A DNA stretch of 64,000 nt, taken from the NCBI GenBank assembly GCA_949317995.1, contig OX439042.1:20997174-21061173 (forward strand). Direction: 5' to 3'. The stretch's first letter is position 1. The number at the start of each line of letters is the position of its first letter. The stretch comes from Acholoe squamosa (taxonomy: Eukaryota; Annelida; Polychaeta; Phyllodocida; Polynoidae). The notes beneath the pieces were generated by a model. That model ran no database searches. It saw only the letters and a program-made list of their open reading frames with translations, and was not told the origin of the DNA. The position numbers and the translations under genes are program-made. Positions 1-64,000 of the stretch are shown here, in pieces.

Positions 1-1503
1 AATCTTAGTAAATTGCCATGGGCTCTGCTTCATACCAAACGGCATCCTCGTCCATTGCCAAACTCCCGAGGGTGATTCATATGCTGAATATTGCCTGCTG
101 TCATGATGTAAATCGCACTGATGATACCCACTGAGCAAATCCATGGCTGTAAAGATTATAGGTTTTCTGTATGCCATATACAAAAACATGCTTCTGGCTG
201 TGGGCATAGGATATGTGTCATCCGCCGTAATAAGATTCAACATGCGATAGTCTGTACATAATCTAGCCTTTCCATCCTTCTTCTGCACTACCACCAACGG
301 ACTTCTCCAGACGCTGTCACTGGGCTCAATAATTCCCAACTTTAACAATTCCCTCACCTGTTCATCAATAATATCCATTTTCTGAGGAGAATATCTGTAT
401 GGTCGCGCCATACACGGACCCTTGGACTCATCGACCCTTATTTTCATTGGAGCCAATGAACAATGACCCAACTCCTTCATAGAAAATGCTATAGTGTCCA
501 TGTTGACCACCAGCATCTCTCTGAATACCTTCTGCTCCTCCAGCGTCATCATAGTGTCACCCAAATCAAGGCTCCTGATCTTCTTAATTTTATCCAGCCT
601 CTCCTGCTCACTCAATGTAGAAACGCCACATCCACCACCATTGTCCTGATGATCCTGCCGGTGTATTGATCCTCCCCTAGCATCTTGACCATTTCCCCGC
701 CGTTCTTCATTACATCGTGCCAAAATCTCACGAGCCTCATCCTTTCTATCCCTGTCAACATTAGCTGTATCAACTACCTCCAGCAAATTAAGTTCTGGTT
801 CATCTATGTCTTCTGTATATGCTATAACCTCAGTTGTATCCACATACACTTGCCTGTCAGAGAGATTAGCAATTCTCATATACCATTTCTTCCCCACATA
901 GTTCACCGCACCATCCGCAGCTACCACCGCCAAATTAGATGGTCTCAACAAGACCGTTGTTCCAACCCTTTCAGCCGCAACATCCCATCCTTTCACCGTC
1001 ACCAATCTTTCCTCCCATGGGTCCAAAATCGCCGCTACTTCAATTGAGACCGGATCCTCAGTAAATAGACGTACCTTTCCATCTATAGCTATAATCTGTG
1101 CCCTTGCGTCAATCAGAAAATTACGTCCTAGCACAATATCATAAGCCAGTGAATCCACCACATTAAAATCATAGTATATGCAAGCACCATCCATAAAACA
1201 CTGCAGTCGCACCGTCTCATAAACTTGTAATGATGTTCTGTCCCCCAGACGCACCTTCCCCAATTGAGATGGCTGCCTGTCCCAAATTGCTGTCTCACCT
1301 ATACTACTCACAATTGTCCGTGCTATAAAACAATCAGACGCGCCCGTGTCCACTAAACATCTGTATGTATTCTCGTCAATAGTACACTGAACCAACCATG
1401 GCGCTTTGTCTTTTGATCCCCTGTTTCCCGACCCATCCCCTGATATCAAATTTAATTCTGGGGTAGGAATGAGCCGTTGTGCCCGTTTCCCGGCCTGCGA
1501 ACA
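1..1503 (-). CDS. pol: Pol polyprotein, partial: aspartic protease and reverse transcriptase N-terminal half
   Basis: Reading from the slippery site towards position 1, the -1 frame stays open to the window edge; a TGA at 1504-1506 closes this frame upstream. The first domain is a retroviral-type aspartic protease: the active-site motif CLVDTGASD lies near 1333-1360 and the downstream hydrophobic ILGRNF-type segment reads DIVLGRNFLID. After a linker of about 150 residues, reverse transcriptase begins. It shows WRSPLVVVQKKDG, LCTDYRMLN, the motif A segment FTAMDLLSGYHQ and the motif B segment QWTRMPFGMKQSP near position 20-50. The catalytic YxDD box would fall outside the window. The protein is expected only as a Gag-Pol fusion made by frameshifting. 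RNase H and integrase are not in view. The identification rests on several colinear motifs, so it is firm. Confidence 0.9.
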
Positions 1504-4343
1504 TCATTTCCCTGATCTCGCTGGTCTCTGTTCTGCTGAGAGGATGACAACTGATCCCTGTATTTCTTCAAAAACGTGCACTCCTCTGTAGAATGTGTAG
1601 TAGAGTCATGAATCAAACAATAGATCGCTCCTCCTCCTTTCTGACTCTCTCCTGCATCTCCCATCATCCTAGCATATTCCTGTGCTCTTCTCTGACCTTT
1701 ATCATCCCCCTGTTGACCCTGCCTGCTTCCTCCTGTGTATCTCTGTCCCTGAAACCTGTTATTGAAATACTGAGATGCGTTATACTGATTTCCACCGCGT
1801 CCCCCTTGATAATTCCATCCTCGGCCTCCACCGCCTGTAGCAAACTGCCTATTCTGACCATATGTTCCCGCGCCAGTCCCTCTGCCCGCCCGCGCCTGAT
1901 ACTGCCCTTGTGAGTTACCACCCCTTCCAGCATATTGTCCCTGCTGATTCTCCCGTCCATGTTCCATCTCCCTGAGCCCCCGTCTATATTCCATAGTGCA
2001 CATCTCCACCACTGCTTTAGTTTGTTCTCTAGCATACTCTTTAGGATCGAATTGATCGTCCCCACATGCTCCATCCCGAGTCCCCTCAGACTCTAGCATG
2101 TGTAGCTGCGCCACACCTTTGGAGTTCCTGCCCTTCTCCACATTTTCCCAATAAGACGCCAGTCTGAGAGCCTCTTCAAAAGAATCAGCATTGTGTTTCA
2201 TCAGGTCCTTATCAATGGGCGGAAGCAAACCCCCCACAAAGACTGACAGTTTGATGACATCAGGAACATCCAACTCATCATATTCCTTTATTTTCAATGC
2301 GAAGTCCCAGACCGACTGTCCCTTTTCCTGCTTCAGACAGTGCAAATCCCTATGTTTCTGCCACAGTGGCCTTTTGTCTTCAAAAACCCTCTTCACTATA
2401 GCCACTACTTTGTCCAAAGTATCCTTTTCCCCCTCCGGAATACCATCCATCCATTTCGATGCCCCCTTCTTCAAGCCCAATTTTGCATACTCAAGATGTT
2501 GATCCGGAGACCATCCAAATAGCTTTTGCATTCCATTCAATTCCTTGAAATATCTCCGATAATCCTCCCCAGGCTCCCCATTGAAGGATGGTAGTTTAAC
2601 ATTCGGACTAGGCGCCATGTCGTCGTCTTCAGAACCAATAATAGGTGCAATATCCTCCTCCACCTGTTTCTCCGCATCCAAATCACCCACTGAGCTCTCT
2701 TCACTATCGTTCCCCTGTACACCAGTTCCAACACCTGCAGCTACGGAGCCCTCAGCGGCTTCCTCCCGGGCCTCCCTTTCTATCTGCCGTCTTCTCTTTT
2801 CGTCCGCTCTCCGAGCCCACCAATCCTCCCAGTCACCCGAAACATCAGTCTGAAGATGGCTATTTAGAACATCATCTAAATGCCCCTCATCTGTAGTACG
2901 ACCTGTACTATTGCCTGAGCGGATATTCGCAGTTACCTTCCTCCAATTTACAGTGTCGTTCAAAAATCTCTCCCTTCGTGCTACACGCTCCCGGTCTATC
3001 TCCGGCCTCGCGGGCGGCTCCTCCCCATCAATGGCCTGCCGATATCTCAGCTCCTGTTCCAATATGGCCCTCCCCCTCTCTATGCTTTGTCGTACCCTAA
3101 TATTAGTGTTCTGCAGACCTGTAATAACTTCATCCACCCTTGTTTTACTCACAGACTCTCCCAGACGACTGTCACTTCGATCACCTGTAACAACCGGTGT
3201 AGTACAGCTTGTCCAATCCTGTCCAACTCCACCAGTCTCATCCTGACCCACCAAGTCTCTATCACTTAACTTTCTCCCATTCTCAACAACCACCAAGAAA
3301 CCAGACGGTAGCAATCCTGCACTCCCCCCTTGTGAATCACCACAGGCCTCCGACCCCTGTTCCTGTATCTTCCCACCGACGTCCTCGCTTTGCCCTGGCA
3401 CTGCCACCACCATAGACGCCCCTTCTACTGAATCATTCTCCCCATGTGCGTCCCCCTCATTCTCATGACCATCCTTTGTTCCACTCTCATCCACCTGTCC
3501 GTCTTCATGTACTGGCTCAATTAACCCCAATGACGTTGCAATCGCTTCAAAATTCAAATCCTCATCACCAATATCCGCCACATCCCCCTCAGATGCGCGT
3601 CTGACTTGTCCCTGGTCCGCTGTACCCTCAAACTCAAGGCACCTAGGAGTAGCCTTACAGAAATTAATACTGGAGCTCCTAGCAATGGGCGTCGAAAAAT
3701 ACTTATAATTCACTAATCTGTCTCCTGTCGTCCATCCTTTGCAGAGATTATCAGGCCGTTCCCCTGCATCAGCACTCACTGTGTGCTCCTGAACCGCCGC
3801 CTGTTGCCCATCACTAGAATTATCAGCCCTGGTCTCCGACTCTGCCGCAGATGACTGATGCTCGTTCTCCACTCCCAATGCTGAGAATGGTCCAGAGGTA
3901 TCGTCCACTACCACCGACCCCGCTGGTTCAGAATCAGCCGCAGTAGACAATTGTAGGCCAGACGTCCCCCCAGACTTGGGATCCCTTTGAGACGACGCCC
4001 GCTCCTCCTCTGACCGAGCCACGGGGAATCCAATCTCTCTAGACACCTCCTCTCCAGGCAAAAGCACCACTTGCGACCTGGGTCCCAATTGCACATGCAC
4101 ATGTGTGTGATCCGATCTAAGAGTGACACGTGATTGATCAGGTCCCGCTTCACTCACTCCGGATCTTCCACCCTGTCCCTCTGCTACACCACTATGTGCT
4201 ACTGCCGCATTCCCAGGCAATGTGCGCGCTGCAGGTATGATAGTATAGACTTCCACACCGTCACTACTGTCAGTGTGTGGCGATGCCGCTGAGTCACATC
4301 CAGCGTCTGAGCTGTTAGGTATCGGGTACGGCGAGCCGCTCAT
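1452..4343 (-). CDS. gag: Gag polyprotein with an unusually long N-terminal extension
   Basis: This is a 963-codon ORF from the first ATG at 4343; the same frame is open to 4367 but begins there with GTG. The recognisable retrotransposon Gag/capsid domain covers roughly residues 580-740 (LPSFNGEPGEDYRRYF, then KDTLDKVVAIVKRVFEDKR and the QSVWDFALKIKEY segment). It is followed by a Gly/Gln/Arg-rich region and a CCHC-like knuckle of the C-x2-H-x5-H-x4-C kind (CLIHDSTTHSTEEC, about residues 911-924). The first 570 residues are acidic, Ser/Gly/Asp-rich and low in hydrophobics; no domain is recognisable there. Most Ty3/Gypsy Gags are only 300-500 residues long. The ORF ends at TAA 1452-1454, just past the slippery heptamer. 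The protein should assemble the retrotransposon particle and bind its RNA. Confidence 0.88.
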   Translation of the reverse strand: MSGSPYPIPNSSDAGCDSAASPHTDSSDGVEVYTIIPAARTLPGNAAVAHSGVAEGQGGRSGVSEAGPDQSRVTLRSDHTHVHVQLGPRSQVVLLPGEEVSREIGFPVARSEEERASSQRDPKSGGTSGLQLSTAADSEPAGSVVVDDTSGPFSALGVENEHQSSAAESETRADNSSDGQQAAVQEHTVSADAGERPDNLCKGWTTGDRLVNYKYFSTPIARSSSINFCKATPRCLEFEGTADQGQVRRASEGDVADIGDEDLNFEAIATSLGLIEPVHEDGQVDESGTKDGHENEGDAHGENDSVEGASMVVAVPGQSEDVGGKIQEQGSEACGDSQGGSAGLLPSGFLVVVENGRKLSDRDLVGQDETGGVGQDWTSCTTPVVTGDRSDSRLGESVSKTRVDEVITGLQNTNIRVRQSIERGRAILEQELRYRQAIDGEEPPARPEIDRERVARRERFLNDTVNWRKVTANIRSGNSTGRTTDEGHLDDVLNSHLQTDVSGDWEDWWARRADEKRRRQIEREAREEAAEGSVAAGVGTGVQGNDSEESSVGDLDAEKQVEEDIAPIIGSEDDDMAPSPNVKLPSFNGEPGEDYRRYFKELNGMQKLFGWSPDQHLEYAKLGLKKGASKWMDGIPEGEKDTLDKVVAIVKRVFEDKRPLWQKHRDLHCLKQEKGQSVWDFALKIKEYDELDVPDVIKLSVFVGGLLPPIDKDLMKHNADSFEEALRLASYWENVEKGRNSKGVAQLHMLESEGTRDGACGDDQFDPKEYAREQTKAVVEMCTMEYRRGLREMEHGRENQQGQYAGRGGNSQGQYQARAGRGTGAGTYGQNRQFATGGGGRGWNYQGGRGGNQYNASQYFNNRFQGQRYTGGSRQGQQGDDKGQRRAQEYARMMGDAGESQKGGGAIYCLIHDSTTHSTEECTFLKKYRDQLSSSQQNRDQRDQGNDVRRPGNGHNGSFLPQN
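1485..1491 (-). promoter_or_regulatory. -1 programmed ribosomal frameshift site GGGAAAC at the gag/pol overlap
   Basis: On the minus strand the heptamer GGGAAAC sits 11 codons before the gag stop, exactly phased as G GGA AAC in the gag frame (X XXY YYZ). The -1 frame is closed upstream by TGA at 1504-1506 and is open downstream through protease and RT, so a slip here joins gag to pol. GGGAAAC is the known slippery sequence of the Mason-Pfizer monkey virus gag-pro junction. I did not find a convincing downstream pseudoknot by eye. A second GGGAAAC occurs shortly after the gag stop but cannot act on gag ribosomes. Confidence 0.75.
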
Positions 4344-4387
4344 CAGTACAATGATAAGCCCAACCACTAATTCTCCACCATCTGGGC

Positions 4388-5100
4388 TGTGTGGGTTGTG
4401 TTTATATGTATATTAATGTGGTATAAGTTGTGTAGTTATTATCAGCTCACTCCGCTATTCTCACGTATTTGGGAAGACTAACTCTAGTGGTATGATGTTG
4501 GCTCAGCCCATCCTTTTAACCAACACCAAGACGCCGATACAAGTCACCATTTATTGTTCATTGGTTATTCACAGTTACAGTTGATGATGAGTCCACTCAT
4601 GGTTGTACAGCTTCAACGACATCAGTCTATTCATACAAGCAGTTCATGTTTAACAATCCGATGCTACTGGAGAGGTATAAGTGCCATAGAGATCCTGCTC
4701 AATCCGTTCTTACATTGGCTAAGTGTAATACTAAATATTAAACGGCTTCATCCTCGTCTACTCCAGGAGTATGTGTTGCCTCCTCGGCTGCTCCCACCAT
4801 ACTAACTCCTCCCTATCTCTTACCAACCCCTCACACCTCTCAGACGCCGGTGTTTGGCTCACCCGTATTCCCCCCTCCCTCTCTACAGAATCTACCTGAC
4901 CAGATCTCGCCGACTCCCCTCCGTCTACACATTCCACAGCCTACCATAAACTCTATACTACCATAAACCCTATACAGGACTCCCATAGCACTCTCCCATA
5001 TAGCATATAATAAATACACACATAATGCAGCATACAATAAATACCTACACAAGTGTACCCTGTTATACCCGTTCATTATAATTATTGGCTATTGATGACA
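4388..5100 (-). repeat. Candidate 5' LTR of the Ty3-like element
   Basis: The non-coding DNA between gag and 5.1 kb begins TGTGTGGG and ends ATGACA on the plus strand, giving TG...CA termini. On the minus strand it has a TATA-like stretch near 5075-5085 and an AATAAA near 4550. A TGG that could start a primer-binding site lies just inside it, towards gag. There is no second LTR in view to compare with, so the limits are a guess based on TG/CA ends only. Confidence 0.35.
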
Positions 5101-5311
5101 AAACAGCGTGGGAGGGAAATGCCTTGAGGTGACCTGAATTAACACCATCTTTATGTCTCCCTCCAGGGTACCCTTATCTAATGGTTACCATGGTAGGTCG
5201 GTAGGGGATGTAACGTCCGGTTCTTACAGACAAGCTGCTATTCATGTCAGACTGGCTGTTAAACATTGAGGGAGTGCAGAGTGCCTGAAACTGTATGCTC
5301 CTTGGTCGTTA

Positions 5312-5329
5312 TGGTGCATTAATGCACCA
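5312..5329. repeat. 18-bp perfect palindrome
   Basis: TGGTGCATTAATGCACCA equals its own reverse complement. It lies in a 200-bp cluster of related TGCA-containing motifs, with GCATGATGCACCAATGCAG about 100 bases to the right. It appears to be one member of the dispersed foldback family also seen at 34.46, 58.73 and 61.53 kb. Confidence 0.7.
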
Positions 5330-5985
5330 GTGGTAAGTCTACTGGCTAATGCTGCATCAATGCATCAGGTCCTCTCAACAGGGTTGATACACCCCTGAAA
5401 ATGTATAGGCATGATGCACCAATGCAGTACTCTCAAGTAGCCTCACCTGTCCTTTATCAGTGCACCATGATCACATAATTACAGGCTTCTTGAGCCATTA
5501 CGCGACAATAGGGTTAATGGTAGAAGGAAGTGCATGTAACATGTTACTTCCTCCTCTATCAACAGTTTCCCCAATATAAACACCCATACCACCTACTCCT
5601 TGTGTCTCTCACCCCAGGCTACAAGCTGTATGTCCCGTGCCTGGGGACCTTTTCTATGTACTACTTAATGTGCCCCAGCTCAATATGGGTTGTTGGAGAG
5701 TGGCCCTCTATATGTACCCGGCAGTAGCGGCCACTAAGGCACTATAACAGATCTGTAGCAGGACCAGGTACACTAAGGTCATACAAAATGTCATCATACG
5801 ATAGCTTGCATATCAGTAAATAAGGCTCATCAGAACTTGCCTATCCTTTGCCTTTCCTCTGCCATAAAGGCCATAACTATTTCAATCATTTAGGTAAAAG
5901 CTAATGCTATGTCTATAAACCGATAGGAATTTCTATGTCGCACCCGCATAAGAGCCTTACACTGAAAATATAAGGCTTATAAAGA

Positions 5986-6094
5986 TACTCTGTAGTGATC
6001 ACTTTTTGTCATTTTATTGATGATGTCGTGGGCAAGTACCCAGTGATCTTTAAAGTGATCACATGCGATCACCCTGAATGATCACTACAGAGTA
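5986..6094. mobile_element. 109-bp MITE with TA target duplication
   Basis: A perfect 16-bp terminal inverted repeat (TACTCTGTAGTGATCA and its complement, 5986-6001 and 6079-6094) encloses AT-rich DNA containing further GTGATCAC palindromes. If the outer TA is the target duplication, the transposon proper starts CTCTGTAGTG, as expected for a Tc1/mariner-mobilised MITE. There is no coding capacity. Confidence 0.6.
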
Positions 6095-6179
6095 CCTGTC
6101 TGACCAGATTAAAGAGCAGCAGGTAAATGATCATTCTGTCATTAATTGATATTTTTTAATTATCCCTTTCAAGCACTTT

Positions 6180-6214
6180 CTCCTCCCACAACCAAGTCTT
6201 TATTGTGGGAGGAG
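6180..6214. repeat. Perfect 12-bp-stem hairpin
   Basis: CTCCTCCCACAA is followed 11 bases later by TTGTGGGAGGAG. The stem is perfect and GC-rich within AT-rich surroundings. Its function is unknown; it is probably a remnant of a foldback element. Confidence 0.6.
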
Positions 6215-7792
6215 TAAAAAATAGATGGCAATCTTTGATTGATATCAGCTACACAGACTCCCTTTCCCCTAGATCAAGGATATATTTAATGTTTGCCTTG
6301 GTGAATTTACTTTTGCATCTCAGATATTTTTAAAGTGATGGATTGGCAAAGGGGGCTCCGTGGCCATTTTTTGACAATTTATATAAGTTTCTTTCTCATT
6401 AACTTATCATTTTTTACTTCTTTTTTTCATTGGGCTGTATGAGTGGTAAGCGTTCCACCATGCCCTCTTTTCCTAGATGGGTGTGTGAAGAGAGGGCTCG
6501 TTGGACAGATGCATATCCACTATTCAATAACTGTACATGTCGTATAATAAGTCATCGTTCCCTGTTTGGGTGTTGTACATAGCCTTTCATCCTCCAGCAA
6601 ATATTATGGTCAAACTTGTCAATGAACTGCAACAATGGCTTTAGAATACGCCCCCAAACCTTCAGGTGAGTAGGATATATGGTAGTGTTATGAATAGACA
6701 AGAGGACGAACTGCCTTTTAATGTCATAGTCGCAGTAGTATTGGCTAGGATCTTTGACTTTGTGAACGAAGTGATCAGTAATATGTTCGGTATAAGTAGG
6801 AATAATGCTTTTGTTACATTTCCTGTATAATATACAAAAGGCTCACGAATACCGTATTCCATTGTTTAAGTCCAAAGTGAGGAGAATAGAGTATTTGCTA
6901 TGCCCTTCCCATCCCACATTCTAGAGTTTTGATTAGGTTGGCATTTAAGTTAGATATATACATTTTCTTGGTGACCTTTCTAATACATGTATGTGGCAGG
7001 CAATGACGACAACTCTACAATTTACTGAAATGCTTCCAATGGCAATATTTGTTAGTGAGTAGGCAAATCCCATTGTACACAAAAACCTGACTCATGATCA
7101 AACATGTTTTCTTTTATTTAAGGTGAGTCCATTGTCTCCTGCTGACCTCCCAAGTTATCGCTTGTAAACGCTAATACCGTAATAGGTGAGTCTATACTAA
7201 ACCATACAGATATCTGTCCTTATAAACAGTGTCTCGAGTCACACCCCTGGGGGATACGTGATTCAGGTTAAATTGTACTCAATTCGAAATGTATGCAGAG
7301 GAGATATACTGCAAAGCCCCATTAGGCCTAAAAGTGTTGTATTCAGCAGGTAACGCCACCTACCCTATTTTTTGGCCCTACCCTTACTCTTTTATGGGCC
7401 TTTTGGGAAAAGAAATCTGATTGTATAAGACGCGCCCTGAGTTGCTGGCTTTGCCATAATCTACACATATGCAATTACAATGTTACCATTCTACATTATA
7501 TAAAACCTTTTGTATAAGCTGAACCTTACTGCACTCTGAGTCTATTTGACCCCACGAGCCTCAGGTATGAAATGTTGTTGAACCGTGGCTTATACGCGGG
7601 GTTTTATATATAATGAGTTTGATGCTTGTTGTCACTGACCATCGATCCCTCAGCTTGACCGAAGACACTGAACGCAAAAAGGGGAATCCATGTTAGGAAA
7701 GTCTGAGCAGCCAATGGATAAGGGTAATCCACCCATCCTTTCATTTCTTTTTTTTTTTTATGCTGCTCATATCGATACGTGCATGCTACAGC

Positions 7793-7826
7793 CAAGGAGG
7801 ACTACTGCTCTCTGTAGTCCTCCTTG
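7793..7826. repeat. Perfect 13-bp-stem hairpin
   Basis: CAAGGAGGACTAC and GTAGTCCTCCTTG are separated by an 8-base loop (7806-7813). No flanking gene is visible, so no terminator or processing role is claimed. Confidence 0.6.
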
Positions 7827-7971
7827 CTACAACTAATGAGATTTAAATGCAGTTATGGACCAATAACCTGCTGGTGTATATGTATATCCACGTTCATAAG
7901 GGACTATACCGTCTCAGATGTGTCTGAATCTAGTCTTTCAGAATCACATCTAGACATAAAGCAGCACGGAC

Positions 7972-8122
7972 ACACTACATGTATATATATCGTAAATGTT
8001 ACAAATGAAATTCTATCCTACGAGTAGGACCACTCATAATGATTAATCTCGATATGTTGTGTATATGCGACTCCCTGTCCAGAACCATGGCTATAAGTAA
8101 CATTTACGACACAATGTAGTGT
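7972..8122. repeat. Imperfect inverted repeat (foldback remnant)
   Basis: ACACTACAT plus CGTAAATGTTAC near 7972-8002 is mirrored by GTAACATTTACG plus ATGTAGTGT at 8097-8122, with a few extra bases between the two blocks on each side. The roughly 95-bp interior has no ORF. It fits a degraded foldback element. Confidence 0.5.
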
Positions 8123-9793
8123 AAACGACAGAGATGTAAACATATAGAAAATCACCCAGGATTAAAAAGAGGGTTTACTTTGTTGTACACCTGTAGGGAC
8201 TATAGCCCAAGCCTTTTTATTCTGTAATCCTCACAGCATCTCCTTAAATGTCGAGCGGAATAAATGTCACTTTCTTTATGGTTGGAAGGGGTGCACTATT
8301 TCCGACTGTCTGTAGGGTTTCCCATATGGGACCTAACCCAACATTCTAAGATAAAAGGGCACCGGCCATCACCACATACATGTCTTGTAATGTCATTGGG
8401 GCCTTGGGAACTGCAACAGTTTCTTTTTTATCTCGGGGAAATGTGACAACTTAATTGCAAGGATTTGTAGAAACAGGGCAAGTTTTCCCTTAGGTACCCC
8501 ATCATGTTATTCTTAAGTTCTTTTCTTACTGCTTCCTTTTTGTGTACTGTACAGTTTACGTAAACCATAATGATACCCCTCTGGACCGAAGCGGTAGAGA
8601 AATCTTTTTCTTTTTCTTTACTAAAAGGGAGTTTTTTTGTTTTTTTTTTATCTTACCCAGAGCACGCTGCTGTCATATTTACTGACGGCCATTTTTTCCT
8701 GGTGGTAGACCCTGCAATAAAACCTGCTATATTTGTCCTTTCCTTATGAGCTGCTCGACTCATTGTGAGCAACTCAATGTAACTCTTGTCTCAGGAATTA
8801 CTCTCATGAGCATTACAATGCATACTTATGGCATTATGTTTTTATGCTTTGCATTTGAAATTAAAACTAGGCATGGCAAATATTGACATTCTGAGTGGGC
8901 GTCTATGGAAAATAAATGTGGTGGCATAAAATGTTATACGATTTCACATTCAACAACGTGAGCATTTTCAATGGAATTGCATTTAACAATATTGTATTTA
9001 GGAAATGAATGATGTTTTGTCTCTCACAATTCACGACCACCTTCTGAGTCTACTCCCATGCAATTATCATTTATACCTGTCCGTCATAATAAGTTGAATT
9101 ATTCCTAAATGGTTGAATCGTTCGGGCACCACCCTGTACCCTATAGCATACCTTAATTAAAATGAGCTTTCCAAGGGAAAATATCAAATATATCTTCACA
9201 CTGAAGCTGTATGGGCTTGTCACTTTGATCTTTTTCAATGAGTCATATATTTGATTTTAATACAATAACTTCCACACTGAGTCACCTTTCACAGGAATCC
9301 TAACATAGATGATTGCTTGCATGAGTCTTGATTTCTCTGACTCTCTTTTTAAACACACAGTAAAAAGAAATTCCCTTAAAGATCAGTGCTTCACCGGCAG
9401 GGGTTCTCCGTTATTTTAAGGTTCAACCTTGCTCCCAAATTCACTGTACAGTGAACAGGGATTCTCTGTACATTTTGAATGGGAATTCACAGTATATTTA
9501 TGGTGATTCATTGTTTCTTTACCATGATGTCAGGGTTATTCCAATAGCCTGTCATATATCCTTGCATCACTCCACAGTATAGATACGATCTATGATTCCT
9601 GTGGGATGTTTCAAAACTGCTTTCTACATTCAGATTTTGTTTTAGAGATAAAGCATAAGCACATTATTCCTTATACTCAGTCTCTAATACATTGGAGTGT
9701 CCAGGACTAGACACTGTCCATCATCAGGGGACTAAAAACCTGCTGCCTAAGTCCATGGTCTGCTGATTATAGACTGGTCTGGATGTATGTTTA

Positions 9794-10030
9794 TAGGGTA
9801 ATTCGCCCCTGACTCAACCACTAGGCGTGTTGGTACCTTAAGTCGACCATCACACCTTATTTCAAGTTATTTTCACAATAAACTTGGATTGTTGGTGTCA
9901 GGATATCTATATTGTAGTTAATGGTGCAAAATCAACTGGTAGTCATATGCCATCTGAAAGAAGATAACCCAGGGTAGTTGATTTAAGGTTCCAACATGCC
10001 TAGTGGTCGAGTCAGGGGCGAGTTACCCTA
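9794..10030. mobile_element. 237-bp foldback MITE with about 50-bp TIRs
   Basis: The left arm (9794-9846, starting TAGGGTAATTCGCCCCTGAC) is matched by the reverse complement of the right arm (about 9976-10030, ending GGGGCGAGTTACCCTA) over some 50 bp with only a few mismatches. The arms end in TA, which may be a 2-bp target duplication of the Tc1/mariner type. The spacer is non-coding. Confidence 0.7.
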
Positions 10031-10127
10031 AATATCGCTGGGAATGGTGTTCCAAGTTCCCATTTTGAAATACTTGGTGTTGGTCCACCATACAATCATA
10101 TTTCCATGTCTCTACAGAATACATGTC

Positions 10128-11435
10128 TACTGTAAAAAATGTGTGTTGCAGGAACACACTAAATCATAACACACATGGATATTTAACTCACTTTTAACAT
10201 TTTACTCACTTTCTGGACATTAACACACATATTCTAACACACATACACACTTTATCCTGAAATATGTTTAGATCCTGAAAAGTGTGTTCAATCAACACAC
10301 ATTTTATTAATCCTTTGCAATACACACATGCCAGCTCAGTCTTAAGTGGCATTATGCAACAGATTAACTACCCCCCACCCCACCTGACCAAAGGTCAGTT
10401 TTAACAGTTACACACCGTCAGTTTGAATCTGAACTTGCTGGAGAGAGCAGTGTCTTCACTTATATGCTATATGTCTGGTAAGTAATTTTATATATTATCC
10501 TCTTAAAAATGATTGAAATGCCAGTTGTAGTACAATATGCATGTACATTGTAGTAATTCATAGCAATACAATGTCATTTATATAAAGGAATAATTTTCCA
10601 TTAAAAGCTTTATGACTATGTAACATGTTGTGTGCCATCCAGTAAGTATCTTTCATGTTGTACAAAGTGATCTATTATATAAATACATGTAGTATATCCT
10701 CATCATTTTTTTTCTCTTCAGATAATTGCTTCTTCCAATGCCTGCAGGTACCCACATGGACTTAAGAAGAGAAAGTTATCAGGAACTAGCAAATGGGGCT
10801 ATTCTACATTTTGAAATGTTGATATCATTATAGTACAATGTATACATAGCATGTATAGTTCAATGAAGGCCTTATATAGACATCCTTGTGAGTTCTGAAA
10901 AAGAAATTAATGAACTAATCATGGAGTATTCTAATGTACTATCAATCACCCCTGTGCCATTCTTGTCATGACTAATGTTTTATCTTTGTATAACATGTTC
11001 CTTTGCTCTTCACCTTAAACATTAATTTTTTGTTTTCTTAATATTTCAGATCAGAATTTGCACCATTCATTCATCATGGCTCAGAGAAGAACTGTATAGT
11101 GATGGACTGGCTTTAAATGCAAGAGCCTGGAATAACTTAACAGACAGACAGAAGTGATGATAAATGTTGAAAAATAAAGATACCCCCCACTAACACTGCC
11201 TCCCCCCACCCTCCCACCTCCTCAAAGTTTGACACACACTAATCTCCACACACTTTATGTTTACACTATTTTGATGTCAACACACTTTTTCTGTCAACAC
11301 ACTTCTGAGAGTTACACACTTTTTAACACACTTTTGAGTTAAGTGTGTTGTGTGTTGAAAAAATAAGTGAGTAAAAATGTGCTACAAATAAGTGTGTTAC
11401 AAAGTGTGTAAACCCAACAAACATTTGTTACAGTG
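10128..11435. mobile_element. 1.3-kb non-autonomous inverted-repeat element with AACACAC-rich ends
   Basis: The left end (TACTGTAAAAAATGTGTGTTG) pairs with the reverse complement of the right end (CACTGTAACAAATGTTTGTTG). Inside both ends, over roughly 200 bp, there are repeated AACACACTT-type blocks and CTCACTT segments in mirrored orientation (10,140-10,340 and 11,220-11,420). The interior has no long ORF. The structure suggests a deleted DNA transposon whose transposase bound the repeated subterminal motifs. I could not define a target duplication, so the superfamily is open. Confidence 0.55.
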
Positions 11436-12365
11436 ATATATGGAAAGGCATTGTATATCATTAATGCAGTTTAATCCTACCCATTTTCAATAAAAATTTC
11501 ATGTCATCAGAGAATTGACAAATGATCTCTGTGTGATCATCGTATTTCATCTAGTGACATGCAAACGAAACACAGTTCAGGAGGTTTCACAGTGAACCTA
11601 ACCTAAATTTTGATATTCTTGTAAAAATCTAGTCTGACAATACCTGATCTCTTTCCTAAAGAGAGTCGGGCATTGCTGGATTTTTAACAGGGAGTGGGAG
11701 ATTGACTGAATCCAACATGTAATTATGACTAAAATGAGTGCAATATAGCTACATATGCATTTTGCCCAAACACTTGATTAAGGTATTTATTCTAAGAGGG
11801 CCATCAATCTTATTGAGGATATTGTTTCCCACGTATACTACCGCTGCATCTCCTTGCCGCTCATCCATAAGTGACCAGTGCCTTTGCGTTTGCTGTTGAA
11901 ATTCCTTCAATCCTTTCCTTTATATCCACAACCAAAACTTTCACTGTGGTACTGCACCATAGTGGATCTAAATCGACATGTTAATCTTGGATCAAAGGTT
12001 GCTCTACCTGAAGAAGGTAAGAGTGCGTGTCCACTCAGTCCCAGTCAGTAAAACAGCGGCCAGGTGTTGGTGCACCATCAGTACCCGACATGCAACTCCA
12101 GGAGACCTGTCATGTTCTAATCATATCCCATTAATAATGATTAATGATTATTAACAATCCCATCTAGAAGCATGCAGGTCGTGTATTGTCTCGATAATTT
12201 CTCTTTTTAAAGTCTGACCTTGGCAAATTGTTTTCTTTTATATGTATATAACAGTACAATGAAATACCAAATGATTTTATCACCCTATCGAGTTTGCTTT
12301 TCATGCTGGGAATCTATATCCTTTTATGATATTCCATCAACAATGGTTATTTATGGACACATATT
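11436..12365. other. Non-coding interval
   Basis: I see nothing supportable here: no long ORF, no tRNA and no clear repeat boundary. Confidence 0.5.
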
Positions 12366-12699
12366 TATTGGCTCAGGGACCACCCTGAGTCTATACCACC
12401 GGGTAGGTGGTGGCATTGGCAAAAAGTCAGTTATACAATTTTCAATCTCAATTTTCTACAAGAAAGAAAGCATGTAAATAAAAAAAATTACCATACATCA
12501 GTAGTTCATATATCAGTCTTTACTTACAGTAAAGAAAAAAATTCAAAAATCCATCCATGAGTTCATACATATTAAAGAAAGAAAAAAGTCATTTCATAAA
12601 AATATTTTCACCAATCCAGTCCTCCATAGGTTTACCTCCGGGCTGGACTTTTCTCTCTTTGTTCCTATTTGTTTCAAAAACAGCGTCTTAAAGTGAGAC
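12366..12699 (-). repeat. Copy 1 of a 334-bp dispersed repeat, possibly a duplicated terminal exon plus 3' UTR
   Basis: This segment is nearly identical to 36,938-37,272. Its low-coordinate edge is sharp: TATTGGCTCAGGG is shared and the DNA to its left differs. On the minus strand both copies start after a splice-acceptor-like (C/T)nTTAAG or TTTTAG and keep one short open frame of about 32 codons (ending GGKPMEDWIGENIFMK, then stop at about 12,599). An AT-rich stretch and two small hairpins near the end follow (CTCAGGG/CCCTGAG and ACCACC/GGTGGT). It could be the 3' end of a transposon or a copied last exon of an unknown gene. I do not recognise the peptide. Confidence 0.55.
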
Positions 12700-13613
12700 A
12701 GTTTGGACGCCTTTCAAAAAACGCGGGAAAATTGACCCTGAGCCCTCTGTGCCAATGCACGTCGTTGAATTTTTCTAGTCATTTTCAGTTGTTTTCTTTT
12801 TATATCTGTAGGCGTGGTCTGTTTAGTAATTGATTTTGGAGGTATATGGCAGTGCAATAAACAGCTATTCTGAATGTAGTCATATCTTCAACATTGTTAT
12901 AATGCATTTTCCAGTAAAGGGAATACGGGCCCTTTCAATGCTACAAATATATGCCATTGTTCTGGTCCAGGGATGCGACACGATGTGAAGATGTATTTAT
13001 CAAAATCATAAGCCCCCTGTCAATTTACCTCCTACATGTATGATAGTTATACTGTTATAAAGTTAAAAGTATTTACTGATAAGAACACTTGCCAGTTATT
13101 TACAGTCGTGAATTATAAGTATGTGTTCAATGCCGTGAATTTGAAGTACCGGTATGTTATACTTTTGAGGTCTTGAGTGATGTCTGAAAAGTGAATCTAA
13201 TTTAGATTTACAGAAGTAAGTCCTCAGGTTTTATCAGGATTTCCTGATTTCTGAAATTTTGAATAGAAGACTTTTATATCAAGTAAATGTATGGCTTCCT
13301 GATTTTTGCCAATGCCTTACTTACATCCCTGGTCATTTATAGTGTAAGACAAATGTTAAGCGCAATGTAGGAATTTGCGCAGAGGAGGGATAATTATTGA
13401 CATCAGACCAGGTAATATAAAGACCAAATCTCAATAATTATATTTTGTTTCATTGTTTACCCCACCCTGAGGGTGTAGTGGTACTTAAAGGATGTGTCAA
13501 TGCATCTTACACCTAACTATAGGTGTGAATAAAGCTGTGAGAATATAACCAATATCATGCTGAAGAGCAGACCCTAGTACAAGTAGACCTTACCTACCAT
13601 TATTTATAACTCA
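12700..13613. other. Non-coding interval
   Basis: I see no gene, structured RNA or clear element between the dispersed repeat and the 3' end of the non-LTR element. Confidence 0.5.
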
Positions 13614-13938
13614 GTTTTTTGAAGTCGTTTATTGGGCAAAAACAAGGTACATAATAGAATGTAAATTGTTTAACCTAGCACCTACTCATTGTAGTGCTTA
13701 CGCTAGGACCCATAATATATCATAGTTTGAAAATATAATACATATTTTATATAACGATAGTAGCAGTCACATAGCTTTCTTTGTTTAAATTAGCCTACTA
13801 GGGTTTAATAGAGATAATACACTACCCTAAGTATCAATACAGATGTCAAAAAGTTAGATGCCTTTTGGCTGTAATGATAATGAGATGAGATGAAGATATT
13901 AACAGAAGAAATATCATAGGTGTATTATAGATACTTAA

Positions 13939-15118
13939 TCATACAAAACAGTTTGGATAGACTTTTCTAACACTATTTTTGAATTTATACATATTGTCTA
14001 TAACTGTAAATTCTGGTTTTAACTGATTCCATCTTGTAATGGCTCTATAGAGAGCACTACGTAGAACAATTGTTTTTAAACTGTGTGGAACAGTCAGTCT
14101 CTTTCCTTGGTGATATCGTGTAGCTATATTCCTTCTATCAATAAAAATCATATTTTGGGCAAGTGTAAAACCATAAGACAGTAGGTGTAAATCTCTCCTA
14201 ACATATAGCTCTGTACAATTACTTCTTTCTTGTATTTGTTTGGTCGTCATAACAGGATTTTCCTCTAACTTTACCTTATATACCATCCTTAATGCTCTGT
14301 TCTGTAACATTTGTAGATCTCTGTTTTCCCCTCTGTAGTCCCTATCCCAAATAAAATCACAGTAGTCAAATATGGGTAATATCATAGATTTGAAAACAGT
14401 CAAAGAGGCATCTTCGTCAAGTAGAGCTCTCACTCTCCCCATTTGAAAAATCCTTTGTCTAATAGTTTGCATAGTGTTTTCCCTATGTTTTACAAATTTC
14501 ATCTCTGTATCCATTCTTAAGCCTAGGTAAACAAATTCATCCACTTTCTCAAGATTCATATTGTTCATAGTAAACCTAGTATTATCGTTAATGTTAGTGT
14601 TAAAAGACATCCATTTGGTTTTTTGTACATTGATTTTAAGAGAGTTATTTATGCACCATAATACTATTTTCTGAATAACTTGGTTCATTTTATATGGGGA
14701 GTCAACAGATACCACTGCATCATCCGCATATAACGTAATATTACAATCAACTGCCTTGGCTAGGGAATTAATATATATGGAAAACAGAACAGGACCCAAA
14801 ACTGATCCTTGAGGAACCCCATACGTGATGGGTTTCAAGGATGAGACGCTATCATTTGCCAATGTACATTGCGAACGTTCTGCTAGATAATTTTTGAAAA
14901 ATTTACATGTATTATAACTGAGACCTAAAGCCTGTAATTTTCTAAATAATTTAGGGTGTGAAACCGTGTCAAAAGCCTTTTTGAAATCAATATATAGACA
15001 ATAAGTTAGTTTATTAATTAAATAATTGTTGATAATTGTTGCAAGATGCTCAGTGATAGCCGTCTGCGTAGAATGTCCTTTTCTATAACCATGTTGGGTC
15101 GGGCATAATAAATTTTGA
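13939..15118 (-). pseudogene. ORF2 3' part: reverse transcriptase catalytic core and C-terminal domain
   Basis: In the second frame RT continues without a break: QHGYRKGHSTQTA, motif A in YIDFKKAFDTVSH (near 14,970-15,000), motif B in YGVPQGSVLGPVLFSIYIN and the catalytic ITLYADDAVV (near 14,715-14,735). The region after the thumb (FVYLGLRMD, then IFDYCDFIWD) is typical of Jockey/CR1-type elements. The frame begins where the upstream one fails, showing a single-nucleotide-type frameshift. Apart from this, no stop interrupts the core, so decay is modest. Confidence 0.88.
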
Positions 15119-16393
15119 TTTTAGCCTTTTACAGACGATTCTCTCAAGTAGTTTACCTGTTATAGGCAGTAAGCTAATGGGTCTAGGATCTTCAACATTC
15201 ATAGAGTTAGCCTTTTTAGGAAGGGGTATAACGGTAGCGATTTTCCAATCTTCAGGGAAGATAGCTGAAGTTAGACATCTATTATATAATGATCTGAAGA
15301 TATCAGGAATAGCAAACATGGAGTCCTTAATAATAAAAGATTTACAATGTGCAATTGCAGATGGTTTCTTTATATCAATTGCCTTAACTAGCTTAATAAA
15401 GTCTATATAGGACAGCTCAAACAGAAGATCAGTATTTTCTACTATAGTACCATATGGGGGGATTACATTTTCATTTCTGTCTCCGGGCGGGAGTGCATTT
15501 GCTAATTTTTCTCCAATACCGGTAAAGAAACTATTTATATATTCAGCACAACCTTCAGGAGGTATTACTAAGTTTGTTGTATTGTTTCTAAGTTTAATTA
15601 GAGAAGTACAGGTTCTGTTAGGTAATACCTTCTTAATTGCTTCCCAGTATTTTGCAGGGTCATCTTTCCTATGCTCTAATAAATTTGCCATTTCTTTTTT
15701 CTTATTATTAAAAATTTCTATTTGGACCCTGTGTTTGTAAAAATTTGCTATTCTCCAGTCATCTTCTTTCATAGCGTTCTTCGCTGTCCTATATAAACTA
15801 TCTCTAACCTTCATTAAATCCAATATATCCTCCGTCAGCCACAATGGGGTGTGCTCTGGTATAATAACCGTTCTAATAGGACACATAACATCTAGATAGT
15901 CCTTTATCACCTTTTGAATATTTCTCCATATATCATTTGGGTTTTCTAGTGTCAATGTTTCATCCCAGTTATAGTTGGCTAGAGTATTTTTTAGGGATAA
16001 GAAATCATAATTTCTGTATGATCTAGCTTTGACCCTTTTCTTTTTGATCTTATGTCTTTCACATTTAATTACTAAGTATATGGGAGTGTGGTCGGAAATG
16101 TGATAATCTAGTGTACCATAAGCCGAAGCATTATGAACATTAGTATAAATATGGTCTAGTAGTGTCCCTGATTTTGGACGAGTAACTATATTAATTAGTT
16201 GAAAAAGATTATTACCAGTGCAAAAATCATCAACAGAGGAGTCATTTACATCCTTTTTGTTAAGAAGGTTCACATTAAAATCGCCTATGATAATTAGTTT
16301 CCTATTCCTAGTAACAGTATCAATTAATTCACTAAGTTTGGTATATATTGCCTTAAGATTATTACTATCTGGCGGTCTATAACATACAAACAC
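15083..16393 (-). pseudogene. ORF2 5' part: endonuclease C-terminal half, linker and RT N-terminus
   Basis: This is a 436-codon frame. It shows the exonuclease-endonuclease-phosphatase motifs IIIGDFNVN (GDFN at residues 37-40), LLDHIYTN (about 78-85) and the catalytic YHISDHTPIY (SDH at 100-102). A basic linker follows, then RT motifs 0-1 (EDWKIATVIPLPKK and PRPISLLPITGKLLERIV near residues 380-420). The frame is open upstream of the listed Met for about 20 more codons, then meets a stop inside the tandem repeat. It stops at 15,083 in mid-RT because of a frame change between about 15,085 and 15,118. The protein cannot be functional as it stands. Confidence 0.85.
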
Positions 16394-16420
16394 TTTGTAT
16401 TTTACAACGCTGATCTCAAC

Positions 16421-16482
16421 ATCGACACAGAGAATTTCAAATCGACACAGAGAATTTCACATTGACACAGAGAATTTCGACT
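16421..16482. repeat. Three tandem copies of a 21-22-bp unit
   Basis: GACACAGAGAATTTC occurs three times at about 21-22-bp spacing (near 16,424, 16,445 and 16,466), immediately beyond the truncated 5' end of the non-LTR element. It may mark the insertion junction. Confidence 0.7.
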
Positions 16483-17600
16483 TCCTGTAAGACTTTATGC
16501 AATGTCAGGGTTCATGTTTCAGTAAAATATTCTTAAACTGCGCAACCTAATATAGGGGGCAATTCCAGAATTGCGCAAAATCAGTGAGGGGCAATTCCGG
16601 AATTTTGCCATTTCCGATTTTGCGCATGACATATGCATAGCTAAGAATGATTTTATTTTGTTGCTTCATTCTACTTCATGCATTCCCGATTATTTGGGAA
16701 GCCACTGACGCACATGTCGTGTGCATTTATTCCATGGAAACCACGCGGGAGGCCAGCGAGCATGGCAATTCGCCTGCAGTCCGAGCGGGGGCGTTGCGGT
16801 CGAAGCATCTCCCAGAGTCCCTTGGGGATCTAGCACTTCCGTTGGGTCCTGCAGGGGCTGTGGGGAGACAGTGGAGGGGTGAGGGAGGGTAATGCGGGGG
16901 AGGTCAGCACCCATTACCCATCAGTCCAACCTGTCCCTGTATGTCCACATGAAGCTTTATTGGGGCTAGGGTTTGCCATAGTTTCCAATGAATTCCAGTA
17001 GCCTCTTAGTATAGATCTGGACGAAAACTGCCCTTATATGGAAGAGATATGTCGCTAAGGTTGTCCTCCATTTAAAAAAGCAATTCCACTCTAGACATTC
17101 CTATTAAACACAATTGCATATATCAAATCAGTTCTCCATTTGGATGCACATTTACTAAAAGAGGATCGGTTATTGCTCCTACCGTCAACCAATGCCAAAA
17201 CTAAATACAGGTATCTCGCCCACTCTCCTCCTGTGTGGGTGCAGTGATTTAGGACGACTCATATCTCTTATTGGAGTTGGCATCAAGACAACGTATTGCA
17301 CATTTATGACATCTGACCTTGGCCTACTGGGACAAGGTATTTGGGTTGTAGGGTTAAATAGACTGAGCAGGAGTAATTCTGTGTTTTCCCAATTTGATGT
17401 ATTACCCTATGGCCTAATTACAGCTGACAAGCCACCATACAGATTACCCGGGTCAATATGGTATCTGACCACTGAGCAGTAGAGTGGGGGGGGGGGGCTG
17501 TGATGACTGGGAAAAAGTTTCCAATTCCACATGGGTATACTGGCCAATCAGGAAACTATAAATCTTTTAGAACGAGGACATGTTATAGTAAATCTACACT
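16483..17600. other. Non-coding interval
   Basis: It contains a short imperfect duplication of GGCAATTCCGGAATT (near 16,558-16,605) and a GC-rich patch at about 16.74-16.9 kb. The ORFs there overlap on both strands without any recognisable domain, so I call no gene. Confidence 0.5.
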
Positions 17601-17830
17601 ATTGTAGAGGTTGGTGAAAACATTCTGAAGAAACCGGGACTCGAACCTGGGGCCCTCCAATTTTGAAGCGGCTGCTCTACCTCTGAGCTTCTTCCCCTGG
17701 CCTGACATTCTCTACCTTCCAACTACCCTGGATTGGTATGGTATACATAGGGGGAGTGCCACAATCAAGTGAACAGTCCCTCTTAAGGCTCTGCGTACCT
17801 GACAGGGGAACGAACTCCTACACTATTACG
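17600..17830 (-). repeat. tRNA-derived SINE-like unit, copy C
   Basis: On the minus strand, 17,697 to 17,627 forms a 71-nt tRNA-like cloverleaf. It has an A-box region AGCTCAGAGGTAGAGC, a B-box GGTTCGAGTCC and acceptor GGGGAAG facing TTTCTTC with several G-T pairs. Upstream on the same strand it shares TAGTTGGAAGGTAGAGAATG and the GTGTAGG...CCCC head with the two copies at 41.8-42.6 kb. The tRNA-like part lies at the downstream end of the unit, which is unusual for a SINE head. Confidence 0.65.
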
Positions 17831-18983
17831 TACTTTATGATTTATAACTTATCCATAAATAAGGATTTATGAGCAGATCGGGAGACTTTGCAGTGCAGTA
17901 GATCTATGCATTTCGCAACTTCAACTAAAGAACTGTCCTTGTCCTGTTGAATAAGAAAGGCAAGTTTATATTTCGAGGAAAACTTCATTTCTGGTGTCAT
18001 TCTAATTTGATTAAGCAGCTTGGGATTAAATCTACCAGTATCCGCACTATATACTTCTCTGGTCATGGAGAAAGATTAGATGGATTCGAAATTCCCGTCA
18101 TGTCAGGACGTCATTGACGTAAAGTCTGACGTTGACGCTCCGTAGAATACTTGACGGTGGTATACTGGTGCCCCGCTGATGCTGGCGATGACGCTGGGCT
18201 GCGAACCACTCCTAAGCAACTCGATAAAAATGTGCGTCTCATCCGTCATCTGCTCACCGTCAGTGAGTGAGTAGCTCGCCGGTAGCGGCAGATAGAGTCT
18301 GGGTGCAGGCCACCTGTGGGACCTCATACCAAGCATCGTCACCCCACCCTGATCAATTTCAAAATAGACATGTCCATGCCGGTCAAAGAGAAAATATGGA
18401 AATAATACACCATCACCTAGCGTGCTGTGTACTCTGGGAATGTGTACTGAGCCACTCCGTACATTGATATTCCCAGTATTTTCAGATTTGCCTCATACTT
18501 ATGTACATGTGAACAAGTGATAAAATCTTATGTTTATGTACCTGTTTTCTCCTTAAACCCATCGGTCTTATTGACAACTTCTATTCATAATCAGGAATGC
18601 TTTCATAACTCCATTTTATACAATGTAGTTACTCAATTGCTCTTTATTCTTTTCTTCTCCTATGTAGATATTGGATGGCGGCCAAATGTAAGCTACAAAA
18701 GCATCATTACGTCACCTGTTCTTTTTTTTTATTAATTTCATTTTGTGACCGAAGGTCTTGACAAGTCTATAATATGGAACCTAGCGGTATATAATATTGA
18801 CCAATGAGAAAATTCCTTTCACTCAATGCCGACTTATCAGGGTGCATTACGTAATACATGGTACCCATCAGGTTGCTGTTATCAGTCCGTATCTCGCAAG
18901 GTATCAGCTTCAGCAGGGGTCAGTCCACTATGGAATCCGCTAAGCGGGAATTGACTGGCCATCTAATCCAGTCTCCCCTACCG

Positions 18984-19039
18984 TGAACAGTGCACTACCC
19001 TGTGCCGTCACTGTAGGGCACAGGGTAGTGCACTGTTCA
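18984..19039. repeat. Perfect 23-bp inverted repeat with a 10-base loop
   Basis: The arm TGAACAGTGCACTACCCTG... at 18,984-19,006 is exactly complementary to 19,017-19,039. A third partial version (GACGGCACAGGATACCAGTG) follows at about 19,063. The stem is long enough to extrude or to form a stable RNA hairpin. Confidence 0.75.
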
Positions 19040-19144
19040 ACATGTTCCCCCCCCCCCATCAGTGACGGCACAGGATACCAGTGCACCCGCCTCCGGCCCC
19101 TCCTGACGAGCAATTACATGGTCAGCGATCTCTCCGACAGGACG

Positions 19145-19204
19145 TGACGTCATGTGACCACTGGGCATTCTGGGAATACCGTCCGTCTGTGACGGATGAC
19201 GTCA
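19145..19204. promoter_or_regulatory. Pair of full palindromic CRE motifs, 52 bp apart
   Basis: TGACGTCA occurs at 19,145-19,152 and again at 19,197-19,204, about five helical turns apart, with further half-site ACGTCA/TGACGT motifs at 18.1 and 18.7 kb. This octamer is the known binding site of CREB/ATF factors. No transcription unit is visible beside it, so a promoter role is only a possibility. Confidence 0.35.
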
Positions 19205-20049
19205 TGAGGGTCGCTGGTGCCCTCACGTTGGGCTTCCAGTCTGCTGGAGGATGGCTGGTTTCCGCCTGGAACTATGGGTAATATGCGGCCACACAAACGT
19301 CAGTCTCACCCGGTCGGGATTCTAGGGAATACCTCTCTCGTGTATGGGGATAATGGTCCCATTTTCTGGGGAAGATTGCTACGCGAGGTACCTGCCTACA
19401 AATAAGCACTACAGCAACCAGCGGAGAAAAAAAAAACTTCTTTTACCCATAAACACTAGGTGCCAGAGACGACTCACGCTAGTGGTCAAGCTGGGGCCAG
19501 ATTGTACAAACGTGGCATGCAATCTATACAATTAGAAGGATAGTTTACAATTGTTATGGCTATTGGAAAGGCTGGGTAAATGGAAGTGCCTTTTCAGAAT
19601 ATGATATAGGGGTGTTCAGACTCTGATTGTCTATATAGTTCTGTGAGTGCGTTGTTTTTATTTTGCTATGCAGCTGTAGTATTGTAGCATGAGCACTTTA
19701 GTAATCACAGGTCTTCAGCTTTTGTTTTCCTCCTCTACGTCATTGTGTAACATTTCGGTTCAATTCTTTTACCATAGTGTCCTATGGTGGTATATCTAAG
19801 TGGATGCAAAGATTTCGAGTTATAGCCGAATATTCTCATGGTGTTTTGGGCAAAAATGCTTTAGAATTTCCTCCTTGCACCCTTTATCACCATACTTTTG
19901 CCATTCACTTCTATAGTTAAAACATGTCTGCTTTTTCTTTTCACTCTAGTGCTTTTATTTCTTATTTCTCAGTGATATCCACCTAATACATGTGAGTTGA
20001 ATATTGGTTCTGTGGGAGTACTTGTGGGGGACAACCATAGGTTTTGAAA

Positions 20050-20840
20050 AATGCCATCATTTAATGTGCTTTTGAAGACTGTTAAAATGGACATCCTCCA
20101 GGTTTGGTTTTAGCAATTATGTATCCTCTTCCCTTGGCATAGTAATCACAGGTAATCCAAAAGTGACTGGTCGTATTTGCTCAAGTAGGTTCGATAAGTT
20201 CAAGTAGTTAGCCATTGGGTGAGTAGGGTCGTCCAGTGCAACTTCAAAACACTCAAGCAAGTACAGGTGTCCTCAGGTACATGTGTCTTCAGGCATACGT
20301 GAGGTAGTGGTGGGGGGGGGGGGGGTGGAGGGGAGTCTCTAGGTGTCCGATAAATAGACCACTGTTATGCCCCTATGTAGTTGATACACTACCATAAGAG
20401 GTAGAGTGAGGTATTTGGTCAGGGAATCGTTCTTTGCCTTTATAAGCCCCAAATAACAGAATCAATTATTCGGAGTCTAATGTGGCATGGCATTGCTTTA
20501 TTTGGAGTCTAAGGACCATAAACAATCATGCCATTGCAATATTAGGAGGCCAGTCACGTAGCATTATTATATTTGGAGGAGTTACTGCATCCAGTAGATG
20601 CACAGGGTATCAATAGTGCTACCAAGGGGTGTTGGAGGGTACAGGATAGTTCTACTGTTCTGTAGTTCTATTGTTCTATTATATAGTTCTATACTTCTAC
20701 TGTTCTATAGTTATAATTTCATATTTTGCGTGTGTATTAAATCCCTCCTTCTGATGAAACTTTAGCTTATAATGATGGACGTACGTACTCACAGTTTAGA
20801 TATATACACATATAGTATGGACTGCTATATAATGGGAATG
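20050..20840 (+). repeat. Copy 1 of an old dispersed repeat (partner at 53.5-56.4 kb)
   Basis: Three blocks match the 53-56 kb region in the same order and orientation. 20,060-20,250 matches about 53,508-53,812 (both read ATGTGCTTTTGAAG and later GTAGGGTCGTCCAGTGC or GAATAGGGTCGTCCAGTGC). 20,390-20,470 matches about 53,895-53,960 (CGTTCTTTGCCTTTATAAG). 20,650-20,835 matches about 56,150-56,360 (AACTTTAGCTTAT then CACATATAGTA). There is no coding capacity, and divergence is considerable. Confidence 0.65.
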
Positions 20841-21015
20841 TTTCAAAGTGCGATTTTTATGTCAAGCCGCTGTCAAGGGTAATCAAGTAAAACTAATTGT
20901 TCATGTCTTCCCAGCTTGTACCTGGGCTACCTGGGTAGCGCCTGATAATAGCCTCGTTCCATGCACTACTCACGATTTAGCCTCATCATGGTTGATCTAT
21001 CCCAGGACGAATATA

Positions 21016-21317
21016 TATACGGCACATGGCTATTGTATTATTGACCAATGGGAGGCATCCCTGGCATAAACTGCGGAGTCGGGGGCTGAAGGTGTTAGTC
21101 ATAGTGGAGTCGGGGTCTAATGGCGGCCCCCAGCTGATAATGGCTATGTGAGCTATACATACCCTGTCCGCTATGTATACGGCACATGGCTATTGTATTA
21201 TTGACCAATGGGAGGCATCCCTGGCATAAACTGCGGAGTCGGGGGCTGAAGGTGTTAGTCATAGTGGAGTCGGGGTCTAATGGCGGCCCCCAGCTGATAA
21301 TGGCTATGTGAGCTATA
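21016..21317 (+). repeat. 142-bp direct repeat, two copies with a 160-bp period
   Basis: 21,016-21,157 and 21,176-21,317 appear identical by eye, beginning TATACGGCACATGGC and ending GTGAGCTATA, separated by 18 bp. This is a recent local duplication of non-coding DNA. Confidence 0.85.
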
Positions 21318-21689
21318 GGTCATCCAGCCTTGTATGTGTACTGTTTGCATAATGCACTGCCTTTGTGTATATTAGTAACCCCCCTATACATTGGTGCTGA
21401 ATAGCAATTCTGTTTAAAGTCATGGGATTCTCAAGTACCCCTTTAAAAGCCAGCTAATATGCTTGATATTGCTGACTAACAGTCGAATATAAGGCACTGT
21501 TTACCTGATACACTAATCTATATAAGATACCACGTATTCCCTGGACGAAATTGCAATAGTTTGATTAGGCTTACACAGTTATGATCTTTTTCAGTCGGTG
21601 AATTTAAGCTAAGCTTGAAAGCAGATCATCTATCGGATTTGCATGCTGTGGAAGGGCCTCGCCCTCAACTCAACACTTCACCTAAGTAC

Positions 21690-22039
21690 TGGGTACATTA
21701 ATGAAAACCTTCACCTATTCATCCTCATGCACCATGGGACCCATCTATCCTCACACACCCTCACACCTGTCCATCCTCACACAACCTCACATACGTCCAT
21801 CCTCACACACTGCAGGGCAGATCCAGGGGGGCCTAGGGGGCACGTACCCCCCAGACCTCCTGAAATTGGGCCAGGCTATGACTCTTAACGATAGGAAACA
21901 TGGCCCGAAAACCCGCTTGTGCCCTGCCCCAGACCAAATGTTCTTGGTTGTGCCCCGCCCCCCTAGACCACCCCTTCTGGATTTGCCCCTCCACACCCTC
22001 ACACCCATCGGATGATCCATCCTCACACACACACACACA

Positions 22040-22115
<76 letters not shown>

Positions 22116-22560
22116 CACACTCACACACTCACACACTCACACACTCACACACTCACACACGTCCATCCTATCCATCCTCACACACCCTTACACCCATCTA
22201 CCCTCACACCTATCCCTCCTCACACACCCTCACACCTATCCATCCTCACACACCCGCACACCTATCCATCCTCACACAACCTCACACCTATTCATCCTCA
22301 CACACCCTTATACCTATCCCACACACCCTCATGCCTATCCATCCTGTCACACCCATCTATCCTCACATACCCTCATACCCAACCATGTTCTTACCCCCCC
22401 CCCCCCCCCACAGCATTATTACACTTATAGCCCTCCACCCATACAGCTACCCACATGTCCCTCCACCCCACGCCCAATCTCAAACCTATCCACCCTCATA
22501 GACATCATTCTATCCTCCCACCCTTATAGCCGCCACAATATTCCTCCACTTGGACACCCA
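21690..22560. repeat. CA-rich degenerate satellite around CATCCTCACACACCCTCACAC units
   Basis: A degenerate unit of about 25 bp (variants of CCATCCTCACACACCCTCAC) is repeated on both sides of a pure core. The core, 22,020-22,160, consists of (CA)n, then (CACG)n, then CACACT repeats. Alternating purine-pyrimidine tracts of this kind are prone to Z-DNA. Long ORFs in both strands here are composition artefacts. Confidence 0.85.
21815..21988. mobile_element. 174-bp MITE inserted in the CA-rich satellite
   Basis: GGGCAGATCCAGGGGGG at the left end is matched by the complement of CCCCTTCTGGATTTGCCC at the right end, with further GC-rich inverted pairing inside. It interrupts the CA-rich array, with the array on both sides. 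No coding capacity; the target duplication cannot be read because the flanks are repetitive. Confidence 0.6.
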
Positions 22561-22707
22561 TAGTCACACTCATAGTCACTCATCAACCAACCCTAACACC
22601 CCGGCCTCACACCCCTATATACCCCACACACCACTGCAATAGCCCAACCCTATCCATCCCTAATCTCCCAAACGGGGATCCTGTGCCTAATCGGACCGTC
22701 CAGTTTA

Positions 22708-22713
22708 CCCAAC
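22708..22713 (+). repeat. Left 6-bp target-site duplication CCCAAC
   Basis: CCCAAC directly abuts the first base of the left terminal inverted repeat. The identical hexamer abuts the other end at 33,887-33,892. Confidence 0.75.
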
Positions 22714-23150
22714 AGTAGTATATAGGGGCAAACTCAGTGCATAGGAACAGCTACTGAAATCGATTTGACCTACTTACGAACCAGAAGTGATCTTTTGACC
22801 CCAACTTTGCACATGCGCACAGATAGGTTGAATTCAAAATGGCAGACAGCGTAACGTTTGATTTACATTGTCAACGACTTTGCGCATGCACAGAGATAGG
22901 CTAAATCCAAAATTGCTGACAGATGATAGGGAGCGTTTATTACTAACAACAGCGGGGTGGGTAGGTAGGTAGGGTAGGTAGGTTTATATAAACTGTGCGC
23001 GTGTTAGATACATGCGCATGTTAAATACATGCATGTGTGCGGCCTTCCCCCACAAAATACTTAAGGGGTGCCGCCAACCCCATAGCATACCCTACCCTAC
23101 CCTACCTTACCTTACCCTACTATACTTTTACCTAACCTATTCTATCCAGT
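22714..23150 (+). repeat. Left terminal inverted repeat
   Basis: It matches the reverse complement of 33,462-33,886 from the first base. It contains two copies of an ACTTTGC(A/G)CATGC-type segment followed by GATAGG, then CAGCGGGGTGGG, GTAGG repeats, a TTTATATAAA-like box, CCCCCACAAAATACTTAAGG and CCTACC repeats. The left arm has roughly 30-40 extra bases with ATACATGC motifs near 23,005-23,040. Confidence 0.75.
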
Positions 23151-24522
23151 AACCAACATGTTTTTTTGTCCCCCTACATTATAACATTTTCCCACCGTAA
23201 CATTACAAAAATAAATGACACTATCAACATGTTCCAATTAACCTTTTACATGCTGCACCCTACTATAGCATGCATACCCTTATCATGAAATTTCCCCCTA
23301 CCACCACCACAACCACCACCACCGTGCACCCATTGCTGCTCACTGGTTCGTGGATTAATAACAAACAATTTATGTAGGGTAGGGTATGGGGTGAGGGACA
23401 CCCCAGTAACGATGCATGCAATGACTGACACCGCCTATTAATAGGGACAACATGGAGAATAAAAAAAGGTTAATATAGACGTAATACACTCAAGCATGAA
23501 CAGTTAGATGTCAAATGCAGAAATCGCTTGACAAGATTTCCCTTATTTTAGCAAAAATGTTACAAAAAATTTACAAATTTACCTAAATGTTACAAAAATT
23601 CTACTTTTTACTCACAAGATTTCACCCTAAAACACAGTTTTAACCTATGTATTTTCTTTCACATCCATCCTTTGGTTGTTGTGTCCTATATGTGACATTG
23701 TGTTACACTTTTTGGATGATTATACCGTGTTCCTGGTAAAGTAGGTGTATAAATAATTATTAATCCTAATGTGAGTGAGCAGTGTAGAAGCCTACAGATT
23801 TAACTTTTGCTAAATTTTTGAAGGAATTTTCACCAATGTACAGTGAAGTAGTTTAAAAAGTAGATGTGCACAAATAAACTTCCAAAGTGTTGTATGTTGT
23901 ATCCTTGATGTTAAATCCTGGATTAAGTACAAGGTAGTAGTAGATACAGTATATGGACGGTCAGAGAGCTTGTGGTGTAGAGTGGAGAGTCAGTAATGAG
24001 AAGAGCTCGGTGTGTAGAGTGGAGAGTCAGTGTGAGAAGAGCTTCCAGGAAATGACACGCTTTGATTAAATGCAGGCTCGGTCATGTGGTAAACAAAACC
24101 CACGTGACTGGTCATGCCACAAAGAATGTGTATAGTGGAGCATTACTAGGATCACCAAGAGATTTGATTGCATTCAGTGTGTGGAAGTGTGGGTAGTTGA
24201 GACGACCACAGGAAGGCACCACTAGGTAGTCTGATATCTTCAACCTGCTGAGGAGCTTTGAATTAAGTGGGAATTAGTAGAGAGTGGGAGAAAAGAATTA
24301 AAGGTTATATCTAAACGACCTTTGGTGAAATGGACACCAGAACATGTTAACCTTGAATGAAAAAATCTCTATAAAATCCTGGTGCCAACGATCTAAGTGA
24401 CAGCACAGTCGATAAGTAACCAGCAGATTGAGACATTGAGATAAAAATATTATATGTTAATGCTGATTCTAATAGTAAAGAGGTAATAACTATCCTGAAA
24501 GGGGTTAGCTGTATATGTGAGC
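23151..24522. other. Non-coding left interior of the TIR element
   Basis: No ORF of note. 23,170-23,217 (CCTACATTATAACATTTTCC...) resembles, in direct orientation, 33,419-33,465 just inside the other TIR. A tandem duplication of GTGTAGAGTGGAGAGTCAGT lies at about 23,975-24,040. A TGGTGCCAACGATC string near 24,380 resembles a retroviral primer-binding region, but there is no LTR to support this. Confidence 0.45.
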
Positions 24523-24804
24523 ATGGAAGTCAGACACAAGTATAGGAGGACCAAAGCCTCCAATGGCACCAGATGGCTATGGGGGAAATTCAGAACCATC
24601 ACATGCATCATATGGTTTCTGCTGTGGCCGTGTCCTAGTAGGACAGCAGACATGGGTTTTGATATTAAGGATATGATTGCTTTAGGGGTAGTAATGAAGC
24701 CAGGGAGAATTATGAGTATAGCAGATTCGGATCATGTGTCCCAAGAGTTTGTATTAGAACTAAACCAAAAATGTTGTCCCCCCACAAAGTGCCAGCATGT
24801 ATAA
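24523..24804 (+). CDS. N-terminal fragment of a secreted or type I membrane glycoprotein-like protein (envelope/F-like)
   Basis: From the ATG at 24,523 the frame runs 93 codons. A basic N-terminus is followed by a hydrophobic, Trp/Leu-rich segment at about residues 27-42, ending in a plausible signal-peptidase site (PSRTA). A polar ectodomain-like stretch ending in a CCPPTKC cluster follows. Downstream DNA up to the Penelope-like insertion, and again beyond it, continues to resemble an ectodomain in shifting frames, and a membrane anchor appears at 32.5 kb. The overall plan (signal peptide, ectodomain, single C-terminal anchor, basic tail) fits the errantivirus Env/baculovirus F family of entry proteins. 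The sequence match is only impressionistic, and any type I membrane protein could look like this. As it stands the gene is broken. Confidence 0.4.
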   Translation: MEVRHKYRRTKASNGTRWLWGKFRTITCIIWFLLWPCPSRTADMGFDIKDMIALGVVMKPGRIMSIADSDHVSQEFVLELNQKCCPPTKCQHV

Positions 24805-25476
24805 TGAATGCATATGAATAATTAACGCCGTAACTAAGCAATTTAATACTTTAGTTGTATACCCCAGCCGGGATATGCGAGATGATAAAACTTAATGAAG
24901 AATGATTGGACCTGGCTAACCAGGAAATGATAAGGGTACGGCAGACAATCTTGCATGACACACTAGAGTTGATACCGGTCAAAAACAAGACTATTAGATC
25001 AGAGAGAGCGGGAATTCCAGTAAGTAATGTGTTCTCAGAATTCAGATGTAGAGGAAGTTGGAGAAAAAAATTAACATCATGAAGGGGACACAGAGGAAAA
25101 TTTATAAAATGCTGAGAGAGCTCGCCACAAAGGGGGATGAAAATTTCAGCAAAGTGCAGATTGAGTGGGATAAAGCCCTACAACAACAGTATTGTTCACA
25201 GCACAGGCGGAAATATTAAAATTTCAGGGGTTTCTAAAAGACTGTATCAATCAGAACACTGACGCCTTATTCAACATGTCTATCTTTCAGTCACATATCA
25301 ATGGCGTGTTAAGAACCAAACTGGATATGCCCTCCACTTTTTACTTTTACTTTTTCCTTTTTCACTTTTTTTACTTTTTTTTTTCATGAACAAGATACAA
25401 AGAACAGCTAAACTGGTCAGGGAAATAAGAGAAGCTATTAAACACAAAATTTCACCAAGACTTATCTCACCAAAAG
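24805..25476 (+). pseudogene. Degraded ectodomain portion of the envelope-like gene, left of the Penelope-like insertion
   Basis: The plus strand has coding-like stretches in more than one frame, with stops and frameshifts between them. The last stretch ends in a basic, helix-prone segment (TAKLVREIREAIKHKIS) directly at the insertion point. A low-complexity T-rich tract at 25,335-25,385 (ACTTTTT repeats) interrupts it. No intact reading frame exists. That it belongs to the same gene is inferred from strand, position and the anchor-bearing remainder further right. Confidence 0.4.
25461..25476 (+). repeat. Left target-site duplication of the Penelope-like element
   Basis: CTTATCTCACCAAAAG here and CTTATCCACCAAAAG at 30,698-30,712 differ by one base and flank the element exactly. 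PLE target duplications are known to vary in length at about this size. Confidence 0.75.
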
Positions 25477-25491
25477 ATTTTTTTTTTTTTT

Positions 25492-25536
25492 TTTGTGGGT
25501 TATGACCTGTCCGCATCGTGCGGACAGGTCATAACC
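25492..25536. repeat. 21-bp-arm perfect palindrome at the PLE 5' end
   Basis: GTGGGTTATGACCTGTCCGCA, three bases (TCG), then its exact complement. The right arm is the beginning of the first terminal repeat and the left arm is its inverted extension after a T tract. Inverted 5' tails of this kind are known from PLE insertions. Confidence 0.75.
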
Positions 25537-25728
25537 CACCTAGCCCTTGTTGAAAAGATCTATTATTTCACCAGTGAGCTGACCGTTAAAGTGCACCATT
25601 ACATCTTTCAACCATTGTACGCATCGTGCGGACAGGTCATAACCCACCTAGCCCTTGTCGAAAAGATCTATTATTTCACCAGTGAGCTGACCGTTAAAGT
25701 GCACCATTACATCTTTCAACCATTGTAC
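25513..25728 (+). repeat. Two tandem 108-bp terminal repeats (pLTR) of the PLE
   Basis: Units 25,513-25,620 and 25,621-25,728 both begin GCATCGTGCGGACAGGTCAT and end ACCATTGTAC, differing at about one position. The first 47 bp recur at 30,651-30,697, at the 3' end. PLEs are known to insert as partial tandems, which gives this pattern. Confidence 0.85.
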
Positions 25729-25766
25729 AACCTTTGTACATCACTCACCACTAACCCTTGGCGAAG

Positions 25767-27026
25767 ATGGCGAGTAAATCCCCCGAAAAACCGAAAGAAA
25801 ACCCGGACGACGCAGCGTCGACTTCAAACGGCGCGCCAGCGAACGGCAGCATGGCGAACCAACCAACGCCCGCAGTAAGTAGTTTTTTGTTCTCTCGATC
25901 TCAAAATCGAGAAAATTTAGTGTCATCAAAGTCTATCAATGATGGCAATACACCTTTTATGTCTCCAGTTAATAGTCAGACAGATCTATTTATCAGTCAG
26001 TCCATTAATCTGGAGGGCGTCTCACAGAGCGCTACGCACATCCGCTCAGACATGAGGCCGCCCAGGAGTAACGCTAGTCAGCCAATTGTTATAAGTTCGG
26101 GCCATGAATCCCAACCTAACAAACGTAAAAAGACAGATATATCATCTCCAGATATCTCTACTGCTGAATTACTGGGAGTGGATAATGCTGACAACCTGAA
26201 AGAAATTCACAATTTCCTTCAGGAAATCAACACAAATCCAAACCTAGCGACTAATGTTTACAACCTCATAAAAGTTGCAATGAATTCCAATACCGGTAAC
26301 AATGACACTTTGTCATCTAATATCGTTACAGAAACCTTGAAAGTGGCAACTGATGGAATAAAACGCTCTGTTTCTTTCCATCAGGATACCAATCAAGAAA
26401 AACCCAGCGCTCCCAAACCGGTCTCTACGAGAATCGAACTCTCCAAGGCTGAAGAAGAGACATGGATGCTTGCTAAATCCCATAGTATCCGAGGCCACAA
26501 AGCACACCAACGCGCCATGTGGCTGGAGGAACTCGAGGGTGACCAACTCATCACAGGCTGGGCTTTAGGAAATGAAGATTTACCGATGTATGTATCTTCC
26601 AGTGAGAGAGCCATGGACGCTCTAGCTCGCTCACGCCGAGCAAGTTGTTTTACTCACCAGAAAGCCGTAGCAGAGGCTCTTCATGCCGATGCTGAGCAAG
26701 AGATTGATGAAGGCAATAAGCACTCCAGAAACCTCTCCAATATGGTGAGCTCATCTCAGAAAATGGAAAAAATCAAGGAGAAAACCGACCGCTTCCTTAT
26801 GACAGAAAGCAGGAAGTTGGCTACCAAGATGGCTTCCACCCGCCTGAGACTGAACAACACAAAACAACCCCTGTCAGTCTTTAAAGACATCACTACTCAT
26901 TATAATAGTTGTAGGAAGGTTGTGGGCTCTAAGGACGAAGACAGTGATGAGACTACTGAAACTCTCACCGCTGCCGACTTCCCACCCATCACTGCCCCAG
27001 AGCAACGTGAAAAACAAGAACAATAA
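25767..27026 (+). CDS. PLE ORF1 protein, function unknown
   Basis: It starts at the ATG 25,767 (an in-frame TTG lies three codons upstream) and runs 419 codons. The N-terminus is Ser/Pro/Asn-rich and disordered-looking. Residues about 220-340 are helix-prone and charged (EEETWMLAKSHSIRGHKAHQ and ASCFTHQKAVAEALHADA), suggesting a structured core. I do not recognise a domain. Its stop at 27,024-27,026 falls in an A-rich run (GAAAAACAAGAACAATAAC). The +1 frame continues with a Lys/Gln-rich tail to 27,360, so this copy has probably lost a base there. Position and strand make it the ORF1 of the PLE, possibly an RNA-binding partner of the RT. Confidence 0.6.
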   Translation: MASKSPEKPKENPDDAASTSNGAPANGSMANQPTPAVSSFLFSRSQNRENLVSSKSINDGNTPFMSPVNSQTDLFISQSINLEGVSQSATHIRSDMRPPRSNASQPIVISSGHESQPNKRKKTDISSPDISTAELLGVDNADNLKEIHNFLQEINTNPNLATNVYNLIKVAMNSNTGNNDTLSSNIVTETLKVATDGIKRSVSFHQDTNQEKPSAPKPVSTRIELSKAEEETWMLAKSHSIRGHKAHQRAMWLEELEGDQLITGWALGNEDLPMYVSSSERAMDALARSRRASCFTHQKAVAEALHADAEQEIDEGNKHSRNLSNMVSSSQKMEKIKEKTDRFLMTESRKLATKMASTRLRLNNTKQPLSVFKDITTHYNSCRKVVGSKDEDSDETTETLTAADFPPITAPEQREKQEQ

Positions 27027-27360
27027 CAAAAAGTACCCTTCTGATCAAGGTAAAAAGAGGGCCCGCTCAGCGTCCACCAACACTGAAGTTAGGAAAAAGA
27101 AGACGGCCCCACCCACCAATGAGTCTAAACCCAAAGGTGGAAATAAGCAAAAGCAACAACCCCAGAAGAAACAGCCTAAACAGGCTTTTCCCAAACCCTC
27201 AACCTCAACAGAGACCTCGTCCCCGTCGAGCAACGAGGGTTGGCAACCTTCAAAAGCGTCCAAAAAGGCGTTGAAGAAGAATCTGAACACCAAACTCACC
27301 CCAGAACAAACCATGACCTTGATGAAGTCCCTAGAGTACATCAAGTCACTGAATCTCTGA
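26990..27360 (+). CDS. Basic C-terminal continuation of PLE ORF1 in the +1 frame
   Basis: The +1 frame past the end of ORF1 encodes about 110 residues very rich in Lys, Gln and Pro (KKRARSASTNTEVRKKKTAP, GGNKQKQQPQKKQPKQ), ending NLNTKLTPEQTMTLMKSLEY and a stop at 27,360. The composition fits a nucleic-acid-binding tail. It most likely was one protein with ORF1 and is now separated by a frameshift at about 26,995-27,020. A programmed +1 shift cannot be excluded. Confidence 0.5.
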
Positions 27361-27413
27361 AGACTTTTGCCCTTGTTAAACCGTCACATCTTGACAGTAA
27401 TTCTACACAAGTT

Positions 27414-30020
27414 ATGTCCTTTGACTTTGACACTGTTACCCTTGTTCAAACTAACCATACAAATGACACTTTGGCCCTGGAGCCTACAAATGTTACAGTT
27501 ATCACAAATTTGAACAATTCTAGCAATAATCAAAACATCTACGAAGACCTGAACTTCGATAAATGTAAGAATGATTCAGTATATTTGGAACATACTTTCA
27601 AAAATAAAATAATCATTCCTTTTGTTGACCCGCCCTCGTCATTAGTCAATCTTTCAAATTATGACCTATCTCCTACTGAACTTTCTGTTCTAGAGAGAGG
27701 ACTAAATTTCTGTCCCACCCCTGGAGAACCGCACTCGGGCGATCTCCGGAGGGAAATTGATAGATTTCACAGGAATCTCAGAATCAAATCCTTTTTTGAT
27801 CCAGATAGAGCTAGACCTGAGAAAAAAGCACAAGCCAACAGTACCACTAATGACCCAGTATCTGATACCCATGTTATTAGTAATGACCAGTCTATCAATG
27901 ACCCTCAACCCCCCAGTGGTTCATATGAACCCTGTCTGGAGAGAACCTTAACTGATACGGAAAAGATTCTCTCCAGTTCAAAGGTTATAAAGAATGACCG
28001 AAGTTGGAAGCCTCCTTTAGGCCCTACAACTCTGGAAACCTTTATTAACACCAACGAGGCTGACCTCAATAAAGTCATATCTAGGGCTCCGAGAGTCCGA
28101 AATTTGACTCTAGATGAAAAGAACTCTCTACGAGAACTATCTAGAAATCATTCCATTGTAGTAAAAAAAGCGGACAAAGGCGGCTCCATTGTCATCATGA
28201 ACCGCAATGATTACGTCATGGAAGGACAGCGACAACTGAAGGACGGTAAGTTCTATAAAGAAACTACTGTTGATTTAACCAAAGACCATTGTCACAAAAT
28301 TAATTTCAGTGTCAACTTACTAAGAAGAAAGGGAGAAATCAGCGAGCAACTTGAACGGAAACTCCTCACTAGTAAACCGAGAACACCCTGTTTGTATCTT
28401 CTACCGAAGATACACAAAGGTAAGTACCCACCGCCTGGAAGACCAATTGTCTCTGCAAATGGTTCTCCAATGGAAAAAATATCAGCCTTTGTTGATGCCT
28501 ATTTGAAACCGATGGTTCCAAAAATAAGATCCTACCTCAGAGATACCAGACACTTGCTTCTTATATTTAAGAAACTGGGACAAATACCAAGTGGATCTCG
28601 GATTGGCACTTTGGATGTAACCTCGTTATATACCAATATTCCAAACCGTGAAGGCCACATGGCAGTAGGTAGATTTCTTATCAAACACAGGAGGGTGAAT
28701 CCAAATGAACCCTCCAATGAAAGCCTATGCCATCTATTATGGCAAGTGCTAACCATGAATAATTTCAAATTTAATGGTAAACATTACCTACAAATCGCTG
28801 GCACAGCCATGGGCACTAGAGTTGCCCCAACCTATGCCAACATATTCATGGGGGACTTTGAAGAAAAACACGTCTATACGTATCGACTACAACCTTTTTT
28901 GTGGCTTCGATTCATAGATGATGTATTCTTCATCTGGACCCATGGAGAAAACGAGTATGAGAAATTTCTACACCATCTGAACACGGTCCATCAGACAATA
29001 AAGTTCACTGGTGAAATTTCTGATAAGTCTATAAACTTCCTTGATACCACAGTGACTCTCACTGCGGGAAACATAGAAACAGACTTATATGTGAAACCAA
29101 CAGACTCCAACAACTACCTCAGGTATGATTCCTCACACCCCAGACACTGTGTAAGGGGCATACCGTACGGACAGTTTCTACGGATACGGAGAATCTGCTC
29201 TAAAGACGAGAACTTCATACGCCATAGTATAATGAAGGGCCGTCACTTCATACGACGCGGGTACGACCCCTGCTTCATACTATCTGCCTTCCTAAGAGCT
29301 TGGGCTACAACAAGGGAATCTCTCCTTGTAGACAAGCCCAAACCTCAGAAAGACCAAACACCCCATATATTGGTGACTACTTACTCACCAGGCAGTGACT
29401 GCCTAAGTAAGATTGTACAAACCAACTGGGATCTCCTAGTGAAATCGTACCACACAAGGAACATTCACAAAAAGGGCTTCATGACTGTTCATAAGAGACC
29501 CAAAAACATTGGAGACCATGTAGTAAGAGCTAGACTCCCCAAACTCCCTGATGAGAACAGGATTCCTAGGGTAAATACCTGCAAAACTAAAGGTTGTGGG
29601 TACTGTACCAGAATGAACTACAGTGGCAAGATCACGTGCCCCACTACTGGTCGCACGTACTCAGCCAAGAACAATGTTTGCTGTAAAAGTTCCAATTTGA
29701 TCTACAGCCTTTCCTGCAAGCGGTGTGGGAAAATGTATGTGGGTCAAACAAAGGGACCGTTGATGGATCGTATCCGCACACATTACAGAAACATACGGAA
29801 TAATGTTGTAACAAGCATTGTTGGATCTCATTTCAACACTAATTTCCATAAACAGCTAGATGATGTGGAGTTAACCATAGTTGACTTCATACATGCTCAC
29901 CCTGATAGTGACAAAGCTGGCTACCTACGGAACCTAGTTGAATTCAATTGGATTCAAAGGCTCCATTCCAATGCACCTCAAGGGTTGAATATAGCAGATG
30001 CCCCCTTTGGAGCTGGCTAA
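27414..30020 (+). CDS. PLE reverse transcriptase with C-terminal GIY-YIG endonuclease
   Basis: This is an 868-codon ORF from the ATG at 27,414; the frame is open to 27,240 without an ATG. The N-terminal 200 residues are unassigned. The RT shows KKADKGGSIVIMNRNDY, LYLLPKIHKG with GRPIVS, motif A TLDVTSLYTNIP (Asp at about residue 401), motif B AGTAMGTRVAPTYANIFMG and the catalytic FIDD (Asp 502 and 503). FLDTTVTL and the PLE-typical GIPYGQFLRIRRICS follow. A Cys cluster (CKTKGCGYC from about residue 723) precedes the GIY-YIG nuclease: IYSLSCKRCGKMYVGQT (about 763-779), then DRIRTHYRNI and GSHFN. GIY-YIG makes the target nick and RT copies the RNA. No stop interrupts it, so the enzyme could be intact. 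The RT order and the GIY-YIG fusion are diagnostic of endonuclease-positive Penelope-like elements. Confidence 0.93.
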   Translation: MSFDFDTVTLVQTNHTNDTLALEPTNVTVITNLNNSSNNQNIYEDLNFDKCKNDSVYLEHTFKNKIIIPFVDPPSSLVNLSNYDLSPTELSVLERGLNFCPTPGEPHSGDLRREIDRFHRNLRIKSFFDPDRARPEKKAQANSTTNDPVSDTHVISNDQSINDPQPPSGSYEPCLERTLTDTEKILSSSKVIKNDRSWKPPLGPTTLETFINTNEADLNKVISRAPRVRNLTLDEKNSLRELSRNHSIVVKKADKGGSIVIMNRNDYVMEGQRQLKDGKFYKETTVDLTKDHCHKINFSVNLLRRKGEISEQLERKLLTSKPRTPCLYLLPKIHKGKYPPPGRPIVSANGSPMEKISAFVDAYLKPMVPKIRSYLRDTRHLLLIFKKLGQIPSGSRIGTLDVTSLYTNIPNREGHMAVGRFLIKHRRVNPNEPSNESLCHLLWQVLTMNNFKFNGKHYLQIAGTAMGTRVAPTYANIFMGDFEEKHVYTYRLQPFLWLRFIDDVFFIWTHGENEYEKFLHHLNTVHQTIKFTGEISDKSINFLDTTVTLTAGNIETDLYVKPTDSNNYLRYDSSHPRHCVRGIPYGQFLRIRRICSKDENFIRHSIMKGRHFIRRGYDPCFILSAFLRAWATTRESLLVDKPKPQKDQTPHILVTTYSPGSDCLSKIVQTNWDLLVKSYHTRNIHKKGFMTVHKRPKNIGDHVVRARLPKLPDENRIPRVNTCKTKGCGYCTRMNYSGKITCPTTGRTYSAKNNVCCKSSNLIYSLSCKRCGKMYVGQTKGPLMDRIRTHYRNIRNNVVTSIVGSHFNTNFHKQLDDVELTIVDFIHAHPDSDKAGYLRNLVEFNWIQRLHSNAPQGLNIADAPFGAG

Positions 30021-30650
30021 ATAGAGGTTAAGAGGAATTCTGGGAGAGTCCACTGTTTGGACAAACCCCACTTGAGCCCAAAATAGCCTCGCATCCTTGG
30101 GATGCCCGACCTAGCCACGTCAAAAAAAAAATTTTAAATAAATCATCGGGCACCCCGAGTTGGCTAAAAGGTTTATAAATATACTCGTTCTTTCACTTTT
30201 GAAAGTCAGTATAAGAACACCTAAGTGGAGAGTCCTGTTTAACTTTTCCATGCCTGTTTGATATTTCTACCAAATATTATAGTAATTGACAGTAAAACTC
30301 TAATTTTATTGTCATTGGACCCGCAACCATAGTTACGGTGACCGAGTGAGGTTGCCAAGAAACTTTTTTCTCAACAACACCACAATAACACCAAATTCCT
30401 GTGAATTTGGGACCACTGGCAACATTTGCCACTATTTTGCACAATCAGATGCCTGATGAGTCCCCACTGGACGAAACTACTCTTTTTAGTGGAAATCCTG
30501 ATATTTTTACTAAGTTGCCATAACATCTATTAGATGTTGGCAACTGTTGTCAAGCTCACCTAGGTGATGATGACATCAGTGGCTGTTGCATGGCAATGGT
30601 GTTCTGAATGATGTCACAGGGTTTAACCCCAACCGTCATTTGGAGTGGTA
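30021..30650 (+). other. PLE 3' untranslated region
   Basis: Non-coding DNA between the RT stop and the terminal-repeat fragment. It contains GGATGCCCGA/TCGGGCACCC pairing around an A-rich tract near 30,100-30,160, an AATAAA in that tract, and the hammerhead-like motif listed separately. Confidence 0.6.
30444..30502 (+). ncRNA. Hammerhead-ribozyme-like motif in the PLE 3' UTR
   Basis: The conserved core is present in order: CTGATGA (30,453-30,459), stem II GTCC/GGAC with loop CCACT (30,460-30,472) and GAAA (30,473-30,476). A 5-bp stem III (CTACT/AGTGG, 30,477-30,492) follows, and a distal stem I (ATCAG at 30,444-30,448 with CTGAT at 30,498-30,502). PLEs are known to encode hammerhead ribozymes, which supports the call. 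The region after stem III reads AAATC rather than placing an NUH triplet directly at the junction, and stem I next to the core pairs poorly. This copy may therefore be inactive or may fold differently from my model. Confidence 0.55.
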
Positions 30651-30697
30651 GCATCGTGCGGACAGGTCATAACCCACCTAGCCCTTGTCGAAAAGAT
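30651..30697 (+). repeat. 3' fragment of the PLE terminal repeat
   Basis: This 47-bp stretch matches the first 47 bases of the 108-bp tandem unit at 25,513 and 25,621 and stops at the target duplication. The truncated tandem copy marks the 3' end of the PLE. Confidence 0.8.
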
Positions 30698-30712
30698 CTT
30701 ATCCACCAAAAG
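30698..30712 (+). repeat. Right target-site duplication of the Penelope-like element
   Basis: CTTATCCACCAAAAG; see the left copy at 25,461-25,476, which has one extra T. Confidence 0.75.
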
Positions 30713-31283
30713 CATTCAAAAGGTGGTGGAACAAGCAGCCCTAAGAATTACCACAAACACTCAGTGAACTTTATAGAGCCAGATTACTATTACGAGAATG
30801 TCGTAGTTACATGCTACCAGGAATAGAGGAAAAACATATTTAAAAGTGAATATCCCAGTGATGAATGGTGAACACATTTTCAGTGTATATCAGGTGGTGA
30901 CCCAGTACCAATTAGAATTAAGGGCAAACAGGTGGATGGCACCATGTTAGCGGGATTACCAAACGAAATTGCTATATCCAGGTCAGGGACATATTACATT
31001 GCCACACCAGTGGTCACATGGTCAGGCTACATTGGAAAAACAGTAGCAATTTTGTCCAAATGTGCCCTACATGTGAAAAGTGAGCAAAAAATCGTGTAAA
31101 GCTGCACTCATCAGGGATGATCTGTCAGCTATCCAGACACTATGTGACATACAATAAGGGTACGTCCCATTTTTCCGTCAATGGCAATGGGAGATAACAA
31201 GGTGTTAATCACAGGACCAGAAGTAGAGGGTCAATTCCAGTATAACCCTGTGGGTCGCAACCCCCACAAATCATCACCATCCA
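30713..31283 (+). pseudogene. Degraded ectodomain portion of the envelope-like gene, right of the PLE
   Basis: Coding-like stretches continue on the plus strand in at least two frames, with several stops. Short pieces carry features expected of an Env/F-type ectodomain: a short hydrophobic strand ending in Ile-Pro-Val followed by Tyr/Val-rich residues (near 30,850-30,900), then a segment with spaced Ser-Gly-Thr-Tyr-Tyr and a Cys (near 30,985-31,060). The similarity is to the family's general pattern and needs a profile search. The copy is clearly non-functional. It is cut at 31,284 by another insertion. Confidence 0.35.
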
Positions 31284-32108
31284 CTGGGTTAGCGATAAGC
31301 TACCTTTTCAATTAGCCAATTTGGCGAATTTTGATTGATTTTGATTAGCCAAATTCAGTGTCAATTAGCCAAATATATTCACTTTAAAATATACATTAGG
31401 TGGAGAAGATTAAGGGACAATGACTGCCTAACAAAAGCAGATCCAATATGTACGGAAATCTGGAATTTATTTTGTATTTCCAATGAAATGTATGTTGAAT
31501 GGGGGGTTTTGTTTAATAGAAAAAAAATCCCTTGTGACTCTGAAGCTAATCCTTACAAAATGCAAAATCTTTTTCTAAAACTATAGGGGCTCTAATTATA
31601 TGATGGAAGCATTATAGATATATCTAGACTTGCTCAAGTCTCTTAATTTTAATATAAAGGAATTGAAATTCTAGAAATTGAAATAAATTAAAGTTTAGAT
31701 GGAAAAAAAGTAAGAAGACCTCTAGTGAATCAGTAAGCGACTGCGCTGGGGGAGAAGGGGGAGGAGTGAGTGTGGTACTGAGTAGCAGTAGACTAGTAGC
31801 GTCTGTAGTAGATCCTAGAGACTAACACTAGTCTAATCATCTAAACTAACCCAAGTCTTTTGATTTTTATGTAAGGAACATGGGGACCAGCGCTAGTCTA
31901 GGATACACCATGTTACATTCCTCCTTGAATTTCCTTTCCAATGGTGTATTATATGGCTATATCCTTATAGGTGAATTAAGGCCTACAGCCTGTGCTTACA
32001 ACCCTCCATTGGGATTCGCCAATTTGGCGATTTTCCATGGAGTTTTATTAGCCAAAATTGCTTTTGATTCGCCATTAAGGATTTGGCGAATGGCTAGCGC
32101 AAACCCTG
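31284..32108. mobile_element. 825-bp inverted-repeat insertion (hAT-like ends) in the envelope-like gene
   Basis: The left end CTGGGTTAGCGATAAGC resembles the complement of the right end GGCTAGCGCAAACCCTG. Inside, several AATTTGGCGAAT/ATTCGCCAA and TTAGCCAAA/TTTGGCTAA segments are mirrored (31,310-31,380 against 32,010-32,100). No transposase ORF is seen. The flanking octamers (ACCATCCA and ATCCATCA) are similar but not identical, so the duplication size is undecided. The C(A/T)GGG start is hAT-like. Confidence 0.5.
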
Positions 32109-32625
32109 ATCCATCACTGCAGTGTAAAAGAAGTGGGGTGTGATTGTGCCTTTCTCACGGCGGGTTCCTGGATGACGTATAGTCTAAAAGGGTATGCTAA
32201 AAAGGTATTAAAAACCAAGGTCCATTTCTCAACAAATAAACTGTTGAAAATGGGAAAGTTAGATCAAGAATGGGTGGCAGCAAAGATTAATGCCAGGGAA
32301 GTGGCGACACTCAAACAAGTTTTAGCTTCCAGCTAACGTTAGAGACGTATTAGAGCAGAAGGCACTGGACACCAACAACACGGTGAAGGTGAAAATGGCA
32401 TTATAGTGTGCAGGGATGGAAGATGGTCTACTAACTTTAGAGGATAGGTTAGGACAGATTCAGCTGCCAGGACATAAACCACCCCAGTGCCCGTATGAGG
32501 GTAGCTCTAAGGACTCTACAATAACCGAGTTGGTCATTATAGTGGTAGTATTAATACTAGTAGCCATATACCTGATTAGGAAGGTTAGACAAATGAAGAG
32601 GAAAAAACTACTGGATGGAATATAA
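32109..32625 (+). pseudogene. C-terminal part of the envelope-like gene with transmembrane anchor and basic tail
   Basis: Two pieces are coding-like: 32,133-32,336 (about 67 codons) and 32,416-32,625. The latter (ATG at 32,416) encodes about 45 polar residues containing one Cys. A 20-residue Ile/Val/Leu-rich membrane span follows at about 32,527-32,580, then a strongly basic tail (RKVRQMKRKK) and TAA at 32,623-32,625. A single C-terminal span with a short basic tail is the expected end of a type I viral-type glycoprotein. The same frame reopens right after the stop. Confidence 0.45.
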
Positions 32626-32646
32626 TTGGACTTATCATCAGACTCT

Positions 32647-32925
32647 ATGAACGAAGTAATCCATTTGGACACCTGCAGCATCCCTGTCGACCATGTCTTT
32701 CAAAGGTCTATAGGGGAGCCACTGGTCAAGGAAGTGGTGGTATCAATAACATGCCGGGGGCACATGGCCCTAGTAATATGGGGGCGAACCCTATACTCGA
32801 CAAAATGTGGTTCGGGAGAACTGGCTATACCAGTGAGCCTACCAGACACTATCAAGGTATCCAGAACTACAGCTTGGGAGTTGGATAGGATAAATGGAGT
32901 GCTAATAGCCAGACTTCTTAAATAA
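32647..32925 (+). CDS. Small ORF directly behind the membrane anchor, unknown
   Basis: 93 codons from the ATG at 32,647. The frame is the same as that of the anchor-bearing ORF, and the two are separated by a single TAA (32,623-32,625) with no other stop, so the frame covers 32,416-32,925 apart from that codon. The product has two Cys and a beta-strand-like pattern (KEVVVSITCRGHMALVIWG, then KCGSGELAIPVSLPDTI). I do not recognise it. It could be an extended cytoplasmic tail of the glycoprotein before the stop arose, or an independent small gene. Compact spacing to the next ORF (5 bases) looks virus- or transposon-like. Confidence 0.4.
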   Translation: MNEVIHLDTCSIPVDHVFQRSIGEPLVKEVVVSITCRGHMALVIWGRTLYSTKCGSGELAIPVSLPDTIKVSRTTAWELDRINGVLIARLLK

Positions 32926-32930
32926 AGTCC

Positions 32931-33479
32931 ATGGATTTACTTAGAAAGCAAGACCTGGATTCTGAGCAGGTTTTGACTACACTCCTGCCTGCTAATGTAT
33001 CAGCCCTGGACATAACTTTAGGACAGCCAATGCTCCTCAAGTGTACACTGGGACAACTGGATAACAACCACTTCACTGAAGATACAAGTGGGATAACAAC
33101 CAGCCAGGGACCCACTGTGCCTGAAAATCTTTTTTTTTTTACCAAAGCTCAAGCAACCAGACAAATCAGGCATTACTAGGTGAGCAGCAGGACAATAGTG
33201 CCAAGGACATGTCCACCTAAGGACACATCACTTGGATTTACTGGCAGCAAAACAGTAAGTGTGCACAGGGTTACAGACAACCCTCTGGGGTTACATGAAC
33301 AAGTCACCAGTGGACAAAACAGCTTGAACAATGGAACCCATATAAACTCTCAAGCACAAACTAAAGTTTACACATCATCATATGCAAAATGGATTAGAAA
33401 AAAAGTGTTAACTTTTAGCACCTACATCATAACATTCTCCCACCACAATGTAAAAAATAAACAACCAAAGGTAAACTAG
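32931..33479 (+). CDS. Small ORF with one in-frame TAG, unknown
   Basis: It starts with ATG at 32,931, five bases after the previous stop. 82 codons lead to TAG at 33,177-33,179; the same frame then continues 99 more codons to 33,479, ending inside the start of the right TIR region. A run of T (33,129-33,138) encodes consecutive Phe. The product is polar, Thr/Gln-rich and without a recognisable domain. The second half runs into DNA that resembles the left interior, so it may be open by chance. If real, the gene carries one nonsense mutation. Confidence 0.35.
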
Positions 33480-33886
33480 GCTAAAGTGGGTAGGTAGGTA
33501 GGTACGTAGATAGGTAGGTAAAATAGGGTAGGGTAAGGTAGGCTATGGGGTGGGGGGCACCCCTTAAGTATTTTGTGGGGGAAGGTGCATAACACATGCA
33601 CACCCTATATAAACCTACCTACCCTACCTACCTACCTACCCACCCCGCTGTTGTTAATAATAAATGCTCCCTACCATTTGTCTGCCATTTAAGATTTAGC
33701 CTATCTCTGCGCATGTGCAAAGTCGATGACAACGTAAGTCAAATGTTTTGCTGTCCGCCATTTTGAATTTAACTTATCTCTGTGCATGTGCAAAGTCAAG
33801 GTCTAAAGGTCACTTCCGGTTCGTAAGTAGATCAAATCGATTTCAGTAGCTGTTCCAATGTGCTGAGTTCGCCCATATATACTACT
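33462..33886 (-). repeat. Right terminal inverted repeat
   Basis: Reverse complement of 22,714-23,150, ending ...TATATACTACT at the target duplication. It holds GTAGG/CCTACC tandem repeats, CACCCCTTAAGTATTTTGTG, a TATATAAACC box, GCGCATGTGCAAAGTC and the CAAATCGATTTCAGTAGCTG end segment. Confidence 0.75.
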
Positions 33887-33892
33887 CCCAAC
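33887..33892 (+). repeat. Right 6-bp target-site duplication CCCAAC
   Basis: Identical to 22,708-22,713, directly abutting the terminal CT of the element. Confidence 0.75.
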
Positions 33893-34256
33893 ATCTACAT
33901 GTCTATGACAGCCACAGACAACATATCCACCCTGGAGGAGCCTTAAGTATGCTTGTGGGTGGGAGAGGGTGCTGGAGGAAGATGCATGGCTGCATTAAGG
34001 GGTAAATCGTCACCTGCGGGTTACATGAGAACAACCCTATTCAGTATAACCCTGCTGTCCAGGCCCCAGGCTACTCTGTCTACACCGTTCTTATATCGAC
34101 CAGCCCATTGATGGGGAGTACCTATTTGGGAGGCATCTTGTTTGTAGGGAAGTCTTATGTGTAGGATCCAAACATGTTATAACCGTCCAGTTACAACAGG
34201 TGTTGTGTGGCCCTGCCTTAATAAGAACTATTTGGTGGTAAATGATATACACTCGA

Positions 34257-34331
34257 TATATTGGAAAATTTGAATTTCAGTGCTAATGTCCCTCCATATA
34301 TTGGAAAATTTGAATTTCAGCGCTAGTGTTC
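34257..34331 (+). repeat. 40-bp tandem duplication
   Basis: ATATTGGAAAATTTGAATTTCAG occurs at 34,257 and again at 34,297, with similar following bases. Two copies only. Confidence 0.75.
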
Positions 34332-34459
34332 GTGTGTGTGAAAGATGCGAATCTATCAAATGGAAGACGACAATTTCAAGTCAAAATGTGTATGTGTATA
34401 ATGCATATGCCAGAAATTAGCCCTGAACCGCTGCATAGTATTTAGATGCCCATGTATAT

Positions 34460-34521
34460 GCATGATGCATGAATGCAGCCCTGATCAGAACACCTGCCAA
34501 AGCTGCATTCATGCATCATGC
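34460..34521. repeat. Perfect 20-bp inverted repeat of the GCATGATGCA family
   Basis: GCATGATGCATGAATGCAGC at 34,460-34,479 is exactly complementary to 34,502-34,521, with a 22-base spacer containing TGATCA. Related motifs occur at 5.3, 58.7 and 61.5 kb. Confidence 0.8.
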
Positions 34522-34765
34522 CGACCCTGCACTTCCAAAGGATGCATAACACTGACGCAGGATGGTGAATGTTGGCGCATTATGAGGTCATTACAAGGTA
34601 TTGGTGACCAATTGGCGTCTCCGCCGCATACTTCCAGTGGCGCCACCTAGCGGCAGGGCACCGGGAAGGTTAGCAGTGAGGGCTGACTGTAATGAGATCA
34701 GGGTAGGTTTACGGAGCCTGGTCACTGTCCATCCTAACCAGCCCGATGGTGAGTGGCTAGGAAAG

Positions 34766-34917
34766 CAGGGGCGTAGGAAGCAAATTCTTATTGGGGGGGC
34801 CCAGGGGTCTCGGTTGAGGGGGCCTGCTATATTTTTGTATAGGCTTAATATAGGGAACCTCCTCATTATTGGGGGGGGGGGCAGGCCCCCCTGGCGCCCC
34901 CTTTTTCTACGCCCCTG
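34766..34917. mobile_element. 152-bp hAT-type MITE
   Basis: It starts CAGGGGCGTAGGAAG and ends TTTCTACGCCCCTG, so an 11-bp terminal inverted repeat CAGGGGCGTAG is perfect. G- and C-rich subterminal arms pair further. CAGGGGCGTAG-type ends are known from hAT elements. The flanking octamers do not match, so the target duplication is not confirmed. Confidence 0.65.
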
Positions 34918-34983
34918 GGTAGTCGGGTATTTACTATATTCTCTGCATGACTAGGACCCCCTTCTATTAGAGGATAATACTTA

Positions 34984-35880
34984 TAGCCCATGAGCCCATA
35001 GCTGAATATTGGCTCAAAGGTATCATTTCTGGGGACTAAACTAGACCATGCATTATGGTAGGTACATTTCTCAGGACCTCAAATTACTTTGCTAGACATC
35101 TGGAGGTGGTAGCTTATGTAGAGGTATATGTACATAATAACATTATGGTCCTTTGGCGCGGTGGGTGAGTCAGCCAGCCGGGCTTCGCCCTCCACTTGTC
35201 GGGTAGGTGGCAGCATCTATCCGGGAGGTGAGAGGGAGGCACGGTGTGGCGCCACTGTCTCTACCTGTAAGGGGGACAGGGCTCAGCCGCCGCGTCAGAG
35301 TTGGCTTGACCACCTCCATGTGAAGATCTCTGGAAACCACTAAGAATATCCGGTACATGCCGAGAGCTATCCTAGCTACCTCCGGGTAGCCGTACCTGTG
35401 TAATACGAAATAAACCTGTTCGCATACACCCGAATTATCTTCTTGTCGACTCGTTTGTCATCTACACAAGAGTAGAACCACCACACTTAGCTTCAGAATC
35501 TTCAATCTTCTGATGGAACTCCAATTATCTCTGACAGCCTCACGTTTATTGGTCACCATTTCCTTAATAATTGGGTTAGAGAGAGGGGACCAGCACCAAA
35601 ATGAGCCATAGAGCAAGCTCTTCATCCCCAAGCTTGATGGTTATTGCATTTGCATATTTTGAATATTCATGCAAACGTCCAGATTTTTTGGAAATATTTT
35701 AAAATATTTCACTTTCACAATACATAATACCCAAGCTGTTACATAATGTATGAAATTGACCCTCGGAGAAGCTGGTGTTTTTGGCCATAGTTTCCCTAAT
35801 AATGGACATAGAGGCACACAAATGATACTAAAATGTGGCTAGACACTCTGGTTCATAGATATATTTTGATACAAATACCT
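34984..35880 (+). repeat. Left arm of a long inverted-repeat pair
   Basis: From TAGCCCATGAGCCCATAG onward this arm matches the reverse complement of 39,730-40,378 with shared blocks such as GGTATCATTTCTGGGGACTA, CATTTCCTTAA, AGAGCAAGCTCTT and ATATTTCACTTTCACAAT. It is interrupted by the solo LTR at 35,117-35,485. The arms are 4 kb apart. They are old (visible indels) and non-coding. They may be two copies of one repeat or the ends of a larger decayed element. Confidence 0.7.
35117..35485 (+). mobile_element. Solo LTR (369 bp) with 4-bp target duplication CTTA
   Basis: The insertion starts TGTAGAGG and ends ACCACCACA, with TG...CA ends, and contains an AATAAA at 35,409-35,414. It is flanked by CTTA (35,113-35,116 and 35,486-35,489). 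The homologous arm near 40,250 reads straight through (TAGCTTAGCTTCAG on its minus strand), giving the empty site with one CTTA. This internal comparison defines both ends without any database. Transcription orientation is probably plus, judged from the AATAAA. Only one LTR remains, so internal genes were lost by recombination. Confidence 0.75.
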
Positions 35881-36937
35881 TTTGTCATCCATAAAAAAAT
35901 GGGATTGCCTTTATCAGTGTTTATATAAGCCAAAGTGAGTTAGACATAAGAAAATGGTTGGACAGAAGAATGACTTCCAAATGTATCAAGGTGTTTATCT
36001 ATCATGCCAGGATATAGTCCTTTACCCTACAATACAGATACAATGAATTATATATGAATTTTAATCACCCGCTTCCCACTTTCTTCAAAATTCCCTTATT
36101 TTGAAAATGGGAGAGCACATAGTTGGAATCAAAACATGGATTGACAACATGGACTTTACAGAATGATCCACAAATCATGATCACCCAATAAGATATGGAG
36201 GGAAAACATAACTTACCTGACATATTGCACTGAAATGTTATAGTTAATTCAATAGAAGAATAACTGAGGGCTGGGTTCTCTTAAGGAATAAAGTTGTCAG
36301 ATATGGGGTAAAGAGCTAGTGTATTACACAGGTTTCATCAACCATAATACAGTAGGTGGCACTAGTGTTGACCTGACCATTTTGGCCCAGTTACAGGGGC
36401 ACCACTGGAAGGATGATTCTGAAGGAAAAGAGGGTAGTCAGAGTAGGGTTGTCACCTGTCATTACTGTGGTGGACACTGGAGGAGAGATAATAAACATCA
36501 AAGACAGCACCCCCTACCCAGGCCTGAGATAACCATTAACACACTCCTCCATGGTGAGATAATCTATATTTAATTGGCTTAATGCCCCCAAGGGACCTGT
36601 CTTGTGGTTTGTTATGACCACCAACACCACCCCCATGCACCCCCTTCTGCCCCCTTTTCTGAGCTCTCAAAATTGGACGGGTCACTCATATTTATCTAAG
36701 TCTAGATAGATTTTGGCTAAAGATAATGCCCTAATATCGCAGGGATGGGTAGATGAACATTTTCTCTCTATGTAGCTGTAATTTTTAAGGTGAGGGGACA
36801 TTTAAGGCTCACCTCTGAGAGGTGTCTCTTTCTCCATATTGATTGCATAGGGTTATGGGGCTAGATGAGTGTCTAGCCCTCCTAGCTGGCTAACCTACAG
36901 GGGCTCCTCCTTGTGATTGTGACTAGTGAAACTGGTG
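35881..36937. other. Non-coding interval between repeat copies
   Basis: I see no supportable gene. The 84-codon plus-strand ORF at 36,319 lacks any recognisable domain. Confidence 0.5.
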
Positions 36938-37272
36938 TATTGGCTCAGGGACCACCCTGAGTCTATACCACCGGGTAGGTGGTGGCATTGGCAAAAAATC
37001 AGTTATACAATTTTCAATCTCAATTTTCTACAAGAAATAAAGCATGTAAATAAATAAAATTACCATACATCAGTAGTTCATATATCAGTCTTTACTTACA
37101 GTAAAGAAAAAAATTCAAAAATCTATCCATGAGTTCATACAAAATTAAAGAAAGAAAAAAGTCATTTCATAAAAATATTTTCACCAATCCAGTCCTCCAT
37201 AGGTTTACCTCCGGGCTGGACTTTTCTCTCTTTGTTCCTATTTGTTTCAAAAACATTGTCTAAAAGAGAGAC
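36938..37272 (-). repeat. Copy 2 of the 334-bp dispersed repeat
   Basis: About 95% or more identical by eye to 12,366-12,699, same orientation and same edges. On the minus strand it begins after a TTTTAG acceptor-like string at 37,260-37,265 and keeps the short frame ending GGKPMEDWIGENIFMK without change. The clean frame in both copies suggests either recent duplication or constraint. Confidence 0.6.
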
Positions 37273-37321
37273 GTAAGGTAATGCATGCCCATGCCATCAC
37301 AACACAAAAACGGTGCCATTC

Positions 37322-37392
37322 GAATTTCCATAGTTACCAAAAATCAGTGATTTTTTGGATTTTTTCCAAATTTTTGGTAACTATGGAAATTC
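37322..37392. repeat. Perfect 23-bp inverted repeat
   Basis: GAATTTCCATAGTTACCAAA... (37,322-37,344) is exactly complementary to 37,370-37,392, around a T-rich 25-base loop. It lies 50 bp from dispersed-repeat copy 2. Confidence 0.75.
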
Positions 37393-37718
37393 AAATGGCT
37401 CTGTAGACCTATATAATTGGAGTATCAGCTAACGAAAAAAAAGCCCCCTAGAGAATGACTTCTTTTTCAATTCTAATTTATCAAATCAAAAATTTATAAA
37501 ACTATTTTAGACGGTCATAATGGTGTATGATATGCACGGGTATGAAACATTTCTTCTAAACCATTAGGGCTAAAGTGTTCTGTTTAAACCACCCTATTGT
37601 GCCCCCTTAACCGCTACTTATTTTTATAATAACATGAAGTGCTTTCCCATTCCCACTGCCCAAGTATTTCCCTCGCTCTTCCCATTCCCACTGCCCACAT
37701 ATTTCCTTAGCTCTTCAC

Positions 37719-37830
37719 ACCTCAGTGTACCTCTGTGAAGTTGTGTAATGTAGTTCTCACAATGAATATGACCTTAGCTGTCGAAATGGTGTTAAACATC
37801 TTTTACTCACTCACTCACTCAATCACTCAC
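37719..37830 (+). repeat. ACTC-tailed dispersed repeat, copy 1
   Basis: It shares TGTGTAATGTAGTTCTCAC, GAATATGACCTTAG and GTTAAACATC followed by an ACTC array with 44,585-44,700 and 54,594-54,704. The tail (ACTC)n after TTAAA looks like the 3' end of a SINE or other retroposon. Confidence 0.7.
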
Positions 37831-39631
37831 ACCTCAGTGCCACAACAGCTGCACACTTAGGTCCCAGTTTTATATCCTTAATAGGTTAAGCCGCTTGCTT
37901 TTATGATACAGTTAGCTGACCGCCCTCCTTTTCAGCCCTGCTGCCATCTGACCGCCCACTACTCCTGAGCGCCAGGCTGCCATTATCATCAGAACCCCAC
38001 CTCATTCTTAGCCAAGCTTTAGCAAAGCTAACCTTGTCTTGAAGTGCTTTGTAAAAATATATATTTTGCAATATAATGTGAGGGAAGTGGATAGAGGCAC
38101 ATAACTGAAATCATTTTACCAATCGGAATACACAATGTTCTAATGAATATTTAATGAACAAGCATATAAAGATTATCATATCTGCATTGTAAAGTGATGA
38201 ACCAAATCCAGATATCATAATGAATCCATTGATGCCTTAAGAGGTCATTAACTCGGAAAGTTTACTTTTCCGAGTTTTTAGAGACAGGTGGGGGCAGGGT
38301 GACACTTTAAGAACTAAATTGCCTGTTTCAGAGATGGGACTGTTCCCTTCAACCTCAAATAACATGAAAATGCTTAAATATGAAGCAAAATGAAACCTGA
38401 CATAAAATAGTGTACATATTCAGGAACATAGAGGTGTAATTGTTACCTGTTATCTGGTTCTTATCTTTCTGATATTAAGGTTTTAAAAAAGTAGGTCATC
38501 TCAAAATGGGAGCAACATCCTTTGTGCTCTCAATGCTTTTCTATTGAGGTGTCAGCTTAGGGTGTCAGGTTTCCCGCCGTTTTTAAACAGGGTGATGGTC
38601 TCATTGTTCATTATTTAGCAGGGGGAACTGAGGTGTTTCCAGCTAGGGGGTAATGGGAAATGAATATTCTATACCATAGTGTTTTCTTCTTGGTTTATTC
38701 CACTTGAATATAGCAGCATATAACTGTGTATAATAGCATTACTCTAACACATAATATTACATGAATATATAGCTATAGATAAGATATTTTGAAAGGGGAG
38801 AGATTTTCTGATACTTGGTCCACCTACGCTAAGTACATCCTGTGTCCTACCCTGATAAAATATGAGCCAGCTACAACCCTTCAGTCTGCCTAGTTCACTC
38901 ATTTCTCACTAGGAGCCACCACCTCTATAGAACAGTGCTGATGTCAGCTACATCCTGTCACCCACTATGGCTCATTATTTAGCAGGGAGGACTGAGGTGT
39001 TTTTCATGAATGGGCACATTATCACTCTTATTGTTAACTTTTTTATAGGGGGCAGAGAAGTGTTTGACACTGTCACAACACTTCCACCTGACTCCCGACA
39101 TCACAAAATTTTTGATATTTTGCTGTTGTTGGGGATTTAACCTCTTGGTGAAGGTTTGGTAATTTTATGATTCCTTTTCAGGCCTCAGTTATTATTTAAG
39201 CACTTGTCAGAGTTATGTGCAATTCAAATCGCTTCACCCCTCGTTGGTATGAACCTTTCCGAGTTACCTGCAATATAAATTGCTTCAACACTCGTTCTTA
39301 TGATTCTTATGTTACATATCATATTGTATGGGCTGCTAATTCGCTACAGACTACGGCAGAGAATTCAGGTTTCCAGGAATATTAAAAAGTCTGTTTTGAA
39401 TAATTATTTTATGTGAATAACTTCTTCCCATAGAGATAGCATTGCAGGGCCAATCTGCACACCCCCAGTGGCGTAACGTGTGCCGATCCACCACAGCGGC
39501 CGATCCACCACTGCAGCCTCGTTCTGGGTGCATGTAAACATTCAAAATGGCGGACCAGCGCTTGTATGGGGAACTACGGTACCGGATTTTGATAATTTTT
39601 CCTTATTTAAACCTCTAAAAACATACAATAA
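37831..39631. other. Non-coding interval
   Basis: A phrase ATTATTTAGCAGGG(A/G)GGACTGAGGTGTTT occurs twice, near 38,612 and 38,972, in otherwise unassigned DNA. No gene is supported. Confidence 0.5.
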
Positions 39632-39745
39632 ATATAGAACTAAACTCCCCTGGTGTCCTCGGTGGCTGATCCACCCCTCGGGGGAGGTCTCCCCCGAGGG
39701 TGGATCGGCCACCTTGTTCACCAAGGTCATTTAGTTCTATCTATC
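39632..39745. repeat. Long hairpin, arms of about 55 bp
   Basis: The inner stem 39,661-39,686 / 39,689-39,713 (GGTGGCTGATCCACCC... and its complement) has a 2-base loop and only two or three mismatches. Weaker pairing extends outward to AGAACTAAA on one side and its complement on the other. It sits at the inner edge of the right inverted-repeat arm. Confidence 0.7.
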
Positions 39746-40378
39746 TCTGATATATGAAGCAGGGCTCATATGATAGGTCACATTTTGGTACCATTTATGT
39801 GTCTCTATGTCAGTTATTAGCGAAACTGTGACCAACACATCAGTTTCTCTGGGGATTTAGTATTATTCACACCCTTTAGGAACTGGGTCAATTTCACACA
39901 TCATGTAAGAGCTATTTGTCAAAAGTAAGTTCTCTCTAGCAAGGAATATGTAAGGGTATTTTCGGGTAATGGTTATGAATCACTAAACCTGTTTCCTTGG
40001 GTTTTATACATTGTGAAAGTGAAATATTTCAAAATATTTCTGAGAAATTTGGATGCTTCTATGAATATTCAAATATACAAATGAGATAACCATCAAAACA
40101 GGACTTGGGGATAAAGAGCTTGCTCTGGGCCTCATTTTGGTGCTTGTCCTATCTCTATAACCTAATTGTTAAGGAAATGGTGACAAAAACTGGCCTTGGT
40201 GAGGCTGCCAGTAATAACTAAGCTCGGAATAAAAAAAAATGAAGATTCTGAAGCTAAGCTACCATTCCCAGATGTCTAGCAATGTGATTTGAGGTCCTGA
40301 GACATGCATCTACCAGAAATGCATGGTCTAGTTTAGTCCCCAGAAATGATACCGAAAAACCTATGGGCTCATGGGCTA
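39730..40378 (-). repeat. Right arm of the long inverted-repeat pair; carries the empty site for the solo LTR
   Basis: Its minus strand matches 34,984-35,880. At about 40,245-40,255 it is uninterrupted where the left arm holds the solo LTR. It has extra DNA relative to the left arm between about 39,885 and 40,000. Confidence 0.7.
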
Positions 40379-40585
40379 AAAGGATTCAAGGTTAGGTATG
40401 TGTTTATGGACGTGTGAAAATATGACAGTAGTGAAAAAAACTAGAGTTTACCTCCATTGTATACGAGAGAGAGCTCTCATGTTAATACAGTGCATCTGTA
40501 AATATCCTGCCTAAATGGATGCATTAGAATGTAGTTTGAATATGGAGACTTCTTTTGTAACTCTTAATAGCACTTTCTAATAATA

Positions 40586-40704
40586 GGCAGGTTTAGCGAG
40601 CACTACCCAGGCTATGTAACGCAGACGTGCAGCATACCTACAGCATTGATACGTCTGCGTTAAATCAGGTATGGGTGACATACATTGTGGTTGCTAAACC
40701 TCCC
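40586..40704. mobile_element. 119-bp MITE with TA target duplication
   Basis: GGCAGGTTTAGCGAGCAC at the left pairs with the complement of GTTGCTAAACCTCCC at the right. An inner pair TAACGCAGACGT/ACGTCTGCGTTA is perfect. TA lies on both sides (40,584-40,585 and 40,705-40,706). Confidence 0.65.
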
Positions 40705-41014
40705 TAATATATCATCCCATGGTGTCAGGCTGTACGTGAAATGTCAACTTTGAATATCAGCCCCAATCAATCAATTAAGACAATTTATACTTCACCTGGC
40801 TCTGCACCCCATTGTTCCTTCTTTAGGTTTATTTCCACATTCTACAGTTGGGGGCCAGCAGGAGCTTTTATGAATTAGGTCAGTTCTGGCAGGAGGTTTT
40901 GTGAATTGGGTCAGGTTTGGGAGGAGGTTTTGTGAAATAGGCCAAGTGTAGCAGGAGTCTTATGAATTAGGTCATTTTTAGGTTTAGGTCACAGCAGATG
41001 GAGTGGAAAATTTT

Positions 41015-41095
41015 GTCCCATATGGGATTCGTACCCATGCACCAGACAGTGCTGGGATCCAGAGTCCCATGTGCTAACCATTACACCATGAGTCC
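41015..41095 (-). tRNA. tRNA-Gln-like sequence with anticodon CTG, probably a pseudogene or SINE head
   Basis: The minus strand has TGGTGTAATGGTTAGCAC (D arm and A box as in tRNA-Gln), an anticodon stem TGGGA/TCCCA with loop CTCTGGA (anticodon CTG) and a T arm ATGGG TACGAAT CCCAT. Two features argue against a working gene: the acceptor strands do not pair well (GGACTCA against ATGGGAC), and an extra 4-bp hairpin (GCAC/GTGC) occupies the variable region. No SINE tail is obvious. Confidence 0.5.
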
Positions 41096-41204
41096 TCAGC
41101 TGATATTGTGGGTGTTAGAACACTTACTGAATGGTGATATGCTACTACTGACTGAGTAATAGATTACAGATAAGGAGGGTAATTTCACTTTGAAGGTTTG
41201 ACCA

Positions 41205-41275
41205 GTCAATGTAGTGTAGTGGTTAAGGCCTGGGACTAGAAATTTAGACCACACAGGTTCAAACCCCTTGTGATT
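41205..41275 (+). tRNA. tRNA-like sequence (A and B boxes), probably SINE-derived
   Basis: TAGTGTAGTGG (41,212-41,222) fits the A box and GGTTCAAACCC (41,256-41,266) fits the B box of RNA polymerase III promoters at tRNA-like spacing. The anticodon arm is poorly formed, so this is likely a retroposed or SINE-derived tRNA relic. Confidence 0.45.
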
Positions 41276-41819
41276 TTGTTTTTATTCTCAGTTAGCCACT
41301 GTTATTTTTGCAACAAATTCTAAAAATAATGTATTAAAATGAACATCCCCTGAATGCCAATAGGATAAAAGGGGCATCAGGGAGGCCTTTTACAACGACC
41401 CCTTTTACCTTGTATGTGTATATTAAAAAGGGTCTCCCTATGCAGTCTTAAACCCATATTCTGTGATTCAAAGTCAGAGTTTTGGAAAAGACTATTCTAT
41501 TTTTCTCATTAGAGAAGGTAGGTTAAAACGTAATGTAATTTTACGTTTTATTATGTATTTGGCATAGATATTCTTGATTAAATCAGCATTCCTCATCACT
41601 TGCTGGGTAAAAGAAAGGTAGATATTCTGGGTGTTACACATGAAACTATGTCTAAACTGTTCTGAGATAGGTAATGCTGAAACCCCAAGAGGTTATTTTT
41701 CCAGAGTTAGTGAAACACTCTAACAAATGGACTTTTTCATCAAGGGCATTTAATAAAAAGAAAAAAAAGAAAGAATTTAATATCAGAAAGATCCTATGAA
41801 ATGAGAGTTTTCATAATAG

Positions 41820-42060
41820 TGTAGGGGCAGTAATTCCCTTACCTGGTGGAGATACTGAGTGGTCCTGCCGCACAAGAGAGCTTGGTACCAGGTAATCACT
41901 GCCCCCTAGTGTGTGTATCATACCAATCCAGGTGTAGTTGGAAGGTAGAGAATGTCAGGCCAGGGGAAGTAGCTCAATGGAAGAGCTTCCGCTTCAAAGT
42001 TAGAGGGTCCCGGGTTCGAGTCCCGGTTTCTCTTTGACATTTTCCACTGACCACTACATT
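41820..42060 (+). repeat. tRNA-derived SINE-like unit, copy A
   Basis: The unit runs GTGTAGGGGCAGTAATTCCC to GACATTTTCCACTGACCAC. A 71-nt tRNA-like part (41,963-42,033) has GCTCAATGGAAGAGC, a B box GGTTCGAGTCC and acceptor GGGGAAG/TTTCTCT (with G-T pairs). Upstream, GGGGCAGTAATT...ACCTGG and CCAGGTAATCACTGCCCC form an inverted repeat. Confidence 0.7.
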
Positions 42061-42323
42061 GGTGGAGAAACCGAGCACCCTAACGCAATCACAGATTGAA
42101 GGTACGGGAACCCCGTATCTTAATGCAATCATTGATTGAGGACTCGGGAACTGGGCCGATATGATACAGATGACACTTCGACCAATCCAGTAATTGTACA
42201 GGTACATCCACTGGGAAGTCAGGAGTGCCCCAACACTGCTTGATAAAGCCTCAATTTCCAGGTAACTGGTTTGAAGGGGAATGCCGGGTGCTAGTGGATG
42301 GTTGTTGAAGCTGATGGGGGGGA
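42061..42323. other. Spacer between tandem SINE-like copies A and B
   Basis: Non-coding. It includes two related CTAACGCAATCACAGATTGA / TTAATGCAATCATTGATTGA segments about 45 bp apart. Confidence 0.5.
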
Positions 42324-42576
42324 GTGTAGGGGCAGTAATTCCCCGTACCTGGTGGAGATACCGAGTGGTCCCGCCGCACAAGAGGGATCTTTAGAGAGCT
42401 CGGTACCAGGTAATCACTGCCCCCTAGTGTGTGTATCATACCGATCCAGGTGTAGTTGGAAGGTAGAGAATGTCAGGCCAGGGGAAGTAGCTCAGGGGTA
42501 GAGCTTCCGCTTCGAAGTTGGAGGGTCCCGGGTTCGAGTCCTGGTTGCTCGATGACATTTTCCACTGACCACTACA
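42324..42576 (+). repeat. tRNA-derived SINE-like unit, copy B
   Basis: About 93-95% identical to copy A over its whole length, 504 bp downstream, with an extra GGATCTTTAGA in the head. The tRNA-like part (42,481-42,551) has a better D arm (GCTCAGGGGTAGAGC) but a weaker acceptor stem. Confidence 0.7.
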
Positions 42577-42974
42577 ATTATATAGACATTAATAAGACAT
42601 ATTCACTGTAATGCCTAATGTCAGGGCAACTTGCTATGATACTCTATGAGGATTGTTCATAAATGGTAAATTGGTGTGTATTTCTATTTTCTCAAGTCAT
42701 AGAACGATCCCTGGGAATCAATATGATCGTACCACTGTTTAAAGGGTAATACATAACTAGTATATCATATGAATACATTGAATTCTACATAAATAGGTGT
42801 CCGAATCTATCTTGCGACCCTTCACAACCCATATCCCAATATATGTTCTAGGTACAAGGAGGACTGAATAATCTTGAGGCAAACTGTTTTAATATACACA
42901 CCACCACTTCCCCCCCCCTCCCTCCTTCACCATTCCCCATACAGCACAAATTTTTGCTGTATGGTGAACCAACT

Positions 42975-42975
<1 letters not shown>

Positions 42976-43046
<71 letters not shown>
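42976..43046. repeat. (TA)n microsatellite, about 70 bp
   Basis: An uninterrupted TA array. ORFs reading Ile-Tyr repeats on both strands are artefacts of it. Confidence 0.95.
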
Positions 43047-43049
<3 letters not shown>

Positions 43050-43242
43050 TCCTATACATATATATTTCTACATTTATTGAAATACTGTCGAGGCAACGCT
43101 GGCACATGTCCCCATTTGAGCAGTAATATGAAAGTAATATGCAGGTGGGAAACAACACGTGCAGGTGTCTTTAATATAGATTCCTAAAATAGTTCTTCTC
43201 GTATAGGCATTTCTGAATATCTTTTTTTTTTCTGATTGATTT

Positions 43243-43506
43243 CTGATTACATGTACGACATGAGTAGGCGTGAGTGTCAGTAACTGTGGCCAAATGCAGT
43301 CTCCATTCTCATCTGAGAGAAGGGGTAATTGAGACATTGAAGAAATTATGTCTTTTTTTAAATGAGACATGTATTACCAGTTGAACAAAGATTAAAGCGT
43401 CACCCCTGATTACATGTACGACATGAGTAGGCGTTAGTGTCAGTAACTGTGGCAGAATGCAGTCTCCATTCTCATCTGAGAGATGGGGTAATTGAGACAT
43501 TGAAGG
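43243..43506 (+). repeat. Direct repeat, two copies of about 100 bp with a 163-bp period
   Basis: 43,243-43,343 and 43,406-43,506 both run CTGATTACATGTACGACATG to GGGGTAATTGAGACATTGAAG with few differences. The spacer (AAATGAGACATGTATTACC...CGTCACCCCTGATT) recurs once more at 45,640-45,695. Confidence 0.8.
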
Positions 43507-44584
43507 AGATGCTCTGAGCTACTGTGAGCTGCTCAAACAGCAGTAACATGATAGTTTTACTTAGATGTGTAACATGACAGAAGGATTACCACAATTTATG
43601 TCACATTCAATACCTTGTATATATGCATAGAACATGAGAACGTTATTTGGGCACAAAGGCATGCACTTTAGTATTAGTATGAAATCCATACAGAATATGA
43701 CATAATGATCCATCTACGTATTTATGACATTTCGTCACTGTCTTCTTTAGTTGGATAACGAGTCAGAACTGTTGTTATAGAAAGGTAACATAAGTAATAA
43801 AGGGATATCGCCATAGAAAGCAGGGCATTTGAGGTGATGCTGCTGGAGGAGTCGGAAGGTGGGTTGTGGGAGGGGAGAACAAACCGATGCCTCAACCCTG
43901 GAAGGAAGAAGGGATAAGTTTGGGTTGCTTAGTGACGGACCAGATGAACGTCTTATGTGATTTAAGGCCGGACGTCAAATGGTCCAGGGTCACCAGCATG
44001 GCTCCAATCCAATCATGTGCAACAAGGCTTTTAGTAAAAAATCACGCACCATTATGAGCATGTAACACAGAGTGAATGAGATGGGCTGATCCAGGGGCAG
44101 TGCCCTTAGGGGACAGGGCTCGCGTGAGCTGCATGGGGAGGACCTGCTCTCGGCGGAAAGGAAGGGGAAGCGTTTTTGACTCTCGGGAGGAAGTAGCGCA
44201 GACGCTACCCCTCCCCATCTCCCCAGTCCAATCGTAGCAAGCCACCGGTGGGTTCTGCAGAAGAAAAAAGTATTGGTAGGTGGAACCTAAAACCTTAGAG
44301 TGACTATTTAAAAAGTTACTCCTATCAGCAAACTCGCAATGGTCTGTAGAGATTTTAAGCGTTTTGTAGGTGTAGGTATTATACAGGGTCCAGTACCCTT
44401 ATTTTAATCCTAAGGCCTCTTACACTCATACCAAAATTGTGCTGAGTATATAGATAGATACTAAGGTGTCGGCCGTACGATAATTCTGCAATCCATGTCT
44501 GAGTGAGGCTACGGGCCTCCCTAGCCCACTTAAAAGGGTCTATATCTCCTCTATCCTATCCCCTCAGGATGTGTGTGGTGCACA
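43507..44584. other. Non-coding interval
   Basis: I see nothing supportable; ORFs of 60-70 codons overlap on both strands. Confidence 0.5.
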
Positions 44585-44700
44585 TATGCGCGGGCACCAA
44601 CACATTCCTCTGTGAAATTGTGTAATGTCGTTCTCGCCATGAATATGACCTTAGATGTCGAAATTGGCGTTAAAAATCTATTACTCACTCACTCACTGAG
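44585..44700 (+). repeat. ACTC-tailed dispersed repeat, copy 2
   Basis: TATGCGCGGGCACCAACACA, TGTGAAATTGTGTAATGTCG, GAATATGACCTTAG, GGCGTTAAAAATC, then ACTC repeats. It is slightly longer upstream than copy 1 and matches copy 3 at 54,594. Confidence 0.7.
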
Positions 44701-46529
44701 TGAGGCAGACGGGGGTAGGCAGAATCCACAGCTAATGTCAACATTATAAAAATCATCACACTCTATGACGATAACAATGGTCATGTTAAGCCAAATAAAC
44801 TTTATCCAAGGAGATGGCATTAAGCCTGGTTCCACCCCTGGTAGTTGCCCAACATAGGCTGGTCGTGCATCAAGGGGTCATACAGGGGTCATGGTTGGCT
44901 GATGAATTTGAATGAAGGTAATTTGACCACCTTGCTGACCACTACCCTGTCTAGTCAGCAGTGGACAAGCAGCAACCCTCCACTGTCTCACTATCTCCCT
45001 GCTCCTGTTCATCTTGCCTTTGTCCCTCAATTCCCCGCTGGACACAGACTCGCCAGCCGCTCCTGAGTGATTTAGCCCCCTGGAGAACGCCACGTCTTCT
45101 GCCAAGGTCATCACTCACCCTCCAAGGTCACCGAGGGGGTCACAGCATAGGTCAAATGGCGATTGAGAAACACCTGCTGGAAAGTGATTCTATTCAATCA
45201 GCTGAATGTAGTGGCATTCATTAGCTACCCCCTTAATTGGCGGAGGTTATGGTGTGGAGATATAAAAGGCAATTCTGACTGGGTAATGAGGCCATAGGTA
45301 AACAGTCCATAAAGGAAGAATTATTGCAAGCCGTGTGCCATGAGCAATAAACACAGATTCCCCCTGGGACCGACATCCAGTTGGCAGGAATTGGAAACCA
45401 TTGCCCTGTCATCAGTGACGTTCTGTCGACACATATTCATCTCCATATAATTACAGATTTAAACGGTGTTTTTTCCTCTCCTGTCAAATGGAAGGTTTTA
45501 TCAGTTTGCCTTCTGGTCATTGCCCGGGAGAACGAAGAAGTGGAATACAATCTAATTGATTAATCAGTCACTCTAAAAGATCAGTGCTTTTGCTTATTTC
45601 ATTCATTACTATAAAACGAGAGACAGAAATTATATTTTTTTTAAATGAGACATGCATTACCAGTTGAACAAAGATTGAAGCGTCACCCCTGATTTGAACA
45701 ATCCTCGTCAGTGTCTTCAGACAAATTTCCAGATTTTTTTTAGGATAGTTCCAAACCTATTCGCTGCCTTAACACAAGTGACGTAAATAACTTCATAAAG
45801 AACCAGTCATTGGCTTACTTCTGTGTTGAAAAGAAACCAACTGGAAACTCTGCAATGAGCAATGACGGGACAACCTTAAGAGCTGCATTTGAGCCAGACA
45901 GCAGGATTTTTGCAAGTTCCTCCCAGACGAGAACGTCCAGACAAGACAGACACCCCGTGTATAAGAAGTGGGCGACTCGTGAGCTGCTCACTCTCCTTCT
46001 GTTGGCGCTGTAGCTGGCAGCTGTCTGGTAGTAAAAACAGAGCATTTCACGCCATGCCGGCTCCAAGAGGGCTCCAGTAAAGCCACAGCTCCAACCACGT
46101 GTTTGTCGTCGGTGACATTTAGGCCTATCAGCCTCCATGAGCGGCTCATAAAGCGAGAGAATTGCTCGTGGTTGTGGCAGGACCTGATGAAGCCGGAAAA
46201 CACTGACTCAGGTGCTCAATAGAGAGAGTCACTCACTCAATAGGAAGTGTGTCAAACTTATCTGGGTATCGCCGAGTAATACATCTATGGCTGAAGCGAA
46301 GCCACAAGAGACCAAGTGAGTCAGTGAGGGAGAATCCTTAATCATAGTTCCTTAAGATCTGACTAAGAATGGTCTGGTATTGGTACTTGTAGTTATTTGT
46401 GGTCTGAGATGAATTTGTCAATATCTTTGAAAGAATAAGGATTCAGCTTCCTTTACATTCCCAGTTTTGTCTATAACATTCCCATGGAAGTATCCCTCCT
46501 TATGCTCAATAAACCATAAACTCTCCCTT
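44701..46529. other. Non-coding or unassigned interval
   Basis: Several overlapping ORFs of 60-107 codons on both strands (for example minus 46,138-45,815) show no recognisable domain. A 55-bp piece of the 43.36-kb spacer recurs at 45,640-45,695. No gene is called. Confidence 0.45.
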
Positions 46530-46877
46530 TTAACATATAACATATAATTCGTTCTGACTTTCTGACCTATCCCCCTTGTAGCAGGGTTCAGTGTTGGTCA
46601 GTAGGACACCAATACATTTACCCACACCATTCTTCTGGCACACAAGGTCACTACATCCCCCAGTTAATTGAGTGCTCACCAACTGGCGTGCTCCAAAACA
46701 TGAGCGCAAATACCAAGCCAGCTCCTCAGCAATCATACTATACATCTGGCAACCCACTAATCCACAGGCACGCCTACACATTGTCATTGCTGATGGATCT
46801 GAAAAAGCTCTTCGTCCAAGGTGATGAACCAGTCTCCTGACCCACCATCCCATGTTGCCTACTCCATCACGTGACAC
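46530..46877 (-). CDS. Possible cysteine-rich exon, weakly WSC-domain-like
   Basis: A 115-codon minus-strand frame has eight Cys in a pattern resembling WSC carbohydrate-binding domains: RRAFSDPSAMTMCRRACG, a Tyr-containing middle, SCFGARQL, then GGCSDLVCQKNGVGKCIG. WSC domains typically read MT-x-C-x3-C ... C-x-CG ... C-x3-C-x6-CGG. An acceptor-like CAG lies at about 46,833 on the minus strand. The second CG of the CFCG motif is altered and the match is by eye only, so this may be a chance ORF or a decayed exon. Confidence 0.22.
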   Translation of the reverse strand: MSRDGVGNMGWWVRRLVHHLGRRAFSDPSAMTMCRRACGLVGCQMYSMIAEELAWYLRSCFGARQLVSTQLTGGCSDLVCQKNGVGKCIGVLLTNTEPCYKGDRSESQNELYVIC

Positions 46878-49268
46878 TAAGTGGCTCCAGCACCCACTGT
46901 ATGGAGTGTTGATTCATTTAGCCGCGGTCCAATAGTTCACCATCAGCCATGAATAAAAAAGAAGCCTGAAACAAGACAATGCCTCCTACCCGACACCCAG
47001 GTAGGTCCATAAGGTCAGCCCTCCCCTCTCTGCCTTCTCCTTATCTTTCGGGGGTATAGAATCTTTGTCAAGATATTGCAGTATGGCAGGCCTAAATGCC
47101 CCCCCCCCCTCCGCTATATTGAGGCTCTTGCAAAATTAATTTGCTGTATTTCTAGATTTGACAAAGCTTTCCCTGTGACATGGCCAATAGCCTTTATCCT
47201 CTATTTTGATGCGATTCTGTTCAATGAATGTATATTTCAATGAAACTTTATCATTTTGGCCAGGTTAAGTTGGGGAATTCAGGCCTGAAATATATGTACG
47301 ATCCTTATCTAATCTTAAAGGAGACACATGACATTATGTGGATTGATAGTTCTGTTTTACCTCACCAACCTGTATCCATCTAAATAACATTTAGGCTGAG
47401 CAAAGGAATGTTAATGTCAGTAAGGATGGTGGTTGATTAAAGGTGGCCGTCTGGGCTGAATGCTGTGCAGGCACCAGACTGGGCTATACTGTCATAAATC
47501 GCCTTCTAAAGGAGGCCATCCTGTGGGCTAACCTTCCTCCTTCCTCTTCTACTACGACCATCTCCTCCCAGAAGAAATATTAGAACGAGACCATGAGGAA
47601 ACCGTACCACTGCCCATTCGCCTATCCCTTGTGCCCATTAGACCAGGGCCACTTTCTATGAAGCATACCCCTCAGGACAGACCTGGCCACTAACCTGGAC
47701 AAAATGTGGGCTCAGGCCGAGCTGCTCGCCAAGTGGCGTCACCCTCTGGTCCTTTGTCTTCATCCCCGCGGCGGCAGACTGGCTTGGAAATCAAGGACTG
47801 GCCGCACCAGCTCCCCAAGGTCATCCAAGCAATACTTAATCATAAGGCAATAGGCCCCCGGAGGAGGGCGCTTTGGTAGCACTGCTGGTATGGGATCCGA
47901 GTATGGGATGTATGGCACCGGAAGAAGCTGCCCTGGATGGCACTGATGTATGTAACTTCAGGACTGGAGTGGCTCTTAAGTGGAAATAATGCAAACTGTC
48001 AATATTAAACTATGTTATGGCCATACGATATTATTACACCGAATTGGTCATTTCGGTGTACCATTGACTTTCACAGAGATAAGATAAAAATAAGATGAGA
48101 AAGTTGGTGTCCTGTCTGGCCACATGATACCTCCTTTTTTCTTCTCTGAATGTAGCAGACAAAAGACAATGTGTGCCGTCAAAAGGTGAAGGTCCCGGTG
48201 TGTTATAATACGTACACAAATTACAGTAGTATTGTTTCACACCATTGCCAATTTACGTCGGCAGTACTGCCATTCACCTTTTTAAAAATATTTTTTTTTG
48301 GTGAAACCTGAGTGAATAATTTAATCGAATGAAATGAAAATCGCATTCGAAATGTTTCTAAGTGTTTTAATGCCATACACAGTAAGGAAATTACGCTGAA
48401 AGGACAGTAATTCTCCGGTACAATTGACTGCTCAGTCAGTCGTCAGTCGTTTCTGAAACCTCCCCAGCCGGGAGGGTGATGTGGGCATGGGCAGTGGGGC
48501 TCTAAACACATGGGTCATAGAAAATAAGAGAGAAATTTCTCAAATTCACAAAATCATTGAAAGATTAGATGGAAAATGAACGGAAAAATCGATAATAAAT
48601 CAGGAGTTTTTAAACCTTAGGATATGTAGAAAAAATACAGCCAATTGAGTAAAAGAAATAACTCATTTATGAATAAAAAGAGATTTGTAAACCAGGGATC
48701 AGAAGTAGGAGGCCTCAATTGGACCCTTATTTTATCTCTTATCCCTGATCTTCTCAAAACTTGTCCCGACTGACCACTGACTGTGCTAGAGCTTCAGCCT
48801 TGTTACTTCGTGTGGTTACTGTTAGTTAAAGTAGAAGTCACTAATTTCGTACCTAGGCAATCACTGTCACTTTAGTATGGTGCCTAAGCATTCATTTTGA
48901 TAACAGTTTCAGCCGAATTCTACATGTGTAATCGTTCTTCTAATGCTGAGTCAGGAGTTATAATCTCTGGATTTCAGTGTAGCTGTCCTTCTGTTCAGAA
49001 TTAGGTTGCACGTTCAGTCTAGTTCAATTCACAATACCTCGATCTAAGCGCCATGATTTTAAACCATAGTGGTCATATTGTGACTGCATGATTTACGATC
49101 AACCCCATTAAGTTTGATCTTTAAAACGATTGAATTGACTATACATTTCAAACATTAGATTAGGAGTTATCCCTGCATAACTGACAGATTGGTGAAATCG
49201 TATTGAAAAGATTCGCCATAAAACTTTTAGTGATTCTCTCTATTTTTATACGATATTTTCAGAGTGTC
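46878..49268. other. Non-coding interval
   Basis: I see no supportable gene or structured element. A small ACACCGAA/TTCGGTGT inverted repeat lies near 48,037-48,060. Confidence 0.5.
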
Positions 49269-52170
49269 GCTAATAGAGGAAATCAAGTTTCAATTTCCTG
49301 AATACACCCACTTGTAAACTTTTTACCTGTCCATGTTCCTGCAGCAGAGCCTTGACAGGAGAGGACAGCTGCTGGCGTTTAACAGGTTTTCACATGATTA
49401 GTGGACTGCATCAAATATCATCATGCCCAAAACCAAAATTTGATGAATTCGCAGTAATAACAAGCACTGTGCTTAAACAGAATACAAGGACATGTTGCCA
49501 ATGTTTTAATCGCAATCAAGCATAGCCTGTGGTAATGGCGGATAAGACAGGTCTCAGAGTTGTCAAGATTGAGAAACTGTTCCTATTCTTCAATAGACTC
49601 AGGTTCAATTATAAAACACCCTGGAACCCCAGGGGACATTCACTCAAACCAAAATGAATGCATTCTATATATTTTTGTATAGAGGTCTCCGCTAATAGAG
49701 GAAATCAAGTTTCAATTTCCTGAATACACCCACTTGTAAACTTTTTACCTGTCAATGTTGCTGCAGCAGAGCCTTGACAGGAGAGGACAGCTGCTGGCGT
49801 TTAACAGTTTTTCACATGATTAGTGGACTGCATCAAATATCATCATGCCCAAAACCAAAATTTGATGAATTCGCAGTAATAACAAGCAAGATGCAGAATG
49901 TTAAGGAAAATTCGCTCTACCACACAAAACTATGTTACACGCAAAACATGATAGCTCTTATGTTTTTTCTTGGTTCATTCCAATTGCATTCTTTTCAAAG
50001 ATTAACTACCACATGCCAAGAATTGGTTCTGCTGGTGATAATCTCAAATAACCGAGTTTGATTATATTAGTTTTATGTACTAAGGGTAAGAATTCATTCC
50101 TCATGAACTTCATATAATTTTATATATTATAATGTAATTTAAATCTTCCTGGGGAGCATGAATTATTAGCAGATCTCCCAAAAAAATGTTGCTCTGAAAG
50201 GAGGATTTCTGTACATCATATGAGTTCAGGATTAGGAGAAAGATTTAATGTTGTGCATTCATATTATTATTTTTTATGCATATGGATATTTAGATATTAG
50301 AAATTCGGCCATGATTAGCCCCTGTCCAGTTTAATTCATCGTCCGAATATCTCACGACTCAACTGAGCCAAACTTAAGGGTCACTATTTACACTTGTACA
50401 ACTTCGGAAGGTTTACTGATGTAAGATATATGCTTCTTTGCCCAAGGCTGGTAATCAATTTTCCGCGACATGCATGTCCCATAGTATTGTAAAAGGTTGC
50501 ATAGTTGGTTTCTTGGTTCATTCCAATTGCATTCTTGGTTCATTCCAATTGCATTCTTTTCAAAGATTAACTACCACATGCCAAGAATTGGTTCTGCTGG
50601 TGATAATCTCAAATAACCGAGTTTGATTATATTAGTTTTATGTACTAAGGGTAGGAATTCATTCCTCATGAACTTCATATAATTTTATATATTATAACGT
50701 AATTTAAATCTTCCTGGGGAGCATGAATTATTAGCAGATCTCCCAAAAAAAATGTTGCTCTGAAAGGAGGATTTCTGTACATCATATGAGTTCAGGATTA
50801 GGAGAAAGATTTAATGTTGTGCATTCATATTATTATTTTTTATGCATATGGATATTTAGATATTAGAAATTCGGCCATGATTAGCCCCTGTCCAGTTTAA
50901 TTCATCGTCCGAATATCTCACGACTCAACTGAGCCAAACTTAAGGGTCACTATTTACACTTGTACAACTTCGGAAGGTTTACGGATGTAAGATATATGCT
51001 TCTTTGCCCAAGGCTGGTAATCAATTTTCCGCGACATGCATGTCCCATAGTATTGTAAAAGGTTGCATATTGTAAAAATGTATATACATTTGTATATAAT
51101 AGCTTAGTTTGAGCATTAAATCTATGCCTCCCCCCTCAACAGAGAGGGGAAAAAAGCCGTACATACCATGGTAAAATATCATATTCTAGCCAGGTTGCGG
51201 ATGGTGCACCATTGAATAATAGCCTAGAATAATAGATTGCAGGCCATGTGTTCCCCAGCAGATCCCTGCATCATACTCTCATTAGTCAAAGAGTGTGTCG
51301 ACATGGGAGGTTAGGGACTGAGGAGTAATGGCCTACAGGTCTGAAGTGGGTTCAAGGGGTTTAAGGTTGAGGCTACAAGTTAGGGTGCATCTGAGGTAAA
51401 ACTATGATCAATGTCATTTTGTATTCTGATTTATCCTTGTTTTCCTTTCACTCTGAAATGAGATGGCCTTCCCAATCATGATACTGTTCCAAAGGAATTT
51501 TAGTATTGTTAGTTATCCATCATTAGGTATTGGATACAACGCTTCATGTGATGGAAATGAAGGGAAATTGGACTTTGTATCTTGTCAATATCTTTGCTAT
51601 CGAATGCCCATATTTCATGTTAGTGACAAACATGAAAGCACTGTTAAAAAAAGGCAAATTGTGTGAGTAATACTCTTTTTGGCATCTTTTGAATATATTA
51701 TATAATTAAAGGTAAATACTGGGAACTCCAGTACTTATCGTTGTATATCATTTAGAACTATCATTGAGCTCTGCTAGTAAATAAACTTTCTCATGGACAC
51801 ATCTAACCACATTTTAAACCAGTCAGTGATGGGGGTTAAATATTTAGCAAGAATTAGTGATGGTGTGGTTGTGCTGTTGCAGTCAATGCAGTTTTAGTCT
51901 AGAAATAAAAGCTTAGATCACAGATGTAGATTGCTGCACAAGAACTCTGTGCTTAAACCGAATACAAGGACATGTTGCCAATGTTTTAATCGCAATCAAG
52001 CATAGCCTGTGGTAATGGCGGATAAGACAGGACTCAGAGTTGTCAACATTGAGAAACTGTTCCTATTCTTCAATAGACTCAGGTTCAATTATAAAACACC
52101 CTGGAACCCCAGGGGACATTCACTCAAACCAAAATGAATGCATTCTATATATTTTTGTATAGAGGTCTCC
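49269..52170 (+). repeat. 2.48-kb tandem duplication in which the first copy has an internal deletion
   Basis: Segment A (49,269-49,466) recurs at 49,691-49,888 and segment B (49,467-49,690) recurs at 51,947-52,170; lengths match exactly (198 and 224 bp) with about 97-98% identity. In the first copy A and B are adjacent; in the second they flank 2,058 bp. The simplest reading is a tandem duplication of a 2,480-bp unit followed by deletion of 2,058 bp from the first copy. All of it is non-coding. Confidence 0.85.
49968..51069 (+). repeat. Tandem duplication of about 537 bp inside the larger unit
   Basis: 49,968-50,503 and 50,532-51,069 are about 99% identical, both starting TTCTTGGTTCATTCCAATTG and ending GTAAAAGGTTGCATA. 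The junction contains an extra 22-bp copy of the start. Differences are confined to a few bases and one A-run length. Confidence 0.88.
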
Positions 52171-52989
52171 TCTAATGCCCCAGGACCACTTTTCTCTCTA
52201 CTCCATTAGGTGTTGTGCGCTTCAAGCGGTATTTGGCCAACAGCTCTTCTCCCCTCAATCACTCCACCCCTTTTGTTTGCTACTTTTCGGGATGGATGCG
52301 CATTTGTCGTATGTGAATAATTAAGTTGTTCACATTACACCTTAAATGCGCCACTCCAGTACCCCCCTCCCCACTCCCCTGGTGTGAAGTGTTGTATTAC
52401 GCAACGCCTTCAAACTACAAATAAAGCAATTGCTGGCCTCAGGCCCCAGCGGAAGTTGAATTCCTTTAGAGGCTCTTTTGTAATTATTTATTCATTAATT
52501 TGTGTTAATTTGTGAATGCCTCAATTAGTGGTGGCAGCGCACAAGACAATAAAAGCCCTTTTCAACCAAGCGACATTAGTTAGTTTGCACCTGCAGGGCT
52601 TTTCTCTATAGATGTTAGATTTAGTGCAGATGTTCTCACCTCCATGTGTCGTCATAGAGAGCTCTATAGAATTAAATACCTTTGAAAAAAAGCTTAGTAG
52701 TACAGTTTAAATGTGTGTGTCTAGATCACTAGATTAACAGTTTCGACACTAGAATAAAAATCCCTTTTGTCAGGTGAGTAAGAGATGCTTAACAATTAAA
52801 CCCCATGTTTGATCAAATCCTATGGTTGAAAAGCCTTTAACACCGCCTGTTTGTGAATCCCCTCTTTGAAACCCCACATCCTGCTCAAAGTTAAGGAAAT
52901 TACCTTGAGAAGCTTGCCTACGCATCATCTCACAAAAGGCGTCAGAATAAATGATGGTTAAGGATGAGTAGGGACTGTCATGTAGAGGC
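52171..52989. other. Non-coding interval
   Basis: Nothing supportable was seen. Confidence 0.5.
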
Positions 52990-53330
52990 TAAAGGCTGGC
53001 ACAAACAAACAAACTGGACTCAGACCCGACGCAGACTGGATGCAGATCAGATTTTTGTGAGATTAGGGTGGTAGTCTGTGCCCAGTCTGCACCCCCCTAC
53101 TTTTCAGTCTGACCAAAGTCTGTGTAGGACCAAGCCTGTTATATCCTTATTAGCAGGCTGTCTGTCCGTGACAGTCTGAAAGTATCTAACATTGTTGCAG
53201 ATTTCCTCCAGACGCAGACAGGATGCAAAATCCGTGTCCAGTATGCGTCTGTGACTGCCGCAAATACCACAGATGGGACTAGATTCGCGTCCAGTCCGCG
53301 TCCGATCCGATCTGTTTGTGCCGGGGTTTA
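52990..53330. mobile_element. 341-bp foldback element with GGCACAAACA ends
   Basis: The left end TAAAGGCTGGCACAAACA pairs with the complement of the right end TGTTTGTGCCGGGGTTTA. Inner arms share GACGCAGACTGGATGC/GCGTCCAGTCCGCGTCC-type segments, so the whole unit can fold on itself. The flanking TA may be the target duplication. No coding capacity. Confidence 0.65.
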
Positions 53331-54593
53331 GACTGCCACCAGTCTTAACCGACATGCGCGCGTTTACAAAAGCACGCAGGAATATTCTCATCTTGGCTGC
53401 TCCACCTCCAGAGCTCTGAATTTTTTTTTTGTATTTTTCTTTCTTGATATATGTGATGGCGTTGAACGGTTCTGTAAGGGACAGGTATAGATTAATATAG
53501 ATATTCAATTGAAATGTGCTTTTGAAGGCTGTTAATATGGACATCATCGATGTTTTGGTTTAGCAATGGTGTATCCTTTTCCCTAAACATATATGTGGAT
53601 CATCAAAGCAAAAGGATCCTGTATGCCGCATTAATGATGTCCCTTTTGCCTTGTTGATCTTCAATGTGGAGACAGAGCCCCTACAGGTAATTCAAATGGG
53701 CAGACGCAATCCAAATGTCTCAAACAGAGTGGCAACTCATATTACTGTAAGTAGGGGCAATAGGTTCAAGTAGTTTGCCTTATAAATTGGGTGAATAGGG
53801 TCGTCCAGTGCGAGGGGGAGGGGGAGGCACTCATTGTCCAATATCCAGGTCATATAACCACCCTGAACTGCTTATATAATCAAGGTATAAGAGGTACGCT
53901 GTGCTACTTGGTCGGGAACTCGTTCTTTGCCTTTATAAGGCACCAGTAACAGAATCAGTTTGATTATATTCTCTACACGATGCATATAGCCCCTACACTA
54001 CGTCATAGTGCCTTTAAGACAGGGATAGCTATACTATATAAAACAGGACCGTGCTTGGCGCTATGAACTCCTGAACATCATCATACAGGCATATGTGACT
54101 GCTAAGGTGGTTAAGTTGCCTTAAAATATTGTTAAATTCCCTTCATGGCTGCATTCTGGAAGTTAACTTTCTCATAGGTGAGAATAAACATCACCATGAT
54201 GTTTGCCAGCTTGAGCTACCCTTAAGTTATAGGTCACACTATTGGAAACTCCTATTATTGAGTTTTTGTATATGATGCAATTTATGCTCCCAGGTTGCCT
54301 CCATTTACGCCCACAGGCTGCCATTGCAAACTCGGTAAACAATTCACACACCAAACCTGCAGTACTTGTAGTAGAAATGCATAGAAATAAGTATCAGTCA
54401 CTGAACAGGTGGAAGGACGCTCAAAGCATTGTGGGAGGAGGCCTTTCAGAGTGTATGCTGGTTGGGGCTTTGACAAAAAATTGTCCCAGTCCAAAATTTT
54501 ATTTTGCTTAATTTCAGTCGAAACAAAATTTTTGATAGTGTGCGGTCGATTGGAGGGAAAAACTACCACAGATCCATATCTCACAATGCATTA

Positions 54594-54704
54594 TATGCGC
54601 GGGCACTGACACATTCCCCTGTGAAATTGTGTAATGTAATTCTCACCATGAATATGACCTTAGTTGTCGAAATGGGGTTAAACATCTATTACTCACTCAC
54701 TCAC
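54594..54704 (+). repeat. ACTC-tailed dispersed repeat, copy 3
   Basis: TATGCGCGGGCACTGACACA, TGTGAAATTGTGTAATG, GAATATGACCTTAG, GGGGTTAAACATC and ACTCACTCACTCAC. A degenerate fragment (CCATGAATATGACCTTTCAC) also occurs at 62,852. Confidence 0.7.
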
Positions 54705-55194
54705 AATGCATTGTTGCAATTTTTTTTTGCATAATTAGCATAATTAAGCAGTATCTTGGTACTGTTCAATATAATATAGATATGTTCCATTGCTCCCTTA
54801 TAGAATTCATATGCATGCAAGTATAAACTACTGACACCTAGTGACTAGTGGAATCTGAACAATAGAAATGGAATACCCCTCCCCTACCTTCCTATAGCAT
54901 GAATCAAGTTGTTCAATGGAGGCAGCCATTGCTTGATCAGGTGCTTAGACCTTTTAGATCCAATTGCTAGTTACCAGTGCATTATCACTGTTGATAAGCT
55001 TTACACATCAATACCTGCAGCCACCCGGGGGAAAAGCCCTGTTTGCACTGAATGGAGGTCTTTCCATTTCTCCATTCTCTGGTGTTTGATTGAAAATGTT
55101 GACGTCATTCTGTGTTTTAATTTGTGTTTTAACCTGTGTTTTTATGGTACATGTATTGAGTTTAGGACAGTAACAGGTTAGTGTTAGTGCTATG

Positions 55195-56125
55195 GTATGA
55201 TAGTAATTACTCACTATTTGTCAGTGGTTAATCAATCAATATATGTTAGTAATTACTCACCGTTTGTCAGCAATTAGTCAATATAATTATGTCAGTACTT
55301 AGTCACTATATATCAGCAATTATCAATACATGTCCGTATTTACTCACAATCTGTCAGCAATTAGTCAATATATAACAGAAATAGCCATTGATTCAATAGT
55401 GCATCCTGCCTTGAATGGTATTTGTCAAAATATGTCAGTATCTATGGACTATTTGTCAGCAATTAGTTAATATATGTTAGTAATTACTCACTATGTGTCA
55501 CAACTTGTCAGCAATTAGTCAATATAATTATGTCAGTAAATACTCACTATTTGTCAGCAATTAGTCAATATATGTCAGTAATTATTCACTATTTGTCAGC
55601 AATTAGTCAAGATATGTCAGTAATAATGCACTTTTTCTCTGTAATAGTATTAGTCTGCTATCTTTAAAGATTAATCTGAGGAGAAGTTACCGCATTTTCA
55701 TCAATGATGTATTACTTTCTGTAACATATCAAAACCCTCGATCTAAAATCTACCTCCACCATCATAAATGTCCTTTAAATCAAAAACCTTTGAATCCTCG
55801 TGGGTGAATTTAGACAGTCGAAAAAAATTGTTTTTGTGATTTCCCATGTTTTTGGATCCAAATGCATAGTTTGAGACTGTCCCCAAAGAAAAGTAGATTT
55901 TTATCAGTATTTACTCACTATTGTCAGCAATTAGTCAATATATGTCAGTACTTACTCACTATTTATCAGCAATTAGTCAATATATGTCAGTACTTACTCA
56001 ATACCTGTTAGCAATTAGTCAACATATGTCAGTACTTATTCATTATTTTGTCAGCAATTAGTCAATATGTGTCAGCACTTACTCATTATTTGTCAGCAAT
56101 TAGTCAATATTTGTCATTATTTTCT
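55195..56125 (+). repeat. Degenerate minisatellite with a unit of about 43 bp
   Basis: Units built from TTGTCAGCAATTAGTCAATA and TATGTCAGTA(A/C)TTACTCACTA repeat some 15 times in two blocks (55,195-55,630 and 55,900-56,125), separated by about 260 bp of unrelated DNA. Confidence 0.85.
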
Positions 56126-56365
56126 CAGACTATTTTTCTATATTATAGCTCTATTGTTCTATAGTTCTATTGTTCTATAGTTCTATTGTGCCATTGTTCT
56201 ATGGTTATAGTGTCATAGTTCTGAATGTGTGAGCAGGCAGGTAGAAAGGGACATTCATGTGGTTATTAAATCACTTCCTGCTAATAAAACTTTAGCTTAT
56301 GATAAAGGACATATGCATTCACAGTTTTGATATGTACACATATAGTACCATGGACTGCTATAGAA

Positions 56366-57788
56366 TTGGTGACAAAACTGGGGAATTTGTAATATTAGGG
56401 GAAAATCCCTTTTTTCAAATTTATGTCTTCAGCTACATTTCGATACTTTGCATGAGAAAATACTCCAAATAGCTACAGAATTATAAGATCTCAAACATTG
56501 GATGTCAGCAACATGGAGGAATTCAGGATAGCCTTTAACTCAATGGTGTATTGAAATATTGCAACAAAATGCATAAAAAATGCAATTATTGGAAAAAATA
56601 ACAATTTTTAAACATAATCATTCATAATTTTGGATCTAGAAAGGATAATTCAATTCTGTTTTCAGTTATAAAAACCTTATGGACAGGTTAATAAGATAGC
56701 ATAATTTCTTATTCATAAAGAACAAAATTATGGTTTCCATGGCAACCAAATGTCAACAAATGTGCTAAATTTAGGGAAAAACATTCTTTTTGGAGTCTAA
56801 ATGAGCTCATTTTAGAAGGAAAATAGAGTCTTGGCTATAGCATAATCAGATTCCTCAGAGAAAGTTACCTTAGGATTGTTTTCACTTAATTTCTTACTCT
56901 TTTGGCCATATCTCCTTAAATATTGTATTTAGAGCATTTGTGGGTATTTCCCTTAATGTTATGATATTCCCTGTTTCGTCACATTGGACTGCTCTATATT
57001 GCATTCTAATGCATCCAGACCGTGGTATAGGGAACAGCTCTAGCCATTCCTGTATGGAGGTGGCCATCTTAGTATCCGTTATGTAACTGCCCCCGTCGGC
57101 CATCTTGGATTGAGCATAGACTTGTGGGTAATCACTTATCTCCCCCTCTATCTGCCAAAGAACAATGGTGATTGATATGACTGATAAGAGGGATTAGCTG
57201 CCCCCTGCCTCTATCTTAATCACCTTACTTACCTCTCAATTGTTTTAGGTGTGAAGGGAGGGGATTAGCCTTATAGGGAGACAATGGCTTGGTTTTTGTT
57301 CATGTGCCCTCTTACTAAACTTTTAAAGATTAATTTTTCTTGTATTTAAAGTATTAAAGGAATATGAAGCTTATCTTGATAAAGTTTAAGGTATTTGCTA
57401 TCCATGGGTATAAATTTTAGAATATAGCTACAGATAGTCAATTAGGAAGAGCCCACCAAAGTAAACTGTACAAAGAGGACAACTGCTGATCTAGCCCCCG
57501 CCTACATGAGCCGCCTTGCTGATCTTTCTTAGTAGTAGCAATGGCCTAGTCCCGTATAAACGCAATGTGTGATGATTATGGATGCACTCGTTGACGTTAA
57601 GGCAAGCACTTTGCTTTGCCTCGTGCTTTTATCTGGCCCTAAAATCAACTTGTGCATCCATCATCATCATATATATTACATTATTACCTAGACCATACTT
57701 TCTCTCCTCGCTCCCGGTAATGTCTGTAGCATGTACTGGCCCACCCTGGAGTAGAAATACACCACAAAACAAACAGGGCCATGTCTTA
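56366..57788. other. Non-coding interval
   Basis: No gene is supported. The 69-codon minus-strand ORF at 57,103-56,894 has no recognisable domain. Confidence 0.5.
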
Positions 57789-58223
57789 CCGTGCTGACAG
57801 GTACTAGGGTAACTGCAGTTACCCGATCCAACATGGCCACTAGTAGGTCCACCAATGTTAATACTGTTTCTCATTTTCTACTGTTATTACCCAGGGTTAT
57901 TACCCTGTTATATTTTATGATACATTGTATGCTCATAGTTCAGGTATGGATACTCATGGAAACAAGCACTCGAGTTACTCAAACACTGAGATTACTCAGG
58001 AATCAACCAACAATTGATATCTGGTACTAGGGTAACTGATTGTGTGGTACTAGGGTGACTGATTTCCTGTGATGTGATTGGTACTAGGGTAACTAGTAGA
58101 AAATGTACTAGGGTACTGGGCTACTAGGATCTGTTGTAGGAAAATTTACTAGGGTACCTGATCAGCCGTAAGTCAGCAGGTCAGTTTGCCATGAGATGAC
58201 TGACTGTACTTTAAAATGATTCT

Positions 58224-58525
58224 TAGGGAGGGATAATGGGGGGGAGTTGATGGGTTTGTGGGCGAAAAAATATTTGACCCCATTCTCAAGGGAACAAAAT
58301 TTTTTTAACCCCCCCCTCGTAAGGGACAAAAATCGCGAGCAAACGTGCCCTTTTAATGTATAGTAACGTGCAGGGTTTTCCACTGAAAACAGGTGAAATT
58401 ATTTTGACTCCCCAGCAGAGGGGTTGAAAAAATTCTGACCCCCGGTCAAGGGGTCGGAAAAATTCTGACCCCCCTCTCAAACCCACCAGCCCCCCCCCCT
58501 GTTGTTAAAAAATGATCACTCCCTT
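58224..58525. mobile_element. About 300-bp MITE nested in the 2-kb element
   Basis: TTAGGGAGGGATAATGGGGG at the left pairs with the complement of CCCCCTGTTG...GATCACTCCCTTAA at the right. Inside, TTTGACCCC / GGGTTGAAAAAATT-type segments mirror each other. ORFs here are composition artefacts. Confidence 0.6.
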
Positions 58526-58733
58526 AATACACATATTACTTCAACTATCACTTGTACTCAAGGCTGTGGGAACAATACCTTTTATAAAACTACATTTAAC
58601 TATTAGTAAACCCATGGCAAGCTACACAGCCTTTATCTCATACAATAGTATATCTCAAGTCAGAAGTTTTTCTTTAGCACTTTATTCTTTAATGCTTTAA
58701 GAGCTGCTGATCAGAAGGTGCGTCACGCCCATT

Positions 58734-58783
58734 GGTCGGCATGATGCACCAATGAAGTGCTTCATTGGAGCATCATGACGACC
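58734..58783. repeat. 50-bp hairpin: 24-bp arms, 2-base loop
   Basis: GGTCGGCATGATGCACCAAT... (58,734-58,757) and 58,760-58,783 pair with only two mismatches. A second, looser pair of GCATGATGCA motifs follows at 58,830-58,900. It belongs to the dispersed GCATGATGCA family. Confidence 0.75.
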
Positions 58784-59776
58784 CACGGGATCGAGTGTAT
58801 TGACCCCGTAGGGTTGGCATGAGACATGAATTGGCCAGGGCTGCATTCATGCATCATGACGACCGATGGGCATGATGCATTAATATATCAGCCGCCCTTA
58901 AACGGTTAAGGTATATTGAGCAAAACCACTTAGATTGCAAAGACATTTGTCATTACTAACAATATAGATCATCTTGAAGATACCCTGAGAGGTAGTATAT
59001 TATATCTGCACGTGTGACAGTAATATCAATATCAAATATAACCAAAGCTTGAATGGCTGGTGTATGTCTTAAAAATACATTTGTACCGTCTATAACTGGA
59101 ACGTCTGGGATAAATATTGCTTAAGGTTAAAATTATAGTCCTTTATCCTTACTGGGTTCTGTCCAGGAGGATCTATTGTGCTTGGAGACTGCAGAGGTAT
59201 GTACAGTAACAGAAGGCTACCTGTAGTGTCATTACTTGTACTTTTCTAGGTGACATTTCTCCATGTAAGTGGGTTTGTAGTTACCCTTGTACAGGGAACA
59301 CCATTCCAGAAAATTGTAGTTACTCTAGTACCTGACAACATGGTCCATGTGATCAGCTACCTTTCTTATTTTGGAGGGATTCTGCAGTTCTTATTAGCAG
59401 TTACTATCCAGATAACATCAACAACATGATTTTACCTTATATATGTAGTGATCTGAGTTGTTTACATACCTTTTACCAGAGTACGGTTACCCTAGTACCT
59501 CTGTTGTAGTTACCCTAGTACTTGTTATTGTTGACCAACTTAGTTACCCTAGTACAGCCAAATCTTAAAGCACTATTTACTGCTGTTCTGGAACATATGA
59601 GCCTACAATTATTAGTCCAAACCATTGGTACTTTTCTGAACAACAACTTATACAACTCTGCATCATTCGAATCCACAGGAATGCAGGGTTATTTCCCCTT
59701 TTATTTCTCTAAAGGACAGGAGCATCTGCCATGTTGGATTGGGTAACTGCAATTACCCTAGTACCTGTCCGCACGG

Positions 59777-62700
59777 TGATGTCTGTGCCTCCCTAGAAGA
59801 CTTTCCTAAAGACACCACAGTGCCAGAAGCAGTGATACTCCCCAATATATGTACCTGGTCTTGTAGACCGCAGTTCTATTTACATGTATACAGGGAGGCC
59901 AGGACGACTGGGGTCAGTGCACTTCCTGTTTACAAACACGAGGCCCCGCCGGTATTTACTAACAAAGGCTCCTGGGAAATGGGTCATGTGTCTGATGGTT
60001 ACCTGACCCCTGGTTAGGGCTGACCTCGTCAGGTATCGCCACCTTTCCAAGCGCTCAACCAGACACCTCTAGGGGTTGCATACCTAAATATGTCCTAGGT
60101 AGTATCAAATGTATATAGTGCTTGTAGGTTTAGGTATTGGTCTCCTCTCTATAGGTCCGTACCTGGCACACCTGACCCAGCCATATCTGTGTTCACAAGG
60201 TAGCAATGTGAACTGTTTCCCTAGAAATTAGTCACCTGAGAAGTTTGCCTTTGCTGAAACGTCCAGGGAAAGTAGCTGGGCTTGGATGGGTAATGAAAGT
60301 TGCACACAGGTAAACTAGCTAATGAGTGACGCTATGTTCAGTAGGACAGATAGACTTGAACTCTTCACCTTTTGAGTAACACAAGCACATGATGCTATTA
60401 AAATATGGGTAGCCAAATGTACTCTACAGTTATAAGTTGATTGTTAGTATGGCAATGTGAGACTCTAGTCTTTAAGTAATTCTTGCAACAAATGTGGTAG
60501 TGGACATTGTTGCAAAGATTAGCCCAAAATGCAAACTCGGCTATTCTGGCCATTTTACTTGAAATCTACAATCTTAGCCCTTCTAAAAGTCTATCAAATA
60601 TGTTGTATTTTGATATAACTTGTTAGGCCTATATTTCAGTGGAGAGAAGGATTGATGCTGAACTCCCCATGTGACTGTGTTAGGCTACATAATGTTTTAA
60701 TGAGTCACAAAACTCCTTAATTTTAGGGAAAAGACTGTCATATATTGGTCACCATGTAGTAAATGCAGCCGATGCCCAAATTATGAATGTTTGCTAGTTG
60801 TAACAGATAATTGAAGCTAATAGGATCGGAGTATAGGAGGTAAACACAGGGTTGGAAGTTGTCAGGGTTTCCCTGAGGCTAGGGACTTTCAGATAGGTCC
60901 ATCCCTGTAATCTTGAGGTCACTAGGCCAGATGACCTCACTGGACCATTGTATAAGGACTATCACAAAGGTAGGTCCTTATCTAGCGTACCTCTGTATGA
61001 ACAGGTGTGCAGGAGGTGTGTGTGTGTGTGGGGGGGGTGATGTGGGGTGGAGTAGCACCACTCAGGTGAGAACCCAACAGGTGCACAGGTAACAGGGAAG
61101 GCGGCAAACAGGTGTCTGCTTCACTGCCCTACTCAGCAAGCCGTACACATTTACATATAGGTGAACATGTGCACTCACAGAAATTTAAGTGTTTAAGTAC
61201 AGTCTATTTGGGGGAAGTGAGTGTGATATTGTCGGGGATATTGTAAATGGGGGGGGGGTAGTGGTGTTGCTGCGTCGTACGATTACGCCAGAGGACTATT
61301 ATTAAGTACGTACTGTCCGCCGGGCGCTACCAGCTGACGGCACCAGGTGGTGAAAGTGCTGGACATCTCGTCAGAAGTGACTGGATGGAAACATAAATTT
61401 CTTGTTAAAGGCCGTTAAGATTTAACAAGACAGTCTTAGATTTATTTCATAATATTGAAACATGCCTTCTTGATATCTCTACTGTACACTTGAAGCAACA
61501 TCATATAATGACTTCATTTACCAGGACAGCATGATGCCCCCGGATGATGCCTCAACATTTATATTGTTGTTGGGTTCAACCAATACAGCGCATCATGCCG
61601 ATCCTTTCCATGAGGACAACCCTACTTGCTATATTCCTCCATCATGGTCACAAACAGACACAGTGTCTTGATGTACTTTGCAATCCTTAAAGAGTTATTA
61701 TACCATCTGTCTCAGTAGTCATACATTCAGATTTATGTGGGGTAATTTCTCTAATTTCTCTGTACTTTTACTCCTTTCTCTCAATTGCCTTTGTTCAAAT
61801 CTGCACCGTATACATAGCCACACGACTACCTCCAACACTCAGTGCACATCTTGACAATCATAGATTTTATCTTAGAATTGTGTAGTAATGGTTCATGTAG
61901 AAATGTGACAGGTGCTCGTATAATGTAGCCGGAAGATCACATCACGTGCAGTCCCCTGTCCCGGGTGCAGCCACCATCCATGCATTACATGTAGACCTAG
62001 ATTTTAAACTGTTACACCAGCCAATATACTCATATATATCTTACTTTTTACAAGGTATTGATGTAGCAAATCACAATGTGAATACACCAACTGTGACTCC
62101 TCCTGCAAGGCAGCTGATAAAATAGACTTTCGCCATCTCAAAGACATATTGGCGGAAGAGGAGTAGCCTATCATAAAGTAAAGTGTCAACATTATTCTTT
62201 TAAATAGGAATGCAGAAGCGATGCTGCGTGTCATGTGACACACCATCTGCGCCTCACGTGGGGCGCCACTAAAGGCGTGCATCGTTTTGGTCTGTGACCA
62301 CATGACATGAGTGGCGACATCTGATGGGTGGCTTAAAGGTGACATTGGTGACAGGATCAAGGGGCATTATGAGAGCTGAGTAATAAAGGCTTATATCAAT
62401 ATTGAGCATAGGTGTTGTCGCATCAGTCACGTGTTTGGTGGGAGTGGGTGGGTGGGTGGGCCCTGGAGGCTTGCCGGAACAATACAATAACCTAAAAGGT
62501 GAGGCAGGTGTGACATGTCTTAAATTGGTCGTGGTAAAGTTTCTAATTTGAACTCCAACCCCCTCTCATGCCCCCATAAAAAATAAGAAGTAAAGAAATC
62601 CAGAAGAGGAGAAAGAGCCAAAGGCTTCATTACCACGGTACCATCATCTCAATTTCAATTCAATTTGCATGCAGCATATGCATGTATATGCAAGATATAA

Positions 62701-64000
62701 CGTCTTGACTTGATGTGGTTTAGGTAGTCTTCAAGCACTGGGGCACATTGAGTCTGAATCTCGTCTCTTCTGTCCCAGGTGTCTGGTACGTGTATATATG
62801 AGCACAGACGCATATCCATCCACAAATTGATAGTAAATGTAGTTTTTCTGCCATGAATATGACCTTTCACTGTCGAAATAGCAATAAGAAACATATTTAC
62901 GTATCATTCTCATAATCAAGGCAATATTGAAGAAACATTTAGATTCACTGACAAAGTGTTGCTGTTATTTAAAATGAGGCACTTGGACCAAAAAACTGCA
63001 CTGTTGTGGACCCTTAAAAATTGCGATGTGGAAGTCCATTGTTTTAGACAAACAGTCATGACAGAGCCAGGTGGCATTTGACCTTGATCTGTAGTTTTAA
63101 ATCTCTGGAATGGACGCCTGTGGCTAGTAAAAGATGGAAAAAGGTAGCGTTGGGCTGGTCAGTCAGTATTCTGGTATTCACAGATGAGATTGGCCATGGT
63201 GTCTATCACTACGAGGTAATGGTTTTGTTTCTAACAAGCACTGTTGGAAGTTGTGTTGTTATGATATTGATATACACTGGGGAATGTTGAACAAAATAAC
63301 AGAGCTTTCAGAATAGAACATATTCAATATACATATACAATGCATCAATGATTAGCATAAGCTCTCCATTGCTAGGTATTAATAACTGTAGTCCAGCTAA
63401 CAGATATGATAAGTAGAAACCGAACAGAAAGCACTTAAGCTACATAGTATACATGATGGTAGTGGCAGTAGGATGGTTAGTGCTGGGCCATCAGTCATAT
63501 GGCTCAGGTCGGTAAATTGATGGATAGTGACTTTGGTAATAAAGAGTGTCCTGGTGCGACCCCTTCACCCTTCACTCCATTACTAAACCATTTCCATCTT
63601 TCACCCACCCACCTGTATAGCCACAGCTAAGCCAGATTACCCAGTAACATCCACTCAGTGGTCCTTTAATAGACCCAGATTCATCAACTCCATTCACAAC
63701 TATCCCTATTGAACACCATGAAAAGAGGTGGGTGGATAATAGTAAGCTGTGACAAAACGCCGGATCAGCAAACCAGCTTTGGATCGGGGACCCTATACAT
63801 GTAGTTGGAGGCCCTCACATGACACTGGGGGAGTGATGAGGGGGTGGGGGATAGGGTAGCTAATTAATGAGCTTCCCTTGTCAATGTACTGGCGGGGAAT
63901 CTCCTGTGGGACTCATACCCATTGTGGCTGGGGTGGGGGAGGAGGCACAACAGCAGATACTTCCAATGGTGATCAGTAGCTTCCTGTCAATGGCCACTGA
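59777..64000. other. Non-coding interval to the window end
   Basis: I see no gene I can support. Notable bits are a TG-rich stretch near 61,018, a GCATGATGC...GCATCATGC pair at 61,530-61,597, a CTTGTTAAA...TTTAACAAG inverted repeat near 61,400, a GGGTGGGTGGGTGGG run near 62,445 and a fragment of the ACTC-tailed repeat at 62,852. Confidence 0.5.

What the first reader, a model, noticed from the sequence alone, without database searches (positions are those of the whole stretch)
22714..33886. Maverick/Polinton-type termini around an element carrying a broken envelope-like fusion glycoprotein gene
Seen: inverted repeats of about 425 bp, AG...CT ends and a perfect 6-bp duplication CCCAAC exactly at the homology break. 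The cargo includes a signal-peptide ORF, degraded ectodomain-like stretches and a single membrane anchor with a basic tail. Known: Maverick/Polinton elements have AG/CT ends, long TIRs and 6-bp duplications, and some have captured fusogen genes in nematodes. Inferred: this may be a Polinton-related, virus-like element of another animal lineage that took up an Env/F-type glycoprotein, later gutted by nested insertions.
Basis: partly seen in the sequence, partly recalled or inferred. Interest (0 to 1): 0.88.

Follow-up and report, generated by a model that had tools for sequence, protein, structure and literature searches.

The report
Dead Maverick-ended element with virus-type glycoprotein
A broken copy of a repeated, virus-like DNA transposon in an animal genome has Maverick-type ends and carries the wreck of a cell-fusion-type surface protein gene, relatives of which are still intact elsewhere in the same genome.

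Summary
The anatomy is real. Inverted repeats (22714-23122 / 33507-33886) end AGTAGT...ACTACT inside a perfect 6-bp duplication, CCCAAC: the published Maverick end motif, repeat length and duplication size. The ends are a family: the terminal 16-mer occurs 323 times in the 1.48-Gb genome (reversed control 0), and 7 of 7 copies compared have 6-bp duplications (5 perfect, 2 with 5 of 6). A glycoprotein gene lies on the + strand in three pieces, split by a Penelope-like retroelement and an 825-bp insert. It sits at the same place in two other both-ended copies, so it belongs to the element. Four 920-921-aa open relatives elsewhere in the genome have a basic cleavage site, a heptad region, two membrane segments and dN/dS near 0.1; six database homologues exist (37-42% identity). 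No Maverick polymerase or packaging ATPase was found in the copies read; integrase, capsid and other transposases were not properly searched. So: an apparently non-autonomous element with Maverick-type ends carrying a class-I-fusogen-like gene, degraded. F/Env type rests on architecture; no curated family matched above cut-off and the fold is inconclusive. The carrier of the intact copies is unresolved.

The parts
22708..22713 (.). left target-site duplication CCCAAC
   Evidence: sequence
22714..23122 (+). left terminal inverted repeat, starts (AGT)2
   Evidence: genome-wide family
24119..24204 (+). remnant of the 3' end of 'gene A', which lies upstream of the glycoprotein gene in other copies
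   Evidence: tblastn E 0.005 (weak); stronger in L009 (E 6e-29) and L012 (E 2e-8)
24199..25477 (+). glycoprotein gene, 5' piece (signal peptide, former cleavage region, heptad region), broken by stops and frameshifts
   Evidence: open-run excess, 0 of 1000 shuffles
25479..30692 (+). nested Penelope-like element (tandem 108-bp repeats at 25508/25616, partial copy at 30648-30699; target duplication ~22 bp, diverged)
   Evidence: (RT E 3e-4, GIY-YIG E 9e-4, both below cut-off); GIY-YIG above cut-off on a C-terminal piece; that RT plus GIY-YIG means Penelope-like is recalled
30693..31283 (+). glycoprotein gene, middle piece
31284..32108 (.). second nested insert, 825 bp, flanked by ATCCA on both sides
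   Evidence: absent from other copies; sequence
32109..32924 (+). glycoprotein gene, 3' piece with the remaining membrane segment and conserved cytoplasmic part; first C-terminal membrane segment lost (~150 bp at ~32465)
32925..33101 (+). truncated 'tail gene' (SAM-like by eye; no Pfam match)
   Evidence: tblastn E 2e-28
33507..33886 (-). right terminal inverted repeat, ends (ACT)2
33887..33892 (.). right target-site duplication CCCAAC
   Evidence: sequence

Best explanation
The interval is a dead copy of a multi-copy, Maverick/Polinton-ended DNA element that carried, as its own gene, a virus-type membrane-fusion glycoprotein with class-I-like architecture (signal peptide, basic cleavage site, hydrophobic stretch after it, heptad region, two C-terminal membrane segments, conserved ~200-aa cytoplasmic part). 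Shown: ends, 6-bp duplications, copy number, same cargo at the same place in independent copies, purifying selection on intact relatives. Inferred: the copies were inserted by a retroviral-type integrase supplied in trans, and the protein acted by cleavage and helical refolding to fuse membranes. The window copy then lost internal stretches, gained stops and frameshifts, and was split by two insertions.
For: Ends, repeats and duplications match the Maverick end motif, repeat length and 6-bp duplication (PMC8097293 section 7). The glycoprotein is at the same relative place in L009 and L012, each with two repeat ends and its own duplication, and two more glycoprotein copies have one exact end nearby (C4:50783888, C5:2394229). 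Further glycoprotein copies share L012's downstream sequence (L036 89% over 730 columns), and gene A lies upstream both of older copies and of the 920-type copies. In the 7 proteins compared, R-x-[KR]-R is present in 6 of 7, two C-terminal membrane segments in 6 of 7, and the heptad-period signal is below p 0.05 (uncorrected) in 6 of 7; P0006 (611 aa) is the exception each time. dN/dS about 0.1 among four full frames.
Against: No PolB in any repeat-bearing copy read, no packaging ATPase there, integrase not properly searched. No glycoprotein matched a curated family above cut-off. The model is weak (pLDDT 42.6) with no significant fold match. Of the places I could compare, 0 of 2 920-type copies (both broken, on C4) and 0 of 81 copies of the 947-type family lay within 15 kb of a listed exact repeat end, so what carries the intact genes is unknown. 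The open-run test is not specific: the second insert itself also scored p=0.025.
Confidence: 0.66

Rival explanations
1. The glycoprotein gene is the env of an LTR retroelement (errantivirus-like) that was caught in a Maverick before that family amplified; the element itself has no viral use for it.
For: A related 947-961-aa family has dozens of copies with the same score (150 matches from 150 scored of 1455 candidates), the kind of burst an active retroelement gives; 0 of 81 placed copies lie near a listed repeat end. A weak integrase match (rve_3, E 0.019) lies beside one damaged copy (L041). The only Pfam lead of interest is Baculo_F, which by recall includes errantiviral Env.
Against: Beside the one intact copy whose upstream side was read (L078+L039) lie a + strand gene and an opposite-strand 340-aa open frame, a layout unlike pol-env; neither matches Pfam. 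Remnants of both are also in L009 and L012 inside the Maverick ends. Gene A lies 2-7 kb upstream of 16 of the 920-type copies and 1-4 kb upstream of 10 older copies.
Confidence: 0.24
2. The ends and cargo belong to a different integrating DNA virus or transposon lineage that only converged on Maverick-like ends.
For: No Maverick gene was found in the copies read; 0 of 20 PolB places compared lie within 15 kb of a listed repeat end.
Against: Three features (doubled-trinucleotide end motif, ~400-bp repeats, 6-bp duplication) match together, and the genome holds many long DNA_pol_B_2 frames that could be donors.
Confidence: 0.12
3. The membrane protein is an ordinary host gene fragment caught between repeats.
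For: No curated viral family matches above cut-off.
Against: Many dispersed copies, full open frames, strong purifying selection, furin-like site and heptad region, and a neighbour gene conserved with it.
Confidence: 0.03

Closest known systems
Maverick/Polinton elements (vertebrate Mavericks, PMC8097293: section 7 read, other passages by search)
   Same: 5'-(AGT)2//(ACT)2-3' ends, inverted repeats near the 402-bp mean, 6-bp duplications
   Different: no PolB or ATPase found in the copies read, integrase and capsid not tested; carries a glycoprotein gene
Nematode Mavericks with a putative fusogen (Widen et al.; seen only as a passage in the meeting report PMC10680173)
   Same: a Maverick-type element carrying a viral-fusogen-like gene
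   Different: the host here is unnamed; that the nematode protein resembles herpesvirus gB is recalled; the protein here has class-I-like features; no other Maverick gene found
Baculovirus F / errantiviral Env (Pfam PF12259)
   Same: signal peptide, basic cleavage site followed by a hydrophobic stretch, heptad region, C-terminal anchor (comparison from recall)
   Different: below the Pfam cut-off (13.8 against 24.1 bits in 1 of 3); two membrane segments and a ~200-aa conserved cytoplasmic part
Pneumovirus F (class I fusion)
   Same: 7 of the first 11 Foldseek rows are RSV or HMPV F; long helices after the cleavage site
   Different: best E 0.097, TM-scores at most 0.21 for these rows, low-confidence model; alphavirus and coronavirus spike rows also appear: a lead, not a test passed

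Membership tests
Maverick/Polinton | conserved end motif (AGT)2//(ACT)2 | tested here: met
   window and five of the six other pairs at both ends; the right end of L015/L016 is altered; 323 exact terminal 16-mers; motif from PMC8097293
[quoted passage not shown]
   7 of 7 both-ended copies; 5 perfect duplications, 2 with 5 of 6
Maverick/Polinton | protein-primed PolB inside the element | tested here: not met
   30 PolB frames from L048-L077, tblastn E<=0.01, no hit in the window or 12 repeat loci; longer copies not readable
Maverick/Polinton | retroviral-type integrase inside the element | tested here: inconclusive
   no rve match in the frames scanned inside the repeats; genome search PF00665 did not complete (93, 98, 123)
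Maverick/Polinton | A32-type packaging ATPase | tested here: not met
   1 genome match, C7:23954737, not at any copy read (150 of 495 candidates scored)
Maverick/Polinton | double jelly-roll major capsid protein | not tested
   no model searched
Class I fusion glycoprotein (F/Env type) | basic cleavage site, then hydrophobic stretch and heptad region | tested here: met
   site 6 of 7, heptad signal p<0.05 uncorrected in 6 of 7; the defining list is recalled
Class I fusion glycoprotein (F/Env type) | profile match to Baculo_F | tested here: not met
   E 0.022, 13.8 bits against 24.1 in L035; none in L039, L042 or P0001-P0006
Class I fusion glycoprotein (F/Env type) | trimeric class I fold | tested here: inconclusive
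   pLDDT 42.6; pneumovirus F leads without significance; profile to PDB only weak coiled coils
LTR retroelement env | env downstream of pol and followed by an LTR | tested here: inconclusive
   2.3 kb upstream of one intact copy shows no Pfam pol match but an opposite-strand frame; further flanks not readable

The most novel reading that the evidence does not exclude
The genome hosts an enveloped, Maverick-related virus lineage: an integrating DNA element that encodes an F-like fusogen plus a divergent second membrane protein (gene B, Ser/Thr-rich with a hydrophobic end), kept functional by selection while it spread (four copies still have the full 920-921-aa frame, among about 16 that keep gene A beside the glycoprotein), and whose older, repeat-bounded satellites include the window copy.
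Probability: 0.26. Interest if true: 0.88.

Novelty: new variant of a known kind. Interest (0 to 1): 0.64.

Why it matters
Mavericks encode capsid proteins but their particles have not been observed (PMC8097293, start of abstract in the listing), and how they move between animals is open. A fusogen-type gene amplified inside Maverick ends, with relatives under strong purifying selection, makes the idea of enveloped or cell-fusing Mavericks testable, perhaps outside nematodes, by reading a few more flanks.

Tried and rejected
Pfam on ten stop-to-stop glycoprotein pieces: nothing above cut-off. IMG/VR scans with the repeat 25-mer, four pieces and the family alignment: none. PDB by sequence: nothing significant. 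Database homologues of the 99-aa 3' frame and of gene A: none. Rfam: only tRNAs at gathering score; no hammerhead reported. A splicing explanation for the window's missing stretches was dropped: the junctions against L012 are not GT-AG and look like deletions. Rejected: that the glycoprotein is a further nested insertion private to this copy; L009 and L012 have it at the same place. Host identity was not established (63 contigs, 1.48 Gb).
Full report
Observation. The inverted repeats are at 22714-23122 and 33507-33886 (86% over 297 bp and 90% over 74 bp). The outer ends read AGTAGTATATA and TATATACTACT, and CCCAAC lies immediately outside both (22708-22713, 33887-33892). Vertebrate Mavericks most often have 5'-(AGT)2//(ACT)2-3' ends, inverted repeats of 402 +/- 276 bp and 6-bp duplications (PMC8097293, section 7 read in full, other passages by search). 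All three fit.

The ends are a family. The window lies at G000:C8:20997174-21061173 in an unnamed 1.48-Gb genome. The left repeat gave 50 matches (40 of 1677 candidates scored). The exact terminal 16-mer occurs 158 + and 165 - times against 0 and 0 for the reversed control; among the 100 places listed, 17 adjacent inverted pairs are under 25 kb apart, three of them 17-20 kb. I read six other inverted pairs picked. With the window, 7 of 7 have 6-bp duplications: window, L010, L011, L012 and L013/L014 perfect, L009 and L015/L016 with 5 of 6. The right end of L015/L016 itself has lost the doubled ACT.

The cargo. The copies read fall into two groups that share ends and the right-hand region: with the glycoprotein (window, L009, L012) and without it (L010, L011, L013/L014, L015/L016). 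In the window the glycoprotein gene occupies 24199-25477, 30693-31283 and 32109-32924 on the + strand. Other copies run straight across both gaps, so the gaps are insertions: a Penelope-like element (RT E 3e-4 and GIY-YIG E 9e-4 for the 926-aa frame, below cut-offs; GIY-YIG above cut-off on a piece; tandem 108-bp repeats) and an 825-bp insert. Against L012 the window copy also lacks 743 bp before the gene, about 3.1 kb after it, and about 150 bp that hold the first C-terminal membrane segment. A no-relatives test gives only uneven support for former coding: the sum of open runs of 50 or more codons in 24491-25480 exceeds all 1000 shuffles on the + strand, 32622-33490 gives p=0.013, 32140-32622 p=0.025 and 30700-31300 p=0.15, but the second insert, used as a control stretch, also gives p=0.025 (12 region-strand tests).

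The gene is the element's own. It is at the same place in L009 and L012, which have different target duplications. Of six older-type glycoprotein copies on C1 to the start of C5 that I could place, three lie within 15 kb of a listed exact repeat end (C2:12478023 = L009, C4:50783888, C5:2394229); a fourth (C3:47654319 = L012) lies between two ends that differ from the 16-mer; two (C2:59808026, C3:4534724) had no listed end nearby, though C2:59808026 has the tail gene next to it. Glycoprotein copies L021, L025, L027, L036, L038 and L046 share sequence that follows the gene in L012 (for example L036 89% over 730 columns).

Relatives. With one piece of the gene as query, 150 of 150 scored candidates matched (1455 candidates in all): older copies close to the window's, a 920-type family at about 61-66% identity, a large family with frames mostly of 947-961 aa at about 51%, and a few others. 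Of the 920-type copies, four have full 920-921-aa frames (L031, L035, L039, L042); the rest are shorter or interrupted. The L039 frame aligns colinearly with the window pieces (E 2e-52, 2e-50, 1e-40, 8e-32). Six database proteins are homologous (37-42% identity over 61-93% of the query, contigs up to 8.9 kb, no names). Among these seven proteins R-x-[KR]-R at residues 136-162 is present in 6 of 7, two C-terminal membrane segments in 6 of 7 (three of these also have a weaker hydrophobic window near 481-484), and the heptad-period signal is below p 0.05, uncorrected, in 6 of 7; the exception each time is P0006, a 611-aa protein. Between L039 and the three other full frames dN/dS is 0.011/0.099, 0.010/0.110 and 0.010/0.088; against the 706-aa frame of L044 it is 0.043/0.67; against the older-type L019 frame dS is saturated (dN 0.257). 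The gene was kept functional while it spread.

What the protein is. No curated family matches above cut-off. Baculo_F gives E 0.022 in one of three full frames and nothing in the six database proteins. The model has mean pLDDT 42.6, with long helices after the cleavage site, a strand-rich middle and helices before the membrane segments. Foldseek finds nothing significant (best E 0.097), but 7 of the first 11 rows are RSV or HMPV F; alphavirus and coronavirus spikes appear lower. The profile's best PDB match is a trimeric coiled coil at E 0.18. I read this as class-I-like by architecture, not as proven homology.

Neighbours. Upstream of one intact copy (L078 + L039) are gene A (+, 200 aa) and gene B (-, 340-aa open frame, Ser/Thr-rich, hydrophobic end); neither has a Pfam match, and gene A has no database homologue. 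Gene A gave 39 matches with all 61 candidates scored: 16 full or nearly full copies, each 2-7 kb from a 920-type glycoprotein copy, and 10 weaker matches 1-4 kb upstream of older glycoprotein copies, L009's and L012's among them; the others were not paired. Remnants of both genes are in L009 and L012, and a weak one of gene A (E 0.005) in the window. An opposite-strand gene next to the glycoprotein speaks against a plain gag-pol-env retroelement for that copy, but only 2.3 kb upstream could be read.

What is missing. DNA_pol_B_2 frames are abundant in this genome (206 matches from 71 scored of 871 candidates; 0 of 14 control genomes), but 30 such frames find nothing in the window or 12 repeat-bearing loci, and 0 of 20 PolB places compared lie within 15 kb of a listed end; one (C3:18890526) lies 49 kb from a 947-type copy. 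Pox_A32 gives one match elsewhere. The integrase and Baculo_F genome searches did not complete, capsid was not searched, and the copies without the glycoprotein were not scanned by Pfam. Of the places compared, 0 of 2 920-type copies and 0 of 81 947-type copies lie near a listed exact end (the listing stops at the start of C5). So the element is non-autonomous as far as it was read, its partner is not identified, and the carrier of the intact glycoprotein genes is open.

Novelty. A putative fusogen in nematode Mavericks is known (passage in PMC10680173). My searches for Polinton/Maverick with fusogen, envelope, glycoprotein, errantivirus, adintovirus, mollusc and env gene showed no report of a Maverick-ended element with an F/Env-type gene; this covers open-licence papers only and was judged from listings and starts of abstracts, plus passages of PMC10175614, PMC5803895, PMC11071308, PMC10680173 and PMC8097293.

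Verdict. Real, multi-copy and well delimited; a variant of a known kind whose full biology hinges on a few unread flanks.

Noticed in passing
30453-30481: Hammerhead-ribozyme-like core (CTGATGAG...GAAAC) inside the nested Penelope-like element, seen by eye; the Rfam scan to E 1 did not report it.
   Followed up: partly
G000, many places: A 947-961-aa glycoprotein family with dozens of equally scoring open copies; its carrier element is unknown and it looks recently active.
   Followed up: partly
G000 (loci L048-L077): Many long DNA_pol_B_2 frames (up to 1582 aa, most of 1426-1497 aa), i.e. an abundant and apparently young Maverick-like PolB population.
   Followed up: partly
G000, e.g. C8:27876495/27877504, C16:50367749/50370485: Copies of the tail gene often occur in close inverted pairs, as if fold-back derivatives of the element's end had formed.
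   Followed up: no
L011 and L017 (C17:18418927-18433876): The right end of one copy is repeated with 98% identity about 7 kb further on, with the same bases just outside.
   Followed up: no
1452-4412 (-): 986-aa open frame, gag-like by eye, no Pfam match above cut-off.
   Followed up: no
13939-16456 (-): LINE-type endonuclease and reverse transcriptase frames.
   Followed up: no
17626-17697 (-), 41014-41094 (-), 41962-42034 (+), 42480-42552 (+): tRNA-like genes.
   Followed up: no
21990-22390: Long CA/CGCA-type simple repeat array just left of the element.
   Followed up: no

What the first reader, a model, noticed from the sequence alone, without database searches (positions are those of the whole stretch)
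22714..33886. Maverick/Polinton-type termini around an element carrying a broken envelope-like fusion glycoprotein gene
Seen: inverted repeats of about 425 bp, AG...CT ends and a perfect 6-bp duplication CCCAAC exactly at the homology break. The cargo includes a signal-peptide ORF, degraded ectodomain-like stretches and a single membrane anchor with a basic tail. Known: Maverick/Polinton elements have AG/CT ends, long TIRs and 6-bp duplications, and some have captured fusogen genes in nematodes. Inferred: this may be a Polinton-related, virus-like element of another animal lineage that took up an Env/F-type glycoprotein, later gutted by nested insertions.
Basis: partly seen in the sequence, partly recalled or inferred. 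Interest (0 to 1): 0.88.

Follow-up and report, generated by a model that had tools for sequence, protein, structure and literature searches.

The report
Maverick-ended transposon carrying broken envelope-like gene
A worn-out piece of mobile DNA in a large genome, likely an animal's, has the end repeats and 6-base target duplication of virus-like Maverick transposons, yet no Maverick gene was found in it and it carries a broken gene, from a family common in that genome, that likely encodes the envelope protein of retrovirus-like elements.

Summary
Window 22714-33886 is bounded by about 0.4-kb inverted repeats ending AGTAGT...ACTACT with a perfect 6-bp duplication, the commonest published end motif of vertebrate Mavericks. 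It belongs to a family: 40 TIR matches scored of 1677 candidates; 7 of 19 places examined show such ends with perfect 6-bp duplications. Two later insertions (a Penelope-type retroelement and an 0.8-kb insert) split the cargo; two genome-mates lack both. The cargo gene belongs to a large family in this genome with many unbroken 920-961-codon frames, and is distantly related to a second family (frames around 906 codons), one copy of which lies beside a Ty3/gypsy-type integrase and another beside integrase plus reverse transcriptase. The envelope reading thus rests on homology and context, not on any Pfam or PDB match. No tested Maverick polymerase, integrase or capsid-type ORF of this genome matches the window element or 20 fetched family stretches, although the genome holds many unbroken Maverick polymerase frames. 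Most likely this is a non-autonomous Maverick-type element that took up a retroelement envelope gene and was moved in trans; the trans step and the direction of capture are inferred.

The parts
22708..22713 (.). Left copy of the 6-bp target-site duplication CCCAAC
   Evidence: Read directly; identical to 33887-33892
22714..23150 (+). Left terminal inverted repeat, beginning AGTAGT (Maverick-type end)
   Evidence: 40 matches scored of 1677 candidates in the genome; motif published for Mavericks (PMC8097293)
23151..24197 (.). Left internal region without clear coding signal; parts shared with many family-mates
24198..25475 (+). First part of the broken envelope-like gene region, with hydrophobic leader in 24499-24804
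   Evidence: Collinear with L014:2782-3952 at 82-85% DNA identity; hydropathy
25476..30699 (+). Nested Penelope-type retroelement (RT plus GIY-YIG ORF 27240-30020, 108-bp terminal repeats), inserted after the host element; boundaries approximate
   Evidence: RVT_1 E 3e-4 and GIY-YIG E 9e-4, both below the Pfam cut-off; 1193 proteins at E<=0.001; repeats; site empty in L010 and L014
30700..31283 (+). Middle part of the broken envelope-like gene
   Evidence: Piece 30872-31096 matches 150 scored places of 387 candidates, many in unbroken frames of 920-961 codons; collinear with L010 and L014
31284..32108 (.). Second nested insertion, about 0.8 kb, ends reminiscent of hAT by eye; boundaries approximate
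   Evidence: Absent from L010 and L014; both end portions recur about 0.9 kb apart in L028; weak terminal inverted similarity
32109..32625 (+). Late part of the broken envelope-like gene with membrane anchor and basic tail
   Evidence: Collinear with L010 and L014; hydropathy 3.1
32626..32925 (+). 99-codon open frame, probably the region after the membrane anchor of the same gene
   Evidence: Collinear with L014:4996-5446, where one open frame covers anchor and part of this region; weak same-order similarity to the C7 frame, E 1.6, not significant alone
32926..33480 (+). Right internal region with decayed open frames 32931-33179 and 33180-33479
   Evidence: Fewer stops than expected; shared with several family-mates; no Pfam match
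33481..33886 (-). Right terminal inverted repeat, ending ACTACT
33887..33892 (.). Right copy of the target-site duplication CCCAAC

Best explanation
This is a decayed mobile element with Maverick-type ends and a 6-bp target duplication, in which no Maverick gene was found and which carries a broken gene of a family likely to encode a retroelement envelope protein; it was likely moved in trans by enzymes of the Mavericks in the same genome. Shown: the ends, the duplication, a multi-copy family with the same ends and duplications, the two nested insertions and their empty sites in mates, unbroken relatives of the cargo gene elsewhere in the genome, and a homologous second gene family with a copy adjacent to a Ty3/gypsy-type integrase. 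Inferred: that the AGT-type ends are recognised by the integrase of the autonomous Mavericks (their own TIRs were not seen), that the gene was captured from a gypsy-type retroelement rather than the reverse, and that the protein is a membrane fusogen.
For: Ends and duplication. Perfect 6-bp duplications with AGTAGT/ACTACT ends at 7 of 19 places (window plus 18 places in 20 fetched stretches, several of which reach only one end): window, L011, L012, L014, L026, L016+L017 and L025; L010 has one mismatch. Published Maverick features: (AGT)2//(ACT)2 ends, 6-bp duplications, TIR mean 402 bp (PMC8097293, passages and section 7). Window-type cargo in 2 of 20 fetched stretches, L010 and L014, without the Penelope element and without the second insert. 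Window piece: 150 scored places of 387 candidates, with unbroken 920-921-codon frames at 65-70% and 947-961-codon frames at 47-49% identity. Second family: 150 scored of 4478 candidates with many unbroken frames around 906 codons; its frame pieces hit 13 of 20 fetched TIR stretches at E<=0.001, including the window-type gene in L014 (36.5%, E 3e-5); a looser re-run against window, L010 and L014 gives 40.4 bits, reached by 0 of 200 residue shuffles, maximum 29.6. rve plus SH3_Tf2-1 integrase beside the C7 copy; RT and integrase matches beside the L024 copy. Many unbroken PolB frames above 1400 codons in the genome.
Against: No fusogen profile and no significant solved structure matches any piece; one L024 piece has a fusion glycoprotein F0 as its only PDB row, at E 1.1, which is chance level. 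The N-terminal piece of the C7 frame has no relative at E<=1e-3 in the large protein search. Models of two pieces were too poor to use. The TIRs of the autonomous Mavericks were not found: 8 stretches beside 4 PolB genes show no match to the window TIR, and the PolB loci only a 33-base match at E 0.045, so a shared integrase is not shown. L024, the one TIR stretch that also has RT and integrase, may be a retroelement sitting next to or inside a TIR copy.
Confidence: 0.6

Rival explanations
1. Remnant of a full Maverick that carried its own envelope gene, as reported for nematode Mavericks, with the core genes since deleted.
For: Maverick ends; nematode Mavericks with a putative fusogen are reported (PMC10680173, one passage; the original study is recalled, not read); one mate keeps 11.5 kb between its TIRs.
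Against: PolB stretches and 12 other ORFs from this genome's Mavericks match none of 20 TIR stretches nor the window element. None of the 150 listed copies of the second env family, none of the first 40 of 150 rows of the window-type family and none of 40 TIR places lies within 30 kb of 71 PolB places; these lists are capped.
Confidence: 0.2
2. A chimeric element in which a gypsy-type pol-env unit itself lies between Maverick-type TIRs and moves through them; the window copy and most mates are deletion products.
For: L024 with L051 has a family TIR, then env, integrase and reverse transcriptase on one strand.
Against: Only L024 of the 20 stretches matched the C7 integrase; L024 leaves the shared TIR-flank sequence at about position 632 (visible rows), which fits an insertion; its right TIR was not seen.
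Confidence: 0.12
3. An unrelated DNA transposon family whose ends resemble Mavericks by chance, with a nested retroelement env fragment.
For: No transposase or integrase of the element's own was found to prove the class.
Against: Both ends, the 6-bp duplication and the TIR length all fit Mavericks; an env-containing core is shared by many mates.
Confidence: 0.08

Closest known systems
Maverick/Polinton elements of vertebrates (Barreat and Katzourakis 2021, PMC8097293)
   Same: (AGT)2//(ACT)2 ends, perfect 6-bp target duplication, TIR of about 0.4 kb
   Different: No PolB, integrase or capsid-type gene found; about 5.1 kb without the nested insertions (mates with both ends 2.5-11.5 kb) against 12.7-24.6 kb for the intact ones of that paper
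Nematode Mavericks with captured fusogens (Widen et al. 2023; seen only as a meeting-report passage, PMC10680173)
   Same: Maverick ends together with a putative fusogen gene
   Different: Here the gene's relatives include copies beside gypsy-type pol genes in the same genome, and the rest of the Maverick is missing
Env-bearing Ty3/gypsy retroelements (errantivirus-like; [quoted passage not shown]
   Same: The related 906-codon gene lies downstream of an rve/SH3_Tf2-1 integrase; hydrophobic leader and heptad-like stretches by eye
   Different: In the window the gene sits between Maverick-type inverted repeats with no pol; no Pfam envelope profile matches
Penelope-like elements with GIY-YIG
   Same: RT plus GIY-YIG ORF, tandem 108-bp terminal repeats
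   Different: It is a later passenger, not part of the host element

Membership tests
Maverick/Polinton | AG-type conserved ends with 6-bp target-site duplication | tested here: met
   AGTAGT...ACTACT and CCCAAC; 6 further places with perfect duplications
Maverick/Polinton | Long terminal inverted repeats | tested here: met
   About 400-435 bp, 80% identical
Maverick/Polinton | Protein-primed DNA polymerase B | tested here: not met
   tblastn with PolB frames from 10 stretches (9 places) of this genome against the window and 20 TIR stretches: none at E<=0.01
Maverick/Polinton | Retroviral-type integrase and capsid-type genes | tested here: not met
   tblastn with 12 ORFs from 6 of the 8 stretches fetched beside this genome's PolB genes: none at E<=0.001; 109 ORFs of mates against Pfam: only one match, RVT_1
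Maverick/Polinton | TIR shared with the autonomous Mavericks of the same genome | tested here: inconclusive
   No TIR match in 8 stretches beside 4 PolB genes, but their own ends were not identified
Ty3/gypsy-type envelope gene | Homology to a gene lying downstream of gypsy-type pol | tested here: met
   C7 gene beside rve/SH3_Tf2-1 integrase matches the window-type gene in L014; the window copy itself matches only weakly
Ty3/gypsy-type envelope gene | Match to a curated envelope or fusogen profile | tested here: not met
   Pieces against Pfam; the genome search with Baculo_F did not complete
Ty3/gypsy-type envelope gene | Membrane fusion activity | not tested
   No experiment
Penelope-like element (nested) | RT followed by GIY-YIG endonuclease, with tandem terminal repeats | tested here: met
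   (both domains below the Pfam cut-off)

The most novel reading that the evidence does not exclude
Maverick ends act here as a shuttle for retroviral envelope genes: a gypsy-type env (in L024 perhaps a whole pol-env unit) has been packed between Maverick TIRs at least twice, on opposite strands, and amplified without any Maverick gene, which would make such cassettes a standing exchange pool of entry proteins between retroelements and DNA virus-like transposons.
Probability: 0.2. Interest if true: 0.85.

Novelty: new variant of a known kind. Interest (0 to 1): 0.55.

Why it matters
Captured fusogens are a proposed route by which Mavericks cross species. If Maverick-ended elements without Maverick genes repeatedly carry retroelement envelope genes, envelope genes can pass between retroelements and DNA virus-like transposons inside one genome, and the direction can be tested, because this genome holds many unbroken frames of both gene families and many unbroken Maverick polymerase frames side by side.

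Tried and rejected
Pfam, PHROG and PDB searches of the window's pieces gave only chance-level matches or matches below the curated cut-off. Six scans of viral contigs, five with pieces and one with a TIR motif, gave nothing real; the single hit L001 is a phage-like contig whose frame shares one short word with the query. The 99-codon ORF and the C7 frame piece have no relatives in the large protein search. The TIR has no match in phage records. Models of two pieces had mean pLDDT 37 and 44 and were not searched. Rfam found nothing of use in the element. A hammerhead-like motif in the Penelope element is not backed by Rfam.

Papers: PMC8097293 passages and section 7 read; PMC6431247, PMC11071296, PMC10680173 and PMC2836005 passages only; all others seen as search listings. 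In nine searches of the paper library no listed title or abstract start describes a Maverick-ended element carrying a gypsy-type env; most subscription papers are not in that library.
Full report
The two arms of window 22714-33886 are inverted repeats of about 0.4 kb. They align at 350 identical columns of 439, gaps included, with a score of 239 against a maximum of 19 in 100 shuffles. Both arms begin AGTAGTATATA and are flanked by the same six bases, CCCAAC. Of 115 AGTAGT/ACTACT pairs at a plausible distance in the window, only this one has matching flanks. Barreat and Katzourakis (PMC8097293; passages and section 7) report (AGT)2//(ACT)2 as the commonest end of vertebrate Mavericks, with 6-bp duplications and TIRs averaging 402 bp.

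The element is one of a family. The window's genome (1.48 Gb, 63 contigs, unnamed) holds 1677 candidate TIR matches, of which 40 were scored, at 75-100% identity. I fetched 20 stretches at 18 places around these. Of 19 places, window included, 7 have AGTAGT/ACTACT ends with a perfect 6-bp duplication: window, L011, L012, L014 and L026, the C4 element in L016 and L017, and a 2.5-kb element in L025. L010 has one mismatch. In the others I saw one end only, a cut end or no matching flank; many stretches were cut so that they reach one end. The two TIRs of one element differ by 8-18% (Jukes-Cantor over the aligned block, six elements), 13% for the window copy, so the family is old. The Penelope passenger's terminal repeats differ at 2 of 113 sites, so it came later.

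Two insertions split the window copy. The larger, about 25476-30699, is a Penelope-type retroelement with an RT and a GIY-YIG domain, both matched below the Pfam cut-off, and 1193 related proteins. The smaller is about 31284-32108. L010 and L014 carry the same cargo as the window and run straight across both sites. Without the insertions the window element is about 5.1 kb.

No Maverick gene was found in the family sample. The ORFs of the window element that I scanned, on both strands, gave no Pfam match to a polymerase, integrase or capsid outside the Penelope element. Of 109 ORFs from mates only one matched anything at E<=0.01, a reverse transcriptase in L028; L019 holds a gypsy-type gag and RT, likely nested. 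The genome itself has many unbroken Maverick polymerase frames: 71 places scored of 871 candidates, frames up to 1582 codons. PolB frames from 10 stretches (9 places) found nothing by tblastn at E<=0.01 in the 20 stretches or the window, while they found each other. Twelve other ORFs from 6 of 8 stretches beside PolB genes, including an integrase end with a chromodomain (Pfam Chromo) and capsid-like ORFs named by neighbourhood and recall, also found nothing at E<=0.001. No TIR match was seen in the 8 stretches, and only a 33-base match at E 0.045 in the PolB loci. The ends of those Mavericks were not identified, so I cannot say whether the TIRs are shared.

The cargo gene is a member of a large family. 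The piece 30872-31096 matched 150 scored places of 387 candidates. The closest are decayed, including L010 and L014; then come copies at 60-70% identity, four of them in unbroken frames of 920-921 codons, and a large group at 47-50%, many in frames of 947-961 codons. Eight of the first 40 rows are in frames of at least 900 codons. Separately, many other mates (L011, L012, L015, L016, L019, L021, L022, L026, L027, L028) share a different core (visible rows; that output was cut) with pieces of a second, related gene; in L011, oriented by the flank it shares with the window, this gene is on the opposite strand. A piece of that type from L024 matched 150 scored places of 4478 candidates, many in frames around 906 codons.

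One copy of the second type, on C7, was examined in two pieces that were not joined. It lies beside an integrase with rve and SH3_Tf2-1 domains, the Ty3/gypsy kind. L024 has integrase and reverse-transcriptase matches beside its copy on the same strand. The C7 pieces match 13 of 20 TIR stretches at E up to 0.001; the misses are L010, L017, L018, L020, L023, L025 and L029. Among the matches is the window-type gene in L014 (36.5%, E 3e-5). A looser re-run gives 40.4 bits and 0 of 200 residue shuffles reach it. L010 matches in the same place at E 0.002, and the window itself only at chance level. This ties the window-type gene to the gypsy-associated family through its closest mates. By eye the C7 piece has a leader, a basic site followed by a glycine-rich hydrophobic stretch, and long heptad-like runs, as in class I fusogens of the baculovirus F and errantivirus type; that likeness is recalled. 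No profile, solved structure or sequence in the large protein set confirms it; a fusion glycoprotein F0 is the only PDB row for one L024 piece, at E 1.1. The genome search with the Baculo_F profile did not complete.

None of the 150 listed second-family places and none of the 40 TIR places lies within 30 kb of the 71 PolB places, and none of the first 40 of 150 window-type rows does. One later row (C3:18939126) is about 49 kb from a PolB place. Within these capped lists the gene families do not appear to travel in the PolB-bearing Mavericks. Two TIR places lie within 8 kb of a listed second-family copy: L024 itself, and C9, where the orientation of the TIR puts the gene outside the element. 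Three window-type rows lie between TIR places: the window, L010 and L014.

The best reading is therefore a non-autonomous Maverick-type element that took up a retroelement envelope gene, likely twice (window-type on one strand, the other type on the opposite strand), and was likely spread by the integration machinery of the genome's Mavericks. The ends, duplications, family, nested insertions and gene relationships are shown. The trans mobilisation, direction of capture and fusion function are inferred. The main weak points are the missing TIRs of the autonomous Mavericks, the unread neighbourhood of the 920-961-codon copies, and the unresolved status of L024.

Noticed in passing
25476-30699: Nested Penelope-type element with a 926-codon open RT plus GIY-YIG frame, a preceding 422-codon ORF without a domain, 108-bp terminal repeats 98% alike and an inverted hairpin at its left end (25495-25539). 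Closest proteins found are 54% identical.
   Followed up: partly
30453-30477: Hammerhead-like core motif in the 3' region of the Penelope-type element, found by pattern; Rfam does not list it at E up to 5.
   Followed up: partly
G000, 71 scored places: Many unbroken Maverick polymerase frames in several classes, some copies 99% alike, a sign of recently active Mavericks in this genome.
   Followed up: partly
L012 and L013: On C17 two successive TIR copies share 0.9 kb at 97.7% and the same 6-bp flank CTCCTG, a local tandem duplication.
   Followed up: no
L049:1052-2344 and L049:4380-5671: A 1.3-kb block repeated at 99.6% beside the C7 gene copy; the integrase stretch recurs in L052 at 99%.
   Followed up: partly
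L019:5443-8975: A gypsy-type gag and reverse transcriptase, likely nested, within a TIR-family stretch.
   Followed up: no
13939-16393: LINE-type remnant with endonuclease (Exo_endo_phos_2, E 1e-7) and an RT-like frame (by eye) on the minus strand.
   Followed up: no
1452-4367: 971-codon open frame on the minus strand, gag-like by eye, without a Pfam match above the cut-off.
   Followed up: partly
17626-17697, 41014-41094, 41963-42034, 42481-42552: Four tRNA matches, three of them inside repeats that match each other (17593-17758, 41897-42068, 42415-42586), probably tRNA-derived SINEs.
   Followed up: no
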